This document shows, piece after piece, positions 1 through 47,681 of a stretch of 47,681 bases of DNA. Within the stretch, counting starts at the first letter, position 1. Each line of letters opens with the position of its first letter. The stretch covers positions 1-47,681 of the forward strand of contig JACOWJ010000027.1 in the NCBI GenBank assembly GCA_016176845.1. Reading direction: 5' to 3'. The translations under genes were made by a program, and so were the position numbers. The notes under the pieces were generated by a model. The model was not told the DNA's origin, searched no databases, and saw nothing but the letters and a program-made list of their open reading frames with translations. This stretch comes from Nitrospinota bacterium (GTDB taxonomy: Bacteria > 2-12-FULL-45-22 > JACOWJ01).

Positions 1-879
1 CCCACTCTCCAAGAGAAATGGGCAAGGGAGTTGGAGGGCAAGAAAAAGGAGATTGAGGGCAGACTGCCTAATGGTGACGCTGATGGCGAGTGGCAACAAG
101 TTAGGGAATTGCTAGAAGAAGGTTCGCAGGCCATCAAAAATCAGGATGTGGCACGAGCCAACAAATTGATGAAGAAAGCCGAGATCTTGACTGGGCTGAT
201 GAGAGCCCCGGCCGAGATTCTGACAGGGACGCAACGCCTGCACCTTCAAGCCATCTTGAACCAGAAACCCCTTACCGATGAGGCGTTGGGGAAGGCGGAT
301 CGTCTACTCGAGATGTTTCTCCATGACCAATTGATCGAACAATACCGAAGCCAAATCACCAACAATTCAATTCGCATCTCAAATTCTAGCCCCAGGATGA
401 ATCAAGTAATTTTCATCGAATATACCGATTGGAATTTAGGGGGCATCAATCAATACCTTGAGTATGAGTGGACTTTTGATGACTCCTTGAGTGAAGGCGG
501 CTGCAAGGTTCCCCATTTCTTTGCAAAGGAGGGAAACTATGGCCTACAGGTCCGGGTCCGTAAGGAACTGGACGGTAGCGTGCTGGGAGAGGCTCAGATC
601 GATAGGAAAAGTAGAGAGGCCATCAAGGTGAGGAGAAGCGAGCGGGAGTGGTACTGGTGGCAGCGGTTGACGCTGCTAGAAGGCCTGATTAACATGGGCG
701 TCATCCTAGTGGCCGCCATTGCCGCCGTGAAACTCTTCTACACCGATACCTTTGGCACGTTCAACGACTACATCTCGGCTTTTGTCTGGGTTTTCGGCAT
801 CAACGCCAGCACCAACTTCACTTTTGGAGACCTAATTAGGGCCCGGTATCCAAACACATTTGCCCCTCCCGGGCAATAG
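1..879 (+). CDS. hypothetical membrane protein, 5' truncated by window edge
   Basis: The reading frame is open to base 1, so this is the C-terminal part of a longer protein. A TTG at 31 is a possible but unsupported start. The visible part has a charged helical N-terminal stretch. A beta-rich segment follows at about residues 120-195 (counted from the TTG), with aromatic and Gly-rich strands reminiscent of a PKD or Ig fold. Two hydrophobic segments lie near the C-terminus: about residues 217-237 (LLEGLINMGVILVAAIAAVK) and about 245-265. The tail has the short motif FTFGDL. I do not recognise a family. The likely topology is a large soluble domain with a C-terminal membrane hairpin. That this is a real gene is fairly certain; its function is unknown. 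Confidence 0.6.
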   Translation, partial: PTLQEKWARELEGKKKEIEGRLPNGDADGEWQQVRELLEEGSQAIKNQDVARANKLMKKAEILTGLMRAPAEILTGTQRLHLQAILNQKPLTDEALGKADRLLEMFLHDQLIEQYRSQITNNSIRISNSSPRMNQVIFIEYTDWNLGGINQYLEYEWTFDDSLSEGGCKVPHFFAKEGNYGLQVRVRKELDGSVLGEAQIDRKSREAIKVRRSEREWYWWQRLTLLEGLINMGVILVAAIAAVKLFYTDTFGTFNDYISAFVWVFGINASTNFTFGDLIRARYPNTFAPPGQ

Positions 880-904
880 TCGGACTTAAGATGGATAAAT
901 TTCG

Positions 905-1041
905 ACCTGTGCATGTGGCCCCAAAGAGCTGGAAATTGCTGGCCTGACAGATGGGCAAAGGGGCCGGCCGGGGGCGTCTTCGGGCCGCCGGGCCGCAATC
1001 TCTCGGGGGGCGCCGTCTGCCAACATCCCACATGCACAGGT
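905..1041. repeat. 14-bp perfect inverted repeat bounding a GC-rich 137-bp segment
   Basis: ACCTGTGCATGTGG at 905-918 is the exact reverse complement of 1028-1041. The word GGATAAATTT lies just outside both arms (892-901 and 1042-1051), as a direct duplication would. The interior is very GC-rich and has no convincing coding frame. The size and termini resemble a small non-autonomous element, but only one copy is seen here. Confidence 0.5.
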
Positions 1042-1126
1042 GGATAAATTTTGGGTATTTTGCTTGACTATAGACCAGATCTATGTGGCTCTTGGCCGCA
1101 TAGATCGCCTTTACTGAGATATCCAA

Positions 1127-1575
1127 AGTGCCCTAAAAGGGCACTGATGACCCCCTTTGATTCCTGGACACTTGTATGGTGAGCATATTCCCGGGCACAC
1201 TGGCCAAGCCGGTCTGCCATTCCGGAAAGACAAGCTATGTTGGAGTCCAGGCAACTACCCCCTTGATTTTATTCTCTTGGGAGCGGCTGACTCCAACATA
1301 CGAGTGTCTAGAAATCAAATGGCCCTTTGGGGGACCTTTAGGGGCAATACCCGTGAATGAATGAGCCAATACACCAAAAAAGCCTTATTTTACGCGGGTG
1401 TAGGGGCGGGTTTCAAACCCGCCCCTACGTGTCCCGCTTACCCAGCTTTTGTTCTGGAGATGGTTCTCTTCTGAGATATCACCCAGGTTGGATAAGTGGC
1501 CATATCCGAATTGTACTGCCAAAGGGCTTAGAAATTGGACTTTTAGAGGCTGCGAGTAGTTCATTCACGGGTATT
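1127..1575. repeat. non-coding spacer dense in inverted repeats
   Basis: No plausible gene lies between 880 and 1610. This part holds several pairings. AGTGCCCT at 1127-1134 pairs with 1138-1145 across an AAA loop. TATGTTGGAGTC (about 1236-1247) pairs with GACTCCAACATA (about 1288-1300). A 16-bp perfect pair, AATACCCGTGAATGAA, lies at 1346-1361 and 1560-1575. The stretch around 1151-1185 is imperfectly complementary to about 1290-1322. It could be a decayed mobile element or a structured RNA; neither can be settled from one copy. Confidence 0.45.
1400..1428. repeat. REP-like perfect hairpin (14-bp stem, 1-nt loop)
   Basis: GTAGGGGCGGGTTT at 1400-1413 is followed by one C and then its exact reverse complement at 1415-1428. 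This is a familiar type of dispersed palindrome in GC-rich bacterial genomes. A degenerate relative sits at 35136-35164. Confidence 0.7.
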
Positions 1576-1610
1576 TGGAAATCTCAGCTTTAACTGAAAG
1601 GAAGCTCGTG

Positions 1611-2249
1611 ATGAACGAACATCAAATGACAAAACAGGCCGCCGCGCTATCTATCCTGATGTTTTTACTCCTAGGATTTCCCATGGTGTCTTTGGGAAAT
1701 GGTCCGGAGGAACTCAGCCCCCCAGGATCTGGAACTCCCTCGAAGGGGACAGTCAAGAAAGAGCCAGAGGTCCAACTCATACCGATAATGCGGGACGGAC
1801 GTCTAAGGCCCTTCCAAGATCTTCAGCCTTTTGGAGTGCATGTGCAGGGGCCTTCTCAAACACAGGGTAAATGTCTCGAAAGCGCTTACGTAATGTACCA
1901 TTATTTCGACAGTGTCAAACAAAAGCAGAAAGAAGCGCCATTAAAGATCTCTTTGGCCAAGGTCAGCAGCTCATCATCAAAAGCTTCTGATACAAACATT
2001 TCCGTAGGGAAAGCTGTTATCATTGATCCCATCACGAAATCTGGTATTGAAATTCGCATTAAAGAGGCAAGCCAAAAGGAGTTTTCAGCATTCACTCAAA
2101 CGCTCTCAGAGAAAAGAAGAGAAAAACTAAAACGAGGCTTCCAACACAATCTTCAACCTCATATTAGCTTTGATTTCAAACATCCACAAATTGCTGGAAG
2201 ATGCTTGAGGGTGGAGCTTGTACATAGGCCTCCCGTTCCTTTGATGTAG
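1611..2249 (+). CDS. secreted hypothetical protein
   Basis: A 212-residue protein of unknown function. The start at 1611 is chosen because AAAGGAAG lies 6-7 nt upstream and the product then opens with a classical signal peptide: a short polar N-terminus, then a hydrophobic core (AAALSILMFLLLGFPMVSLG) ending near residue 30. The mature part begins with a Pro/Ser/Gly-rich stretch and is otherwise charged with mixed alpha/beta character. It contains only one cysteine and no recognisable motif. It is followed 101 bp downstream by a membrane-anchored TPR protein on the same strand, so the two may be co-transcribed. It is probably periplasmic or surface-exposed. No function is assigned. Confidence 0.6.
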   Translation: MNEHQMTKQAAALSILMFLLLGFPMVSLGNGPEELSPPGSGTPSKGTVKKEPEVQLIPIMRDGRLRPFQDLQPFGVHVQGPSQTQGKCLESAYVMYHYFDSVKQKQKEAPLKISLAKVSSSSSKASDTNISVGKAVIIDPITKSGIEIRIKEASQKEFSAFTQTLSEKRREKLKRGFQHNLQPHISFDFKHPQIAGRCLRVELVHRPPVPLM

Positions 2250-2350
2250 TGGCTTATCTGCACACTCCAACAGCTCATACTGTCGAATCCAGTATAACAC
2301 GGCCGTTTTGGTTCTCAGCAACAATACGCGTGTAACCTCAAAGGAACGGT

Positions 2351-4015
2351 ATGGACAAGGATACTGACATCCAATGCAGTGAGCATAGTAACACGGATGC
2401 TCGCAATTGGATCACAAGCACTCGGACAATTATCAAGGGTTTTTACGACCGACTTGGAAGCATAGAGATAAAGAAAGTCGCTATGCTGCTTGGAATAGTG
2501 TTCATGCTTTATTACTCCATTGAAGGTTTCGGCCGTACTGTCATTGCGGAGTTCAGGATTCCGGAGCAGTTACAAAAGGACCTCAAAGGCGTTGACAGCA
2601 AAACCCTGACGCATCAGTTGATCGTTGAGCTGGAAAATATACGCACAGTTCAGACAGCAGCCAGCACACTACAATTCAATCTTGTCAAAGGCCTCAAGGC
2701 ACTGAGTTTAAGAGATAGTCCGCAGGAAATTACCCTGTCGGATAAAATCAATACAGACTATAACGGTATCATCGAAAACGTTGATGCCATGGAGTGGGGC
2801 GCTATCCACATCCCCGCTTCGCTGCTCCTACGACCCTTTCAGAGGCTCATTCGACAGCATATCATGCATATTAGCCTTCAGCGCAAAGGAAACAGTTACC
2901 TCATATCAGCCAGCACTGACGGGAGGGGAGTCTGGCAAGCCACAGAAGAAGATTTAATGACCATAGATATCGGCAACACGACCTCTGGGGAAACACTCCC
3001 AGACCTAATTCGTGTCCTCACGTACAAGATCGCTTCGTTCGAAGGAAGCGATCACCAGACTAGTAATACGTGGGTAGGCTTCTATCATTTCCATCAGGGC
3101 GTTCGCCATCTTGTCGAGTATTTCGGCAAAGGCGGCCCGTTGACAAAGGACGCTATGGACCTTCTTGACCGGGCAATAAAAGAGTTTGCGTGCGCTATCT
3201 CCTTCAATCCGAAAGATTATAGATCGGAGCATAACCGGATTCTGGCATCTCTGGAGCGTGCGGTCTATGTCAATTTAGAAAGCAGCGGGAAAATCGATAG
3301 TTATACAATCCTGCTCCAAAATATCAAGGAACTCCTTCAAAAAGAGGCTGTGTCGCAAATTGCTTTACGCAACCTACTCATCGCTAACTACATATTACTG
3401 GCGGAAGCTTACTTCAGCGGGAAGCAATATTGTGACGCTATCCTTGCGTACGAGAGATCCCTCAAGGTCTTGAGCGGAAATCCGGAACTGCGCGCCTACA
3501 TTCTCAACAATATCGGATCGGCCTATCAGGAACGTAAGAGGCTGTCGATTGCTGTTAATTATTTTCGGAAGGCTCTGACAGAGAACCCACGATACCCCCG
3601 CGCACAACTTAACTTGGGTAATATCTCAATGTACATGGAAGACTTCGCCACTTCCGAGCGATCTTATATTGCTGTCATCAACCAATACCCAGAATATGCA
3701 AATGCCTTCTACAATCTGGGGGCTCTTTATTATCAGATTCGTCAACATAATATCTTTCAAAAACTTGATCAAAAGGCACGCCAATGTTTGCAGGAGCAGG
3801 AATGGGCATCCTTGAATAAATACGTTATTTTACTTGAAATCGAAGCTGTCAACCGAGATCTATCCAAAGACGAAAAAGAACGGTTACAGTTCTCCAAGCA
3901 GACGCTTGTCGCAAATACCAAAAGAAAATTTACCCATCTGAAACAATCAATATTTCAGTATGAAAACTGCCTTGCAAGATATGTAAAAACCCCTAAAAGG
4001 AACAAATTGCATTAG
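2351..4015 (+). CDS. membrane-anchored TPR-repeat protein
   Basis: A 554-residue protein starting at ATG 2351 with AAGGA five bases upstream. About 45 polar residues precede one transmembrane segment (VAMLLGIVFMLYYSIEGFG, about 44-62). A long domain of unknown type follows, then TPR-like helical hairpins over about residues 340-470. These are recognised by the spaced pattern of A/G, Y, L and F residues, for example AYILNNIGSAYQERKRLSIA and AFYNLGALYYQI. TPR arrays are protein-binding scaffolds, so this is probably a membrane-tethered adaptor facing cytoplasm or periplasm; its partners are unknown. Base composition is lower in GC than the catabolic genes downstream, which together with the integrase remnant and tRNA nearby hints at an acquired region. 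Confidence 0.65.
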   Translation: MDKDTDIQCSEHSNTDARNWITSTRTIIKGFYDRLGSIEIKKVAMLLGIVFMLYYSIEGFGRTVIAEFRIPEQLQKDLKGVDSKTLTHQLIVELENIRTVQTAASTLQFNLVKGLKALSLRDSPQEITLSDKINTDYNGIIENVDAMEWGAIHIPASLLLRPFQRLIRQHIMHISLQRKGNSYLISASTDGRGVWQATEEDLMTIDIGNTTSGETLPDLIRVLTYKIASFEGSDHQTSNTWVGFYHFHQGVRHLVEYFGKGGPLTKDAMDLLDRAIKEFACAISFNPKDYRSEHNRILASLERAVYVNLESSGKIDSYTILLQNIKELLQKEAVSQIALRNLLIANYILLAEAYFSGKQYCDAILAYERSLKVLSGNPELRAYILNNIGSAYQERKRLSIAVNYFRKALTENPRYPRAQLNLGNISMYMEDFATSERSYIAVINQYPEYANAFYNLGALYYQIRQHNIFQKLDQKARQCLQEQEWASLNKYVILLEIEAVNRDLSKDEKERLQFSKQTLVANTKRKFTHLKQSIFQYENCLARYVKTPKRNKLH

Positions 4016-4374
4016 CTGTAATATCTTTTTACGATTGAAATCATTTGTGGTACTTTTATCAGACCGCAACCTCTTATCTAAACTAGCTTAATATTACATC
4101 GCAAAGTTCGGGGGTTAGCCACTACATCTAGTGTATAGACCAACCATATAAATCCCTGACTGTCTAATCGCTATATTCGTAAAAAATAACTACTATATGT
4201 AGTGGATTCTTTTTGAATGCGTCCACATCTAGCATAAAACTGCCGGCGATATAGTACCTAGACAGTCAGGGGTGCGATCTACTGAGTCTGGATCGGCCGG
4301 AAGGTTTAGCTGGGCGAGGCTCCTCCCATCCGATCTTCCCACGCATCCCCTGAAAAACCGTTGAGATTCCGACA
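4016..4374. other. AT-rich non-coding spacer with nested inverted repeats
   Basis: No gene is seen. CCCTGACTGTCTA at 4154-4166 is the exact reverse complement of 4259-4271, and inside or near this pair CCACTACAT (4119-4127) matches ATGTAGTGG (4197-4205). The low GC and paired arms next to an integrase fragment and a tRNA suggest the edge of a decayed integrative element. This is inference. Confidence 0.45.
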
Positions 4375-4713
4375 ATGGGTATTTACAAAAAGGGAAAAAG
4401 CTGGTACATTAATTTCTATTATCAGGGCCAGAGATACCAGGAGTGCATCGGGCCGGTCAGCAAGACGGTGGCCAACGAAATCCTGGTCAAGCGGAAGGCC
4501 GAGGCAATTGAGGGGCGCTACGACATCAACCAGGTCAAGGTTACCCCGCTGTTTGAGGCCTTCCTGGACCAGTATTTAGAGACCTTTTCGAAACAGAACA
4601 AAAAACCCAAATCCTACCGGCGAGATCTGGTCTCCAGGCTCCTGCCAGATAAATTTTCAACTAGCTCATGTCGTTTGATAATAAAGACGTGCGCCCATAG
4701 CTCAGTTGGATAG
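4375..4713 (+). pseudogene. truncated tyrosine recombinase (integrase) N-terminal fragment
   Basis: The frame starts MGIYKKGKSWYINFYYQG and carries the arm-DNA-binding beta domain typical of phage-type integrases. The beginning of the SAM-like core-binding domain follows (FEAFLDQYLETFSKQNKK). Homology is lost after about residue 87 (YRRDLVSRL); the remaining residues look random and the frame runs 23 bp into the tRNA gene. The whole catalytic domain (R...HxxR...Y) is missing, so it cannot recombine DNA. Full-length relatives have roughly 350-400 residues. Its place immediately beside a tRNA gene fits a relic of tRNA-targeted integration, although integrases usually lie at the 3' side of the tRNA and this one is at the 5' side. 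Confidence 0.7.
4654..4682 (+). promoter_or_regulatory. putative sigma70 promoter of tRNA-Arg
   Basis: TTTTCA (4654-4659), a 17-nt spacer and GATAAT (4677-4682) place a start about 8 nt before the mature tRNA 5' end. The -35 is weak and the -10 good. The promoter lies in the degenerate tail of the integrase fragment. Confidence 0.4.
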
Positions 4714-4767
4714 AGTGGCGGATTGCGGATCCGCAGGTCGGAGGTTCGAATCCTCTTGGGCGCACCA
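4691..4767 (+). tRNA. tRNA-Arg (anticodon GCG), CCA encoded
   Basis: A full cloverleaf can be drawn. The acceptor is GCGCCCA/TGGGCGC, the D stem GCTC/GAGT and the anticodon stem GCGGA/TCCGC around loop TTGCGGA. The T arm is GGAGG-TTCGAAT-CCTCT, the discriminator is A and the CCA is genomically encoded (4765-4767). The anticodon at loop positions 34-36 is GCG, reading CGC (and CGU by wobble). Most bacteria read these codons with an ACG (inosine) tRNA, so a GCG species is noteworthy. Confidence 0.95.
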
Positions 4768-4795
4768 CCAATTACCGAGTGGAGATGAGATCGAT

Positions 4796-4836
4796 GGGGG
4801 AAGGCTTCGGCGCTTTCCCCTCTCCCTCCTTTCTTT
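4796..4836 (+). terminator. rho-independent terminator after tRNA-Arg
   Basis: GGGGGAAGGC pairs with GCGCTTTCCCC across a TTCG tetraloop (one bulge). A pyrimidine-rich tract follows (CTCCCTCCTTTCTTTGCTC). It lies 28 nt after the tRNA CCA. Confidence 0.55.
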
Positions 4837-4941
4837 GCTCTCTTTGCTCCGGGGCAACTTTGTCCACCGCCATTTCCTCACCTCTTTCTGCCACCTGCTG
4901 ACTACGCGAACGCTTCCTGGACAAGAGGCTTATCTTGAAGG

Positions 4942-5030
4942 TATAGGAATTTCCATTTTTAGGGGCTAGGGACTAGGGGTTGGTAAAAATTCTTCTTCAC
5001 TAGCCCCTAATCCCTAACCCCTAACTTGAA
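4942..5030. repeat. heptamer-period hairpin element, CCCCTAA type
   Basis: It begins with the recurring marker TATAGGAATTTCCATTTTTA. Units of 7 bp follow (AGGGGCT, AGGGACT, AGGGGTT), then an AT-rich loop around AAAAATTCTTCTTCAC, then the complementary 7-bp units (TAGCCCC, TAATCCC, TAACCCC). It fills the spacer upstream of the first CoA-transferase. A close copy with the same loop lies at 8844-8935. Confidence 0.75.
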
Positions 5031-5084
5031 TGGGGTCGCTTCTGTATCAACCTATGGGGAACCATTCCATTTAGGAGGGGCAAG

Positions 5085-6326
5085 ATGAAGAAGGAGGAGT
5101 TCTACGAGGAGGCCATCCCCAACTCCCAGGGGCCTCTGGAAGGCATCCGGATCCTGGAGGCTACCACCACCCAGGCCGGCCCGGTCGCCGGGGCCCTGTT
5201 GACCGACCTGGGGGCCGAATCGATCAAGGTCGATGCCCCTATGGTCGGCGAGATGGGGAGATACATCCCCCCGTTCTTGAACGAGGAGAACCGGCTGGAG
5301 ACGAGCATCTATTACATGACTTACAACCGCAATAAGAAGTGCATCACCTTGACCCTCAACCGGCCCGAGGGGCAGGAGGTCTTCCGTGAGCTGGCCTCCC
5401 ATGTGGATATCATCATCCAGAACTACAAGCCCGGGACCATGGAGAAGTGGGGTCTGGGCTACAAGGCCATCCAGCAGATTAAGCCCGATATCATCTACGT
5501 CTCCATCTCCGGCTTCGGTCAGTACGGTCCCTACCACACCCGACCCGCCTATGACCCGTTGGGCCAGGCGATGAGCGGGTTGATGAGCATCAACGGCTAC
5601 CCGGATGGCCCCCCCATGAAGACCGGCGGCCCCATCGCCGACAACCTGACCGGTTGGCAGGGGGCCCTGGGGGCACTGGCGGCCCTCCATTACAAGAACC
5701 GGACGGGCAAGGGGCAGCACGTGGACGTTTCCATGGTGGATTCCCTGCTCAATGTGAGCGACTGGGGCATCCCCCTGGCGGCCCATCTCGGTCAGGTCTG
5801 GCAGCGGCAAGGGAACGCTTACTATCCCATTGGGCTGGACCCGGTGGTGAAGTGCCAGGACGAGTATATCGTCCTCCTGGTAGCGATCGATTCCCACTGG
5901 GCCAAGCTTTGCAAGCTGATGGGGCGGGAGGAGCTGATCGAGGACCCCCGCACCAAGGGCATGATCAACCGGGCCCAGAACGCCGCCCTGGTCAACCAGG
6001 TCATCCGGGACTGGGCGATCGACAAACCGGCTGCCCAGATCCTCCCGGCCCTGGAGGAGGCCGAGCTGGTGGGATCCCCCATCCTCAACTTCCAACAGAT
6101 CCTGGAGAACGAGCACATCCGGGAGCGCGGGATGATCGCCGAAGTGGAGCACCCGATCTGCGGCAAGGTCAACCTTTACGGGGTGGCCACCAAGTACTCC
6201 AGGACGCCGGCCCGGACGAGGACGGGAGCCCCTCTTCTGGGGGAGCACAATCAGGAGATCTATGAAGGGCTCCTGGGCTATAGCCCGGAGAGGATGGCCC
6301 AGCTCCAGGAGAAGCGGGTGATCTGA
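5085..6326 (+). CDS. class III CoA-transferase (CaiB/BaiF family), copy 1
   Basis: A 413-residue cytoplasmic enzyme that moves CoA between carboxylic acids. ATG 5085 follows AGGAGGGG by 4 nt. The family fold is clear: an N-terminal Rossmann part (RILEATTTQAGPVAGALLTD, DLGAESIKVD), the NRNKKCITL core strand, and the GYPDGPP turn. The catalytic Asp aligned with Asp169 of formyl-CoA transferase is Asp186 in GGPIADNLTG. The conserved GKGQHVDVSM stretch follows, and the C-terminal half ends with TRTGAPLLGEH. Length is normal for the family. It is followed 90 bp later by a paralogue with the same N-terminus and register, so the two may form homodimers or a heterodimer. Known pairs of this kind include BbsEF (succinyl-CoA:benzylsuccinate). 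The substrate here is not determinable from sequence. Confidence 0.9.
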   Translation: MKKEEFYEEAIPNSQGPLEGIRILEATTTQAGPVAGALLTDLGAESIKVDAPMVGEMGRYIPPFLNEENRLETSIYYMTYNRNKKCITLTLNRPEGQEVFRELASHVDIIIQNYKPGTMEKWGLGYKAIQQIKPDIIYVSISGFGQYGPYHTRPAYDPLGQAMSGLMSINGYPDGPPMKTGGPIADNLTGWQGALGALAALHYKNRTGKGQHVDVSMVDSLLNVSDWGIPLAAHLGQVWQRQGNAYYPIGLDPVVKCQDEYIVLLVAIDSHWAKLCKLMGREELIEDPRTKGMINRAQNAALVNQVIRDWAIDKPAAQILPALEEAELVGSPILNFQQILENEHIRERGMIAEVEHPICGKVNLYGVATKYSRTPARTRTGAPLLGEHNQEIYEGLLGYSPERMAQLQEKRVI

Positions 6327-6416
6327 GGCAATCCGCCAACCCATCTTTACGAAACATTAGCCTTATTAGCGATAATGTCTACTTTCCCATTCGCCGAAGG
6401 CGGAGGAGGGACGCGC

Positions 6417-7661
6417 ATGCGAAAAGAGGAATTCTATCGAGGGGCCCTTCCCCAATCGCTGGGACCCCTGGAGGGGACCCGGGTCCTGGAGGCCACGACC
6501 TCCTTTGCCGGGCCGATGGCTGGGACGGTGCTGGCCGACCTGGGGGCCGATGTGATCAAGGTCGATTTCCCCGGAACGGGAGAGGTAATCCGCCAGGTGG
6601 GTCCCTTCGTCCCCAGCAGCTCCAAGTTGGAATCGAGCGCCTTCCACCTGAGCATCAACCGAAACAAAAAGTGCATCTCCCTGGACCTGCGCACCCCGGA
6701 GGGGCGGGAGCTCTTCCATCAGCTGGCCGCGCAAATGGACGTCGTCATCGAGAATTTTAAGCCGGGCACCATGGAGAAGTGGGGCCTGGGCTACCCGGCC
6801 ATCCGCCAGGTCAGGCCGAACATTGTCTACGTCTCCATCTCCGGTTACGGTCAGTTCGGCCCCAACCATCCCAAACCCAGCTACGATGCGGTGGGGCAGG
6901 CCACTGGGGGGCTGATGTACGTGACGGGCGAGGCCGACGGTCCCCCCACGCGTGCCGGATACGGCATGGGAGACGCCCTGGCCGGCTGGCAGGGGGCGAT
7001 CGGGGCCCTGGCCGCCCTGGCCCATCGCAGCCGCACCGGCGAGGGCCAGCACGTCGATATCTCCCAGCAGGAATCGGTCCTCTACTGCAGCACCTGGGGA
7101 ATCATGGGGGCAGCCAACGCCGATTTCCTCTGGAAGCGCTCGGGCAGCGGCAACCCGATCGTGGCCCCCTACAACACCTACCCCTGTAAGGACGGGGAGT
7201 ACGTCTTCGTCGCAGTGGCCCTGGATGCCCACTGGGCCCGGCTCTGCAAGCTAATGGGCCGGGAGGATCTCATCGACGACCCCCGCACCCGGACGGTCGC
7301 CGACCGGGGAAAGAACCGGCCCTTCGTGGATGGAGTGGTGGCCGAGTGGACTCGGGGCCTGACCGTGGAGGAGGTCGTCCAGCGCATGGACGAGGCTCAG
7401 CTGGTGGTCGCCCCGATCCTCAACTTCCGGCAGATCCTGGCGGACCCGCACCTTGAGGAGCGGGAGATGATCGCCTCGGTGGACCACCCGGCCGCAGGCC
7501 CGTTAAAGCTCTTCGGCGTCGCGGCCAAATTCTCCCGCACGCCGGCCCGGGTCCGCACCCCGGCCCCCATGTTGGGAGAGCACAACGAAGAGGTCTATTG
7601 CGGCCTGCTGGACCTGGGAGCGGAGAGGCTGATGGCGCTGAAGGAGAAGAAGGTCATTTAG
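6417..7661 (+). CDS. class III CoA-transferase (CaiB/BaiF family), copy 2
   Basis: A 414-residue paralogue of the gene before it. ATG 6417 is chosen over ATG 6375 because GGAGGAGGG lies 6 nt upstream and the product then aligns end to end with copy 1 (MRKEEFY versus MKKEEFY). The catalytic Asp is Asp186 (AGYGMGDALAG), the same number as in copy 1. One difference is that the conserved helix after GQHVDIS reads QQESVL here and MVDSLL in copy 1. Both copies end in a hydrophobic -KKVI or -KRVI tail. The next gene starts 13 bp later, so an operon is likely. Retained catalytic residues in both copies argue for two active subunits or two substrate specificities rather than one dead partner. Confidence 0.9.
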   Translation: MRKEEFYRGALPQSLGPLEGTRVLEATTSFAGPMAGTVLADLGADVIKVDFPGTGEVIRQVGPFVPSSSKLESSAFHLSINRNKKCISLDLRTPEGRELFHQLAAQMDVVIENFKPGTMEKWGLGYPAIRQVRPNIVYVSISGYGQFGPNHPKPSYDAVGQATGGLMYVTGEADGPPTRAGYGMGDALAGWQGAIGALAALAHRSRTGEGQHVDISQQESVLYCSTWGIMGAANADFLWKRSGSGNPIVAPYNTYPCKDGEYVFVAVALDAHWARLCKLMGREDLIDDPRTRTVADRGKNRPFVDGVVAEWTRGLTVEEVVQRMDEAQLVVAPILNFRQILADPHLEEREMIASVDHPAAGPLKLFGVAAKFSRTPARVRTPAPMLGEHNEEVYCGLLDLGAERLMALKEKKVI

Positions 7662-7674
7662 GGGAGGGCAGACC

Positions 7675-8742
7675 ATGGGAGGGTCCGATTATGACCGGAC
7701 GATCGAGGAGCTGGGGCGGACTGCTCTGGACTACTTGCGGGACATGGAGGCAACGCTGGAGGGCTTCCACCTCCACGAGCTGCCCAAATCCCAACTCCCC
7801 ATCGCGGAAAAGTACCGGCAGCGCATCCAGGGGAATGAGGATCAGCTGGCGCAGCTCCAACCTCCGGATGGGCAAGAGTCTTTCCACGAACAGTTCCGCC
7901 TGGCCCATTCCCACCTGAACGAGAGCTGCCGGGTCTTCTCTTATCCCTTCCAAACCGAGGATTATATCCCGTGCATACGCGGCAGTTACCATGAGCTGTG
8001 CATGGCCCGCCATTACCTCTATGGCTTGCGGCGGCAGCTGCCCGCCTTTGATGCTTACTGGATTACGGAGGACGAGCAGGCCCGCCGGGACCAAATCGAG
8101 GTGGAGCCCGATCCCTCGCTAGAGGTCCCGGTGGGGCTGCTCTATAAAGACTGGGAGCCCCACCCACCCCGCTACACCCTCTACGTCCCGGAGTATTACC
8201 GCCCCGACCGGGAATGGCCCCTGATCGTGACGATGCATGGGGGAGGGGGGAACGATAACGACTTCATCTGGCTCTGGCTCCGGCAGGCCAAGAGCAAGGG
8301 GTATATCCTGGCAGCCCCCAAATCGATGGACCTGACCTGGACCCCTAAGGACATCCGGGTGGTCCTGGCGGTGATCAACGAGGTCCGGTCGATCTACCGG
8401 ATCAACCCGAAGGGGATCTTTCTGACGGGCGTCTCCGATGGGGGGACTTTCTCCTATGAAGTGGGGCTGCGCAACCCGGCGGTCTTCGCCGCCATCGCGC
8501 CGGTGGCCGGCGGCCTGATGCCCTGGTTCGACTTCGACAAGGCCAAGGACTTGCCGGTTTACATCCTCCATGGGGCGCTGGACTGGATGGCCCCGGTGGC
8601 CTTCGCCCGCCAGGCAAGGTCGATCCTGGAGAAGTTCGGCTACCGGGTGGTCTACCGGGAGATTCCCGACTGGGGCCACGCCATGCCCTTCTCGAGAGTG
8701 AACGAGATCAGCGCCTTCTTCGACGAGATCCTGCGAGGATGA
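7675..8742 (+). CDS. alpha/beta-hydrolase with helical N-terminal domain (esterase, PHB-depolymerase-like)
   Basis: A 355-residue protein; ATG 7675 has GGGGAGGG 6 nt upstream. Residues 1 to about 130 are helical and charged, with no family I recognise. From about 165 there is an esterase/PHB-depolymerase-like alpha/beta-hydrolase domain. It has an oxyanion loop HGGGG (188-192), a nucleophile elbow GVSDG with Ser254, an acid at Asp303 (HGALDW) and a base at His335 (DWGHAMP). No signal peptide is seen, so it acts in the cytoplasm. It is 13 bp downstream of the second CoA-transferase and in the same operon. A role in ester or thioester cleavage of pathway intermediates is plausible but inferred. 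The N-terminal domain may set substrate access. Confidence 0.8.
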   Translation: MGGSDYDRTIEELGRTALDYLRDMEATLEGFHLHELPKSQLPIAEKYRQRIQGNEDQLAQLQPPDGQESFHEQFRLAHSHLNESCRVFSYPFQTEDYIPCIRGSYHELCMARHYLYGLRRQLPAFDAYWITEDEQARRDQIEVEPDPSLEVPVGLLYKDWEPHPPRYTLYVPEYYRPDREWPLIVTMHGGGGNDNDFIWLWLRQAKSKGYILAAPKSMDLTWTPKDIRVVLAVINEVRSIYRINPKGIFLTGVSDGGTFSYEVGLRNPAVFAAIAPVAGGLMPWFDFDKAKDLPVYILHGALDWMAPVAFARQARSILEKFGYRVVYREIPDWGHAMPFSRVNEISAFFDEILRG

Positions 8743-8843
8743 TCTACGATTTTCCTTTTATTTCTTCGTCTTCGGATTGGGGCCGTGTTATAATGCCCTC
8801 CGGTTTTCAGTGCGACCACGTTGTGACAATGGGGATTTAATCG

Positions 8844-8935
8844 CATAGGAATTTCCATTTTTGAGGGGCCAGGGGCTAAGTGTTAGCAAAAATTCTTCTT
8901 CACTAGCCCCTAATCCCTAATCCCTAACTTGAAGG
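8844..8935. repeat. heptamer-period hairpin element, CCCTAAT type
   Basis: The marker CATAGGAATTTCCATTTTTG leads into 7-bp units (AGGGGCC, AGGGGCT), a loop AAAAATTCTTCTTCAC identical to that at 4985-5000, and returning units (TAGCCCC, TAATCCC, TAATCCC, TAACTTG). The spacer 8743-9059 contains only this element and the next one. Confidence 0.75.
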
Positions 8936-9036
8936 CATAGGAATTTCCTTTTTAGACAGGATTTACGGGAAAGTTTTAAGTTTCAGGTTTTAAGTGTTAA
9001 GCAAGAAACCTAAAACTTAAAACTTAAAACTTATCT
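8936..9036. repeat. heptamer-period hairpin element, TTTTAAG type
   Basis: The marker CATAGGAATTTCCTTTTTAG is followed by ACAGGATTTACGGGAAAG. Then come 7-bp units (TTTTAAG type), the turn AAGCAAGAAACC, and complementary units (AAACTTA type). A near copy occurs at 12762-12897. It abuts the ribosome-binding site of the next gene. Confidence 0.75.
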
Positions 9037-9059
9037 TGCCAGAGAGGGGGGGAGCCGAG

Positions 9060-10691
9060 TTGAGCAAGATCGTATCAGCGGAAAAGGCGGTGGAGCTGAT
9101 CCGGGATGGGGAGACGGTGGCCATCGGAGGGATCGGGGGCAACGGGGTCACCGAGGAGATCTTCCTTGCCCTGGAGAAGCGCTTCCTGGAAACGGGTCAC
9201 CCTCGGGACCTGATGCTCTTTACCCCCGGGGGACCGGGGGATGGTCGGGGCAAAGGGCTCGACCATATGGCCCACCCCGGTTTCCTGAAGGGAGTGATCA
9301 GCACCTACGTCGGCCCTTTGGCCCCCAAACTGGCCGGGATGATCGAGCGAGAGGAGCTGGAGGGATATATCCTCCCCCTGGGTCCCCTGACCCAGCTCTA
9401 CCGGGAGATCGCCTCGGGCCGGCCGGGGCTGGTGACTCACGTGGGGCTCCACACCTTTGTGGACCCGCGGGTGGAGGGTCCGCCTCAGAACGCCATCTCC
9501 CAGCGGGAGCTGGTGGAGGTGGTCCAGCTGGGCGGGCGGGAGTGGCTCTTCTATAAGGCCTTTCCCATCCATGTGGCCATCATCCGGGGGACCACCGCCG
9601 ACGAGCAGGGCAACATCTCCCTGGAGAAAGAGATCGGCCTGTTCGACATGTTCCAGGCGGCCCAGGCCGCCCGATGCTCCGGAGGCCGGGTGATCGCCCA
9701 GGTCGAGCGGGTTACTACGGCCAAGAGCCTGCGGCCCAAGGATGTCCGCATCCCGGGGGTGCTGGTGGATGCGGTGGTGGTGGCCCGGCCCGAGAACCAC
9801 ATGCAGACCCTCAAGGTCCAGTACAACCCCGCATACAGCGGAGAGATCCGCGTCCCATCGCAGATGCTGAGCTCCCTGGTGGTCGATTATGGTCGAATGG
9901 GCCACATCAGCCGCTCACAGAAGCGGGAGTTCACCCAGAGCCGGGCCGATACCCGCCGGGTCATCGCCCGCCGGGCCGTGTTAGAGCTCTCTCCCGATGG
10001 CGTGGCCAACGTGGGCGTGGGGGCCCCGGAGCTGGTGGCCGATATCGTGATGACCGAGGGAATCGGCGATCGGATCAGCTTTACCGTGGAGCATGGGCCC
10101 ATCGGAGGGATCCCGGCCTATGGGTTGAACTTTGGGGCGGCCCTGAACCCCGACATGCTGGTGGAGATGCCCTCGCTCTTGGATTTCTACGATGGCGGAG
10201 GGATTGATGTGGCCTTCTTAGGGCTGATCGAGGCCGACAGATTGGGCAACGTCAACGCCAGCCGGTCCGGAGAGAGCCGCACGGCGGGTGGCTTCATCGA
10301 TATCTCGCAGAACGCCAAAAAGCTGATCTTCTGCTGCAACTTCACCCGGGGCTCCGAGGTTGAGGTCTCAGGAGGAAAGGCCCAGGTAATCCGCGAGGGA
10401 GGCAGCAAGTTTGTCTCCCAGGTGCGCCAGATCACTTTCAACGGCCCATTCGCCGCCCAGCGGGAGCAGTTCGTCCTGTTTGTGACTGAGCGGGCGGTAT
10501 TCCGCCTCACTCGCGAGGGGCTAATGCTGATCGAGATCGCACCGGGGATCGACCTCCGGCGGGATATCCTGGACCGGATGGAGTTTGCCCCCATTATCGT
10601 CCCTGAGCTCAAGGAGATGCCCCGGGAGATCTTCGATCTATCGGGCCGGATGGGGTTGCGGGAGGCCTTCGAGGGGAAGGGGAGGGGGTAG
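9060..10691 (+). CDS. class I CoA-transferase, alpha-beta fusion (YdiF/propionate CoA-transferase type)
   Basis: A 543-residue cytoplasmic enzyme. TTG 9060 is preferred to the upstream TTG 9036 because GGGGGGAG lies 5 nt before it and 9036 falls at the edge of a repeat. Both halves of a class I CoA-transferase are present in one chain: the alpha part (MSKIVSAEKAVELIRDGETV, then AIGGIGGNG) and the beta part (VGVGAPELVADI). The beta part holds the active-site motif FTVEHGPIGG, with catalytic Glu344 by alignment to the family's E-x-G-P-I-GG. The length matches acetate/propionate/acetoacetate CoA-transferases. With two class III enzymes just upstream, three CoA-transferases lie within 6 kb. It probably activates or recycles short-chain acids. 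The specificity is not readable from the sequence. Confidence 0.9.
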   Translation: MSKIVSAEKAVELIRDGETVAIGGIGGNGVTEEIFLALEKRFLETGHPRDLMLFTPGGPGDGRGKGLDHMAHPGFLKGVISTYVGPLAPKLAGMIEREELEGYILPLGPLTQLYREIASGRPGLVTHVGLHTFVDPRVEGPPQNAISQRELVEVVQLGGREWLFYKAFPIHVAIIRGTTADEQGNISLEKEIGLFDMFQAAQAARCSGGRVIAQVERVTTAKSLRPKDVRIPGVLVDAVVVARPENHMQTLKVQYNPAYSGEIRVPSQMLSSLVVDYGRMGHISRSQKREFTQSRADTRRVIARRAVLELSPDGVANVGVGAPELVADIVMTEGIGDRISFTVEHGPIGGIPAYGLNFGAALNPDMLVEMPSLLDFYDGGGIDVAFLGLIEADRLGNVNASRSGESRTAGGFIDISQNAKKLIFCCNFTRGSEVEVSGGKAQVIREGGSKFVSQVRQITFNGPFAAQREQFVLFVTERAVFRLTREGLMLIEIAPGIDLRRDILDRMEFAPIIVPELKEMPREIFDLSGRMGLREAFEGKGRG

Positions 10692-10778
10692 TCCCTGGTT
10701 TACCCTGTGGCCTCCTGCCGGAGGACAGGATCAGGATGGGAATAAACGCGGCTGGGATAATTTTGCGGTGGAACCTGA

Positions 10779-10914
10779 GTACAACTCCACAGATTTCAGT
10801 GCCCAGTGGGGTGAGATTGCTTCGCTTCGCTCGCAATGACAAGAGCAGGTCATTGCGAGGAGCGCCAGCGACGAAGCAATCTCTAACCGGGCACCCTTTT
10901 ACGTGGAGCTGTAC
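10779..10914. repeat. MITE/REP-like long hairpin (ATTGCTTCGC...GCGAAGCAAT type)
   Basis: An outer arm GTACAACTCCAC (10779-10790) matches the complement of 10903-10914 at 11 of 12 positions. An inner arm 10813-10840 pairs with 10849-10883 through the familiar words GTCATTGCGAGGAGC and GACGAAGCAATCTC. The same inner motif is nested in the repeat at 25732-25817. It lies in a spacer (10692-11063) that has no gene. Confidence 0.75.
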
Positions 10915-10940
10915 TGAGATCATTCGTGTCAATCTAACCC

Positions 10941-10996
10941 CTGGGAACGCCGGCGTCCTCGCCGGCAAAGAGCCGCCAGGATGGCGGCGCTCCCAG
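10941..10996. repeat. cloverleaf-like palindromic repeat
   Basis: The outer stem CTGGGAACGCC/GGCGCTCCCAG (10 of 11 pairs) encloses two smaller hairpins: GCCGGCG-TCCT-CGCCGGC (10949-10966) and AGCCGCC/GGCGGC (about 10970-10988). This three-stem shape is typical of REP-class elements. Confidence 0.65.
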
Positions 10997-11063
10997 GTCT
11001 AAACCTTAAGTTGACACAGATGAACCTGAGATGGCTTTCAACAGCGGAAAGGAGAATCGGTGC

Positions 11064-11963
11064 ATGAGCTATAAATATGTCCTCTGCGAGCGAAAAGGAG
11101 AGATCGCCCGAATCACCTTCAACAAGCCGGAGAAGCTCAACTGTTTCGATTTCCCGGGGCAGGCAGGGATCTTCGATGAATTCCATGAGGCCCTTGACGA
11201 GGTGGAGGCGGATGACGACGTGAAGGTCTTGATCATCCGGGGCTCGGGGCGGGCCTTTTCCTCAGGACACGACCTGAACACCATCTGGCTGGTCTATGGC
11301 GGGGGCAAGGGGGAAAAGAAGGATGAGCGAAAGCCCAGCCAGCGGGCCCGGCTCAACATCGATCGCAAGTGGATGGAGGGGCATCAGCGGATCATGCTCT
11401 TCCCCAAGGTGACCATCGCGCAGGTCCATGGCTATTGCCTGGGAGAAGGGGCCACCATCATGGAGATGTGCGACATCGCCATCGCGGCCGAGGACGCCCA
11501 GGTCGGCCATATCGAGCAGCGGATCGGCTTCGCCGGCAGCGGCCTCAACCTGGTCCCCTTCTTCCACCACGTGGGGGCACGGCGGGCCCGGGAGCTGCTC
11601 CTCACCGGCCGGATCATCAGCGGCAAGGAGGCGGCGGAGATCGGCTGGGTGACCCGGGCGGTCCCCTTCGATCAACTGGAGGCGGAGGTCGAGCGGGTCG
11701 CCCAGGAGATCATGCTGCTGCCCCGCGATGGCATCTCCATCGGCAAGGCCTCCAACCACCTGGTCTACGATATCCTGGGTATGACCCAGGGATGGCTGCA
11801 GGGCTACGTCACCCACACCATGTTCACCAACCTCCGGTTCGAGGAAGGCGAGTATAACCTCCTGAAGGCGAGGCGGGAGAAGGGCACCCGGACCGCCTTC
11901 CACGGCCGGGACGAGCGCTACCTGCAGTATGAGGGAGAAGGGGGAGAAGAAGAGAAGAAGTGA
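11064..11963 (+). CDS. enoyl-CoA hydratase/isomerase (crotonase) family protein
   Basis: A 299-residue protein. ATG 11064 has GGAG 9 nt upstream and gives the usual crotonase N-terminus (YVLCERKGEIARITFNKPEK). Two oxyanion-hole regions are visible: GSGRAFSSGHDL (60-71) and HGYCLGEGA (122-130). Of the two catalytic glutamates of rat crotonase, the Glu144 position is Thr131 here (GEGATIMEMCD). The Glu164 position is kept as Glu151 (VGHIEQRIG). That pattern is usual for isomerases and other crotonase-fold enzymes, not for simple hydratases. There is a basic insertion at about 78-100. The stop overlaps the next start (GTGA), indicating translational coupling. It is probably part of acyl-CoA conversion in this operon; hydratase activity is doubtful. 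Confidence 0.85.
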   Translation: MSYKYVLCERKGEIARITFNKPEKLNCFDFPGQAGIFDEFHEALDEVEADDDVKVLIIRGSGRAFSSGHDLNTIWLVYGGGKGEKKDERKPSQRARLNIDRKWMEGHQRIMLFPKVTIAQVHGYCLGEGATIMEMCDIAIAAEDAQVGHIEQRIGFAGSGLNLVPFFHHVGARRARELLLTGRIISGKEAAEIGWVTRAVPFDQLEAEVERVAQEIMLLPRDGISIGKASNHLVYDILGMTQGWLQGYVTHTMFTNLRFEEGEYNLLKARREKGTRTAFHGRDERYLQYEGEGGEEEKK

Positions 11964-12589
11964 TCTCCCTGTTGGCCTTCGATTCTCATTCCGGCCTCCG
12001 GATCGAGACCCCCTCCTCGACCCTGATCTTTGATCCGATCGGGATCAAGGTCGAGGAGGTCTCTCGGGCCGATGCCATCGTGGTGACCCACGAGCATCCC
12101 GATCACCTGGATGTCCGGAAGGTGGTGGAACTACAGCGGAAAACGGGGGCCCGGGTGATCACCACGCCTTTTGTGGCGGGCCTGCTCAAGGATATCCCGG
12201 CCGATCGAGTACGCCCCCTGAGGATCGGGGAGACGCTTGCCTGGGACGGGATCCGGCTTCGTGCCGAGCGCTCAAAGCACCCGGGCCGCCAGCCCCTGGC
12301 CTTTCTCCTCACCACCGAGGAGGGCATCCGACTCTATCATCCCAGCGACAGCGACCCCTTTCCCGAGATGGAACGGCTGGCCGAGGAGGGCGGGACCGAT
12401 ATCGCCCTGTATTTAGGGGGATCCCTGGGAAAAGGGCTCCAAATCGCCCAGCTGGTTCGACCGCGGGTCTTCCTTTTCCGCTACCTGGAGCCTTCCAGGG
12501 TCACGCAGGGGTTAAAAGAGGCCTCTGAGGAGACCCAAGGAGAGATCCTCTGGCCGCTGCAGGCCTATCGCTTTCCCACAGCCCGTTGA
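11960..12589 (+). CDS. metallo-beta-lactamase-fold hydrolase (UlaG-like)
   Basis: A 209-residue protein starting at GTG 11960, overlapping the crotonase stop by 4 nt. The metal-binding motif HEHPDH is at residues 44-49 (THEHPDHLD). Further candidate ligands are the His in RSKHPGRQ and the Asp pair in YHPSDSDP. The short chain and sequence pattern resemble the UlaG/beta-lactamase superfamily-3 group, which includes lactonases and phosphodiesterases and is not limited to antibiotic hydrolysis. There is no signal peptide, so it is cytoplasmic and is not expected to be a resistance enzyme. The translational coupling suggests it acts with the crotonase, perhaps on a lactone or a thioester, but the substrate is unknown. 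Confidence 0.75.
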   Translation: MISLLAFDSHSGLRIETPSSTLIFDPIGIKVEEVSRADAIVVTHEHPDHLDVRKVVELQRKTGARVITTPFVAGLLKDIPADRVRPLRIGETLAWDGIRLRAERSKHPGRQPLAFLLTTEEGIRLYHPSDSDPFPEMERLAEEGGTDIALYLGGSLGKGLQIAQLVRPRVFLFRYLEPSRVTQGLKEASEETQGEILWPLQAYRFPTAR

Positions 12590-12669
12590 GGTCCCAGACC
12601 CTGTTCTGGCTCCAAGCCCATCTCGACGTCCCCCTCGGACTTTTCGTTTAGGCTCCTATCAATTTTCTC

Positions 12670-12698
12670 TTGACAGAGAACACCCTCCAAAGTAGAAT
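12670..12698 (+). promoter_or_regulatory. sigma70 promoter upstream of the TetR gene
   Basis: TTGACA (12670-12675), exactly 17 nt, then TAGAAT (12693-12698), in an AT-rich spacer. The -35 is perfect and the -10 has five of six consensus bases. Transcription would pass through the repeat at 12762-12897 before reaching the TetR start at 12918, giving a long structured leader. Confidence 0.65.
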
Positions 12699-12761
12699 CT
12701 GCCCAAAATAGACTTTTCTAAAAATATTGAAATATAAATTTTACCAAGAATCATTATATCG

Positions 12762-12897
12762 TATGGGAATTTCCTTTTTAGACAGGATTTAGGGGAAAGT
12801 TTTAAGTTTTAGGTTTTAAGTGTTAAGCAAGAAACCTAAAACTTAAAACCTAAAACCTAAAACCTAAAACCTAAAACCTAAAACTTAACACCTAGCT
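12762..12897. repeat. heptamer-period hairpin element, ACCTAAA type
   Basis: The marker TATGGGAATTTCCTTTTTAG and ACAGGATTTAGGGGAAAG are followed by 7-bp units TTTTAAG, TTTTAGG, TTTTAAG and TGTTAAG. After a short turn come complementary units, including five exact ACCTAAA copies in a row at 12848-12882. The layout matches 8936-9036, but the copy number is larger. It lies in the leader of the TetR gene. Confidence 0.8.
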
Positions 12898-12917
12898 TAA
12901 AAATTGAGGAAACCCGG

Positions 12918-13553
12918 ATGATGAGCTTCGCAGAAAACGCCAAGCCTCTCCTCTCCCGGCGAGAGCGCAAGAAGCAGGAGACGGAGGAGAGGATCCTGAG
13001 GGCGGCCCTCTCCCTCTTCCAGCTCAAGGGCTTCGAGGAGACCACGCTGGAGGAGATCAGCGAGAAAGCCGATGTGAGCCGGGCCACGCTCACCAACTAC
13101 TTCGGGACCAAAGGGGCCCTGGTCTTGGGGCTGAGCCGATGGGGGGCCGCTGAGGTGAGCGATACCCTGGAGCGACGGCGGCAGCAGCTGGGCACCACCC
13201 AAGAGCTTCTCCAGGAGTTCTTCGTACTGCTGGCCAGAAAGGCCCAAATCTACCCAAATGCCTTTGAGAAAATTACCCCACGGCTGGCCCGATTCCCCCT
13301 GTCCTCCAGCCACGGATGGCAGGAGTGGGGGAGTATTTTGGTTCGGCTCTTGCGGGAAGGCCAGGAACGGGGGGAGATCCGCAAAGACTCGGACCCCCAG
13401 GAGCTGGCCGAGGTGGTGGCCGCGGTGGGGTTTCAGTCGATCCTGATCTGCTTGCGTCAGCAGCCCGGCTCCTCTCTATCCGAGCTGCTAAGGCGCCGGC
13501 TGGAATTGTTGTGGAAAGGAATACAGGAAAGCTCCGACAACGGGAGCAGTTAA
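12918..13553 (+). CDS. TetR/AcrR-family transcriptional regulator
   Basis: A 211-residue DNA-binding protein; start at ATG 12918 with GAGGA 7 nt upstream. The N-terminal helix-turn-helix is typical: ETEERILRAALSLFQLKGFE, then TTLEEISEKADVSRATLTNY, then a Phe-x-x-Lys (about residues 24-75). The C-terminal ligand-binding domain is helical and divergent. It is the first gene of a set that continues with an amidohydrolase and an RND pump (63 bp to the next gene). TetR regulators beside RND pumps usually repress them and release on binding a toxic substrate or metabolite. No operator palindrome could be assigned with confidence because the leader is filled by a repeat. Confidence 0.9.
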   Translation: MMSFAENAKPLLSRRERKKQETEERILRAALSLFQLKGFEETTLEEISEKADVSRATLTNYFGTKGALVLGLSRWGAAEVSDTLERRRQQLGTTQELLQEFFVLLARKAQIYPNAFEKITPRLARFPLSSSHGWQEWGSILVRLLREGQERGEIRKDSDPQELAEVVAAVGFQSILICLRQQPGSSLSELLRRRLELLWKGIQESSDNGSS

Positions 13554-13616
13554 CTTTGGACTTGTTATCGTGAAAACCTGTTGAATCCATGAACCAGGTC
13601 TTCTGAGGAGGAAAGA

Positions 13617-14468
13617 ATGAAGGCGATCGACGTCCATGCCCACTTTGCCACGGCCGAAGGGGTGGCCAGCATGTCGAAGTTCAACGATGCCATGGAGAAG
13701 TATTATGGCTATAAGACCAAGATCCTCACCGAGGAGGAGATGGCCAAAGAATTCATCGAGGCCGAGGTGAAGGGAATCCTGATCGGGATCGACGCCGAGA
13801 GCAACCTGGGCATCCCGGGGACCTCCCATGATTACGTGGCGAAGGTGGTCAAGGATTACCCGGATGCCTTCATCGGGGCCTTTGCCTGCGTGGATCCCTG
13901 GAAGGGGGAGATGGCCATCCAGGAGTTGGAGCGCTGCATCAAGGAGTTGGGATTCCTGGGGTTGAAATTCCAGTCGATCGCCCAGGCCTTCTTTCCCGAC
14001 GACCGCCGCTTTTACCCCCTCTACGAGAAGTGCGTCGAGCTCAAGGTCCCCGTCCAGTTCCATATGGGCACAACCGGCCTGGGGGCAGGGCTGCCGGGCG
14101 GGATGGGGGCCCACATCAAGTATACCCGGCCCATTCCTCACATCGACGACGTGGCGGCCGACTTCCCCGACCTCACGATTATCGCCTGTCACTACGCGTG
14201 GCCCTGGCAGGACGAGATGATCGCGGTGCTGCTGCACAAGGCCAACGTTTACAATGAGCTCTCGGGCTGGTCTCCCAAGTATTTCTCTCCGGCCTTTAAG
14301 AAGGAGGTCAACGGGCGGCTGCAGGACAAGTTCATGTTCGGTTCCGATTATCCCGTGCTCTCCCATAAGCGTCTCTTCCAGGATTGGGACTCGGAGAATT
14401 TCAAGCCGGAAGTGCTGGAGAAGATCTTTTATAAGAACGCCCAGCGCATCCTGAACCTGAAAGTCTGA
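13617..14468 (+). CDS. amidohydrolase_2 family protein (ACMSD-like), copy 1
   Basis: A 283-residue TIM-barrel metalloprotein; ATG 13617 follows GAGGAGGAAAG. Metal-site residues are His7 and His9 (DVHAHF), His149 (VQFHMG), His192 (CHYAWPW) and Asp244 (FGSDYP). This pattern is shared by ACMSD, gamma-resorcylate decarboxylase and related hydrolases or hydratases. Family members are decarboxylases or C-C and C-O hydrolases acting on carboxylated or ring-derived acids. There is no signal peptide. A very similar gene (19160-20017) lies beyond the RND pump. The first copy is flanked by TetR and the efflux adaptor, which suggests co-regulation by a common effector. The substrate is unknown. Confidence 0.85.
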   Translation: MKAIDVHAHFATAEGVASMSKFNDAMEKYYGYKTKILTEEEMAKEFIEAEVKGILIGIDAESNLGIPGTSHDYVAKVVKDYPDAFIGAFACVDPWKGEMAIQELERCIKELGFLGLKFQSIAQAFFPDDRRFYPLYEKCVELKVPVQFHMGTTGLGAGLPGGMGAHIKYTRPIPHIDDVAADFPDLTIIACHYAWPWQDEMIAVLLHKANVYNELSGWSPKYFSPAFKKEVNGRLQDKFMFGSDYPVLSHKRLFQDWDSENFKPEVLEKIFYKNAQRILNLKV

Positions 14469-14652
14469 AAGCGCATTTGACTCCTCTTCGCTGAAAGCTT
14501 TTGCCCCGGACGCCTCTCCTTCGTGTGAGGCTGACCCAGGAGCTCGTATTGTCTTCCGGTTGTCGCTTGCGCGCCCCGCTGGCATCTACCATCGCAGAGG
14601 AGCTGAGGATCTCGTCGCTTACGATATCGATATCGGTTGTAGGAGGAAAAAG

Positions 14653-15774
14653 ATGGTGAGGAAGAGATATCTGATCGGGATTATGCTGGGAGCGCTGCTC
14701 TTCTTCGGGGGAGGCTGCCATGAGGGGAAACCCAAGGCTAGCGAGCTAGATAAGAGTCGTTTAACGAAAACCAAAGCAGAAGGGCCTCTCGCAGTCAAGG
14801 TGGCCGAGGCCCACCTCCGGAAGGCGACCCACTCCATGGAGACGGCCGGGAACTTCTTCTCGGATAAGGACGTGGTCATCAGCGCGGAGGTGGAGGGCAA
14901 GGTCCGGGAGATCTTCTTCGATAAAGGGGACAAGGTCAAGGTAGGGGACCTGCTGGTTCAGGTCGAGGACGAGGAGTGGCGGCTGTGGGCCCAACGGAGT
15001 CAGGCCCGGCTGGAGCAGGCCCGGGTCAACCTGGGGAACGCCGAGAAGACCTTCCGGCGCTATAAGGACCTCTTTGAGCAGGGCATCATCGGCAAGCAGC
15101 AGTACGACGACACCGAGAACAAGCTCTCCGTGGCCCAGCAGGACGTAAAGAACGCCGAGGCGGAGCTGGCCCTGTCCGAAAAGAAGGTGCGCGACGCCCG
15201 GGTCATCTCCCCGGTGGAGGGGATCGTCAGCGAGCGGTTTATCTCGGTGGGCGAGTATGCCCAGAAGAATCGAGAGCGGGGCAACAACCTCTTCAATATC
15301 GTCCGGATCGACCCCCTCAAGCTTTACTTCTCCGTCACCGACAAGAACGCCGCCAGGGTCTATCTGAACCAGAAGGTCAAGGTGAAGGTGCGACCCTACC
15401 CCGACGAGGAGTTCGTCGGCCACGTGGACTTTATCAACCCCAAAATGGATCCGGCCACCAAGGGCCTGAGGGTAGAGGCCCGCTTTGCCAACCCCCAGGG
15501 GAAGCTCAAGCCGGGGATGTTCGCCGACATCTTCATCATCCTCGATGAGAACCGCGATGCCGTCTTTATTCCGGAAGAGGCGGTGATCAATCAGGGACGG
15601 GAGGCCCTCGTCTATGTGGTGGAGGGAGAGCAGGCCCGTCGGCGTGGGATCTCCCTGGGCATGGGCCTGGACGGCGAGGTGGAGATCGTCTCGGGCTTGA
15701 AGCAGGGGGAGCGCGTAGTGACCGAAGGGAATCACCGGTTGGCCGATGGGGCCAGGATCAAGGTTCGCAATTAG
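14653..15774 (+). CDS. RND efflux periplasmic adaptor (membrane fusion protein), lipoprotein
   Basis: A 373-residue HlyD/AcrA-type adaptor. ATG 14653 is chosen because AGGAGGAAA precedes it and the product then opens with a lipoprotein signal (hydrophobic core, then FFGGGC with acylated Cys22). The order is the usual one: a barrel-sandwich strand (SAEVEGKVREIFFDKGDKVK), a coiled-coil hairpin rich in Q/A/E (about 110-165), the second lipoyl half (VISPVEGIVSERFISVGE), a beta-barrel, and a C-terminal membrane-proximal domain ending in GARIKVRN. It would be anchored in the inner membrane facing the periplasm, linking the pump to an outer-membrane channel. No TolC-like gene is present in this window. 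The pump gene starts 9 bp downstream. Confidence 0.92.
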   Translation: MVRKRYLIGIMLGALLFFGGGCHEGKPKASELDKSRLTKTKAEGPLAVKVAEAHLRKATHSMETAGNFFSDKDVVISAEVEGKVREIFFDKGDKVKVGDLLVQVEDEEWRLWAQRSQARLEQARVNLGNAEKTFRRYKDLFEQGIIGKQQYDDTENKLSVAQQDVKNAEAELALSEKKVRDARVISPVEGIVSERFISVGEYAQKNRERGNNLFNIVRIDPLKLYFSVTDKNAARVYLNQKVKVKVRPYPDEEFVGHVDFINPKMDPATKGLRVEARFANPQGKLKPGMFADIFIILDENRDAVFIPEEAVINQGREALVYVVEGEQARRRGISLGMGLDGEVEIVSGLKQGERVVTEGNHRLADGARIKVRN

Positions 15775-15783
15775 GGGAATACT

Positions 15784-18700
15784 ATGCTCTTATCGGATGT
15801 TTCCATCAGGCGGCCGGTCTTCGCCAGTATGATGATCCTGGCGGTGATCGTTTTTGGGCTCTTCTCCTTCCAGGGACTGGGCATTGATCGTTTCCCCCGG
15901 GTGGATATGCCCATCGTGACCATCACCACCACCCTCGAGGGGGCCTCGCTCCAGGTGATGGAGAAGGACGTCACGGACGTCGTCGAGGAGGCCGTAAACA
16001 CCATCAACGGCATCAAGCACCTGCGCTCCTCGACGGTCGAGGGGCTCTCGCTGGTCCTGGTCGAGTTCGAGTTGGACCGGGAGATCGACGTGGCCGCCCA
16101 GGAGGTGCGGGACCGGCTGGCCACCATCCGCAAGGACCTCCCCCTGGATATCGATCCCCCCATCGTGGAGAAGGTGGATCCCGATGCCCAGCCGATCATG
16201 ACGATCGCGGTCTTCGGCGAGATGCCCATCGGCCGGCTCACCGAGGACGTGGCCGATCACCTGATCAAGCGCCGGATCGAGCGGCTGCGAGGGGTAGGAC
16301 AGGTCAAGATCGTGGGCGGGCTTAAGCGGGAGATCAAGGCCTGGGTGGACCTGAGGGGGCTGTTGGAGTACCGGCTCTCCGCCAGGGACGTGGCCGAGGC
16401 TCTGCGCCGCAACCACCTGGAGCTGCCCGGCGGGCGCGTGGAGAACCAGAAGAAGGAGTACGTGCTGCGGAGCATGGGGGAGATCTCCCGCGTCTCCGAC
16501 TTCAACCAGATCATCGTAGCCAACCCCCCGGGGAGGCCGGTCTACTTCTCCGATATCGGCCATATCGAAGATGGTCTGGAGGAGGAGCGGACGCTTTCCC
16601 GATTGAATGGCCGGCGGGCGGTCTCGCTCTTCGTCCGCAAGCAGTCGGGGACCAACACGGTGGCGGTCATCGACGCCGTCAAGGCCCAGCTGGAGAAGCT
16701 CAAGCCCCTGCTGCCCGCGGGGGTGGAGGTCCAGGTGGTCCAGGACCAGTCGGAGTTCATCAAGCAGTCGGTCGATGACGTGATGCAGGATATCTGGCTG
16801 GGGGCCATCCTGACCACGCTGATCATCCTCTTCTTCCTGAGGAGCCTGCGCACCACGCTGGTCGTGGCCGTCTCCATCCCGGCTTCACTCATCGGCTCCT
16901 TCATCCTCTTCCAAATCCTGGGCTTCTCCCTGAACTACATGACGCTGCTGGGGCTGTCGCTCTGCATCGGGATCGTGGTGGACGACTCGATCGTGGTCCT
17001 GGAATGTATCTTCCGTCACATCGAAGAGGGGGAGAGCCCCATGGAGGCCGCCCGCAACGGCGCCAACGAGATCGGGCTGGCCACCATCGCCACCACGCTG
17101 AGCATCATCGCCATCTTCGTTCCGGTGGCCTACATGAAGGGGATGATGGGCCTCTGGTTCTTCAGCTTCGCCATGACCGTGGCGGCTACGGTGGCCATCT
17201 CGCTGCTGGTGGCCCTGACGGTCATCCCCATGCTCTCCTCTCGTCTCCTCTCTCACCAGACCCGCCATGGCCTGATCTATCGCCTCCTGGGGCGATTCTT
17301 CGATGCCATCGATGCGGCCTACGGGAGGCTGCTGCGCGTGGCGGTCCACCACCGGTTCATCACGCTGATCCTGACCGTGGTGATCTTTTTCTTTAGCCTC
17401 AAGGTGGCCAAGCTGGTGGGGACCGAGTTCTACGTCGAGCCGGATGAGGCCCAGTTCAATGTCGGGCTGAAGCTGCCGGTGGGGACCTCCATGCCCCGGG
17501 CCGGCCAGATGCTGGCCAAGATCGAGGAGCGGCTGCGGCAGCTGCCCGAGGTGGTCTACATCTACGCCAACATCGGGGGGGGCTCCAAGGAGAAGATCAC
17601 CGACGCCAGCATCTACGTCCGGCTCACGGAGAAGTGGGAGCGGACGGTCAACCAGCGCGAGATCATGCGGCAGGCCCGGGAGGCCGTGGCTGCCTTCCCC
17701 GCCATCAAGGCGACGGTGGAGCGGGTTTCCCCCGTCCAGCGGGGACAGGACCGGGAGGCCCCGGTGGAGTTCATGGTCAAGGGGCAGGACCTGGAGAAGC
17801 TGGTCGGGTATGCCGAGGCCATCATGGCCCGGATGCGGGCCACCCCGGGGTTCGTGGACGTCGATTCCTCCTACGAGGGCGGGAAGCCCGAGATCCGGGT
17901 GGAGATCGACCGCAAAAAGGCGGCCGAGCTGGGCACAGACGTCGAGACGATCTCCTCCACGCTGCGGATGATGGTGGGGGGCGAGAAGATCGCTTACTAC
18001 AAGGAGGGAGGAGAGCGGTACGAAATCCGGGTGCGCCTCTACGACCAGGACCGGGACGAGCCCTGGGAGGTCGCCAAGGTCCCCCAGATCATCAACCAGC
18101 ACCTGCTGACCAGCTCGAACAACCTGGTCAGCCTCCATCAGGATAGCGGCCCCACCGAGATCAAACGCCACAGCCGGGCCCGGCAGGCCACTGTCTATGC
18201 CCAGTTGGAGGGCAAGACGCTGGGCGAGGCGATCCGGGACGTCAACGGGATCGTCCAGGGGCTCCATCTGCCGCCGGGCTACTTCATCGAGTTCACCGGG
18301 CGGGCCGAGAACATGAAGGAGTCCTTCCACAACCTGAAGGTGGCGCTCGGCATCTCTACCATCGCCATCTATATGGTCCTGGCCGCTCAGTTCGAGAGCC
18401 TGATCCACCCCTTCACCATCCTCTTCTCGCTGCCGCTCTCCATCATCGGGGCCTTTGGAGCCCTGCTGATCACGGGCTACCATTTCGACCTCTTTGGGAC
18501 GATCGGAATGATCCTGCTGATGGGGATCGTGAAGAAGAACGCCATACTGCTGGTGGACTATATCAACACCTTGCGGCGAAGGGGGATGGAGCGGGACGAG
18601 GCGATCTGCCGGGCGGGGCCGGTGCGGCTGCGCCCCATCCTGATGACCTCGATCGCGGTGATCTTTGGGATGCTCCCCATCGCCACGGGGCACGGGGCCG

Positions 18701-18933
18701 GGGGGGAGCAGCGGGCCACCATGGGGATCGTGGTGATCGGGGGGAACATCACCTCGACCATCCTCACGCTGGTGGTCATCCCGGTCCTCTACAGCTTCTG
18801 GGATGACCTGGGCAAGTGGTCCGGCTGGCTGTGGCGGAAGCTGCTTCAGGTGCTGAAGAAGGCCCCGAGGGCCATGCCGGTGGAAGTCCCGGCGGAGGTC
18901 TATCAGACCGAGCTACCCCAGGCCGGGGAGTGA
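15784..18933 (+). CDS. RND-family efflux transporter (HAE1/AcrB-like)
   Basis: A 1049-residue inner-membrane proton-driven pump of the usual family length. The N-terminal helix (SIRRPVFASMMILAVIVFGL) is characteristic. Two sets of six transmembrane helices flank large periplasmic domains, the expected AcrB topology. The proton-relay pair is Asp400/Asp401 (GIVVDDSIVVLE), and the partner lysine lies in the TM10 motif GIVKKNAILLVDY at about 917-918. The C-terminus is soluble. It directly follows the adaptor gene and is presumably controlled by the TetR regulator 2 kb upstream. Two homologous amidohydrolases bracket the pump-adaptor pair. The substrate is unknown; a hydrophobic carboxylate or aromatic from the pathway next door is plausible. 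Confidence 0.93.
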   Translation: MLLSDVSIRRPVFASMMILAVIVFGLFSFQGLGIDRFPRVDMPIVTITTTLEGASLQVMEKDVTDVVEEAVNTINGIKHLRSSTVEGLSLVLVEFELDREIDVAAQEVRDRLATIRKDLPLDIDPPIVEKVDPDAQPIMTIAVFGEMPIGRLTEDVADHLIKRRIERLRGVGQVKIVGGLKREIKAWVDLRGLLEYRLSARDVAEALRRNHLELPGGRVENQKKEYVLRSMGEISRVSDFNQIIVANPPGRPVYFSDIGHIEDGLEEERTLSRLNGRRAVSLFVRKQSGTNTVAVIDAVKAQLEKLKPLLPAGVEVQVVQDQSEFIKQSVDDVMQDIWLGAILTTLIILFFLRSLRTTLVVAVSIPASLIGSFILFQILGFSLNYMTLLGLSLCIGIVVDDSIVVLECIFRHIEEGESPMEAARNGANEIGLATIATTLSIIAIFVPVAYMKGMMGLWFFSFAMTVAATVAISLLVALTVIPMLSSRLLSHQTRHGLIYRLLGRFFDAIDAAYGRLLRVAVHHRFITLILTVVIFFFSLKVAKLVGTEFYVEPDEAQFNVGLKLPVGTSMPRAGQMLAKIEERLRQLPEVVYIYANIGGGSKEKITDASIYVRLTEKWERTVNQREIMRQAREAVAAFPAIKATVERVSPVQRGQDREAPVEFMVKGQDLEKLVGYAEAIMARMRATPGFVDVDSSYEGGKPEIRVEIDRKKAAELGTDVETISSTLRMMVGGEKIAYYKEGGERYEIRVRLYDQDRDEPWEVAKVPQIINQHLLTSSNNLVSLHQDSGPTEIKRHSRARQATVYAQLEGKTLGEAIRDVNGIVQGLHLPPGYFIEFTGRAENMKESFHNLKVALGISTIAIYMVLAAQFESLIHPFTILFSLPLSIIGAFGALLITGYHFDLFGTIGMILLMGIVKKNAILLVDYINTLRRRGMERDEAICRAGPVRLRPILMTSIAVIFGMLPIATGHGAGGEQRATMGIVVIGGNITSTILTLVVIPVLYSFWDDLGKWSGWLWRKLLQVLKKAPRAMPVEVPAEVYQTELPQAGE

Positions 18934-19159
18934 TGGAAAGCAAGGGGACCATGGGATGGCGTGCATCCTGGCCATTGGGGTTGCAACGCTCGACATTCTA
19001 TTCTTTCTCTAAACTGCATACGGCAGGATATGCAATTCGTTATTTTTGGCATTTTCACGGTAAAACTCTTTGTCCTATGGGCCCGAAAAGGCGATGAACC
19101 ACTGGATCCCGAGTTAGGGTTTCTTCAACGATGAACCATCCAATCAAGGGAGGAACGAG

Positions 19160-20017
19160 ATGGGATTTAGAGCGATCGATGTCCACGCCCACCTGAGCAC
19201 CAAACCCTGGAATGTCACCTTCTCCAAACTGAACGCAGCCATGGAGAAATACTATGGCTTCAAGACCAAGGAGCTGACCGAGAAGGAGATGGCCGAAGAG
19301 TTCATTGAGGCCGGGGTGAAGGGGATCCTGATCGGGATGGATGCCGAGTCCAACCTGGGCACGCCCCGGGTCCCGAATGATTATGTGGCCAAGCTGGCTA
19401 AGGATTACCCCGATGCCTTCATCGGGAGCTTCGTCTGCGTGGATCCCTGGAAGGGGGAGATGGCCATCCAGGAGATCGACCATTGCATCCGGAACCTGGG
19501 GATGATAGGGGTCAAGTTCCAGGGGATCGCCCAGGCCTTCTTCCCCAGCGACCGCCGCTTCTATCCCATCTACGAGAAATGCCTGGAGCTCAAGGTCCCC
19601 GTCCAGTTTCACATGGGAACGACCGGCCTGGGGGCCGGGATGCCGGGCGGGATGCGCTCTCACCTGAAATACACCCAACCGATTCCTTATCTGGACGACC
19701 TGGCGGCCGATTTTCCCGACCTCACCATCATCGGCTGCCACTACGCCTGGCCCTGGCAGAACGAGATGATCGCGGTGCTGCTCCACAAGGCCAATGTCTA
19801 CAACGAGCTCTCCGGCTGGTCTCCTAAATATTTCACGCCGGAGTTCAAGAAGGAGGTCAACGGGCGGCTGCAAGACAAGTTCATGTTCGGCTCGGACTAT
19901 CCCGTGCTCTCCCATGCGCGGCTGATCGCCGACTGGGAGCAGTCGGGCTTCAAGCCCGAGGTATTAGAGAAGGTCTTCTACAAGAACGCCCAGCGGATCC
20001 TGAACCTGAAGGTTTGA
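19160..20017 (+). CDS. amidohydrolase_2 family protein (ACMSD-like), copy 2
   Basis: A 285-residue paralogue of 13617-14468, very similar along its full length (by eye at least three quarters identical). ATG 19160 follows AAGGGAGGAA by 4 nt. The metal site is conserved: His9 and His11 (DVHAHL), the FHMG and CHYAWPW histidines, and the Asp in FGSDYP. Differences cluster near the N-terminus (residues 12-22) and at about 68-72 (GTPRVPND versus GIPGTSHD), and may alter the substrate pocket. The stop is followed at once by a composite repeat and then the glycyl radical enzyme start 218 bp later, so it may be transcribed with that gene. Whether the two copies form a hetero-oligomer or have distinct substrates cannot be told. 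Confidence 0.85.
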   Translation: MGFRAIDVHAHLSTKPWNVTFSKLNAAMEKYYGFKTKELTEKEMAEEFIEAGVKGILIGMDAESNLGTPRVPNDYVAKLAKDYPDAFIGSFVCVDPWKGEMAIQEIDHCIRNLGMIGVKFQGIAQAFFPSDRRFYPIYEKCLELKVPVQFHMGTTGLGAGMPGGMRSHLKYTQPIPYLDDLAADFPDLTIIGCHYAWPWQNEMIAVLLHKANVYNELSGWSPKYFTPEFKKEVNGRLQDKFMFGSDYPVLSHARLIADWEQSGFKPEVLEKVFYKNAQRILNLKV

Positions 20018-20018
20018 T

Positions 20019-20220
20019 CCCTTCGGGGAATTGCAAAGTGCAAAATGCAAAATGAAAAATGCAAAATGAAAAGTGCAAAATGAAAATTGAAACCCTTGGC
20101 CCGCTCATGGGGAGAAATCCCGGCATAATAAGGATTTGCGGAAAGGATAAGCGGACGAGGGGTTTAAACGTTGCATTTTGCAATTTTCACTTTGCATTTT
20201 TCAATGCTCGCGCAGCGAGC
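20019..20220. repeat. composite heptamer element (UUCG hairpin, TGCAAAA arrays, GCTCGC palindrome)
   Basis: It starts two bases after the amidohydrolase stop with CCCTTCGGGG (20019-20028). A left array of 7-bp units follows (TGCAAAG, TGCAAAA, TGCAAAA, TGAAAAA ...) to about 20089, then about 80 nt of interior. The right array is TTGCATT, TTGCAAT, TTTCACT, TTGCATT, TTTCAAT, and the end palindrome is GCTCGC-GCA-GCGAGC (20206-20220). The two arrays are inverted relative to each other. It ends 15 bp before the glycyl radical enzyme start. Related elements lie at 25684-25871, 25877-25976 and 28582-28951. Confidence 0.8.
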
Positions 20221-20235
20221 AGGGAGGGTTTTACG

Positions 20236-22779
20236 ATGCCAAGTCCGAGGAAAGAAGACCTGCAGGCCCTGGCCAGTCCGGGAAGCGTGAGCTTTGCCGA
20301 CCGGGTAGCCCAATCTAAACCCTACGAGTGGGGCTTCGGCTCCACGCCCCGCGTGGCCCAATTGCGCGAAGGGCTTTTCTCCAAGGCGGCCGTGATCAAA
20401 GACTGGGCCAGCCTGGGGGAGGGGATCACCACCTTCCGCAAGCAAGTCAAGATCGACATGGACCGGGCCCGCCTTGCCACCCGCTCTTATCAGGAGACCG
20501 AGGGAGAGCCCTGGCCCCTCCGCCGGGCCAAGGCCCTCTACCGGATCTGCGACGAGCTTCCCCTCTACATCAAGCCCCTGGACCTGATCGTCGGCAGCCC
20601 CAACAGCGCGCCCGACGAGGTCCGCTGGTACCCGGAGACGGACGTGAGCTACATGCCCCACGCCATCACCGAGGGGGGCTACCGGCACATGATCTCCCAG
20701 GAGGAGAAGCGGGAGCTGTTGGAGGAGACCTACCCCTATTGGAAGGACAAGACCCTGGCGGCGGCGACGGAGCGGGTCCTGCCCGATGACGTGAAGGACT
20801 TCTGCGATATCGGCCCCCACTCCACGGCCGGCTGTGCCAATGGCTGGCGCTCCCCGCGCGGCCTGGCCAACCCCAACTGGGAGGATCTCCTGAGCGAGGG
20901 GATCGCCGCCCGCATCCGGCGGGTGGAGAACAACTACGCCCGGCACAAGAGTTCGATGCCCGAGACGATGAGCCCCGCCGAGTACATCAAGCGGTGCCAC
21001 AACTATGAGGCCATGATCCTCGCCGGCAAGGCCATGCTGCGTTTCGCCGAGAGGTATGCCGAGCTGGCCTCCCGGTTGGCCGCCTCCGAGAAGGACGAAG
21101 GGCGCCGCCGGGAGCTGGAGGAGATCGCCGAGGTCTGCCGCTGGGTGCCCGCCAATCCCCCCCGGACCTTCCACGAGGCCCTGCAGGGCTACTGGCTGAT
21201 CGAGGTGGTCTTCCGCTACCTGGAGGCCCCCAACAATGGCAGCGGCGGGCGCATCGACCAGATCTGGTACCCTTATTACAAGAAGGATATCGAGGAGGGA
21301 CGGATCACCCGGGCGCAGGCCCTGGAGCTGATCGAGTGCTGGATGCTGAACGTCGAGGAGACCGGCATGCACTGCGAGGCCCCCGACTTCTTCACCATCG
21401 CTGCGGGCGGCTCGGTCTTTTATACCGCCAACGTTGCCGGCACCGTCGATGGGAAGGATGCCTCCAACGACCTGACCTGCCTGATCCTGGAGGCTCTCTC
21501 CGACGTCCGGACCTGCCAGCCTCCGGTGGCCTTCCGCTATGCCGCGCAGGTCTCGCCGGCGGTGATGGAGCGGGCGATAGACCTGTGCCGCACGGGAACG
21601 GGCCACCCGGCCTTCTTTAACGAAGACCTCTTCCAGAAATATGCCCGGATGCAGGGCATCTCCACCGAGGATTCGGAGAAGTTCAGCGTGGCGGGATGCC
21701 TGGCCCCCACGATCATCGGCAAGTCCATGAACGCCGGGGCTTACGCCGTCATGGGGCTTTATAACTCCATGAAATCCCTGGAGCTGGCCCTCTGGCAGGG
21801 GGTGGACAAGGTGAGCGGCCTGAAGGTGGGGGCGGACACGCCCGATCCCAAGAGCTTCAAGGGCGCCGATGACCTCCTCAGGGCGGTTTCCACCCAGCAG
21901 GAGCACATGGTGCGCCGATATGCCAAGTCCAACGATATCGGCTTTACCGTTATGATCGAGCGTTTCCCCATGCCGGCGGCCTCTTTCGTCCTGGACGACT
22001 GCCCGGACATGGGGATCGACGTCAACGAGATGAGCCGCCGTTACAACAGCTGGCCCTGCATGGCGGGGGCGGAGTTCAGCGCCATTGCCGACTCCCTGGC
22101 GGCGGTGCAGCGGCTGATCTACGACGAGAAGCGGGTCACTTGGGATGAGCTGCTGGAGGCCCTGGAGGCCAACTGGCAGGGACGCGAGGAGTTGCGCCAG
22201 CTCTTCCTCCGGGCGCCCAAGTATGGCAACGACGATGATTACGCCGATCAGTGGGCCATCAAGGCCCACCAGGGGGTCCTGGGGGCCATGAGCCGGGTTA
22301 AGGATGCCTGGGGAAAGCCCTGGTTCTATGATGGCAGCACGGCCATCTCCCCCATGGCCCTCCCGCGGGGCGTCCATGCCACTCCCGATGGGCGGCGGGC
22401 CGGAGAGCCTGGGTCCGACTCCAGCCTGGCCCCGGTGGCCGGCCGGGATACCAAGGGGCCTACGGCGGTCTTGAACTCGATCTCCAAGATCCCCTTCATG
22501 ATGAACGACCTGCTCAATCAGCGGTTCATGCCACAATTCCTGGAAGGGGAGTACAAGCCGCTCTTCGCCGACTACCTGCAGCAATGGTACGAGATGGGAA
22601 ACTCTTATCACGTCCAGTTCAACGTGATGAACAACGCGGTCTTGCAGGACGCCCAGCTCCATCCCGATCGTCACGCGAACCTGATGGTCCGGGTGGCAGG
22701 CTACAGCGCTTATTTTGTGGATCTGCCCAAGGAGGTCCAGGATCACATCCTCTCGCGGACGGAGCAGGCGTTCGCCTAA
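20236..22779 (+). CDS. glycyl radical enzyme of the pyruvate formate-lyase/CutC-like superfamily, function unknown
   Basis: An 847-residue radical enzyme. ATG 20236 follows AGGGAGGG; the frame stays open upstream to 20059 only because it reads through a repeat, so the longer form is rejected. The PFL-like N-terminal domain is recognisable (RAKALYRICDELPLYIKPLD, GRIDQIWYPYYKKDIEEG). The thiyl cysteine is Cys488 in VAGCLAP and the glycyl radical is Gly822 in RVAGYSAYF, 334 residues apart, 25 from the C-terminus. Size and spacing resemble choline TMA-lyase (CutC). However, the residue two after Cys, Glu in the GCVEP loop of dehydratases and lyases such as CutC and glycerol dehydratase, is Ala490. 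Benzyl- and alkylsuccinate synthases have CMSPG there, so it matches neither group. It needs activation by the radical SAM activase at 23510. It is cytoplasmic and oxygen-sensitive. Confidence 0.92.
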   Translation: MPSPRKEDLQALASPGSVSFADRVAQSKPYEWGFGSTPRVAQLREGLFSKAAVIKDWASLGEGITTFRKQVKIDMDRARLATRSYQETEGEPWPLRRAKALYRICDELPLYIKPLDLIVGSPNSAPDEVRWYPETDVSYMPHAITEGGYRHMISQEEKRELLEETYPYWKDKTLAAATERVLPDDVKDFCDIGPHSTAGCANGWRSPRGLANPNWEDLLSEGIAARIRRVENNYARHKSSMPETMSPAEYIKRCHNYEAMILAGKAMLRFAERYAELASRLAASEKDEGRRRELEEIAEVCRWVPANPPRTFHEALQGYWLIEVVFRYLEAPNNGSGGRIDQIWYPYYKKDIEEGRITRAQALELIECWMLNVEETGMHCEAPDFFTIAAGGSVFYTANVAGTVDGKDASNDLTCLILEALSDVRTCQPPVAFRYAAQVSPAVMERAIDLCRTGTGHPAFFNEDLFQKYARMQGISTEDSEKFSVAGCLAPTIIGKSMNAGAYAVMGLYNSMKSLELALWQGVDKVSGLKVGADTPDPKSFKGADDLLRAVSTQQEHMVRRYAKSNDIGFTVMIERFPMPAASFVLDDCPDMGIDVNEMSRRYNSWPCMAGAEFSAIADSLAAVQRLIYDEKRVTWDELLEALEANWQGREELRQLFLRAPKYGNDDDYADQWAIKAHQGVLGAMSRVKDAWGKPWFYDGSTAISPMALPRGVHATPDGRRAGEPGSDSSLAPVAGRDTKGPTAVLNSISKIPFMMNDLLNQRFMPQFLEGEYKPLFADYLQQWYEMGNSYHVQFNVMNNAVLQDAQLHPDRHANLMVRVAGYSAYFVDLPKEVQDHILSRTEQAFA

Positions 22780-22782
22780 AGC

Positions 22783-22852
22783 AGGGGTTAGGGATTAGGG
22801 GCCAGGATGAGCAGGAATGGCCTTTCTCTTGCTAACCCTGGCCCCTAAACCA
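22783..22852. repeat. heptamer-period hairpin between glycyl radical enzyme and Uma2 gene
   Basis: Units AGGGGTTA, GGGATTA and GGGGCCA are followed by GGATGAGCAGG, a turn, and the return TTGCTAACCCTGGCCCCTAA. AGGGGCCAGG and CCTGGCCCCT pair perfectly. It occupies nearly the whole 87-bp gap and could also act as a transcript-end hairpin. Confidence 0.7.
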
Positions 22853-22866
22853 GAAAGGCAGGAAAC

Positions 22867-23469
22867 ATGGGCACAGGGGTAATCACCGAGACCCAACCCC
22901 TCATTTTGCACCTCGGACCGACCTTGCGGAAGATGAGTGACCACGAATTTTTTGAGTTTTGCCAGTTGAACCGAGATTTGCGCATCGAACGTACCCGCGA
23001 GGGGGATTTAATCATTATGCCGCCAACTGGAGGGAAGACTGGAAGACGGAATTTTACCCTGACCGGACTTTTCACCGCCTGGGTCGAGGCAGATGGAAGG
23101 GGGATTGGCTTTGATTCCTCAACAGGATTTACACTGCCAAACGGTGCGAAGCGATCGCCAGATCTGGCGTGGATCGAACGCTCGCGGTGGGTAGCCCTGA
23201 CGGAAGAAGAAAAAGAGGGATTTCCTCCCCTGTGTCCGGACTTTGTCGTCGAACTTCGCTCACGGTCCGATGCGTTGGAGATGTTGCAGGAGAAGATGAC
23301 AGAGTACATCGCCAACGGTGCCCAGCTCGGCTGGCTTATCGACCCACAGGAGAAGAAAGTGTACATCTATCACCCATCGGCCGACGTCTGTTGCCTGGAG
23401 AACCCCGAAACCATTTCAGACGATCCGGTTCTCCCTGGGTTTGTGCTGGACTTACGACGAATCTGGTAA
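22867..23469 (+). CDS. Uma2-family (DUF820) putative restriction-fold endonuclease
   Basis: A 200-residue protein starting at ATG 22867 behind AGGCAGGAAAC. The PD-(D/E)XK-like core is visible: a Glu-rich N-terminal strand (LRIERTREGDLIIMPPTGG), then SPDLAWIERSRW with the conserved PD, then the PDFVVELRS strand and a later charged helix (ALEMLQEKMTEYIANGAQLG). The family is found in many genomes, often in several copies near mobile regions, and its physiological role is unsettled. Here it separates a glycyl radical enzyme from its activase, two genes that are normally adjacent. A heptamer hairpin lies directly upstream. An insertion into the operon is therefore likely. Confidence 0.8.
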   Translation: MGTGVITETQPLILHLGPTLRKMSDHEFFEFCQLNRDLRIERTREGDLIIMPPTGGKTGRRNFTLTGLFTAWVEADGRGIGFDSSTGFTLPNGAKRSPDLAWIERSRWVALTEEEKEGFPPLCPDFVVELRSRSDALEMLQEKMTEYIANGAQLGWLIDPQEKKVYIYHPSADVCCLENPETISDDPVLPGFVLDLRRIW

Positions 23470-23509
23470 TGAACAGAGCACTATTTCTTTTTTACGGCTC
23501 CTTACTGTT

Positions 23510-24454
23510 ATGGGCTACGTCTTCAACATCCAACGCTTCTCCATCCACGATGGGCCGGGCATCCGGACGACCGTTTTCCTGAAAGGGTGTCCGCTGCGGT
23601 GCAGCTGGTGTGCCAACCCGGAATCGATCCGGCCGTTGCCGGAGATCATCACCCGGGATCTGAAGTGCATCGGCTGTGGGCGATGTCTCCAGGCCTGCTT
23701 CCAGGGGGCCATCGAGCTCCAGGAAGAGGGCAGGCGGACTATGCAGTGGGAGCAGTGCGATCAGTGCCTGCGGTGCGCCGAGGCCTGCCCCTCCGGGGCG
23801 ATCGATGTGATGGGAAGACAGACGAGTGTCGCGGAGGTGATAGAGGAGGTCTTGCGGGATCGTCGCTTCTATCAGCGGAACGGGGGTGGCCTGACCGTAT
23901 CGGGCGGAGAGCCTCTATTCCAGTGGGAGTTCGCCCGCGACCTGCTGGCCGAGGCCAGGCGGCAGGGGTTGCACACGACGCTGGATACCAGCGGTTACGC
24001 CGACTGGGATACACTAGAGAGGGTCCTGGAGCACGCCGACCTGGTGCTTTACGACCTCAAGCAGATGGACGACGAGCGGCACCGGCAGGGGACCGGGGTC
24101 TCCAACCGGCGGATCCTGGAGAACCTGGAGAAGGTGGCCAGGCGGTACCATGCGGCCGAGGGTAGTATCTCTTCTAGTGGGCAGCGAAGCCGGATCTGGA
24201 TCCGTTGCCCCGTCATTCCCGGCTTCAACGACTCGGAGGAGCACTTAGAGGCGCTGGCGCAGTTTGTCCGGCCATTGGGGGAGGCGGTGGAGCGGGTCTC
24301 CCTTCTTCCTTATCACCGGTTCGGGGAGCTCAAATATTCCGCGGGAGGGAAGGCTTACCCTTACGAGGGGCAGCCGATGCTTCCCGACGAAAGGATCGAG
24401 GAACTGAAGGCGCTCCTCGAGTCGTATCGGTTGACCGTCACTTTGAAGAAATGA
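23510..24454 (+). CDS. glycyl-radical enzyme activating protein (radical SAM, ferredoxin-type insert)
   Basis: A 314-residue [4Fe-4S] enzyme that cleaves S-adenosylmethionine and removes a hydrogen from Gly822 of the partner enzyme. ATG 23510 gives the usual beginning (MGYVFNIQRFSIHDGPGIRT). The radical SAM motif is Cys27-x3-Cys31-x2-Cys34 (GCPLRCSWC). Two extra four-Cys clusters follow, Cys53/56/59/63 (CIGCGRCLQAC) and Cys83/86/89/93 (CDQCLRCAEAC), as in activases of CutC, HpdB, BssA and glycerol dehydratase but not PFL activase. The SAM-binding TVSGGEP motif follows. No good ribosome-binding site is seen, and the start lies 41 nt after the Uma2 stop, so expression may depend on the upstream transcript. 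The partner is presumably the enzyme at 20236. Confidence 0.92.
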   Translation: MGYVFNIQRFSIHDGPGIRTTVFLKGCPLRCSWCANPESIRPLPEIITRDLKCIGCGRCLQACFQGAIELQEEGRRTMQWEQCDQCLRCAEACPSGAIDVMGRQTSVAEVIEEVLRDRRFYQRNGGGLTVSGGEPLFQWEFARDLLAEARRQGLHTTLDTSGYADWDTLERVLEHADLVLYDLKQMDDERHRQGTGVSNRRILENLEKVARRYHAAEGSISSSGQRSRIWIRCPVIPGFNDSEEHLEALAQFVRPLGEAVERVSLLPYHRFGELKYSAGGKAYPYEGQPMLPDERIEELKALLESYRLTVTLKK

Positions 24455-24492
24455 AGGTTTGAGCTCTTCAATCGAATGAGATTATGGATTGC

Positions 24493-24522
24493 TTGTCGGG
24501 CTCTTGGACTGAGTGGTATATA
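24493..24522 (+). promoter_or_regulatory. possible promoter of the radical SAM module
   Basis: TTGTCG (24493-24498), an 18-nt spacer, and TATATA (24517-24522), in the 124-bp gap before the first SPASM gene. Each hexamer has four of six consensus bases, so the call is weak. Confidence 0.3.
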
Positions 24523-24578
24523 GGATGGAATCATCCGAAGAGGTGAAATGCCTATTAGCCAAGAACAAGGGGGAAGCC

Positions 24579-25703
24579 ATGGAGCGCGTATTGAAAAGGG
24601 GTTCCCGGGGAGCGATCCTCTCCCCGGAGTCTATCCTGAGCTCCACGCGCGAGAAGTTCCAGCAGGTCCTGAAGGAGGCCAGGCCCCTCTTCGGGTGGTT
24701 CAGCCTGACCGAATCCTGTGACCTGCGGTGCCGATACTGCTTTGCGGGCTCCAGTCGGCCCCTGGAAGAGGAGTTGACCACCCAGGAGGTCCTCCAGGTG
24801 GTGGACAACATCGCCGAAGCCGGCACGGAGGCGATCGTCTTCGGCGGGGGAGAGCCCACCCTGCGGAAGGATTTGGTCGAGATCGTGGCCCATGCCTCCC
24901 GGCGTATGGCGGTGGCCATCAACACCAACGGGCAGCTGATGGAGCCGGAATCGGTGAGGAGATTGGCCCGGGCCGGACTCTCGCAGCTGAAGGTCAGCGT
25001 GGACGGGCTTCAAGATCTCCATGATTGGAACCGGGGGGCGGGCACCTTCGAGAAGGCCTTGAATGCCCTGAAAGAGGCCCGGGCTGCGGGTATCCCCCGG
25101 GTGATCCTGATTGCGACCATCTCCCAGCTCAATTACCCACAGCTCGCGGAGATGGTCCGGCTGGCCATGGAGCAGGGGGTAGATTTTTCCGCTGTCGAGT
25201 TCCTCCCTCTGGGGAGAGGGACCTCGGGCCAGGACTGGGGCCTGACCCCGGAGCAGACCCGGGACATGCAGCGTTACCTGACGGAGGCCCGCCGGCTCCA
25301 TGGGTCGAAGCGGATCATCTTCGAGAACCGCTATATCATCGCAGAGGACGAGCACGCCCAGCGGATCTGTGCCGATCCACAAAGACCCACGGGGGTCTTC
25401 GATTTCTGCGTGGGCTGCCCCAACGGGATCTATCAGTACTGCATCAACGCGGAGGGAAAGGTCACGGCCGGAGACATCACCACCCTGGAGATCGGCGACC
25501 TGAAGAGAGAGCGACTGGGCGAGATCTGGCGCAACTCCGAGGTACTCCATCTCCTGAGAGACCGCGAGCAGCTCAAGGGCAAGTGCGGCGAGTGCGAATA
25601 CCGGTATATCTGCGGGGGATGTCGCAGAAGGGCTTACACCTACACGGGAGACCTGATGGCGGAGGACCCGGGTTGCTGGCGCTCCCCCCTTCGGGGGGAT
25701 TGA
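24579..25703 (+). CDS. radical SAM/SPASM protein, AhbC/AhbD/NirJ-like, copy 1
   Basis: A 374-residue iron-sulfur enzyme; ATG 24579 is preferred because AAGGGGGAA lies just upstream. The radical SAM cluster is Cys47/51/54 (ESCDLRCRYC) and the SAM loop is FGGGEPTLR. The pattern SVDG...HDWNRGAG and the C-terminal block GKCGECEYRYICGGC...AEDPGCW are the signature of haem-related SPASM proteins (AhbC, AhbD, NirJ). Auxiliary-cluster cysteines visible are 277, 280 and 288, and 336, 339, 345, 348 and 366. Known relatives modify tetrapyrroles (haem d1 and siroheme-derived haem), while other SPASM proteins modify peptides. The neighbours are a second copy and chelatase-like AAA and VWA genes, which favours a cofactor role (inference). 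The stop codon lies inside a repeat. Confidence 0.85.
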   Translation: MERVLKRGSRGAILSPESILSSTREKFQQVLKEARPLFGWFSLTESCDLRCRYCFAGSSRPLEEELTTQEVLQVVDNIAEAGTEAIVFGGGEPTLRKDLVEIVAHASRRMAVAINTNGQLMEPESVRRLARAGLSQLKVSVDGLQDLHDWNRGAGTFEKALNALKEARAAGIPRVILIATISQLNYPQLAEMVRLAMEQGVDFSAVEFLPLGRGTSGQDWGLTPEQTRDMQRYLTEARRLHGSKRIIFENRYIIAEDEHAQRICADPQRPTGVFDFCVGCPNGIYQYCINAEGKVTAGDITTLEIGDLKRERLGEIWRNSEVLHLLRDREQLKGKCGECEYRYICGGCRRRAYTYTGDLMAEDPGCWRSPLRGD

Positions 25704-25871
25704 AAAATGAAAAATGAAAAATGAAAATTGCGAACTTAGATTCCTCGCTTCGCTCGGAATGACAGCCGTTGAATCTGTCATTGCGAAGGAGCGATAGCGA
25801 CAAAGCAATCTAAGTTCAAGATTTCCAATTTCAGTCTTCAATTTACACTTTGCAATGCTCGCAAAGCGAAC
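25684..25871. repeat. composite heptamer element with nested palindrome
   Basis: It begins inside the last codons of the radical SAM gene with CCCCCCTTCGGGGGG (25684-25698). TGAAAAA units follow, then a nested REP-like palindrome (25732-25817), an AT-rich return array, and the end palindrome GCTCGCAAAGCGAAC (25857-25871). It supplies the stop codon of the upstream gene (TGA 25701-25703). Confidence 0.75.
25732..25817. repeat. REP-like palindrome nested in the composite element
   Basis: GAACTTAGATT (25732-25742) is the exact reverse complement of 25807-25817. Inside, TCGCTTCGCTCGGAATGACA pairs imperfectly with TGTCATTGCGAAGGAGCG and its continuation. It is the second copy of the motif at 10779-10914. 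Confidence 0.7.
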
Positions 25872-25876
25872 TAACT

Positions 25877-25976
25877 CCCTTGGGGGAATTAGAAAAAGCC
25901 AATGCAAAATGCCGGTAGGGAATTTTCAATTTTCAATTTTCAATTTCCAATTTCCAATGCTCGCCGCGCAGCGAGC
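25877..25976. repeat. composite heptamer element overlapping a coding start
   Basis: It opens with CCCTTGGGGGAATT (25877-25890). The array AATTTTC x3, AATTTCC x2 at 25921-25955 follows, and the end palindrome is GCTCGCCGCGCAGCGAGC (25959-25976). It lies directly behind the previous element with a 5-nt gap. The ATG of the next gene is inside it. Confidence 0.75.
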
Positions 25977-27068
25977 CTGGCATCTGCGCGAGATTTTCTG
26001 AACGCCACCCGGCAAAAGTTCCTCCAGCTGATCCAGGAGCGGCGATCCCTCTTCGCCACCTTCCAGGTCACAGCGGGCTGCAACCTGCGCTGTAAAAACT
26101 GCGGGGGCGACTTCACGGAGCCCCGGCCGGATGAGCTGGCCACCGAGGAGGTGTACGCCCTGATTCGCAACCTCCAGCGGGCCGGGACCACCTATCTCTC
26201 TCTGGGAGGTGGGGAGCCGACCATGCGGGATGACCTGCCACAAATCGTCGCCTACGCCTCTTCCCTCATGGGCGTAGGAATGGTCAGCAACGGCGTCCTC
26301 CTGGACGAGGAGTATGCCGAACTGCTGAAACGCGCCGGGCTCTCCGTGGTGGACATCAGCCTGGATGGAGCCTCAGCGGAGACCCATGATCCCCAACGTG
26401 GAGCAGGCAGCTTCGAGCGGGGGTTGCGGGCCCTCCAGAATTGTCAGCGGGCCGGCATCCCCGTGGTGGATCTTCAGACCACCATCTCCCAATTGAACTA
26501 TCCCGAGCTGCCCCGGATCATCCGGCTTGCCCTGGATCTGGGGGTCAACATCGTCGTCAACCAGTTCATCCCGTGCGGGCGGGCCCAGGGGAGAGACGAC
26601 CTGCTGTTGACCCGGGAGCAGCGAAAGGAGCTGCAACGGTATCTGATCGAGCAAGAACGGCTCTTCGGCAAGCAGCGGATCAAGTTCGATCGGTACTATA
26701 TCGTCTCCGAGGACGAGAAGGGCCAGAGGATCTGGGGGGACCCGGCCAAAAGCGGCTTCAACGTGGGCGATCCCTTCGGGATTTACGGATATGCCATCGC
26801 GGCCAACGGCAAGGTCACCCCGACGACCCCGGAGATCGAGATCGGAGACCTGAGGCGGGAAGAGCTCAGCGAGGTCTGGACCCATTCGGACGTGCTGGCC
26901 ACGCTGCGGAACCGGGAGCGGCTGAAGGGCAAATGTGGCCGGTGCGAATACAAGTTCATTTGCGGAGGGGACCGGAGGCGCACCCATGCCCTCACGGGGG
27001 ACCCGATGGGCGAGGACCCCCTCTGCTGGTATGAACCTTTTCTAGAGACTATGAGCTATGAGCCATGA
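25902..27068 (+). CDS. radical SAM/SPASM protein, AhbC/AhbD/NirJ-like, copy 2, repeat-derived N-terminus
   Basis: A 388-residue paralogue of the gene before. The radical SAM motif is Cys60/64/67 (AGCNLRCKNC), and SLGGGEPTMR, SLDGASAETHDPQRGAGS and the C-terminal GKCGRCEYKFICGGD...GEDPLCWY follow. The equivalent of Cys277/280/288 of copy 1 is missing (NVGDPFGIYGYAIA), so one auxiliary cluster is probably lost. Residues 1 to about 27 are encoded by a heptamer repeat; homology to copy 1 begins only at FLNATRQKF. No ATG, GTG or TTG lies in frame between 25902 and the conserved part, so either the repeat start is used or the native 5' end was lost. GGGGGAA lies 14 nt before the ATG, a poor spacing. 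The C-terminus overlaps the next gene by 11 nt. Confidence 0.8.
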   Translation: MQNAGREFSIFNFQFPISNARRAASLASARDFLNATRQKFLQLIQERRSLFATFQVTAGCNLRCKNCGGDFTEPRPDELATEEVYALIRNLQRAGTTYLSLGGGEPTMRDDLPQIVAYASSLMGVGMVSNGVLLDEEYAELLKRAGLSVVDISLDGASAETHDPQRGAGSFERGLRALQNCQRAGIPVVDLQTTISQLNYPELPRIIRLALDLGVNIVVNQFIPCGRAQGRDDLLLTREQRKELQRYLIEQERLFGKQRIKFDRYYIVSEDEKGQRIWGDPAKSGFNVGDPFGIYGYAIAANGKVTPTTPEIEIGDLRREELSEVWTHSDVLATLRNRERLKGKCGRCEYKFICGGDRRRTHALTGDPMGEDPLCWYEPFLETMSYEP

Positions 27069-28599
27069 GCTATTAGACCTCCTGGATGGGTACCAGCCCA
27101 TGCCCGTAGCCTACCAATTGAGGGGATCCATCCTCCAAAAGATCCGCCGGGGAGAGGACCCCTTGCCCGAGATTCAAGGCCGGGAAGAGACCAAACGGGA
27201 TGTCCTGCGCGCCTTGCTCTCCGGCCACAACATCTACCTGGTGTCGGAGGAGGGGACGGGAAAGACCCGACTGGCGAAGTCCCTGACCCGGCTCCTGCCT
27301 CCCATCCTTAAGGTCCGGGGTTGCCCGTATAACGACGATCCCAAGTGGCCCTCTCATTGGCTCTGTCCGCGTTGTCGGGAAAGCCGGAACCCCGCCGAAG
27401 AATATGGGATCGAAATGGTTCCGGGAGAGAAACGCTTCTCCCGCATCCAGGGCAACGATTACACCGATGAATCGAAGCTATTGGGCCTGAAGGACATCCA
27501 GGCGATCGTGAAGGGCAGAAGCCCCACGGATATTCACGCATTTGCGGCGACCGGGGCCTTTCGGGCCAACCGGGGCATCCTTTTCATCGATGAGCTGCCG
27601 GCCATCCGGACCAAGGTCCAGGTCCTGCTCCACCCGATCTCGGAGGAGAAGAAGGCCATCTTGGAGGAATACAACTGGGAGTACCCCCTGGACAACGTCC
27701 TGATTGCTACGGGAAATCCCGAGGGTTTTTCCCATATCAATGAAGTCCCCCGCCCTCTGCTGGACCGATTGGAGTTGATCTACATGCCCCTGCCCGGCCC
27801 GGAGGTGGAGCGGGAGATTATGCTGGGGGAGCGATTCCGGATCAAGGGGGAGTTTTTCGAGGCGGATGGGAAACCTCAGGCCCTCTGGCCTTCCATCCGC
27901 CTGGAAGAGCTGGAAAGGGATGTGGTCCTGCCCTGGTGGGTCCTTTACCTGCTCACCGGGGCGATTCACTATAGTCGCCGATGCAGCCTGTTGGATAGAA
28001 GGCCGAGCATTCGGGCCAGCTACCGGGCTCTAGACCACGCCTATGCCGGCGCGGAGCTGGAAGGCCGCAAGGTGGCCTCGCTCCAGGATGCCTGGGTGGG
28101 TCTGAGGTTGGCCCTGCGGGGAAGGATCGAATTGCGCTCCGACCTGATCGATTTCGAAAACCCCCGGGAAAACTTTACTCGGAGCGATGAGCTCAGCCAG
28201 GATCTGCTATGGAATGCCCTGGAGGGCTCCAAAGAGCTCTTCCTAGAGGGGTGTCATCGAGAAAGACTGGCGGAGGATATTGGCTCCCTGGCCTCTGAGG
28301 GGGTCGGGAACCTCTCCCATCGGCTGCCCAGGTACGGGGAGCTCCACCGGGCGATCGAGCGGATCAAAAGGGTAGCCGGAGAAAAGGTCAACCGCGGGCT
28401 CCTCAATCAGCGCGAAAGGGAGCTCCTGGATACTCCGGCTCAAGTTGACATCGAGACCCTGGATCAGTATCATTTTTCCGCATTGGAAACCCTCTGCAAT
28501 GCGGCCCTGTGCCATCAATGGATCTCGGAGGAGGCGATCCCCTGGATCCCGTTCATCCCGCGGTTGGTCTCCTGGTCTCGGCCCCTTCGGGGAATTTAA
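27058..28599 (+). CDS. AAA+ ATPase of the magnesium-chelatase ChlI/MoxR type
   Basis: A 513-residue ATPase. Walker A is SEEGTGKT (63-70), Walker B is LFIDE with Asp178/Glu179, and a sensor-like ATGNPEG follows. A cysteine knuckle between them (Cys89, Cys103 and Cys106 in GCPYN...LCPRC) resembles the zinc-binding insert of some ChlI-like ATPases. The C-terminal half is helical and of unknown type. The ATG at 27058 overlaps the radical SAM stop by 11 nt, which implies translational coupling. With a VWA protein 447 bp downstream, the pair looks like ChlI/ChlD, CobS/CobT, NorQ/NorD or CoxD/CoxE systems. These use ATP to insert metals into tetrapyrroles or to remodel metalloenzymes. The client is unknown. 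Confidence 0.85.
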   Translation: MSHELLDLLDGYQPMPVAYQLRGSILQKIRRGEDPLPEIQGREETKRDVLRALLSGHNIYLVSEEGTGKTRLAKSLTRLLPPILKVRGCPYNDDPKWPSHWLCPRCRESRNPAEEYGIEMVPGEKRFSRIQGNDYTDESKLLGLKDIQAIVKGRSPTDIHAFAATGAFRANRGILFIDELPAIRTKVQVLLHPISEEKKAILEEYNWEYPLDNVLIATGNPEGFSHINEVPRPLLDRLELIYMPLPGPEVEREIMLGERFRIKGEFFEADGKPQALWPSIRLEELERDVVLPWWVLYLLTGAIHYSRRCSLLDRRPSIRASYRALDHAYAGAELEGRKVASLQDAWVGLRLALRGRIELRSDLIDFENPRENFTRSDELSQDLLWNALEGSKELFLEGCHRERLAEDIGSLASEGVGNLSHRLPRYGELHRAIERIKRVAGEKVNRGLLNQRERELLDTPAQVDIETLDQYHFSALETLCNAALCHQWISEEAIPWIPFIPRLVSWSRPLRGI

Positions 28600-28951
28600 A
28601 CGGGGGGAATGAAAAAAGCAAAATGCAAAATGAAAAATGCAAATTGCATTTTGTAAGACCTCCCTCCCTTATTTTGCGCAATCGCGCTAAAGTCACCCTG
28701 TTGAGGGGCTCCCTCTCAGCCAAACCCCTCATACCCGGAGGAGATCCAAGCGCATGAAAATGGCCTACGGGGCTCCCTCTCCCCGGGGGGAATAACCCCC
28801 CCAGCCCCCCCTTCGTAAGGGGGGGAGAGGAGGGGTGATCTGGCATTTTCGTATCAACCCAGTAATCCCGGGTAGCATTAAAGGTTGATAGGGCCAGTTT
28901 TGTGTTACTGCCATTTTGCATTTTGCAATTTCCAATACTCGCGTAGCGAGC
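28582..28951. repeat. composite heptamer element with internal C/G hairpin (fills 28600-29046 spacer)
   Basis: CCCCTTCGGGG (28582-28592) begins inside the last codons of the ATPase gene, whose stop TAA follows 4 nt later. A TGCAAAA/TGAAAAA array to about 28655, a segment with a C/G-rich hairpin near 28771-28830, the right array (GCCATTT, TGCATTT, TGCAATT) and the end palindrome ACTCGCGTAGCGAGC (28937-28951) follow. Nothing else in the 447-bp spacer looks coding. Confidence 0.75.
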
Positions 28952-29046
28952 CAAGGACCCAAATGGAAGAGTGTAAGCGCTGTATTCGTATACCGGCAAT
29001 GCCCCCAGGGTGAGGGAGCGAGGTCCCATCCCGGGAGGATGGGATC

Positions 29047-30141
29047 TTGTCGGAAGTGGCCCATGCCGAAGAGCGGTCGGTGGTGGATTGGCTTCGCCGG
29101 CTGAGGCGTGACTTGGCGGATAGCATCCTGGGGAAGAGGGTGGCAGAGCAGGTGCGGGAGAGGCTCCAGGAGGAGGTGACACGTGGGGAAGGGAAAGAGG
29201 CGGGCGACTGGGATCGTTCCATCCTGGATAAGATCCTGCCCCGGGATATCGAAGGCTGCTTAGAGGAGTACGTTCAGCAAGGCGACATGAAGATCGAGGC
29301 CGGCCGGATCCGGATCACACCTCGAGGGGGTCGCAGGCTGGCCAGCCTGGCCAAAAAGAAGCTGGAGAAGCTGTCCCGAGAGCGGCCAGGCCTTCATCAG
29401 ACCCCAAAGTTGGGCTGCGGTTGGGACCTGGACCGTTCTTCGAGGAGGTATGAGCTGGGGGATGATTACCGGTTCCTCGATATCCAGAAGACCCTTCTCA
29501 ATTCCCTGGAAAGGAAGGCCCCGGCCGGCGGGCCGGCAGCAACCCTCCTGGATCTGGAGGAAGAGGACCTCGAGATTAACGAGAAGACGGAAGAGACCCG
29601 GATGTGCCTCGCCCTCCTGGTCGATGAAAGCGCCAGCATGGGAGAAGAAAAACGGGACGCTGCCATCGATACCTGCCTTGCGTTGGCCCGGTTGAAGGAG
29701 CCGCAGGACCTGTTGAAGGTCTTTATTTTTTCCTCGCAGACCCAAGAGATCCCCTGTTGGGAAATCCTGAACGTCAGTGCTCCCAAAGAGACTACCGACA
29801 TCAAACTCGCCTTACAGACCGCCAGGAGGGCCCTCAAAAGCGAAAGGGGGAGAAAACAGATCTACCTGATCACCGATGCGGAGCCCAATACCGAGAACCA
29901 TCAATACATCGGCTTCGAGAAAGCCGTTCCTGGAGTCATGAAAGAAGTATTCCGTTACAGACAAGAAGGCCTTACTTTGAACATCGTGATGTTGGATGAT
30001 AACCCTCTTCTAAAGGATTTCGCCTCGCGGTTGGCGCAATTTAACACGGGAAGGATTTACTTTGCCTCGGCTTCCGACCTGGGCAGGGTCGTGATCCAGG
30101 ACTACCTGACCTCCCGGAGAAGGGCCCGCCGGGGTAATTGA
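29047..30141 (+). CDS. VWA-domain protein, chelatase D-subunit-like
   Basis: A 364-residue protein. TTG 29047 is used because GGGAGGA lies 7 nt before it. Residues 1 to about 170 are helical and charged, ending with an acidic stretch (LLDLEEEDLEI). The VWA domain follows with the metal-ion-dependent adhesion site Asp193-x-Ser195-x-Ser197 (DESASMG). A Thr then lies in KETTDIK and an Asp in LITDAEPN, so the site looks complete. The family acts as partner of MoxR/ChlI-type AAA+ ATPases and binds the client protein or metal substrate. The gene pairs with the ATPase upstream, separated only by a repeat. No signal peptide is seen. Confidence 0.85.
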   Translation: MSEVAHAEERSVVDWLRRLRRDLADSILGKRVAEQVRERLQEEVTRGEGKEAGDWDRSILDKILPRDIEGCLEEYVQQGDMKIEAGRIRITPRGGRRLASLAKKKLEKLSRERPGLHQTPKLGCGWDLDRSSRRYELGDDYRFLDIQKTLLNSLERKAPAGGPAATLLDLEEEDLEINEKTEETRMCLALLVDESASMGEEKRDAAIDTCLALARLKEPQDLLKVFIFSSQTQEIPCWEILNVSAPKETTDIKLALQTARRALKSERGRKQIYLITDAEPNTENHQYIGFEKAVPGVMKEVFRYRQEGLTLNIVMLDDNPLLKDFASRLAQFNTGRIYFASASDLGRVVIQDYLTSRRRARRGN

Positions 30142-30165
30142 CACGAAAATGTCCCCTCACCCCAA

Positions 30166-30189
30166 CCCTCTCCCCCTCAGGGGAGAGGG
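30166..30189. repeat. perfect palindrome CCCTCTCCCC/GGGGAGAGGG
   Basis: A 10-bp stem with a 4-nt loop, 24 nt after the VWA stop. The surrounding CCCCTCACCCCAACCCTCTC is a known type of dispersed repeat. It is not followed by a T run, so a terminator function is doubtful. Confidence 0.6.
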
Positions 30190-30262
30190 AGCGCCACAAG
30201 CCGTTTTCATGGGCCTGGTTGCCCCAAGGGGCATGGGGCAGGATTAGGGGGAGCATCTGGAG

Positions 30263-31168
30263 ATGAGAAAAAGCCTTTTCAGAAAGTTGGCGGCGGAGAC
30301 GATCACCGAGGTTGTCTCCCCTCAGATTGAAGAGGTCAGAGAATCGGTCGAGAAAAGCGGATATCAGCTTCGGGAGTCCATGGAGCGGGAGATGATCTCC
30401 TTCAAAGGCATGATGGGCCAGGAGATGAATGCCCTCCGGGAAGTGATGGAGCGGGGCATCATCTCCTTCCCCGAGGTGATTGGCCAGGAGATCTGCTCCT
30501 TTAAGGAGACGGTGGGGGAAGAGATCGCTTCTTATCGAGAGGATATTCAGAGGGGGATCGTTTCCTTGAATGAGACGGTAGGCCGTGAGATGGGCTCTTT
30601 TCGGGAATCCATGGAGAAAGAGGTGGCCTCCTTTCGCGAGGTGACCAGGCGGGAGTCCCTCCAGGCGCGGGAGGCAGCGGGGACAGCGGGGACGCAGATC
30701 TTCCGGGAGACCCTGAGCCAGGATCTTTCCCGGCTGGAGGAGGCCATTGGGGTCCTGGTGAGCGGGCTGCTGGAAGGAGAAATGGCCTCGTTTCGGGAGA
30801 AGATGGAGGGAAAGATCGCCTTTCTCGAAGAGGAGCTGGGCGGTCAGATGGCCTCCATGAAGGAGAGCGTCGCAGGGATCCTCGGAGAGGGAATGGTCGC
30901 TTTCAAGGAGGCCCTGGAGAGCGGGCTCTCCTCCCTACGCACCAACCTGCAAGAGGAGAACGCTGCCCTCCGGGAGGCCATCAGAGAGATCGAAGAGAAG
31001 CTGAAGCGAGTGGAGGTCCGGCTGGGGGAGGATAGCCGGGAGATGAACCGCAAGCTGGACGACCTCTTCAAGGTGATGGTGCGGAGGGACGAGCATCAGT
31101 CCTTAATGGAGGAGCTCCATCGGCTCAAGGAGGAGTTGGAGCGGCTGAAGGGAAAGGTGCTGGCATAG
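30263..31168 (+). CDS. coiled-coil protein built of 11-residue (hendecad) repeats
   Basis: A 301-residue, almost entirely helical protein with no recognised family. From residue 43 to 130 eight consecutive 11-residue units can be read, for example EMISFKGMMGQ, EICSFKETVGE, EIASYREDIQR, EMGSFRESMEK and EVASFREVTRR. Consensus: (E/G)-(hydrophobic)-x-S-F-(R/K)-E-x-(hydrophobic)-x-x. At least five more follow at about 170-250 (EMASFREKMEG, QMASMKESVAG, GLSSLRTNLQE). Hendecads form right-handed coiled coils, suited to long fibres or membrane-parallel helices. The C-terminal 60 residues become heptad-like (LHRLKEELERLKGK). It follows the VWA gene by 121 bp and converges on the M16 gene with only a 3-bp gap. 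Its role is unknown. Confidence 0.75.
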   Translation: MRKSLFRKLAAETITEVVSPQIEEVRESVEKSGYQLRESMEREMISFKGMMGQEMNALREVMERGIISFPEVIGQEICSFKETVGEEIASYREDIQRGIVSLNETVGREMGSFRESMEKEVASFREVTRRESLQAREAAGTAGTQIFRETLSQDLSRLEEAIGVLVSGLLEGEMASFREKMEGKIAFLEEELGGQMASMKESVAGILGEGMVAFKEALESGLSSLRTNLQEENAALREAIREIEEKLKRVEVRLGEDSREMNRKLDDLFKVMVRRDEHQSLMEELHRLKEELERLKGKVLA

Positions 31169-31171
31169 CCG

Positions 31172-34159
31172 TCACAATTTTCCCTCGTAGGGACCGGCGA
31201 CCACCACAGTCAGATTCTCCGGATGGAGGTATTTTCGGGCCATCTCCCTGACCTGCTCTCGAGTTATGGAGCGGATCAGGGAGGGATAGCGCTCCACATA
31301 GTCCATTCCCAATTGGTAGATCTCCTGGCCCAGCAGCATGCCTGCGATGCCCGCATTAGACTCCATGGAGAGGGGCAGCCGGCCCACGAGATAGTCCTGA
31401 GCCGCCTTCAGCTCCTTCAGGGATACCCCCTTTTCCTGCAGCTTTCTGAGGTTCGCCTTCACCCGGTCGATCGCCTTTTGGGTATCCCGCGGGCTCACCT
31501 GGAGGTAGACCGTCCAGGGCCCCTCCCCCAGGCTCGCATGGAAAGAGGTGTAGACCCCATAGGTCAACCCCTCCTTCTCTCGCAGCTCGGCCATCAGTCG
31601 GCTGCCAAAGCTGCCTCCTCCCAGGATGTAGTTCATCACCGTGCAGGCGTAGTAGTCGGGGTTATGCCGGGAGATCCCCTGATGGCCCAGCCGCACGATC
31701 TCCTCCGACTTGTCCTTCATGGGGATCACCCGGGTCAGGGGCCTGGCCGATAGCGGGGTGGGAGGGATGGAGAAGGCCGGCCTCTCTCCCTGGGCCTTCC
31801 AGCTCCCGAAGACCTTCTCCATCAGTCCCTTTACCTGGGCGACCGAGACGTCCCCGACGATGACGAAGACGCTGGCGTCCGGCCGGTAGTGGCGTTGGTA
31901 GAAAGAAAGGATATCGGGTCGACGGATCCCTTTCACCCCCTCCTCCGTGCCCAGGGCGTCGTGATGGTAAGGGTGTCCCGGAGGAAAGAGTAAGCCGCTC
32001 AGCTCTCGTCCGGCGCGGGCCGCCGGATCGTCCTCCTGTTCCTTCAGGGCGCTCAGCACCTCTCCCCGCAGCTTCTCGATCTCCGTCTCGGGGAAAGAGG
32101 GATGCAGGAGGACCTCCCCCAGCAGTTCCAGCACCTCCCCGAAGTTCTCCGAAAGGCAGTAGGTCGAGAAGTTCATCCCCTCCGTTCCTGCGCCCGTGCC
32201 GAGGGAGGCGCCGATGAAGTCCAGCTGCTCGGCGATCTCCTGAGAGGTGTGCTTCTCGGTGCCCCGTTCGAGCAGGGAAGCGGCGAAGCTGGCCAGGCCG
32301 GGTTTGTCAGGAGGGTCATACATGCCTCCGGCTTTGAGGTTCCCGCTGAGGGCCACGGTCTGGTTGGCGTGGTTCTCCCGGACGATCAAGACCAGGCCGT
32401 TCGGCAGGACCAGTCTCTGCGTCTCGGGCTTTACGCTTTGCGTTTTGCGTTTGGAGGTCCGGGCAGAGGCCGGCGCGCTCTCCGTAACGCCTGGCTCGCG
32501 ACCCTTCTCCCCGCCTGTCCGAAAGCCCTTCTCCCTCAAAACCGGATTCCCCTGACGCCCCTCTTGGGCGTGGGATTGGCCGGAAGCCAGCCCCCCCTTC
32601 AAAAAGCGCAGCCCCCGTGCATTGCCTCGATCATATCCCTTGGAGAAGGAAAAGCCCTTGTTCGCTGATTGGGCATTGGAAACCGTGTAAGATAAGGAGG
32701 GTAAATTTATCGTATAGGAATTCCCATTTTTAGGGTACAGAGGATAGGAATACTGTCCCCTGTCCCCTGTCCCCTGTCCCCTGTTCCCTAATTTATCAAT
32801 TTTCAATTTCCAATTTTCAATTTTCAATCCCGTCCGCCCCTTGGGCGGCAGAGGGACGAAATGGCCCACGGTGCGGTTGTCGGGAGAGAGATATTGGTTG
32901 GCCACCCTTTTCACGTCTTCGGCCTTTACCTGGCGAATGCGATCCACATAGGTGTCCAACAGCTTATAGCTGGCAACGGTCTCGAAATAGCCCAGGTGCG
33001 AGCCCTGGCTGGACACGCTGTCGTCGGCGTAGATGAATTGGGCTTTGGTCTGATTGACCGCCTTCTGGAGCTCCCTGGGTGTGAGTGGCTCCGCTTTGAC
33101 CTTTTCCAGTTCCGCCAGCAGGACCTCCTCGACCTTGGAGGGATCCACCCCTTGCCGAACGGTCGCGGTGAAGCTGAACCATCCAGGGTCGATGGCCTGA
33201 TGGAGCTGGGAAGAGACGGAAGTCGCCAGCTGCGTTTCGACCAGGGCCCGGTAAAGGCGGGAGCTCCGCCCCTCGGTGAGGGCGCTATCCAGCACCGATA
33301 GGGGATAGGTATCCGGATGGCGCAAGGGGCCCACGTGATACTGGATCTGAAGGTAGGCCGTGGTTCCCTCGCGTTTTACCACCACCCGGCGCTCTCCCTG
33401 CTGGGGCTGCTCCACCGTCACGACCGGCGGGAGGACTGGGCCCCGAGGGATGGGCCCGAAGAGCCGGCGCACCCTGGATAACACCTCTTTCGTCTGGAAG
33501 TCGCCCACGACGACCAGGGTGGCGTTATTGGGGATGTAGTAGCGTCGGTAGTAGCTCCGCACGGCCTCTGGGGTGAAGGACTGGACATCGCTCTTGAAGC
33601 CGCCCACCGGCCAATGGTAAGGATGGGCCAGGAAAGCGCTCCCCTGGACCACCTCGTCCAACGCCTCCTGGGGATCGTTCTCGTGCCCTTCCAGCTCGGA
33701 CAGGACCACCTTCTTCTCGCTCGCCAAGTCCTGCGGAGACATTCGGCTGTTCACCATTCGGTCCGCCTCGATCCTCAGGGCGATATCGAGCTGGTCTCGG
33801 GGCAGGGTGATATAGTAGGCGGTGTAGTCGTAGCTGGTGAAGGCGTTATTTTCCCCGCCGGCCCCCGAGACCAGCCGATCGATCTCTCCGACCTTGAGCC
33901 TCTTGGTGCCCTTGAAGAGCAGGTGCTCGATCTGGTGAGAGATCCCTGTAATGCCAACGCTCTCGTTGCGCGATCCCACCCGGTACCAAACATAGGTCGT
34001 TACGACCGGGGCGGCGTGGGCCTCCTTGGTCAGGACCTTGAGGCCGTTGGGCAAGAGGGTCTCCTGGACCTGGACCTTTGGGGCAGCCCAGGAAGCGCTG
34101 ACCAGGAGGTGGAGGCCGAGGGCGATGGCGAAGAGGATCGAGAAGCGATATCGTGGCAT
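31172..34159 (-). CDS. exported double M16 (insulinase/pitrilysin family) peptidase
   Basis: A 995-residue protein with signal peptide (FSILFAIALGLHLLVSASWA), so periplasmic. The N-terminal M16 module has the inverted zinc motif His75-x-x-Glu78-His79 (HQIEH) and a downstream Glu in SELEGHEND. The second module, from about residue 570, aligns with the family but has LASFAASLLERGT where HxxEH should be, so it is non-catalytic. It keeps the SRLMAELREKEGLTYGVY substrate-binding region. Such active/inactive pairs are often separate genes; here they are fused. The linker (about 430-570) is unusually long and contains a translated heptamer repeat (about 445-484). The two halves form the usual clam shell, which degrades peptides. 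Confidence 0.9.
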   Translation of the reverse strand: MPRYRFSILFAIALGLHLLVSASWAAPKVQVQETLLPNGLKVLTKEAHAAPVVTTYVWYRVGSRNESVGITGISHQIEHLLFKGTKRLKVGEIDRLVSGAGGENNAFTSYDYTAYYITLPRDQLDIALRIEADRMVNSRMSPQDLASEKKVVLSELEGHENDPQEALDEVVQGSAFLAHPYHWPVGGFKSDVQSFTPEAVRSYYRRYYIPNNATLVVVGDFQTKEVLSRVRRLFGPIPRGPVLPPVVTVEQPQQGERRVVVKREGTTAYLQIQYHVGPLRHPDTYPLSVLDSALTEGRSSRLYRALVETQLATSVSSQLHQAIDPGWFSFTATVRQGVDPSKVEEVLLAELEKVKAEPLTPRELQKAVNQTKAQFIYADDSVSSQGSHLGYFETVASYKLLDTYVDRIRQVKAEDVKRVANQYLSPDNRTVGHFVPLPPKGRTGLKIENWKLKIDKLGNRGQGTGDRGQYSYPLYPKNGNSYTINLPSLSYTVSNAQSANKGFSFSKGYDRGNARGLRFLKGGLASGQSHAQEGRQGNPVLREKGFRTGGEKGREPGVTESAPASARTSKRKTQSVKPETQRLVLPNGLVLIVRENHANQTVALSGNLKAGGMYDPPDKPGLASFAASLLERGTEKHTSQEIAEQLDFIGASLGTGAGTEGMNFSTYCLSENFGEVLELLGEVLLHPSFPETEIEKLRGEVLSALKEQEDDPAARAGRELSGLLFPPGHPYHHDALGTEEGVKGIRRPDILSFYQRHYRPDASVFVIVGDVSVAQVKGLMEKVFGSWKAQGERPAFSIPPTPLSARPLTRVIPMKDKSEEIVRLGHQGISRHNPDYYACTVMNYILGGGSFGSRLMAELREKEGLTYGVYTSFHASLGEGPWTVYLQVSPRDTQKAIDRVKANLRKLQEKGVSLKELKAAQDYLVGRLPLSMESNAGIAGMLLGQEIYQLGMDYVERYPSLIRSITREQVREMARKYLHPENLTVVVAGPYEGKL
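32713..32850 (-). repeat. heptamer-period element inside the M16 coding sequence
   Basis: Read on the plus strand: the marker TATAGGAATTCCCATTTTTA, then TGTCCCC units from 32754. The array switches without losing 7-bp phase to TCAATTT units up to about 32827, and ends with the palindrome CCGCCCCTTGGGCGG. It is translated in frame as part of the interdomain linker, with no stop codon. Confidence 0.8.
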
Positions 34160-34215
34160 TTGGATCTCCTTATAAAGTTTTACAAAACGTTGCGGTAAAA
34201 ACCCTCCGCCAACGT

Positions 34216-34244
34216 ATACTAGCGAAACCAGGAGTGTTAGTCAA
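34216..34244 (-). promoter_or_regulatory. sigma70 promoter of the M16 peptidase gene
   Basis: On the minus strand, TTGACT (34239-34244), exactly 17 nt, then TAGTAT (34216-34221). This would start transcription about 50 nt before the ATG at 34159. Confidence 0.65.
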
Positions 34245-34308
34245 GAGGCCCCAGAGCTTGTTCCGGCGCCATACTATGCATATATTTCTGGATTCACCAA
34301 AGTTGTCT

Positions 34309-34317
34309 TGTTACAAT
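34309..34317 (+). promoter_or_regulatory. possible extended -10 promoter for the small exported protein
   Basis: TG-T-TACAAT at 34309-34317 has an extended -10 form but no clear -35. It lies about 95 nt before the next start and is divergent from the M16 promoter. Confidence 0.3.
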
Positions 34318-34411
34318 AGCTCGTCTCCAAAGCCGGCCAATTGGTAAAACCTGAAATGTGGATCTCGCCAGGAAGGTTCCCAAGCCCGTTCGCTGAGAAG
34401 GAGGAAAAACA

Positions 34412-35068
34412 ATGATCAAGGTACGCCCACTACATCCTTGCCAGGCCGTCTGGGCCGGGGCCATTGCTCTCGCTTTTTTGGTGCTTGCGGCAAACGAGAG
34501 CGCTGCAGCATACAAGATCACGATTGGGGGAATTCAGGTTACATATTCGAAAAACGGCGCTAGTGCGCGTCACGATCCCGAAGATAACACGCTAACCATC
34601 GAGATCTACGAAGGCAACGGCAATCTCAAGGTCACCGCTGGGAGCTCTGCTAGGGGGGAATGGGGCCAAAACTATGCCGACATTTTGATCTTGTCGTGTG
34701 AGACACTTAGTTCCATTTCTTTCACAGGGAGATCGGAGTTTCGTCTGTTCGTTGCGGGTGAGGTCGCTTTAGTGAACAAAGTTTCTCTGGTGTACGGCAC
34801 TGTTGGCGCTACCGACGCTTATGGGAGCATGGGCATCTGTTCGGAGAGAGTTCCCATCTCCACCACCGTTATATCTATCAAGAATGGCTGGGCGTATGGG
34901 CCCGTCCTCGGGCCTCCTCCGTGTTTCGAGGATATGTGCTCAGCAGGGGTGTTGGCGCCGAATAAAAAGCTCTTGAAGAGATCCTCCCATGGGGAGGCTT
35001 CCGGAGACAAGAAAGCCTTGAGTTGGAAGTTAAAGGCACAGGACGCTGAAGAAGAAGCGGAGAAGTAA
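34412..35068 (+). CDS. secreted hypothetical protein
   Basis: A 218-residue protein; ATG 34412 has GGAGGAAAAAC directly upstream. A signal peptide (AVWAGAIALAFLVLAANESA) is followed by a beta-rich mature region of short hydrophobic strands (YKITIGGIQVTYSK, LTIEIYEGNGNLKVTAGS). Four cysteines in the second half (CET, ICSERV, CFEDMC) could form disulfides. The last 40 residues are highly charged. No family is recognised. It is divergent from the M16 gene and just upstream of the large exported peptidase, so it belongs to the cell-envelope block. Confidence 0.6.
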   Translation: MIKVRPLHPCQAVWAGAIALAFLVLAANESAAAYKITIGGIQVTYSKNGASARHDPEDNTLTIEIYEGNGNLKVTAGSSARGEWGQNYADILILSCETLSSISFTGRSEFRLFVAGEVALVNKVSLVYGTVGATDAYGSMGICSERVPISTTVISIKNGWAYGPVLGPPPCFEDMCSAGVLAPNKKLLKRSSHGEASGDKKALSWKLKAQDAEEEAEK

Positions 35069-35135
35069 CACCCGCTTGGGATTCTGGCTGGTTTTGAAGA
35101 ACCGACCCCACGATCCAGGGGAAGGCCATTGTCTA

Positions 35136-35164
35136 CCGGAGGGGCAGGTTTCAAACCGGCCCTT
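35136..35164. repeat. degenerate REP-like hairpin
   Basis: ACCGGAGGGGCAGGTTT is followed by C and the imperfect complement AAACCGGCCCTT. It resembles the perfect copy at 1400-1428 and lies 32 bp before the next gene. Confidence 0.5.
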
Positions 35165-35195
35165 ATTAAGGTAGGGAACATCGATCAGGTTTTGC

Positions 35196-38100
35196 ATGAA
35201 AGCGATAGGCCAGGGGTGGTACACGGAAGCCTCGCTTCCTAGGGGTCGAGTGGCAGGCTTTTCCTTGATATCGATCCTTTTGGCGATCTGTCTGACGCTG
35301 ATCGCCTTTCGGCCGGCCGCTACGGCTGACCCGAACGTTTCTCCTCGCCGCCCTCAGGTGCTCGACCTGCTGCAGTCGGTCACCCCCGCCGCCAAAGCGC
35401 GCCTCCGGAGGCTGGCCCGCCTGGCCCGCCAGCGATGGGCGATCCCGGGAGAGAGCTTGAAGATCGAAGGAGATCCCCGGAGGGGCCTCCTGAAAAAGGT
35501 CTATGGGGTCCTATCTGGCCCCTCAAAAGAAGGGCCGGAACGGATCGCCCGCCAGTTCCTCCAGAAGAATGCCGACCTCTTCCTCCTGAAAAAGGGGCAC
35601 CTGTCCGACCTGGAGGCGTACTGGCAAAGGGAAAGCCCGGGAGGCGTTCACCTGCGGTTTAAACAGCTCCATCGGGGCCTCACCGTCCATGGGGCTTCCC
35701 TCTCGGTCCACCTCGACCGGAAGGGCCGGGTGCGACAGGTCAGCAACCGTTACCTGCCGGAGATCCCAGACCTGGGGGAGCTCTCTCCCCAGGGGCCGAC
35801 CCTCACACGGGAGGAGGCCCTTTCCCTGGCTCGGAGACACCTGAGGATCCAGGGGGGGCTGCGGGGGAAGCCCTGGGCGGGGCTGCTCCTCTACCCCCAG
35901 GAAGCGAAGGCCCACCTGGCCTGGCAGGTCGCCCTGCCAGCCCGCCGTCCGTTGGGAGACTGGTTGGTCACGCTGGACGCCGGGACGGGGGAAGTCCTCG
36001 AGGTAAAGGACCTGCTGCGGCGCTTTTCCGGCAAGGGGTGGGTCTTCGATCCCAACCCGGTGGTCACCCTTGGCCCTGAAAAAGGCAGCTCCCTCACCGA
36101 CCAGGACGACCGGCGGGAGGCGGTCCCCGGGGAGGCCTACGTCCAGGTCACCCTGGAGGAGCTGGACGGGAGCGGTTACTTGAAAGGCCTTTACGTGGAT
36201 ACGGGGGAGACGCCCCGCCGGACCCGGAAGCCCGGCTTGAATTTCGATTGCCGCAGGGACGAGGGCTGCTTCGAGGAGGTGATGGCCTATTACCACATCG
36301 ATCGCTACCAGCGCTACCTCCAAGGGTTGGGCTTCACCGGAGAGAAGGCCATCCTGGCCGAGCCCCAGCGGGTCGATGCCCGGGACCCGGCGGATGAGGA
36401 TAACTCCTTCTTCAGCCCGCTGGAGAAGGTGATCCATTATGGGACCGGGGGGGTGGACGATGCCGAGGATGCCGACATCATCCTCCATGAATACGGCCAC
36501 GCCCTTCAGGAGGAGCAGGTCCCGGGCTTCGCCGGGGGGGACGGCGAGGCGGGGGCTATTGGGGAGGGCTTCAGCGATTACCTGGCGGCCAGCTTCTTCG
36601 CCAGCGCGGGCTTCGACGAGGCCTGCATCGGAGACTGGGATGCCCGGGGGTTCTCTCCGCCCACGTCCTGCCTCCGCCGGGTGGACGGCGACAAGCATTA
36701 CCCGGAAGACCTCTCCTTCGAGATCCATGCGGATGGGGAGATTTGGTCCGCGGCCCTCTGGGAGCTGCGGCGGATCCTGGGCCAGGAGGTCGCCGATCGG
36801 CTGGCCATTCAGGTCAATTTCTACCTGGAGCCCGACGATGGCTTTCGGGCAGCGGCCGAGGCCGTCCTCCAGGCCGATCGCGACTTGAGCCAGGGGGCCA
36901 ACCAGGAGGCGATCCGGGACGTCTTAGTGGAGCGCGGCCTGCTGTTGCCTCCCGATGCCCTCGAGGAGAACGATTCCCTGGAAGAAGCTGCCCCCATCGA
37001 GTTGCCCTTCGATCACCACCAGTTGAGCCTGGACTCCCCGGGCGACGAGGATTTCTATCATTTCTTCCTGGATCAGGCCGCCAGCGTGGAGATCCGCCTG
37101 GCCTTCCAGTCCGACGCCGGCGATCTGGACCTTTTCTTGTTGGATGCCGAGGGGAAGATTCTGCGGAGCTCGACCACCTCCGAGGATGTCGAGCGGATCA
37201 TCGCCTACAGCCTCTCCCCGGGGCTCTATCGGATCCAGGTCAAGGGCAAGTCTCCCGGTGCCATCAACCCGTATAGCCTTCAGGTAATCCCCTCCGGGTT
37301 GCTGCTCCCGGATGGCTTCGAGGAGAACGACTCCCTGGAGGGGGCCCGTCCGATCCAGCTGCCCTTCGAGGGGCGCGAGCTGACCCTCGATTCCCCGGAA
37401 GATCGGGATTTCTACCGCTTCTCCCTGGACCAGGCCGGACCGTTGATGGTTCGGCTGGACTTCTCTCCGCCGAGCGGCGATCTGGACCTCTCGTTGCTGG
37501 ATGGGGCGGGGAGCCCCGTGGGCCGCTCCGAGTCCAGCCCCAACGGGAAGCGGCTCTTCCTGCAAGGCCTGGCCCCGGGCATCTATGCGATCCAGGTGGC
37601 CAGCCCCTCCGGGGCCGCCAACCGGTACGACCTGGCGGCCTTCGTCCCTCTCTTGCCGCCCATGCCCGATCGCTTCGAGGAGAACGACTCCCTGGATCGT
37701 GCCGCGCCCATCGAGTTGCCCTTCGTCACGCATGACTTGAACCTCGATGCGGCTAACGATGCGGACTACTATGAGTTCTCGCTGGACCAGACCCGCACCG
37801 TGGAGATCGATCTGGCCTTCTCTCATGTTGCAGGGGACCTGGACCTATGGCTGCTGAGCTCTCGGGGTGCCATCCTCGGCCGCTCCTCCTCCTTGGACGA
37901 CAACGAGCGCCTGCGCGTCCCCAATCTGCCCCCGGGGACCTATGTCGTCAAGGTCTTCGGTTTTTTGGGGGCTACCAATGCCTACAGCCTTCGGATCGCG
38001 TCCGCCCCGCCGCTGCCCCCGGATCCCTTGGAGGAGAACGACTCCCCGGACCAGGCTACGCCCATCGAGCTGCCCTTCGATCGCCACGACCTGACGATTG

Positions 38101-39245
38101 ATTCCCCGGAGGACGAAGATTTCTACCGCTTCGTCCTCGATCGGCCCGCGACCGTGGCCGCCCTCCTGCTCTCCCCCTCTGTCGAGGGCGACCTCGACCT
38201 TTACCTGTTGGATTCCCGGGAGAAGGTCCTCAAGAGCTCCGTCCGAGAGCGCGACCTCGAGCGCATCACGGCCAGTCTCCCGGCGGGCCAGTACTTCTTA
38301 AAGGTGGCAGGTTTCCGCGGGGACCTCGACCCCTACGAGCTCACCCTCTACCGGGTCGAGAGCGACGGAACGGACGCTCCCCCTCCGGACCTTCGCCTCT
38401 CGGCCGATCGCCTGGAGTTTGGCGAGGTGAGGGTGGGGGATCATGCGGACCTTTCCCTCACGCTCACCAATGGGGGAGCGGGGGACCTGCGGGTGAGCCA
38501 GCTCAAGGCGGACAGCGCCCACTTCTCGATTCTGTCTCCGCGAGCGCCCCTCAGGCTGGGACCTGAGGAGTCTCGGGAGATCGTCGTGCGCTTTTCCCCC
38601 CTTTCCGTAGGGACCCAGAGCGGCACCCTGACCCTGATCAGCGACGACCCCGATCAGGGGGTGGCTGCCGTGGCGCTCTCGGGAACGGGGAAAACCCTTT
38701 CCGCGATCGTCGTCAATGAGGGAGAGGAGTACACCCGGAATCGCAGGGTCGCCCTGCGCCTCTTTCCCTTGCCCGATGCAGTCCGTATGCGCTTTTCCAA
38801 CGATGGAACCCGCTGGTCCCGCTGGATGAAGGTCTCGACGACGGCGACCTGGAACCTCTCCCCGGCCGATGGCCTCAAGACCGTTGAGGTCCAGTTCCAG
38901 AATGGTGGGGGCATGCCCTCCGGGGCGGCAAGCGATACCATCCGGCTGGACACCCGGCCTCCCCAGGGGGAGATCCGCATCCATCGCGGCGACTCCTCCG
39001 TTCCCGAGGGAGTCCCGGTGACCCTGACCCTGCAGGCCGGGGACGGCGGCAGCGGCCTCTCCCAGATGATGATTGCCAATTCCTCCCGCTTTCGGGGAGG
39101 CATCTGGGAGGAGTACTCCCCGGAGAAGTCCTGGAGCTTGGAGCCGGGAAAGGGCATGCGGACGGTCTTCGTCCGCTATCGGGATCGAGCGGGGAACGTC
39201 TCCCGGACGTTCAAGGACAGCATTCGGGTGACAGGAAATCCTTGA
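35196..39245 (+). CDS. exported zinc metallopeptidase (M36/M4-like) with four PPC domains and an ASH domain
   Basis: A 1349-residue secreted enzyme. A hydrophobic segment at about 22-42 is the signal anchor or peptide. A propeptide-like region (about 85-260, FTP/PepSY-like) is followed by the catalytic domain with HEYGH (431-435) and a third zinc ligand Glu457 (GEGFSDY), as in fungalysin/thermolysin-type peptidases. Four tandem pre-peptidase C-terminal domains follow, each about 118 residues and starting with (L/F)EENDS near residues 589, 707, 827 and 946. Then come one ASH/choice-of-anchor-D module (about 1065-1165) and two Ig-like modules, the first with MRFSNDGTRWSRW. PPC and ASH modules often serve in folding and surface attachment. 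The start at 35196 lacks a strong ribosome-binding site; a later start is possible. Confidence 0.85.
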   Translation: MKAIGQGWYTEASLPRGRVAGFSLISILLAICLTLIAFRPAATADPNVSPRRPQVLDLLQSVTPAAKARLRRLARLARQRWAIPGESLKIEGDPRRGLLKKVYGVLSGPSKEGPERIARQFLQKNADLFLLKKGHLSDLEAYWQRESPGGVHLRFKQLHRGLTVHGASLSVHLDRKGRVRQVSNRYLPEIPDLGELSPQGPTLTREEALSLARRHLRIQGGLRGKPWAGLLLYPQEAKAHLAWQVALPARRPLGDWLVTLDAGTGEVLEVKDLLRRFSGKGWVFDPNPVVTLGPEKGSSLTDQDDRREAVPGEAYVQVTLEELDGSGYLKGLYVDTGETPRRTRKPGLNFDCRRDEGCFEEVMAYYHIDRYQRYLQGLGFTGEKAILAEPQRVDARDPADEDNSFFSPLEKVIHYGTGGVDDAEDADIILHEYGHALQEEQVPGFAGGDGEAGAIGEGFSDYLAASFFASAGFDEACIGDWDARGFSPPTSCLRRVDGDKHYPEDLSFEIHADGEIWSAALWELRRILGQEVADRLAIQVNFYLEPDDGFRAAAEAVLQADRDLSQGANQEAIRDVLVERGLLLPPDALEENDSLEEAAPIELPFDHHQLSLDSPGDEDFYHFFLDQAASVEIRLAFQSDAGDLDLFLLDAEGKILRSSTTSEDVERIIAYSLSPGLYRIQVKGKSPGAINPYSLQVIPSGLLLPDGFEENDSLEGARPIQLPFEGRELTLDSPEDRDFYRFSLDQAGPLMVRLDFSPPSGDLDLSLLDGAGSPVGRSESSPNGKRLFLQGLAPGIYAIQVASPSGAANRYDLAAFVPLLPPMPDRFEENDSLDRAAPIELPFVTHDLNLDAANDADYYEFSLDQTRTVEIDLAFSHVAGDLDLWLLSSRGAILGRSSSLDDNERLRVPNLPPGTYVVKVFGFLGATNAYSLRIASAPPLPPDPLEENDSPDQATPIELPFDRHDLTIDSPEDEDFYRFVLDRPATVAALLLSPSVEGDLDLYLLDSREKVLKSSVRERDLERITASLPAGQYFLKVAGFRGDLDPYELTLYRVESDGTDAPPPDLRLSADRLEFGEVRVGDHADLSLTLTNGGAGDLRVSQLKADSAHFSILSPRAPLRLGPEESREIVVRFSPLSVGTQSGTLTLISDDPDQGVAAVALSGTGKTLSAIVVNEGEEYTRNRRVALRLFPLPDAVRMRFSNDGTRWSRWMKVSTTATWNLSPADGLKTVEVQFQNGGGMPSGAASDTIRLDTRPPQGEIRIHRGDSSVPEGVPVTLTLQAGDGGSGLSQMMIANSSRFRGGIWEEYSPEKSWSLEPGKGMRTVFVRYRDRAGNVSRTFKDSIRVTGNP

Positions 39246-39271
39246 CAAAAAGGTCTAAAAAGGTCCAAAAT
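39242..39271 (+). promoter_or_regulatory. possible promoter upstream of the first LVIVD gene
   Basis: TTGACA (39242-39247), an 18-nt spacer and CAAAAT (39266-39271). The -35 overlaps the stop codon of the peptidase gene. The remaining spacer to 39510 holds no gene; it has short direct repeats (GATCC, GATCCGAC near 39390-39410). Confidence 0.4.
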
Positions 39272-39510
39272 CTCCGCTGGATTTGCCCCGGACTTTTACC
39301 CCTCAAGCGATCGGGCGATCAGGCCGATAAGGGATGCAACGGGGTAGCGCAGGGAGCCGTAACGGTCACGGGTTGAAAATGATCTTTCAGATCCGACAGA
39401 TCCGACGGGAAAGTTAAAGTTGAAGTTGAAAAGTTAACGAGAGAGAAGCCAAAGGGGCCCTCCGGGTCTTTATCCAGGTGGATGGCTGTAGGCTGAGGAG
39501 GAGAGAGCGG

Positions 39511-42500
39511 ATGAAAACGAAGGGGTGGAGGGGGGTGGGAGCGGCCTTTTTGTCCTGGCTGCTCCTGGCCGGGATAGGGGCGGGAGCGGCGGAAGGGGCG
39601 CTTCTTCGTCGGGAGAACGTCGAGCTGGTCAAGCAGATCGGCGGAAGCGCCCTCTCAGTGACCCTCCAGGGAAACCTGGCCTACCTGGGGCTGGGGCCGA
39701 CCTTGCACCTCCTGGACGTGAAAAGGCCGGAGTCTCCCGAGCTGAAAGGGAGGATCCTCCTGCCCGGCCTGGTGAAAGGCATCGCGGTCTCCGGCCGCCA
39801 TGCTTACGTGGCCAACGGCAAGGGAGGCCTGCGGATCGTGAATGTCGCCATCCCGGCCTCTCCGCGGGAAGTGGGCGCCACGGATATAGAGGATTTCGCG
39901 CCCGATATCCCCGAGGAGGCCGTGGGGATCTACGTCTCCGAGCAAGGGGATCAAACGTATGCCTACGTGGCCGCGGGGAAGGAAGGCCTGCGCGTGATCG
40001 ATGTCTCCGACCCCAGTGCTCCCCGAGAGGTCGCCAGCTACCCCTCCGCCGAAGAGATCGAGAAATCTGCGACGGAAGGGGAGGGCGCCATGACCGAGGT
40101 CAGGGGGGTCTATGTCTCCGCCCAGGGGGACAAGACTTATGCCTATGTGGTGGGAGAGTTAGCAAAGGCAACCATTGTAACACCTGCCGCAAAAAAGAAA
40201 AATTTATGGGTATTGGACGTCTCCGATCCTGCCTCCCCCAAAGGCCCGGTAGCGGAGCTGGCCATCGAGGGGGAGGCCGCGGGGGTCGATGTTTCCCATG
40301 GCTATGTCTATGTGGCGGCAGGGGAAGAGGGACTGACGGTCGCCAGGATCGAGGCGGATGGCGCGGGCGCGATCTCCTCTCTGGAGGAGGTAGGCCATTA
40401 TAAGGCCGATGGTTATGCCTCCGGGGTGGTGGTGTCAGGCCCTTATGCCTACATGGCTTATGGGAAGAGGGGCCTGCGGGTGATCCAGGTGGAAAACCCC
40501 TCCTTTTTGCGGGAGGTGGGGACCTACCGGTCGATCGCTGAGGGAACCAACGAGGCCATGCCCACTTTCGCTTATGGGATCGCGGCAACCGGTTCCTACG
40601 CTTACCTGGCCAATGGCCGCCTCGGCCTGGAGGTCGTCGAGCTCTTGAATCCCGCTGCCCCCAAAAAGGTGGCGGACTATCATGACGCCATCGGCTTCGT
40701 CTCGGGGTTTTTCGCCTCCGGGCAGGATGCCTGCGCGGTTGCCGGGACTTATGGTCTGGATGTGCTGAAGATAGCGGATCCCTTATCCATCCAGGAGATC
40801 GATCCGTCGGAGGGAACCTCCTTCTATTATACCCGTCCGCAGTTCGAGGACCGGCTTCCCTTGACGCAAGGAGGGATGTTTATCTCCGGCGGCCATCCAC
40901 GCACGGGGGACACGGGAGGCCACCTCTTCCTGGCAACTGGCGAGCTCGGGCTGGCGGTGGGGGATATCAAGCCCGATTTTACCGGTACGGCGGGATTTTA
41001 CCCCCCCTTGGACCCTCAGCCGGATGAGGTCGTCAGGTTCGCCTCGGGGGTTTTCGTGGTGGGCACCACTGCCTACCTGGCCGACCGGGATGCCGGCCTG
41101 ATCGTCCTGGACGTCTCCAATCCCATCCCCCATGCCCATCCCAACCCGGTCAAGAGGCTCGGGCAACTGGTCAAGACGGATGAGCGATGGGGGGAGAAGA
41201 AGGGCTGGGGGGCGGAAGGGATCTTCGTCGCGGCTCGGGGAGCCAACACTTACGCCTACGTGGCCGCGGGGGAGGACGGATTGAAGCTCGTGGACGTCAC
41301 CAATCCCGCCGAGCTCGCCCCAGACAAGGAGATCGGTGCCCTTGACACGCCCGCTCCCGCTGTGGCGGCCTTCATCTCGGGCAATTACGCTTACGTGGCC
41401 GCTGGGGACCTGCTGGTGGTGGACGTCTCCGATCCCACCAAGCCTGAGCAGAGGGGCCGTTACGACGTTCCGGGGCGGGCCACCTGGGTCCAGGTGGCCA
41501 ACGGGCTGGCCTACGTGGTGGACCAGGCGGGCGGCCTGCTGGTGGTGGACGTCTCCGACCCGGACTTTCCCAGCAAAGCGGGTCACTTCGACACCCCGGG
41601 CCAGATCCAGGGGGTCTTCGTCTCGGGCGGGTATGCCTACGTCTCCGATGGGGACGGGGGGCTCCTGATCCTGCGTTACCTTCCCCCCGCCCCGCCGGGT
41701 CCCGATCTCGTCCTCGATCCCTCTAACCTGTGGTTTGGGGAGGTGGTCATCGACACGACGCGGGAGTTAAGCCTTACTCTCAGCAACCGGAGCGTCGAGG
41801 ATCCCGTCATGATTGGTAGCCTCTGGATTGAAGGCGAAGCCTTTTCCCTGGTCGAGACGGCCTTGGCCCCCTTCTCCCTGACCCCGGGTGAATCTCAAGC
41901 GATCCAGGTGCGCTTTTCCCCCACCCTGGTAGGGTTGCAAAGGGGCGTGGTGACCCTCATCAGCGATGACCCCCAGCAGGGCGCCCTCAGCCTGCCCCTG
42001 GCGGGCCAGGGGGTCCTGGCCCCTGACATCAATCTCTCGCAGACTCTCCTGGGCTTCGGGGAGGTGGCGGTGGGCGACTCCCAGGAATTGGAGATCACCC
42101 TCTCCAACGAGGGAGAGGGGATCCTTACCGTCCGGGAGCTCCCCATCGACATTGACCGATTCGCCATCCTCTCCCCGTCCGTTCCCTTCCAGGTCGCTCC
42201 CAAGGGCTCACGGCAGGTCGTGGTGCGTTTTTCCCCCCAATCCCCCGAGCCTCAGAGTGCCATCCTGCGCATCGTCAGCAACGACCCCGATGAGTCCCCA
42301 TTCCCTGTGACCCTCTCGGGCAACGGAGTCCCGGTCCAGCTGGCCATCAACGGCGGGGCAAATTCCACCTTGAACAGGAAAGTCATCCTGGGAGTCTCTG
42401 TTCCCAAGGACGTGTCGAAGGCGCGCTTTTCCAACGACGGCTCCAAGTGGTCCTCCTGGAAACACACCCCCAGGGTCCGATCCTGGAGCCTGAGCAAAGG

Positions 42501-42597
42501 AGAGGGGGTTAAACAGGTTTGGGGGGAGTTCAAGACCGACAAGGGTAGGGTCCTGAGGGCCAGCGATACCATTACCCTGAAGGGCAAGGGGCGTTGA
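39511..42597 (+). CDS. exported LVIVD-repeat beta-propeller protein with two ASH domains
   Basis: A 1028-residue secreted protein. ATG 39511 follows GAGGAGGAG and gives a signal peptide (GAAFLSWLLLAGIGAGAAEG). Residues about 30-720 consist of LVIVD repeats of about 40-60 residues with the recurring pattern YAYVA..G..GL.VVDVSDP..P. They are predicted to form one or more beta-propellers. Two ASH/choice-of-anchor-D modules begin near residues 731 and 838. The C-terminal 90 residues carry ARFSNDGSKWSSWK, a domain also present in the peptidase before. It has no catalytic motif and is probably a surface scaffold or binding protein. The next gene is a paralogue with a closely matching N-terminus (RENVELV...GGSALSV). 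Confidence 0.85.
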   Translation: MKTKGWRGVGAAFLSWLLLAGIGAGAAEGALLRRENVELVKQIGGSALSVTLQGNLAYLGLGPTLHLLDVKRPESPELKGRILLPGLVKGIAVSGRHAYVANGKGGLRIVNVAIPASPREVGATDIEDFAPDIPEEAVGIYVSEQGDQTYAYVAAGKEGLRVIDVSDPSAPREVASYPSAEEIEKSATEGEGAMTEVRGVYVSAQGDKTYAYVVGELAKATIVTPAAKKKNLWVLDVSDPASPKGPVAELAIEGEAAGVDVSHGYVYVAAGEEGLTVARIEADGAGAISSLEEVGHYKADGYASGVVVSGPYAYMAYGKRGLRVIQVENPSFLREVGTYRSIAEGTNEAMPTFAYGIAATGSYAYLANGRLGLEVVELLNPAAPKKVADYHDAIGFVSGFFASGQDACAVAGTYGLDVLKIADPLSIQEIDPSEGTSFYYTRPQFEDRLPLTQGGMFISGGHPRTGDTGGHLFLATGELGLAVGDIKPDFTGTAGFYPPLDPQPDEVVRFASGVFVVGTTAYLADRDAGLIVLDVSNPIPHAHPNPVKRLGQLVKTDERWGEKKGWGAEGIFVAARGANTYAYVAAGEDGLKLVDVTNPAELAPDKEIGALDTPAPAVAAFISGNYAYVAAGDLLVVDVSDPTKPEQRGRYDVPGRATWVQVANGLAYVVDQAGGLLVVDVSDPDFPSKAGHFDTPGQIQGVFVSGGYAYVSDGDGGLLILRYLPPAPPGPDLVLDPSNLWFGEVVIDTTRELSLTLSNRSVEDPVMIGSLWIEGEAFSLVETALAPFSLTPGESQAIQVRFSPTLVGLQRGVVTLISDDPQQGALSLPLAGQGVLAPDINLSQTLLGFGEVAVGDSQELEITLSNEGEGILTVRELPIDIDRFAILSPSVPFQVAPKGSRQVVVRFSPQSPEPQSAILRIVSNDPDESPFPVTLSGNGVPVQLAINGGANSTLNRKVILGVSVPKDVSKARFSNDGSKWSSWKHTPRVRSWSLSKGEGVKQVWGEFKTDKGRVLRASDTITLKGKGR

Positions 42598-42719
42598 GGC
42601 CTGATATGTGCCTATTGAACGTGGAAGGCGTAGCACACGGAAACCGCCAAAATAAATAATGCCAGGTTTTGCATATTAGCACTCGTAAGCCGCCATAGAA
42701 TAGAAAAGAGGAGATGGTG

Positions 42720-45700
42720 ATGGGAAGAAGAGGGGGGGAGAAGGGGATCGGATTACTACTCTTCTTGTTTGGCCTGTGGATGTGGGTCCCACTGGCGTGG
42801 TCGGCGGGTCCTCCCCAGCGAGAGAACGTGGAGCTGATCTCCCAGGTGGGCGGGAGCGCCCTGTCGGTCTTTGTCCAGGGCAAGGTCGCTTACGTGGGCC
42901 TGGGCTCCAGCCTCCACGTGGTGGACGTCTCCGATCCCGCTTCTCCGCGATCCCTGGGCCAGGTCACCCTGCCTGGCCTGGTGGAAGACATCTTCGTCGC
43001 GGGTTCCCTGGCCTACGTGGCCAATGGGAAGTTCGGCCTGCGGGTGGTAGATGTATCAACTCCCACTTCTCCCCAAGAGATAGGGCGCCTGGACACCCTG
43101 GGCGGATATGCCCGGGGGGTCTTTTTCTCGGGCGGCTTTGCCTACGTGGCTTCCGGGACTGAAGGCCTGTGGGTGATCGACGTCTCCGATCCGGCCAATC
43201 CTGTCCAGAGAGGACAGCAGAAGGTCGAAGGTTTGACCGCCAACGGGGTCAATGTCTCGGGCTCCTTTGCTTATGTGGCCGCGGGAGTCGGAGTGATTGG
43301 GGGAGAGCTCCAGATCCTTGACATCTCCAACCCTGACCTTCCTCTCTCGAAGAGTTCCTTCCCTTTGCCCTCGGTGGCTTATGGGGTCCACGTCCTGGGG
43401 AACTTCGCCTACGTGGCCAACGGGCTGGGAGGCCTGAGAGCGGTCGATGTCTCGAAGCCTGACGCTCCCCAAAAGGCGGCCACCTATGGTACCCCGGACA
43501 TCGCCCTCCGGGTTTACGTTTCTCTACCCTATGCTTATGTGGCTGATGCCAAAGGGGGCCTGCGGGTGATCAACGTGGGGAACCCGGCCTTCTTCTGGGA
43601 GGTGGGTCATCTGAACACTCCGGGATTTAACTGGGATGGGAGCGCCCTGGGGATCTATGGGGTGGGCTCCACGGTCTACGTGGCCAATGGAGATTTCGGC
43701 CTGGCGGTCATCGATGTCTCCAGTCCCAGCGCCCCTGGGGTCCTGGGGGAATACAAGGGCGCCTCCGGATTGGCTGGATCGGTTGCGGATGTCTTTATCT
43801 CCGGAATCTATGCCTACCTCCCGGCCTTCGATTATGCCTTTCAGATCGCGGATTTCTCCAACCTCCTGTCCCCCGTATTCAAGGGGTTTTACGATCCTCC
43901 TCCCCCGACTTCGGCCGAGCATGATCCTCCGGGCCTGAACATCTCGTCCCTCTTCGTGACGGACGATTGGGTCGGGATCGCCGATGGGGGAACCGTGTCA
44001 GCGGATGGGCAGCAATATGGGTTCCGAGCTGTGCAGGTGAAGGACCCCTCTGCCCCCTTCGAGGATCCGGCCTGGACCCAACACGTCCCGGGCTTGGGCA
44101 TTCTCAATCCTGTCCAAGGACCTGCCACGGACGTCTTCCTGATTAGCTTCAGCCGGGTTCCCATAAGCCCGCCCAGAACCGACATTTTGGCCTACATGGC
44201 CACACCGGAGGGCCTGACAGTGGTGGACATGGGTCCCCTTCCCACGCCCCCACCGAATGTCCTCCCGGTCCCGGTGAAGCTGGGGAGCTACCCGGCGGAG
44301 GGGGCCCGGAAGGTCTTCGTTGCCGCCAACACCACGGCCACTTATGCCTACCTGGTGGGCGATTTCGGCCTGAAGATCCTGGACGTCACCAACTCGGCCA
44401 ATATCGCAGAAGTGGGAAGCCTGTCCACCGGGAGCACCCCCGCCACCTCGATCTTCGTGAACCTCCCGTACGCCTATGTGACGGTAGACTCGGAGTTGTG
44501 GGTGATCCAGGTTTATGACCTCGCCGCGGGCCGGCCGTTTGCCTCGCCCCAGCGGATCTACGATCCCATTCCCCTTGAGGGAGAGGCGACGGGCATCTTC
44601 TTCTCCGGTTCCTCGGCCTACGTGATCCTGAGCGGATTCGGATTGAAGGTCTTCGATTTCACCGATCCCCTGGTCCGCCCTGTCTCGCCCGTAGCCGTCT
44701 ACGAGACCCCCGGTCAGGCCATGGACCTCTTTATAGACCAGGGCCGAATCTACCTGGCCGACGGGGATGGAGGCCTCTTCATCTTGCGTTATCCCATTGG
44801 CCCCAACGTTAAGAAGATAGGCAACGTCAAGAAGAAGATGGGCAACCTGCCCCACTCCAGCAACGACCCCAAACAGCCCTCAGCAAAGATGGCCGTCTCG
44901 GCCCCGGCCCTGGATGCCCCCCAAATCGTTCTGGACCCCACTGCGCTCGACTTCGGGGATGTCGCCCTGGCCAGCTCAATAGACCTCCCTCTCACAATTT
45001 CCAACGCGGGCACCCAGCCCCTCACGGTGAGCTCCCTGCAGCTGGGCGGGGCGGAGGCCTCTCAGTACTCGCTGGTGAATCCCCCGGCGCTTCCCTTTAC
45101 CCTGGCTCCTAACGCCTCCCAGAGTCTCACGGTGCGCTTCTCGCCCACGACTGCGGGGAGCAAGGCGGCCAGCCTGACCTTTGCCAGCAACGATCCCGAT
45201 GAGGCCTCGGTCCAGGTGGCCCTCTCCGGGTGGGGTGGGCTGGTCCCCGACATCGCCGTGGAGCCTGTTGCGCTCGACTTCGGGGATGTGGAGGTGGGGG
45301 CCTCGAAGGACCTCCGGCTCACGGTCTCCAACCCTGGGGCCAAGGAGCTCATCGTGAGCTCCCTGCAGTTTGGGGGAGCCAATGGGTCGGAGTTCTCGCT
45401 GGTGGGGGCAGTGGCGCTGCCCCTGACGCTGGCCCCTGGGGCCTCGCAGCTCCTCACGGTGCGCTTCTCGCCCAGGGCGGCCGGAGCCAAGTCGGGCACG
45501 CTGACCCTTACGAGCAACGACCCCAATCAGCCCACGGTCTCGGTAAGCCTGTCGGGCGGTGACGCCCCGGATATCGATCTGCTTCCTGTGGACGACAAGG
45601 GCAAGCCTGTGCTCGACTTCACTGATAATCTCCAGGTGGGTAAGTTCGAGGAAAAGACCCTCACCATTAAGAACGTGGGCAGCCGGCCGTTGACCGTGAC

Positions 45701-47681
45701 CTCCCTGACTGTGACCTCCCTGGCCGTGGATAACGCCTTCTCCCTGGTGGGAGATGTGAGCGTTCCCTTCGATGTGCCCACGGGAGGCGAAAAGACCGTG
45801 ACGGTGCGCTTCTCGCCCATCGAGGATGGGGGCAATGCTAATAAGGGCACCCTGACCATTGAAAGCAACGACCCTGATGAGTCTTCTGTCGATGTAGAGT
45901 TGAAGGGGTGGGGACCCCATATCACCCTGGAGCCGGATGAGCTGGACTTCGGGACGGTCTCGCCGGGTACCTCCGAAGACCGCCTCCTCACAGTGACGAA
46001 CACGGGGGCGGAGGATCTCATCGTGGACCACGTGACGTTGGGAAAAGACGACCCACCCGACCCATCCGACGACCCGTCCGTCTTTTCCCTGGTGGGACTT
46101 GTGGGGCCTTTCAAGCTAGCCCCGGGAGCGTTCCGGATTTTCACGGTGCGCTTCTCACCCATCAGCGAGAGTGAGGATCCCAAGACGGCCACCCTGACCT
46201 TTACCAGCAACGACTCTGACCGGAAAACAGGCAAGGTGGAGCTGTCGGGGCGGGGATTAAACGCTCCGCAGATCACCCTGGATCTGCTCTCCGACGAGGT
46301 GCTGGACGATCCCCAAAATCTTCTGTTGGACTTCGGGACCGTCTCCACCTCTGAGTCGAAAGACCTCACCATCACCGTCACCAACGCTGGTAACAAGGAT
46401 TTGGAGGTGACTTCTCTGGAGGTGGGAGGGACCAATGCTTCCGACTTCTTCGTGGTGTCGCCGGCGGCGCCCAAATTTACCCTGAAACCGGGGGATCCCC
46501 CACAGACCATTACCGTGCGCTTCTCGCCCATCAGCGAGAGCAAGGACCCCAAGACGGCCACCCTGATCATTAGAAGCAACGACCCCGACCACGATGAGAA
46601 CCCGAAGGGTGAGCTTCCCATTCAGGTGAGGCTGTCGGGGATAGCCCAGAATGCCCCCCATATCGTCCTGGACACAAGGGTATTGAACTTCGGGAAGGTC
46701 ATGGTGAGAAGCTCGAAGGATCTCACCGTCACGGTTTCCAACGAGGGGAGTCAGAATCTCATTGTGGACCCCATGAGACTGACCCAGTTTGAGAGAGGGA
46801 CCGGTGAGTTCTCCCTGGAAGGATTTAAGCAGGTCGGCTTTACCCTGACCCCGAAGGGCACCCCGGGGGCCTCCCAGGCCATTACTGTGCGCTTCAAGCC
46901 GACCAGCAAAGGGACCAACGGCGGCTTCCTGGACTTTTTTAGCAACGACCCCTTGCGGCCTTTGATCTGGACGACCCTGTTGGGAGAGGGCGTGGATCAG
47001 CCGCAGATCACCCTGGATCTGGACAGCAAGGATCCCAAGGACGTGCTGGACTTCGGAGATGTCGACCTGGGCAGCTCGAAAGATCTCTCTTTTACCATCT
47101 CCAATACGGGTACCCAAGATCTTATCGTGAGCTCCCTGGAATTGGCAGAGGCGGAGTTCTCCCTGGTGGGCGTGGTGACGGTCCCCTTCACCCTGAAGCC
47201 GGGGGGTCCCCCAAAGACCATTACCGTGCGCTTCACGCCCACCCAGGAGGGGAGTAAGGCGGGCAGCCTGACCCTGGTCAGCAACGATCCCGACCGGCGC
47301 CGGGCCGTGGTGACCCTGTCGGGCTGGTCGCCTAAGATCGAGGTGGAGCCGGAAAAGCTCGATTTTGGGAATGTCGCCCCGGGTGCTTCTTTTGATCGCA
47401 CCCTCACCGTCAGAAACACAGGAGCCAAGGATCTCAAGGTGACCTCCCTGACGCTGGAGGGCTCCGACTTCTCCCTGGTAGGCGCCGTGACGATCCCCTT
47501 CACCCTGACCCCGAAGGGCTCCGCGGGAGACTCCAAAACCCTCACGCTGCGCTTCCGGCCAGACATCGATGGGGACAGGACAGGCAAGCTGACCCTGGAA
47601 AGCAATGACCCCAAACGACCCAAGGTCGATGTGGTCCTGTCGGGCCACGGGGGACTGGTCCCCCGGATTGAGTTCGATCCC
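42720..47681 (+). CDS. exported LVIVD-repeat protein with at least eight ASH domains, 3' truncated by window edge
   Basis: The frame is open from ATG 42720 (GAGGAG 6 nt upstream; ATG 42714 is too close to that site) to the last base, at least 1654 residues. A signal peptide (IGLLLFLFGLWMWVPLAW) is followed by LVIVD repeats (about 35-690) with YAYVA/GLRVVDVS patterns. A lysine-rich linker comes next (KKIGNVKKKMGNL). From about 735 come eight complete ASH/choice-of-anchor-D modules of about 105-125 residues and the start of a ninth. Each has L-D-F-G near its start, F-(S/T/V)-L-V in the middle and T-V-R-F-S-P followed by S-N-D-P near its end. The modules differ in length through acidic inserts. 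It is probably a long surface fibre or adhesin-like scaffold. No enzyme motif is seen. Confidence 0.85.
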   Translation, partial: MGRRGGEKGIGLLLFLFGLWMWVPLAWSAGPPQRENVELISQVGGSALSVFVQGKVAYVGLGSSLHVVDVSDPASPRSLGQVTLPGLVEDIFVAGSLAYVANGKFGLRVVDVSTPTSPQEIGRLDTLGGYARGVFFSGGFAYVASGTEGLWVIDVSDPANPVQRGQQKVEGLTANGVNVSGSFAYVAAGVGVIGGELQILDISNPDLPLSKSSFPLPSVAYGVHVLGNFAYVANGLGGLRAVDVSKPDAPQKAATYGTPDIALRVYVSLPYAYVADAKGGLRVINVGNPAFFWEVGHLNTPGFNWDGSALGIYGVGSTVYVANGDFGLAVIDVSSPSAPGVLGEYKGASGLAGSVADVFISGIYAYLPAFDYAFQIADFSNLLSPVFKGFYDPPPPTSAEHDPPGLNISSLFVTDDWVGIADGGTVSADGQQYGFRAVQVKDPSAPFEDPAWTQHVPGLGILNPVQGPATDVFLISFSRVPISPPRTDILAYMATPEGLTVVDMGPLPTPPPNVLPVPVKLGSYPAEGARKVFVAANTTATYAYLVGDFGLKILDVTNSANIAEVGSLSTGSTPATSIFVNLPYAYVTVDSELWVIQVYDLAAGRPFASPQRIYDPIPLEGEATGIFFSGSSAYVILSGFGLKVFDFTDPLVRPVSPVAVYETPGQAMDLFIDQGRIYLADGDGGLFILRYPIGPNVKKIGNVKKKMGNLPHSSNDPKQPSAKMAVSAPALDAPQIVLDPTALDFGDVALASSIDLPLTISNAGTQPLTVSSLQLGGAEASQYSLVNPPALPFTLAPNASQSLTVRFSPTTAGSKAASLTFASNDPDEASVQVALSGWGGLVPDIAVEPVALDFGDVEVGASKDLRLTVSNPGAKELIVSSLQFGGANGSEFSLVGAVALPLTLAPGASQLLTVRFSPRAAGAKSGTLTLTSNDPNQPTVSVSLSGGDAPDIDLLPVDDKGKPVLDFTDNLQVGKFEEKTLTIKNVGSRPLTVTSLTVTSLAVDNAFSLVGDVSVPFDVPTGGEKTVTVRFSPIEDGGNANKGTLTIESNDPDESSVDVELKGWGPHITLEPDELDFGTVSPGTSEDRLLTVTNTGAEDLIVDHVTLGKDDPPDPSDDPSVFSLVGLVGPFKLAPGAFRIFTVRFSPISESEDPKTATLTFTSNDSDRKTGKVELSGRGLNAPQITLDLLSDEVLDDPQNLLLDFGTVSTSESKDLTITVTNAGNKDLEVTSLEVGGTNASDFFVVSPAAPKFTLKPGDPPQTITVRFSPISESKDPKTATLIIRSNDPDHDENPKGELPIQVRLSGIAQNAPHIVLDTRVLNFGKVMVRSSKDLTVTVSNEGSQNLIVDPMRLTQFERGTGEFSLEGFKQVGFTLTPKGTPGASQAITVRFKPTSKGTNGGFLDFFSNDPLRPLIWTTLLGEGVDQPQITLDLDSKDPKDVLDFGDVDLGSSKDLSFTISNTGTQDLIVSSLELAEAEFSLVGVVTVPFTLKPGGPPKTITVRFTPTQEGSKAGSLTLVSNDPDRRRAVVTLSGWSPKIEVEPEKLDFGNVAPGASFDRTLTVRNTGAKDLKVTSLTLEGSDFSLVGAVTIPFTLTPKGSAGDSKTLTLRFRPDIDGDRTGKLTLESNDPKRPKVDVVLSGHGGLVPRIEFDP

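Follow-up and report, generated by a model that had tools for sequence, protein, structure and literature searches.

A putative glycyl radical enzyme without an acid in its cysteine loop probably belongs to a new subfamily without characterised members

A stretch of 47,681 nucleotides from a subsurface Nitrospinota bacterium (contig JACOWJ010000027.1; hereafter the window) encodes a putative glycyl radical enzyme (GRE), which, judged from its sequence, is probably an active enzyme of a new subfamily without a characterised member. GREs are oxygen-sensitive radical enzymes. We propose that this subfamily activates a C-H bond and then performs radical C-C chemistry without a base, a proposal that we consider evenly balanced between right and wrong, and the reaction of the window enzyme may be new. 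The enzyme and its neighbours are listed in Table 1.

Table 1. The GRE gene and neighbouring features in the window.
Feature	Position	Strand	Evidence
CoA-transferases, esterase-like protein, crotonase and metallo-hydrolase (whole block)	5085..12589	+	
Two family III CoA-transferases	5085-6326, 6375-7661	+	
Family I CoA-transferase	9036-10691	+	
Crotonase	11031-11963	+	
Amidohydrolase, paralogue (79% identical) of 19160-20017	13617..14468	+	PF04909
Amidohydrolase, directly upstream of the enzyme	19160..20017	+	PF04909
GRE, PFL2-type, 847 aa	20236..22779	+	Sequence, Pfam, AlphaFold2 model, fold match
Uma2-family putative endonuclease, between enzyme and activase	22867..23469	+	PF05685, 149 bits
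Radical SAM GRE activase, start uncertain (frame opens further upstream)	23510..24454	+	TIGR02494
Radical SAM/SPASM protein 1, AhbD/NirJ-like, below equivalog cut-offs	24513..25703	+	Profile matches
Radical SAM/SPASM protein 2	25902..27068	+	Profile matches
MoxR/Mg-chelatase-type AAA+ ATPase	27058..28599	+	Profile match; orthologues 57-62%
von Willebrand factor A (VWA) protein, AAA+ partner	29047..30141	+	PF13519

The window enzyme shows the hallmarks of the GRE superfamily, namely PFL-like and Gly_radical domains (PF02901, 503 bits; PF01228, 82 bits), an RVxGY loop, a catalytic cysteine, a partner activase and the fold. As originally predicted, Gly822 sits in the motif RVAGYSAYF (R819-V820-A821-G822) and Cys488 in a GCLAP loop (G487-C488-L489-A490-P491), with Ala490 at the Cys+2 position. 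The clustered activase of that prediction is the open reading frame ending at 24454, which scores 359 bits with TIGR02494 against a cut-off of 174; its counterpart at the orthologous locus is 68% identical, and an activase is a conserved neighbour of the clade enzymes described below. A 907-residue version starting at 20059, given by the ORF tool, was rejected as an over-extension, because the orthologue starts at the position corresponding to 20236 and the extension traverses an intergenic repeat. The N-terminal segment of ~65 residues is common to the whole clade.

The closest relative, a 79% identical orthologue in a separate assembly, carries the loop GCMAP, and four more relatives of ~45% identity carry GCVCP, GCVAM, GCVAM and GCVTN. 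The Cys+2 residues of the six clade assemblies (Ala, Ala, Ala, Ala, Cys and Thr) are all small and non-acidic, a retention indicating that Ala490 did not arise by chance; a sequencing error hiding a Glu at position 490 was ruled out by the concordant orthologue and four relatives. The expected separate clade keeping GC-L-A-P was recovered with full support, but the loop itself, as GC(L/M)AP, is restricted to the closest pair. Among X-succinate synthases (Bss, Nms and Ass), Cys+2 is Ser, Ala or Val in a CMSP loop with the natural variants CMAP and CIVP, CMAP occurring in one relative, whereas Glu occupies it in 17 of 17 rows outside the acid-less group of the tree. This group also holds two large uncharacterised GRE groups with the loops CMRW and CVY. 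The lack of Glu, originally read as a sign of a possible new reaction, is therefore not unique, being shared by all sampled X-succinate synthases and the CMRW and CVY groups; what stands is that, on sequence grounds, the window enzyme belongs to no characterised GRE class sampled.

Phylogenetic analysis revealed that the window enzyme and its five relatives form a six-row clade (SH-aLRT 100) with no characterised member, outside the separate 13-row clade of X-succinate synthases (SH-aLRT 100), so that the enzyme falls in a clade of its own and not within a characterised one. Both clades lie in a 32-row acid-less group with a support of 100, no sampled member of which has an acid at Cys+2, and a single change between acid and non-acid states suffices on the tree, whose sample held no PAD or AAD sequences. 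Removal of the Cys-loop columns left the result unchanged. Of the characterised clades, the X-succinate synthases came closest in each of the three trees, although their sister relation to the six-row clade is weak (support 78-88), and an alternative tree joining the latter to the CMRW/CVY groups was not rejected (p-AU 0.35). We found no further clade members in the phylum of genome G707, and no report in the open-access literature naming the clade or the CMRW/CVY groups.

Comparison of pocket residues showed that the clade has Asn/Lys, Leu/Ile/Asn and Ala/Cys/Thr at the positions of CutC Tyr208, Asp216 and Glu491, respectively. As the eliminase Glu is truly absent, elimination of the CutC or diol-dehydratase type is unlikely, in agreement with the original prediction. 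The arginine that holds a fumarate carboxylate (BSS 508, MASS 492; PMC12358834) is present in all 13 X-succinate synthases but in none of the six clade members, which have Tyr, Tyr, Leu, Met, Met and Ala instead; Trp613, Asn615 and Gln707 are likewise not retained. The best single phmmer score of the window enzyme is to CutC, and it reaches 382-447 bits with the eliminase equivalog models (cut-offs 1000-1100) and 77 bits with the pyruvate formate-lyase model TIGR01255 (cut-off 994). Its AlphaFold2 model (pLDDT 84, pTM 0.89) matches PFL2-type GREs at Z scores of 36-41, with eliminases and MASS tied at 40-41, within 1 Z unit, a tie for which we abandoned choosing between them by structural ranking. 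No solved GRE is more than 32% identical to the window enzyme, and even 40-50% identity is said to fall short of the level at which most GRE functions separate (PMC11528403).

The three CoA-transferases, crotonase and two ACMSD-like proteins (here PF04909 amidohydrolases) noticed originally are all in the window. The block at 5085..12589 is possibly a downstream acid/acyl-CoA pathway, its linkage to the GRE being unproven; as the CoA-transferase/crotonase set is not seen at other clade loci, it is a hint only. A search with the second family III CoA-transferase alone (6375-7661) placed it nearer to HMG and formyl-CoA transferases than to benzylsuccinate CoA-transferase, and for this protein an identity as the latter was rejected. 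In G403 (L066), the gene immediately preceding a CMRW-type GRE encodes a 58% relative of the amidohydrolase adjoining the window enzyme. The same neighbours had been expected across the clade, which proved correct for the activase and, in half of the genomes, an AAA+/VWA pair, but not for the CoA-transferase/crotonase/amidohydrolase neighbourhood.

Several genes in and beyond the enzyme-activase pair had not been remarked on before: the Uma2 gene and, at 24513-30141, the radical SAM/SPASM and AAA+/VWA pairs. Judged from its absence at the orthologous locus L002, where 167 bp separate enzyme and activase, the Uma2 gene is an insertion and no part of the GRE system. At the orthologous locus, too, radical SAM/SPASM protein 1 has a counterpart (75%) beside the activase. 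Three of the six clade genomes have the AAA+/VWA pair behind enzyme and activase, namely the window genome, G060 and G371, the last at two copies; orthologues of the ATPase (57-62%) adjoin clade enzymes in two other genomes, and those of the VWA protein (42-50%) hold the equivalent position in L003, L130 and L131. AAA+ and VWA proteins, BssE and BssF, are encoded in all sequenced toluene degraders (PMC7285207), and an AAA_5/CbbQ_C protein adjoins a BssA-type enzyme at locus L080, to which the window ATPase gave no BLAST match at E 1e-4. The two pairs thus appear to be of the same kind, with no orthology implied; a distant AAA+/VWA pair also adjoins a CTE-type GRE at L101. The BssD model TIGR04003 had no match above cut-off in 147 genomes, and its sub-cut-off matches pointed to BssA-type loci.

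We propose that the activase would generate the Gly822 radical, from which a Cys488 thiyl would form and abstract hydrogen from a substrate C-H bond. The substrate radical would then react without proton transfer, most likely forming a C-C bond to an unsaturated acceptor by analogy with benzylsuccinate synthase. Given the absence of the fumarate-anchoring Arg, the acceptor would be a compound other than fumarate, or fumarate bound differently. Like BssE/BssF, for which this role is presumed, the AAA+/VWA pair probably serves as a chaperone or reactivase driven by ATP, and the neighbouring CoA-transferases may activate the product acid. Among possible reactions, C-C addition, fumarate included, is a serious if slightly doubtful candidate; C-C cleavage or decarboxylation is rather unlikely, some other reaction unlikely, and elimination using a different base improbable. 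The more specific proposal of a new class that couples C-H activation to C-C bond formation with a non-fumarate acceptor, has its own AAA+/VWA reactivase and occurs in deep-branching subsurface bacteria and Desulfobacterota is tentative and, on balance, doubtful.

A true X-succinate synthase that adds a hydrocarbon or carboxylate to fumarate and binds the latter through residues different from the BSS/MASS Arg is an unlikely alternative, for which the tree proximity, the bssEF-like pair, the natural CMAP loop, and the family III CoA-transferases and crotonase would speak, as would a class I fumarase and a malate/lactate dehydrogenase near one G371 copy. Against it stand the absence of the Arg from all six members, the position outside the fully supported clade, the affinity of the 6375-7661 protein and the fact that no CoA-transferase genes were seen at the other loci; moreover, no convincing open reading frame for a BssB/C-like Cys-rich small Fe-S subunit was found on the coding strand at 19.9-31.3 kb. 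Also unlikely is a radical decarboxylase, or another C-C lyase that takes a carboxylic acid as its substrate. Absence of Glu alone does not exclude decarboxylation, since phenylacetate decarboxylase (PAD) carries Gln at the equivalent position, showing that the Glu is dispensable there (PMC9248008); furthermore, the adjoining amidohydrolases belong to a family that includes non-oxidative decarboxylases, and an acyl-CoA ligase lies directly upstream of one G371 copy. However, the window enzyme scores 358 bits with the IAD model (NF033718) and 280 bits with the HPAD model (NF033715), far short of the cut-offs of 1100 and 1150, respectively; IAD requires its Glu502, and the window residue is apolar, not Gln.

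An eliminase with its general base relocated, for example to His457, Glu463 or Glu323, appears improbable. All clade members have these three residues, which few other sequences of the set share, and the GHPAFxN segment around His457 recurs in HplG, a C-N lyase; yet all eliminase-type rows sampled keep Glu at Cys+2, and the acid-less group, which includes the clade, has a support of 100. Apart from the Uma2 gene inserted beside the activase, little suggests a decayed or inactive paralogue, which the full-length frame, 79% orthologue, intact Gly and Cys, conserved activase and clade-wide N-terminal segment make highly improbable.

Should C-C bond formation with a non-fumarate acceptor hold, the acid-less GREs (the clade, CMRW and CVY) would make up a family of radical enzymes for making C-C bonds that has hardly been explored. 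In the sampled tree, the acid-less group has no characterised GREs besides the X-succinate synthases, and its three further subgroups, which have no characterised member in the set, are each a concrete target in the search for radical activation of C-H bonds and for C-C bond chemistry. They could also help to trace the origin of fumarate addition in eliminase-type ancestors, a question made testable by the single step that the acid position requires on the tree.

X-succinate synthases add substrates to fumarate and attack toluene and alkanes without oxygen. The window enzyme shares with them the PFL2-type fold, the lack of an acid at Cys+2, a C-(M/L)-(S/A)-P loop followed by a longer insert, and AAA+ and VWA accessory genes, but is only 28-33% identical, lacks the fumarate-site Arg and has Gly before the Cys in place of Leu/Ala; no genes for small Fe-S subunits were found on the coding strand of the region searched around it. 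The eliminases (CutC, glycerol/propanediol dehydratase, HypD, HplG, IslA and HpsG) have the same fold, Gly/Cys loops and TIGR02494-type activase, whereas they carry Glu at Cys+2 and occupy another part of the tree; CutC differs also at Tyr208 and Asp216. Arylacetate decarboxylases (HPAD, IAD, PAD and AAD) are GREs as well, and PAD likewise has no Glu, yet they have Glu or Gln where the window enzyme has an apolar residue. Pyruvate/ketobutyrate formate-lyases also lack the acid at Cys+2, but differ in their Cys-Cys pair, compared to Gly487-Cys488 here, and are more distant in fold and sequence (Z 30, 19-20% identity).

As judged from its sequence, the window gene encodes a full-length glycyl radical enzyme (GRE) accompanied by an activase, which falls in a clade of its own and lacks both the acid of the eliminases (CutC, HypD and others) and the Arg of the fumarate-adding X-succinate synthases (Bss, Nms and Ass). 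The intact Gly822 and Cys488, the GCLAP loop and the clustered activase of the original prediction are all present in the 847-residue protein and the nearby TIGR02494 match. Against the NCBIfam models, the GRE scored 501 of 678 bits for PFL2-3, 447 of 1100 for HypD, 444 of 1000 for HpsG, 427 of 1050 for CutC, 358 of 1100 for IAD and 280 of 1150 for HPAD, a sequence similarity that is at the family level only.

Coordinates of the window features and of related loci in other genomes
Feature	Position	Strand	Remarks
GRE, 847 aa	20236-22779	+	G487-C488-L489-A490-P491; R819-V820-A821-G822; Pfam PFL-like and Gly_radical domains
Uma2-family endonuclease gene	22867-23469		between GRE and activase
Activase	end at 24454		TIGR02494, 359 bits (cut-off 174)
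Two adjacent radical SAM/SPASM proteins	24513-27068		AhbD/NirJ-related, below all cut-offs
AAA+ ATPase	27058-28599		after the radical SAM/SPASM genes
VWA protein	29047-30141		after the AAA+ ATPase
14-base-period repeats, TGCAAAATGAAAAA and complement	20018-20211, 25701-25964, 28596-28942		intergenic; end close to CTCGCGCAGCGAG-type palindrome
CMRW-type GRE locus, G403	L066:8018-17589		PF04909 amidohydrolase, GRE, Old-Yellow-type oxidoreductase, two short-chain dehydrogenases, TPP enzyme
AAA+/VWA pair beside CTE-type GRE, G449	L101:4017-7287		GRE with isethionate-lyase-like loop
Alkylsuccinate-synthase-like proteins	L156:5954-8446, L157:3145-5643, L166:6230-8737		CMAP or CIVP for CMSP; natural X-succinate synthase loop change

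The window is contig 31 of its assembly, which is 1.53 Mb and 68% complete, and one further genome of its phylum was among those examined. This order-mate carries an orthologue with 79% identity over 847 residues and a GCMAP loop; its locus lacks the Uma2 gene, leaving a GRE-activase gap of 167 bp. More distant relatives (~43-47% identity) have the loops GCVAM (G060, Desulfobacteraceae CSMAG_3012, and G371, whose fragments on separate contigs come from at least two and apparently three copies), GCVCP (G207) and GCVTN (G707). The relatives' genomes are partial assemblies, and the clade is small (six rows); wherever the sequence is complete, the N-terminal segment SFxxR...KPYEWGxGSTxR is conserved. 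The clade was found in 3/389 genomes of the class of G060 and in 1/386 of a broad sample (window genome and order-mate not counted), and is therefore rare.

Beyond the clade, the next nearest proteins share 34-42% identity and carry CMRW/CMKW/CMWW or CVY loops, with no acid at Cys+2 (two residues after the catalytic Cys); most CVY proteins have Glu at Cys+4. The CMRW-type group, with Arg, Lys or Trp at Cys+2, was seen at L023, L024, L025, L066, L074, L076 and L077, and a single genome, G001, holds three such GREs. The CVY group (L026, L067-L073, L075) is mostly from Desulfobacterota. No characterised member of either group was seen among these loci.

A tree of 49 sequences and 776 columns (quick IQ-TREE searches with SH-aLRT support, no bootstrap; PAD and AAD not among the rows) gave a support of 100 each to the small-residue clade, to the 13 X-succinate synthases and to a 32-row group uniting both with CMRW and CVY. 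All 17 rows outside this group have Glu at Cys+2. Removal of 13 Cys-loop columns left the grouping unchanged, with the acid/non-acid state as one change on the tree. Thus the separate clade of the original prediction holds, whereas the exact loop that it was expected to keep varies. A sister relation of the clade to the X-succinate synthases is weakly supported, at 84 (78 without the Cys-loop columns, 88 in the first tree); joining it to CMRW and CVY instead is not rejected (p-AU 0.35).

In the alignment, the clade has N/K at CutC Tyr208, L/I/N at Asp216, A/C/T at Glu491 and mostly small residues at Thr502, and keeps Phe395. Invariant, clade-specific residues include N123, E128, R130, E323, T387, H457 and E463, and a GHPAFxN segment is shared with HplG. 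One fumarate carboxylate is held by an Arg (508 in BSS, 492 in MASS, a synthase of solved structure) (PMC12358834; PMC4848970), present in 13/13 X-succinate synthases and 0/6 clade members, in a region where an insertion makes the alignment less sure. Two columns ahead of this position, an Arg is found in the CMRW proteins and in most of the CVY group. The AlphaFold2 model (pLDDT 84, pTM 0.89) aligned best in VIA-align with fumarate-bound MASS (Z 41.0), N-methyl-hydroxyproline dehydratase (40.8) and HypD (40.7), followed by glycerol dehydratase and CutC (both 40.5); for this predicted fold, MASS versus eliminases is a tie.

Downstream, the first radical SAM/SPASM gene is conserved beside the activase in the order-mate; a peptide or the GRE itself could be the modification target of the pair. 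G060 has the order enzyme-activase-174 aa protein-AAA+-VWA, and two G371 copies add a second activase after the first. Close AAA+ orthologues (57-62%) occur in G000, G060 and G371 only, among 15 genomes searched. Toluene degraders have bssDCABEF in common, where bssE (AAA+) and bssF (VWA) are of uncertain function (PMC7285207). An AAA+/VWA pair (28% identical) also adjoins the CTE-type GRE of G449, so such pairs also occur outside the X-succinate synthases. The intergenic repeats seem to be copies of a single repeat element, which may be mobile.

A PF04909 amidohydrolase lies immediately upstream of the window GRE, and its 58% relative in G403 directly precedes a CMRW-type GRE; the gene set there suggests a pathway that acts on a cyclic compound. 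In one G371 copy, an acyl-CoA ligase immediately precedes the enzyme, and malate/lactate dehydrogenase and class I fumarase are more distant. The window CoA-transferases and crotonase, predicted to recur as neighbours, lie 8-15 kb upstream, with regulator and efflux pump genes in between, and were not seen near other clade members.

We propose that Cys488 would abstract H from a substrate C-H, followed by a base-free step, most likely C-C bond formation. Decarboxylation is not excluded by the missing Glu alone, because phenylacetate decarboxylase carries Gln there (PMC9248008). A new reaction, as originally proposed from the loop, is possible; possibly, too, the enzyme works like an X-succinate synthase. 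Membership in that family was rejected on two tests. BssA-type genes occur in G110 and G142 (mutual identity 62%; 1226 bits for the G142 protein against TutD), and a further search yielded NmsA- and AssA-type relatives, whose labels rest on similarity and loop rather than on assays. Among all of these, CMSP is replaced by CIVP in three and by CMAP in one, from G060, indicating that Ala at Cys+2 is tolerated in the X-succinate synthase family.

Follow-up and report, generated by a model that had tools for sequence, protein, structure and literature searches.

The genes described here may well serve as accessory genes in the cluster of a glycyl radical enzyme (GRE), a reading to which we give an even chance and in which an AAA+ ATPase with its VWA partner remodels the GRE and a radical SAM protein adds a second modification. 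Judged by gene content, the cluster would represent a new version of the bss-like grouping of a GRE with helper genes; the set is real and recurs in unrelated microbes. The region belongs to contig C31 of a 1.53-Mb genome (G000; 68% complete), and the whole stretch of DNA that was analysed (47,681 nucleotides) is referred to as the window.

The genes of the region are listed in Table 1. Open reading frames and Pfam matches bear out the preliminary description in its five genes, i.e. two paralogous genes for SPASM-type radical SAM proteins (rSAM1 and rSAM2), a ChlI-like AAA gene (AAA513), a VWA gene and a coiled-coil gene, all on the + strand and in the order proposed; the GRE and its activase, located upstream, had been left out of that list. 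The activase start was chosen by eye in a frame that opens at 23318, and the rSAM1 frame is open from 24513. Third-position GC of the GRE, activase, rSAM, AAA and VWA genes is 0.72-0.87. The Uma2-type gene is probably an insertion, and GRE and activase are directly adjacent in G001 (locus L123). Repeats were found both beside and within genes of the window, and the first codons of rSAM2 consist of an intergenic repeat. No relative of the coiled-coil protein above 40 bits was detected in loci L033-L052, and its membership in the system is doubtful.

Table 1. Features of the GRE region, in positions of the window.
Feature	Position	Strand	Remarks
GRE, PFL/diol-dehydratase type	20230..22779	+	ORF opens at 20059, likely start 20230
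Uma2-type gene, between GRE and activase	22867..23469	+	Pfam Uma2, 149 bits
GRE-activating enzyme (activase)	23510..24454	+	TIGR02494, 358 bits (cut-off 174)
rSAM1, SPASM-type radical SAM, family X	24579..25703	+	Pfam Radical_SAM 117 bits, SPASM 26 bits
rSAM2, rSAM1 paralogue	25902..27068	+	Pfam Radical_SAM and SPASM above cut-off
AAA513, ChlI-like AAA+ ATPase, 513 aa	27058..28599	+	Pfam Mg_chelatase/AAA_5 above cut-off
VWA gene, N-terminal piece	28963..29013	+	frame runs from ATG 28963 (MEECKRC, as in relatives), severed by in-frame TGA at 29011
VWA partner, MIDAS intact	29047..30141	+	Pfam VWA_2, 31 bits, above cut-off
Coiled-coil protein, 11-residue repeats	30263..31168	+	repeat units read by eye

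Membership of the first gene in the GRE superfamily is evident from its PFL-like (503 bits) and Gly_radical (82 bits) Pfam domains, the Cys loop AGCLAP and the Gly loop RVAGYSAYF, and the loop motifs make the enzyme active-looking. Glycyl radical enzymes are oxygen-sensitive. Cys-Val-Glu at the Cys loop, where the Glu has a role, marks GRE dehydratases and CutC-like eliminases; aligned HypD, glycerol dehydratase and CutC have GCVE, as opposed to AGCLAP in the window and AGCVAM in G061. Assignment to dehydratases or CutC-like eliminases was rejected on the absence of Cys-x-Glu and on a score of 446 bits with the HypD model (cut-off 1100). Against the solved structures of CutC, diol dehydratase, benzylsuccinate synthase and HypD, the enzyme has much the same score (350-396 bits). 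CoA-transferase and mutase genes in the neighbourhood suggest acids of a CoA pathway as candidate substrates. In-frame stops in the GRE genes of G060 and G579 were considered as recoded codons, and this was also rejected: the two genes do not have the same stops (TAA; TAG-TAA), and each has a Shine-Dalgarno-like AGGAGG upstream of a new ATG.

GRE, activase and rSAM1 are contiguous in L123 of G001, the only other genome of the same phylum in the comparison (85% complete), with 79%, 68% and 75% identity to their counterparts in the window, and the three genes make up a unit conserved across two families within a single order. The rSAM2 orthologue of G001 (67.5% identity) stands alone on a separate contig, and no AAA-VWA was found in this incomplete genome, where AAA513 orthologues were searched for at E<=1e-60. 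GRE-activase-rSAM1 is therefore the tightest unit of the set.

The two radical SAM proteins are 49% identical, and both retain CxxxCxxC and the C-terminal block CGxCxYxxxCGG; the AhbC/AhbD/NirJ-like C-terminus noted in the preliminary description (CGxCxYxxxCGG[CD]RRR...EDPxCW) is indeed present. Asp replaces the fourth Cys of the block in rSAM2 and the upstream auxiliary cysteines are missing, with the same replacements in the G001 orthologue. A tree of 45 rows groups the pair with proteins of G001, G060, G061 and G063 (support 100/99), and this clade was named family X. At E<=1e-80, family X was detected in 2 of 386 relatives (G000 and G001) and in 15 of 395 genomes from the phylum of G060.

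Neighbourhoods of family X were read at 17 high-scoring loci with 18 genes. Linkage is given as raw counts, some of the loci being related and not independent events, and the counts of neighbours here and for AAA513 are lowered by contig edges close by in L107, L108, L197, L206, L044, L051 and L160. A VWA gene of some kind is located within about 5 kb of the rSAM gene at nine loci. Two of them, the window and L202, carry AAA513 with its VWA of about 400 aa; in L202, the AAA is 4.2 kb and the VWA about 5.7 kb distant from the rSAM gene. Four others (L199, L200, L201 and L204) combine a NorQ/CbbQ-like AAA of about 292 aa with a VWA of about 580 aa, in the order MoaD-like, O173, AAA, VWA, rSAM and MoeB-like, and at L110, L197 and L198 the ~ 580-aa VWA is present without an AAA gene. 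A GRE was observed near family X at three loci only (window, L123 and L202). Lower-scoring sister rSAM proteins served as controls; in the ten loci read (L111, L112 and L207-L214) out of 13 places, i.e. 12 and the one in G063, no GRE, AAA or VWA of these kinds was found. The places G397:C290, G396:C63 and G398:C256 are outside this count.

Both operon types, that with GRE and AAA513-VWA and that with MoaD/MoeB-like genes, have in common a protein of about 173 aa, O173. It occurs with GRE and AAA-VWA in L044, L163, L172 and L202, and MoaD, AAA292, VWA570 and rSAM in L199, L200, L201 and L204, and in part in L110. Alignment of 11 members shows 38 invariant columns. At the thresholds applied, the L044 member matched nothing in Pfam or NCBIfam except one NCBIfam model far under its cut-off (E 0.006), and O173 is absent from G000 and G001.

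AAA513 carries Walker A (SEEGTGKT), Walker B (ILFIDEL) and invariant cysteines C89, C103 and C106, and its closest solved relatives are ChlI/BchI. The VWA protein has a full MIDAS (DESASM, TTDI and ITDAEPN). By these motifs and their adjacency, the two genes qualify as a MoxR-type AAA+-VWA pair. The gap between them is 447 bases long and repeat-rich in the window, compared with -79 to +87 in 12 relatives measured. The AlphaFold model of AAA513 has a low-confidence core (below 50 in residues 128-244), and a fold search with it gave no match at E<=0.001, the best being ChlI (E 0.036); this predicted structure was excluded from the evidence. In Foldseek, the VWA model matched a large number of VWA domains, including the NorD VWA of NorQD complexes, while VIA-align confirmed only the VWA fold, with NorD not among the 50 matches listed.

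A scan of genome contigs disclosed ten relatives of AAA513 that are 48-64% identical to it along most of the protein and are assigned to Deltaproteobacteria, Dehalococcoidia, a Syntrophobacterales, a Proteobacteria and three archaeal MAGs. At E<=1e-60, the gene was found in none of 384 genomes from a spread of bacterial families (G000 and G001 excluded); in the class of G060 it occurs in two of eight genomes, G060 included. No relatives were found in viruses. Eleven plasmid records match AAA513, none over >80% of the AAA length, and no benzylsuccinate synthase plasmid was recognised among the best 40 of 147 records.

Together with L163, L172, L202 and the window, these relatives give 14 loci in 13 genomes. 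VWA follows AAA513 at 13 loci, in one of them (L044) seen in part, and at the fourteenth (L051) the contig stops about 0.2 kb past the AAA frame. Members of the GRE subclade of the window are located within a few genes of AAA513 at five loci: the window; L172 of G396 and two contigs of G061 (L044 and L163), these last three with GRE, activase, AAA and VWA; and L202 of G579, which has the complete set of GRE, activase and rSAM, with a divergent AAA-VWA. At the remaining nine loci, the sequence read around the pair shows no GRE close to it, and the search for GREs (E<=1e-40) in 11 AAA-bearing genomes found some in seven and none in four. The original client of AAA513-VWA was for these two reasons probably not a GRE. 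Judging from such neighbourhoods, AAA513-VWA is an independent two-gene unit that was joined to GREs of this kind in several lineages. A likely winged-helix regulator family (weak Pfam matches, for one member) adjoins AAA-VWA in five of the first ten loci.

In the preliminary description, the rSAM pair and AAA-VWA were proposed to make or metallate a tetrapyrrole, or to mature a metalloenzyme. Curated models nearest to the genes do come from this field: AhbD, NirJ2 and TIGR04053, with the same C-terminal block, for the rSAMs, and ChlI and cobaltochelatase for AAA513. All scores, however, are far under the cut-offs. With AhbD (TIGR04545, cut-off 500), the rSAM pair scores 195.9 and 196.2 bits, and with TIGR04053 (cut-off 395) 195 and 194 bits, while for AhbC, NirJ and NirJ2 (650, 515 and 500) the values are 154, 172 and 186 bits for rSAM1 and 139, 150 and 166 bits for rSAM2. 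AAA513 reaches 44.9 and 47.9 bits with TIGR02030 and TIGR02442, whose cut-offs are 467 and 779. The host, where separate Ahb genes were to be looked for, encodes a protein above the AhbD cut-off (560 bits) with HemB just upstream. In the tree, the rSAM pair is apart from the clade of this AhbD (98/90) and from a clade of proteins adjoining HemB in G060 and G061 (100/97), which we take to be AhbC from gene position and N-terminus. Among neighbours searched by family, neither a large chelatase subunit nor a heme gene was found, the conserved neighbours being GRE and activase, and a tetrapyrrole product is accordingly very improbable. The second option, maturation of a metalloenzyme, stands: the neighbourhood comparison that had been suggested revealed SPASM rSAM, AAA and VWA together in G579 as well, so that the set is not confined to one genome, and a VWA gene accompanies family X at more than half of its loci.

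Peptide maturation is a frequent role of SPASM proteins, and the best solved-structure match of rSAM1 is SkfB, the sporulation killing factor maturase (94 bits). That the pair matures a ribosomal, RiPP-like peptide is nevertheless improbable: none of the 25 matches listed was a curated peptide-maturase model at cut-off, and no convincing Cys-rich ORF of 35-130 aa was recognised in 18.9-31.3 kb of the window or in common with L123 or L044, a search that addressed Cys-rich precursors and that a Cys-free one would escape. It is quite improbable that the window represents a decaying chance assemblage, with useful genes scattered by repeats and insertions. The in-frame TGA, the long AAA-VWA gap, the Uma2 insertion and repeats at or in genes would fit such decay, but the frames are full-length and open with intact motifs, third-position GC is high and the set recurs elsewhere. 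Less probable than the helper role, yet to be taken seriously, is that AAA-VWA acts as a general metallo-enzyme chaperone, by chance near a GRE in some genomes, and that only the rSAM pair is devoted to the GRE. The rSAM and GRE set of G001 without AAA is in line with this, as are archaeal and Dehalococcoidia MAGs in which AAA-VWA has other neighbours, including an HdrB-like gene in L050 and three AOR-like genes in a row in L045 (identified by a common N-terminus; Pfam confirmed one of the three). Chance proximity is at odds with four genomes of the 13 (G000, G061, G396 and G579) in which AAA-VWA lies a few genes from the same GRE subclade.

The closest known system is the bss operon (bssDCABEF), in which genes for a GRE, an activase, AAA+ and VWA proteins occur together and a chaperone role has been proposed (PMC7285207, PMC5874301). 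There, bssE and bssF adjoin benzylsuccinate synthase and encode AAA+ and VWA proteins of uncertain function (PMC7285207); BssE is essential and bssF disruption abolishes growth on toluene, with a polar effect possible (PMC5874301). The window VWA measures about 400 aa compared with 580 for BssF (PMC5874301), both Bss proteins being compared by their published description. Genes for small Fe-S subunits were not detected in the window, and inspection by eye of Cys-rich ORFs of 35-130 aa in its 18.9-31.3 kb segment, L123 and L044 gave no convincing candidate. The activase scores 250 bits with the BssD model, whose cut-off is 496. A SPASM rSAM is added in the window, and its AAA is ChlI-like with 513 aa, while that of BssE is presumably NorQ-like. 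A search with the BssD model (TIGR04003) gave no hit in 386 genomes and is uninformative because the 14 controls gave none either. NorQ/NorD, CbbQ/CbbO and other MoxR pairs resemble the window pair in combining a hexameric-type AAA+ with a MIDAS VWA, and they remodel a client enzyme (PMC13036017), as the window pair may do; the window AAA differs in being nearest to ChlI/BchI and in its three conserved cysteines and long C-terminal part. From ChlI/ChlD and cobaltochelatase-like systems, which provide its top curated and solved-structure matches, the pair differs in the low scores given above, in its short separate VWA and in having no large subunit seen. No published description of a set of GRE, SPASM rSAM and AAA-VWA was found among the matches listed from open PubMed Central papers.

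If these genes are helpers of the GRE, the activase would install the glycyl radical, and AAA513, as a hexamer coupled to the VWA protein via the MIDAS of the latter, would spend ATP in pulling on the enzyme. Such remodelling could expose the buried Gly loop or reset a damaged or product-bound GRE. SPASM proteins in general modify proteins or peptides post-translationally; this behaviour and synteny suggest that rSAM1, and perhaps rSAM2, may introduce a second modification into the GRE or into a different member of the set, which is the least certain step. Remodelling of the GRE is the most likely task of AAA-VWA by analogy with BssE/BssF, with the conformational change that GREs must undergo for Gly loop exposure (PMC12358834) and with the twisting model of client remodelling by NorQD (PMC13036017). 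Against this helper role stand the retention of GRE-activase-rSAM1 in G001, where AAA was not found, and the many AAA513-VWA and family X loci without a GRE nearby; moreover, neither AAA513 nor its VWA appears to resemble convincingly the pair of BssE/BssF size that belongs to the other operon type. In a wider and rather unlikely form, the GRE would require two kinds of radical SAM protein, the activase and a SPASM protein adding a second modification, with an AAA+-VWA motor opening the enzyme, and the same SPASM family would serve a MoaD/MoeB-linked client with an AAA-VWA motor of its own.

The AAA+/VWA companions of some GREs are an open question in toluene degradation (PMC7285207, PMC5874301). 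With a second and independent type of GRE that has its own kind of AAA-VWA and a conserved SPASM protein, this question would become testable beyond benzylsuccinate synthase. Should the SPASM protein act on the GRE, one more enzyme altered by radical SAM chemistry beyond the glycyl radical would join what is, to our knowledge, a short list.

The start of the VWA gene in the window, marked by the conserved MEECKRC motif, is cut from the remainder of the gene by an in-frame TGA. This codon may be a real mutation or an assembly error, or translation may restart after it at TTG 29047. The window also contains short A/T-rich repeats with a 14-base periodicity (20018-20093, 25701-25734, 25923-25967, 28596-28657, 28901-28945, and 32793-32851). 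Some separate the genes of the module, one overlaps the first part of the rSAM2 reading frame, and others lie within the M16 peptidase gene, which remains open through its internal repeats.

Coordinates of features described in the text
Feature	Location	Remark
N-terminal MEECKRC piece of VWA gene	window 28963-29013	ends at in-frame TGA 29011
O173 member	L044 (GRE and AAA-VWA locus) 3818-4339	relatives in other loci
Split GRE, L202 (G579)	ORFs 5229-6839 and 6900-7850	both same frame
Split GRE, L160 (G060)	ORFs 69-1634 and 1668-2645	both same frame

Both genomes of the order, the window's own (L039 6734-11120, contig C49) and G001 (L040), have another ChlI-like AAA gene, together with a larger frame that contains an AAA domain, near a P-loop gene carrying GKGG[TV]GKT.

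The orphan family O173, with 38 invariant columns in the alignment of 11 members, co-occurs with both AAA-VWA types; Pfam searches found nothing, and no NCBIfam model was matched at a score close to its cut-off. In four loci (L199, L200, L201, and L204) it belongs to an operon of conserved order: MoaD-like, O173, NorQ-like AAA, VWA, family-X radical SAM, and MoeB-like. The MoaD-like protein has the C-terminus PFAAG, and no client enzyme adjoining the operon was recognised in these loci.

Among other GRE loci, a Dehalococcoidia MAG (G063) carries a tandem run of four GRE genes (L167 5935-15843), and one Deltaproteobacteria MAG, G060, gave 24 GRE matches. Further GREs (~40% identity) occur in L165 and L166, where adjoining genes, judged by eye, resemble benzoyl-CoA-reductase-type subunits and the activator of these.

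In two genomes, G579 and G060, the GRE gene breaks into two ORFs at the identical place, probably a loop, the two genes sharing 81% amino acid and 76% DNA identity. The Cys loop is located in the first ORF and the Gly loop in the second, whose ATG is preceded by a Shine-Dalgarno-like AGGAGG. The split gene may encode a glycyl radical enzyme that naturally consists of two chains.
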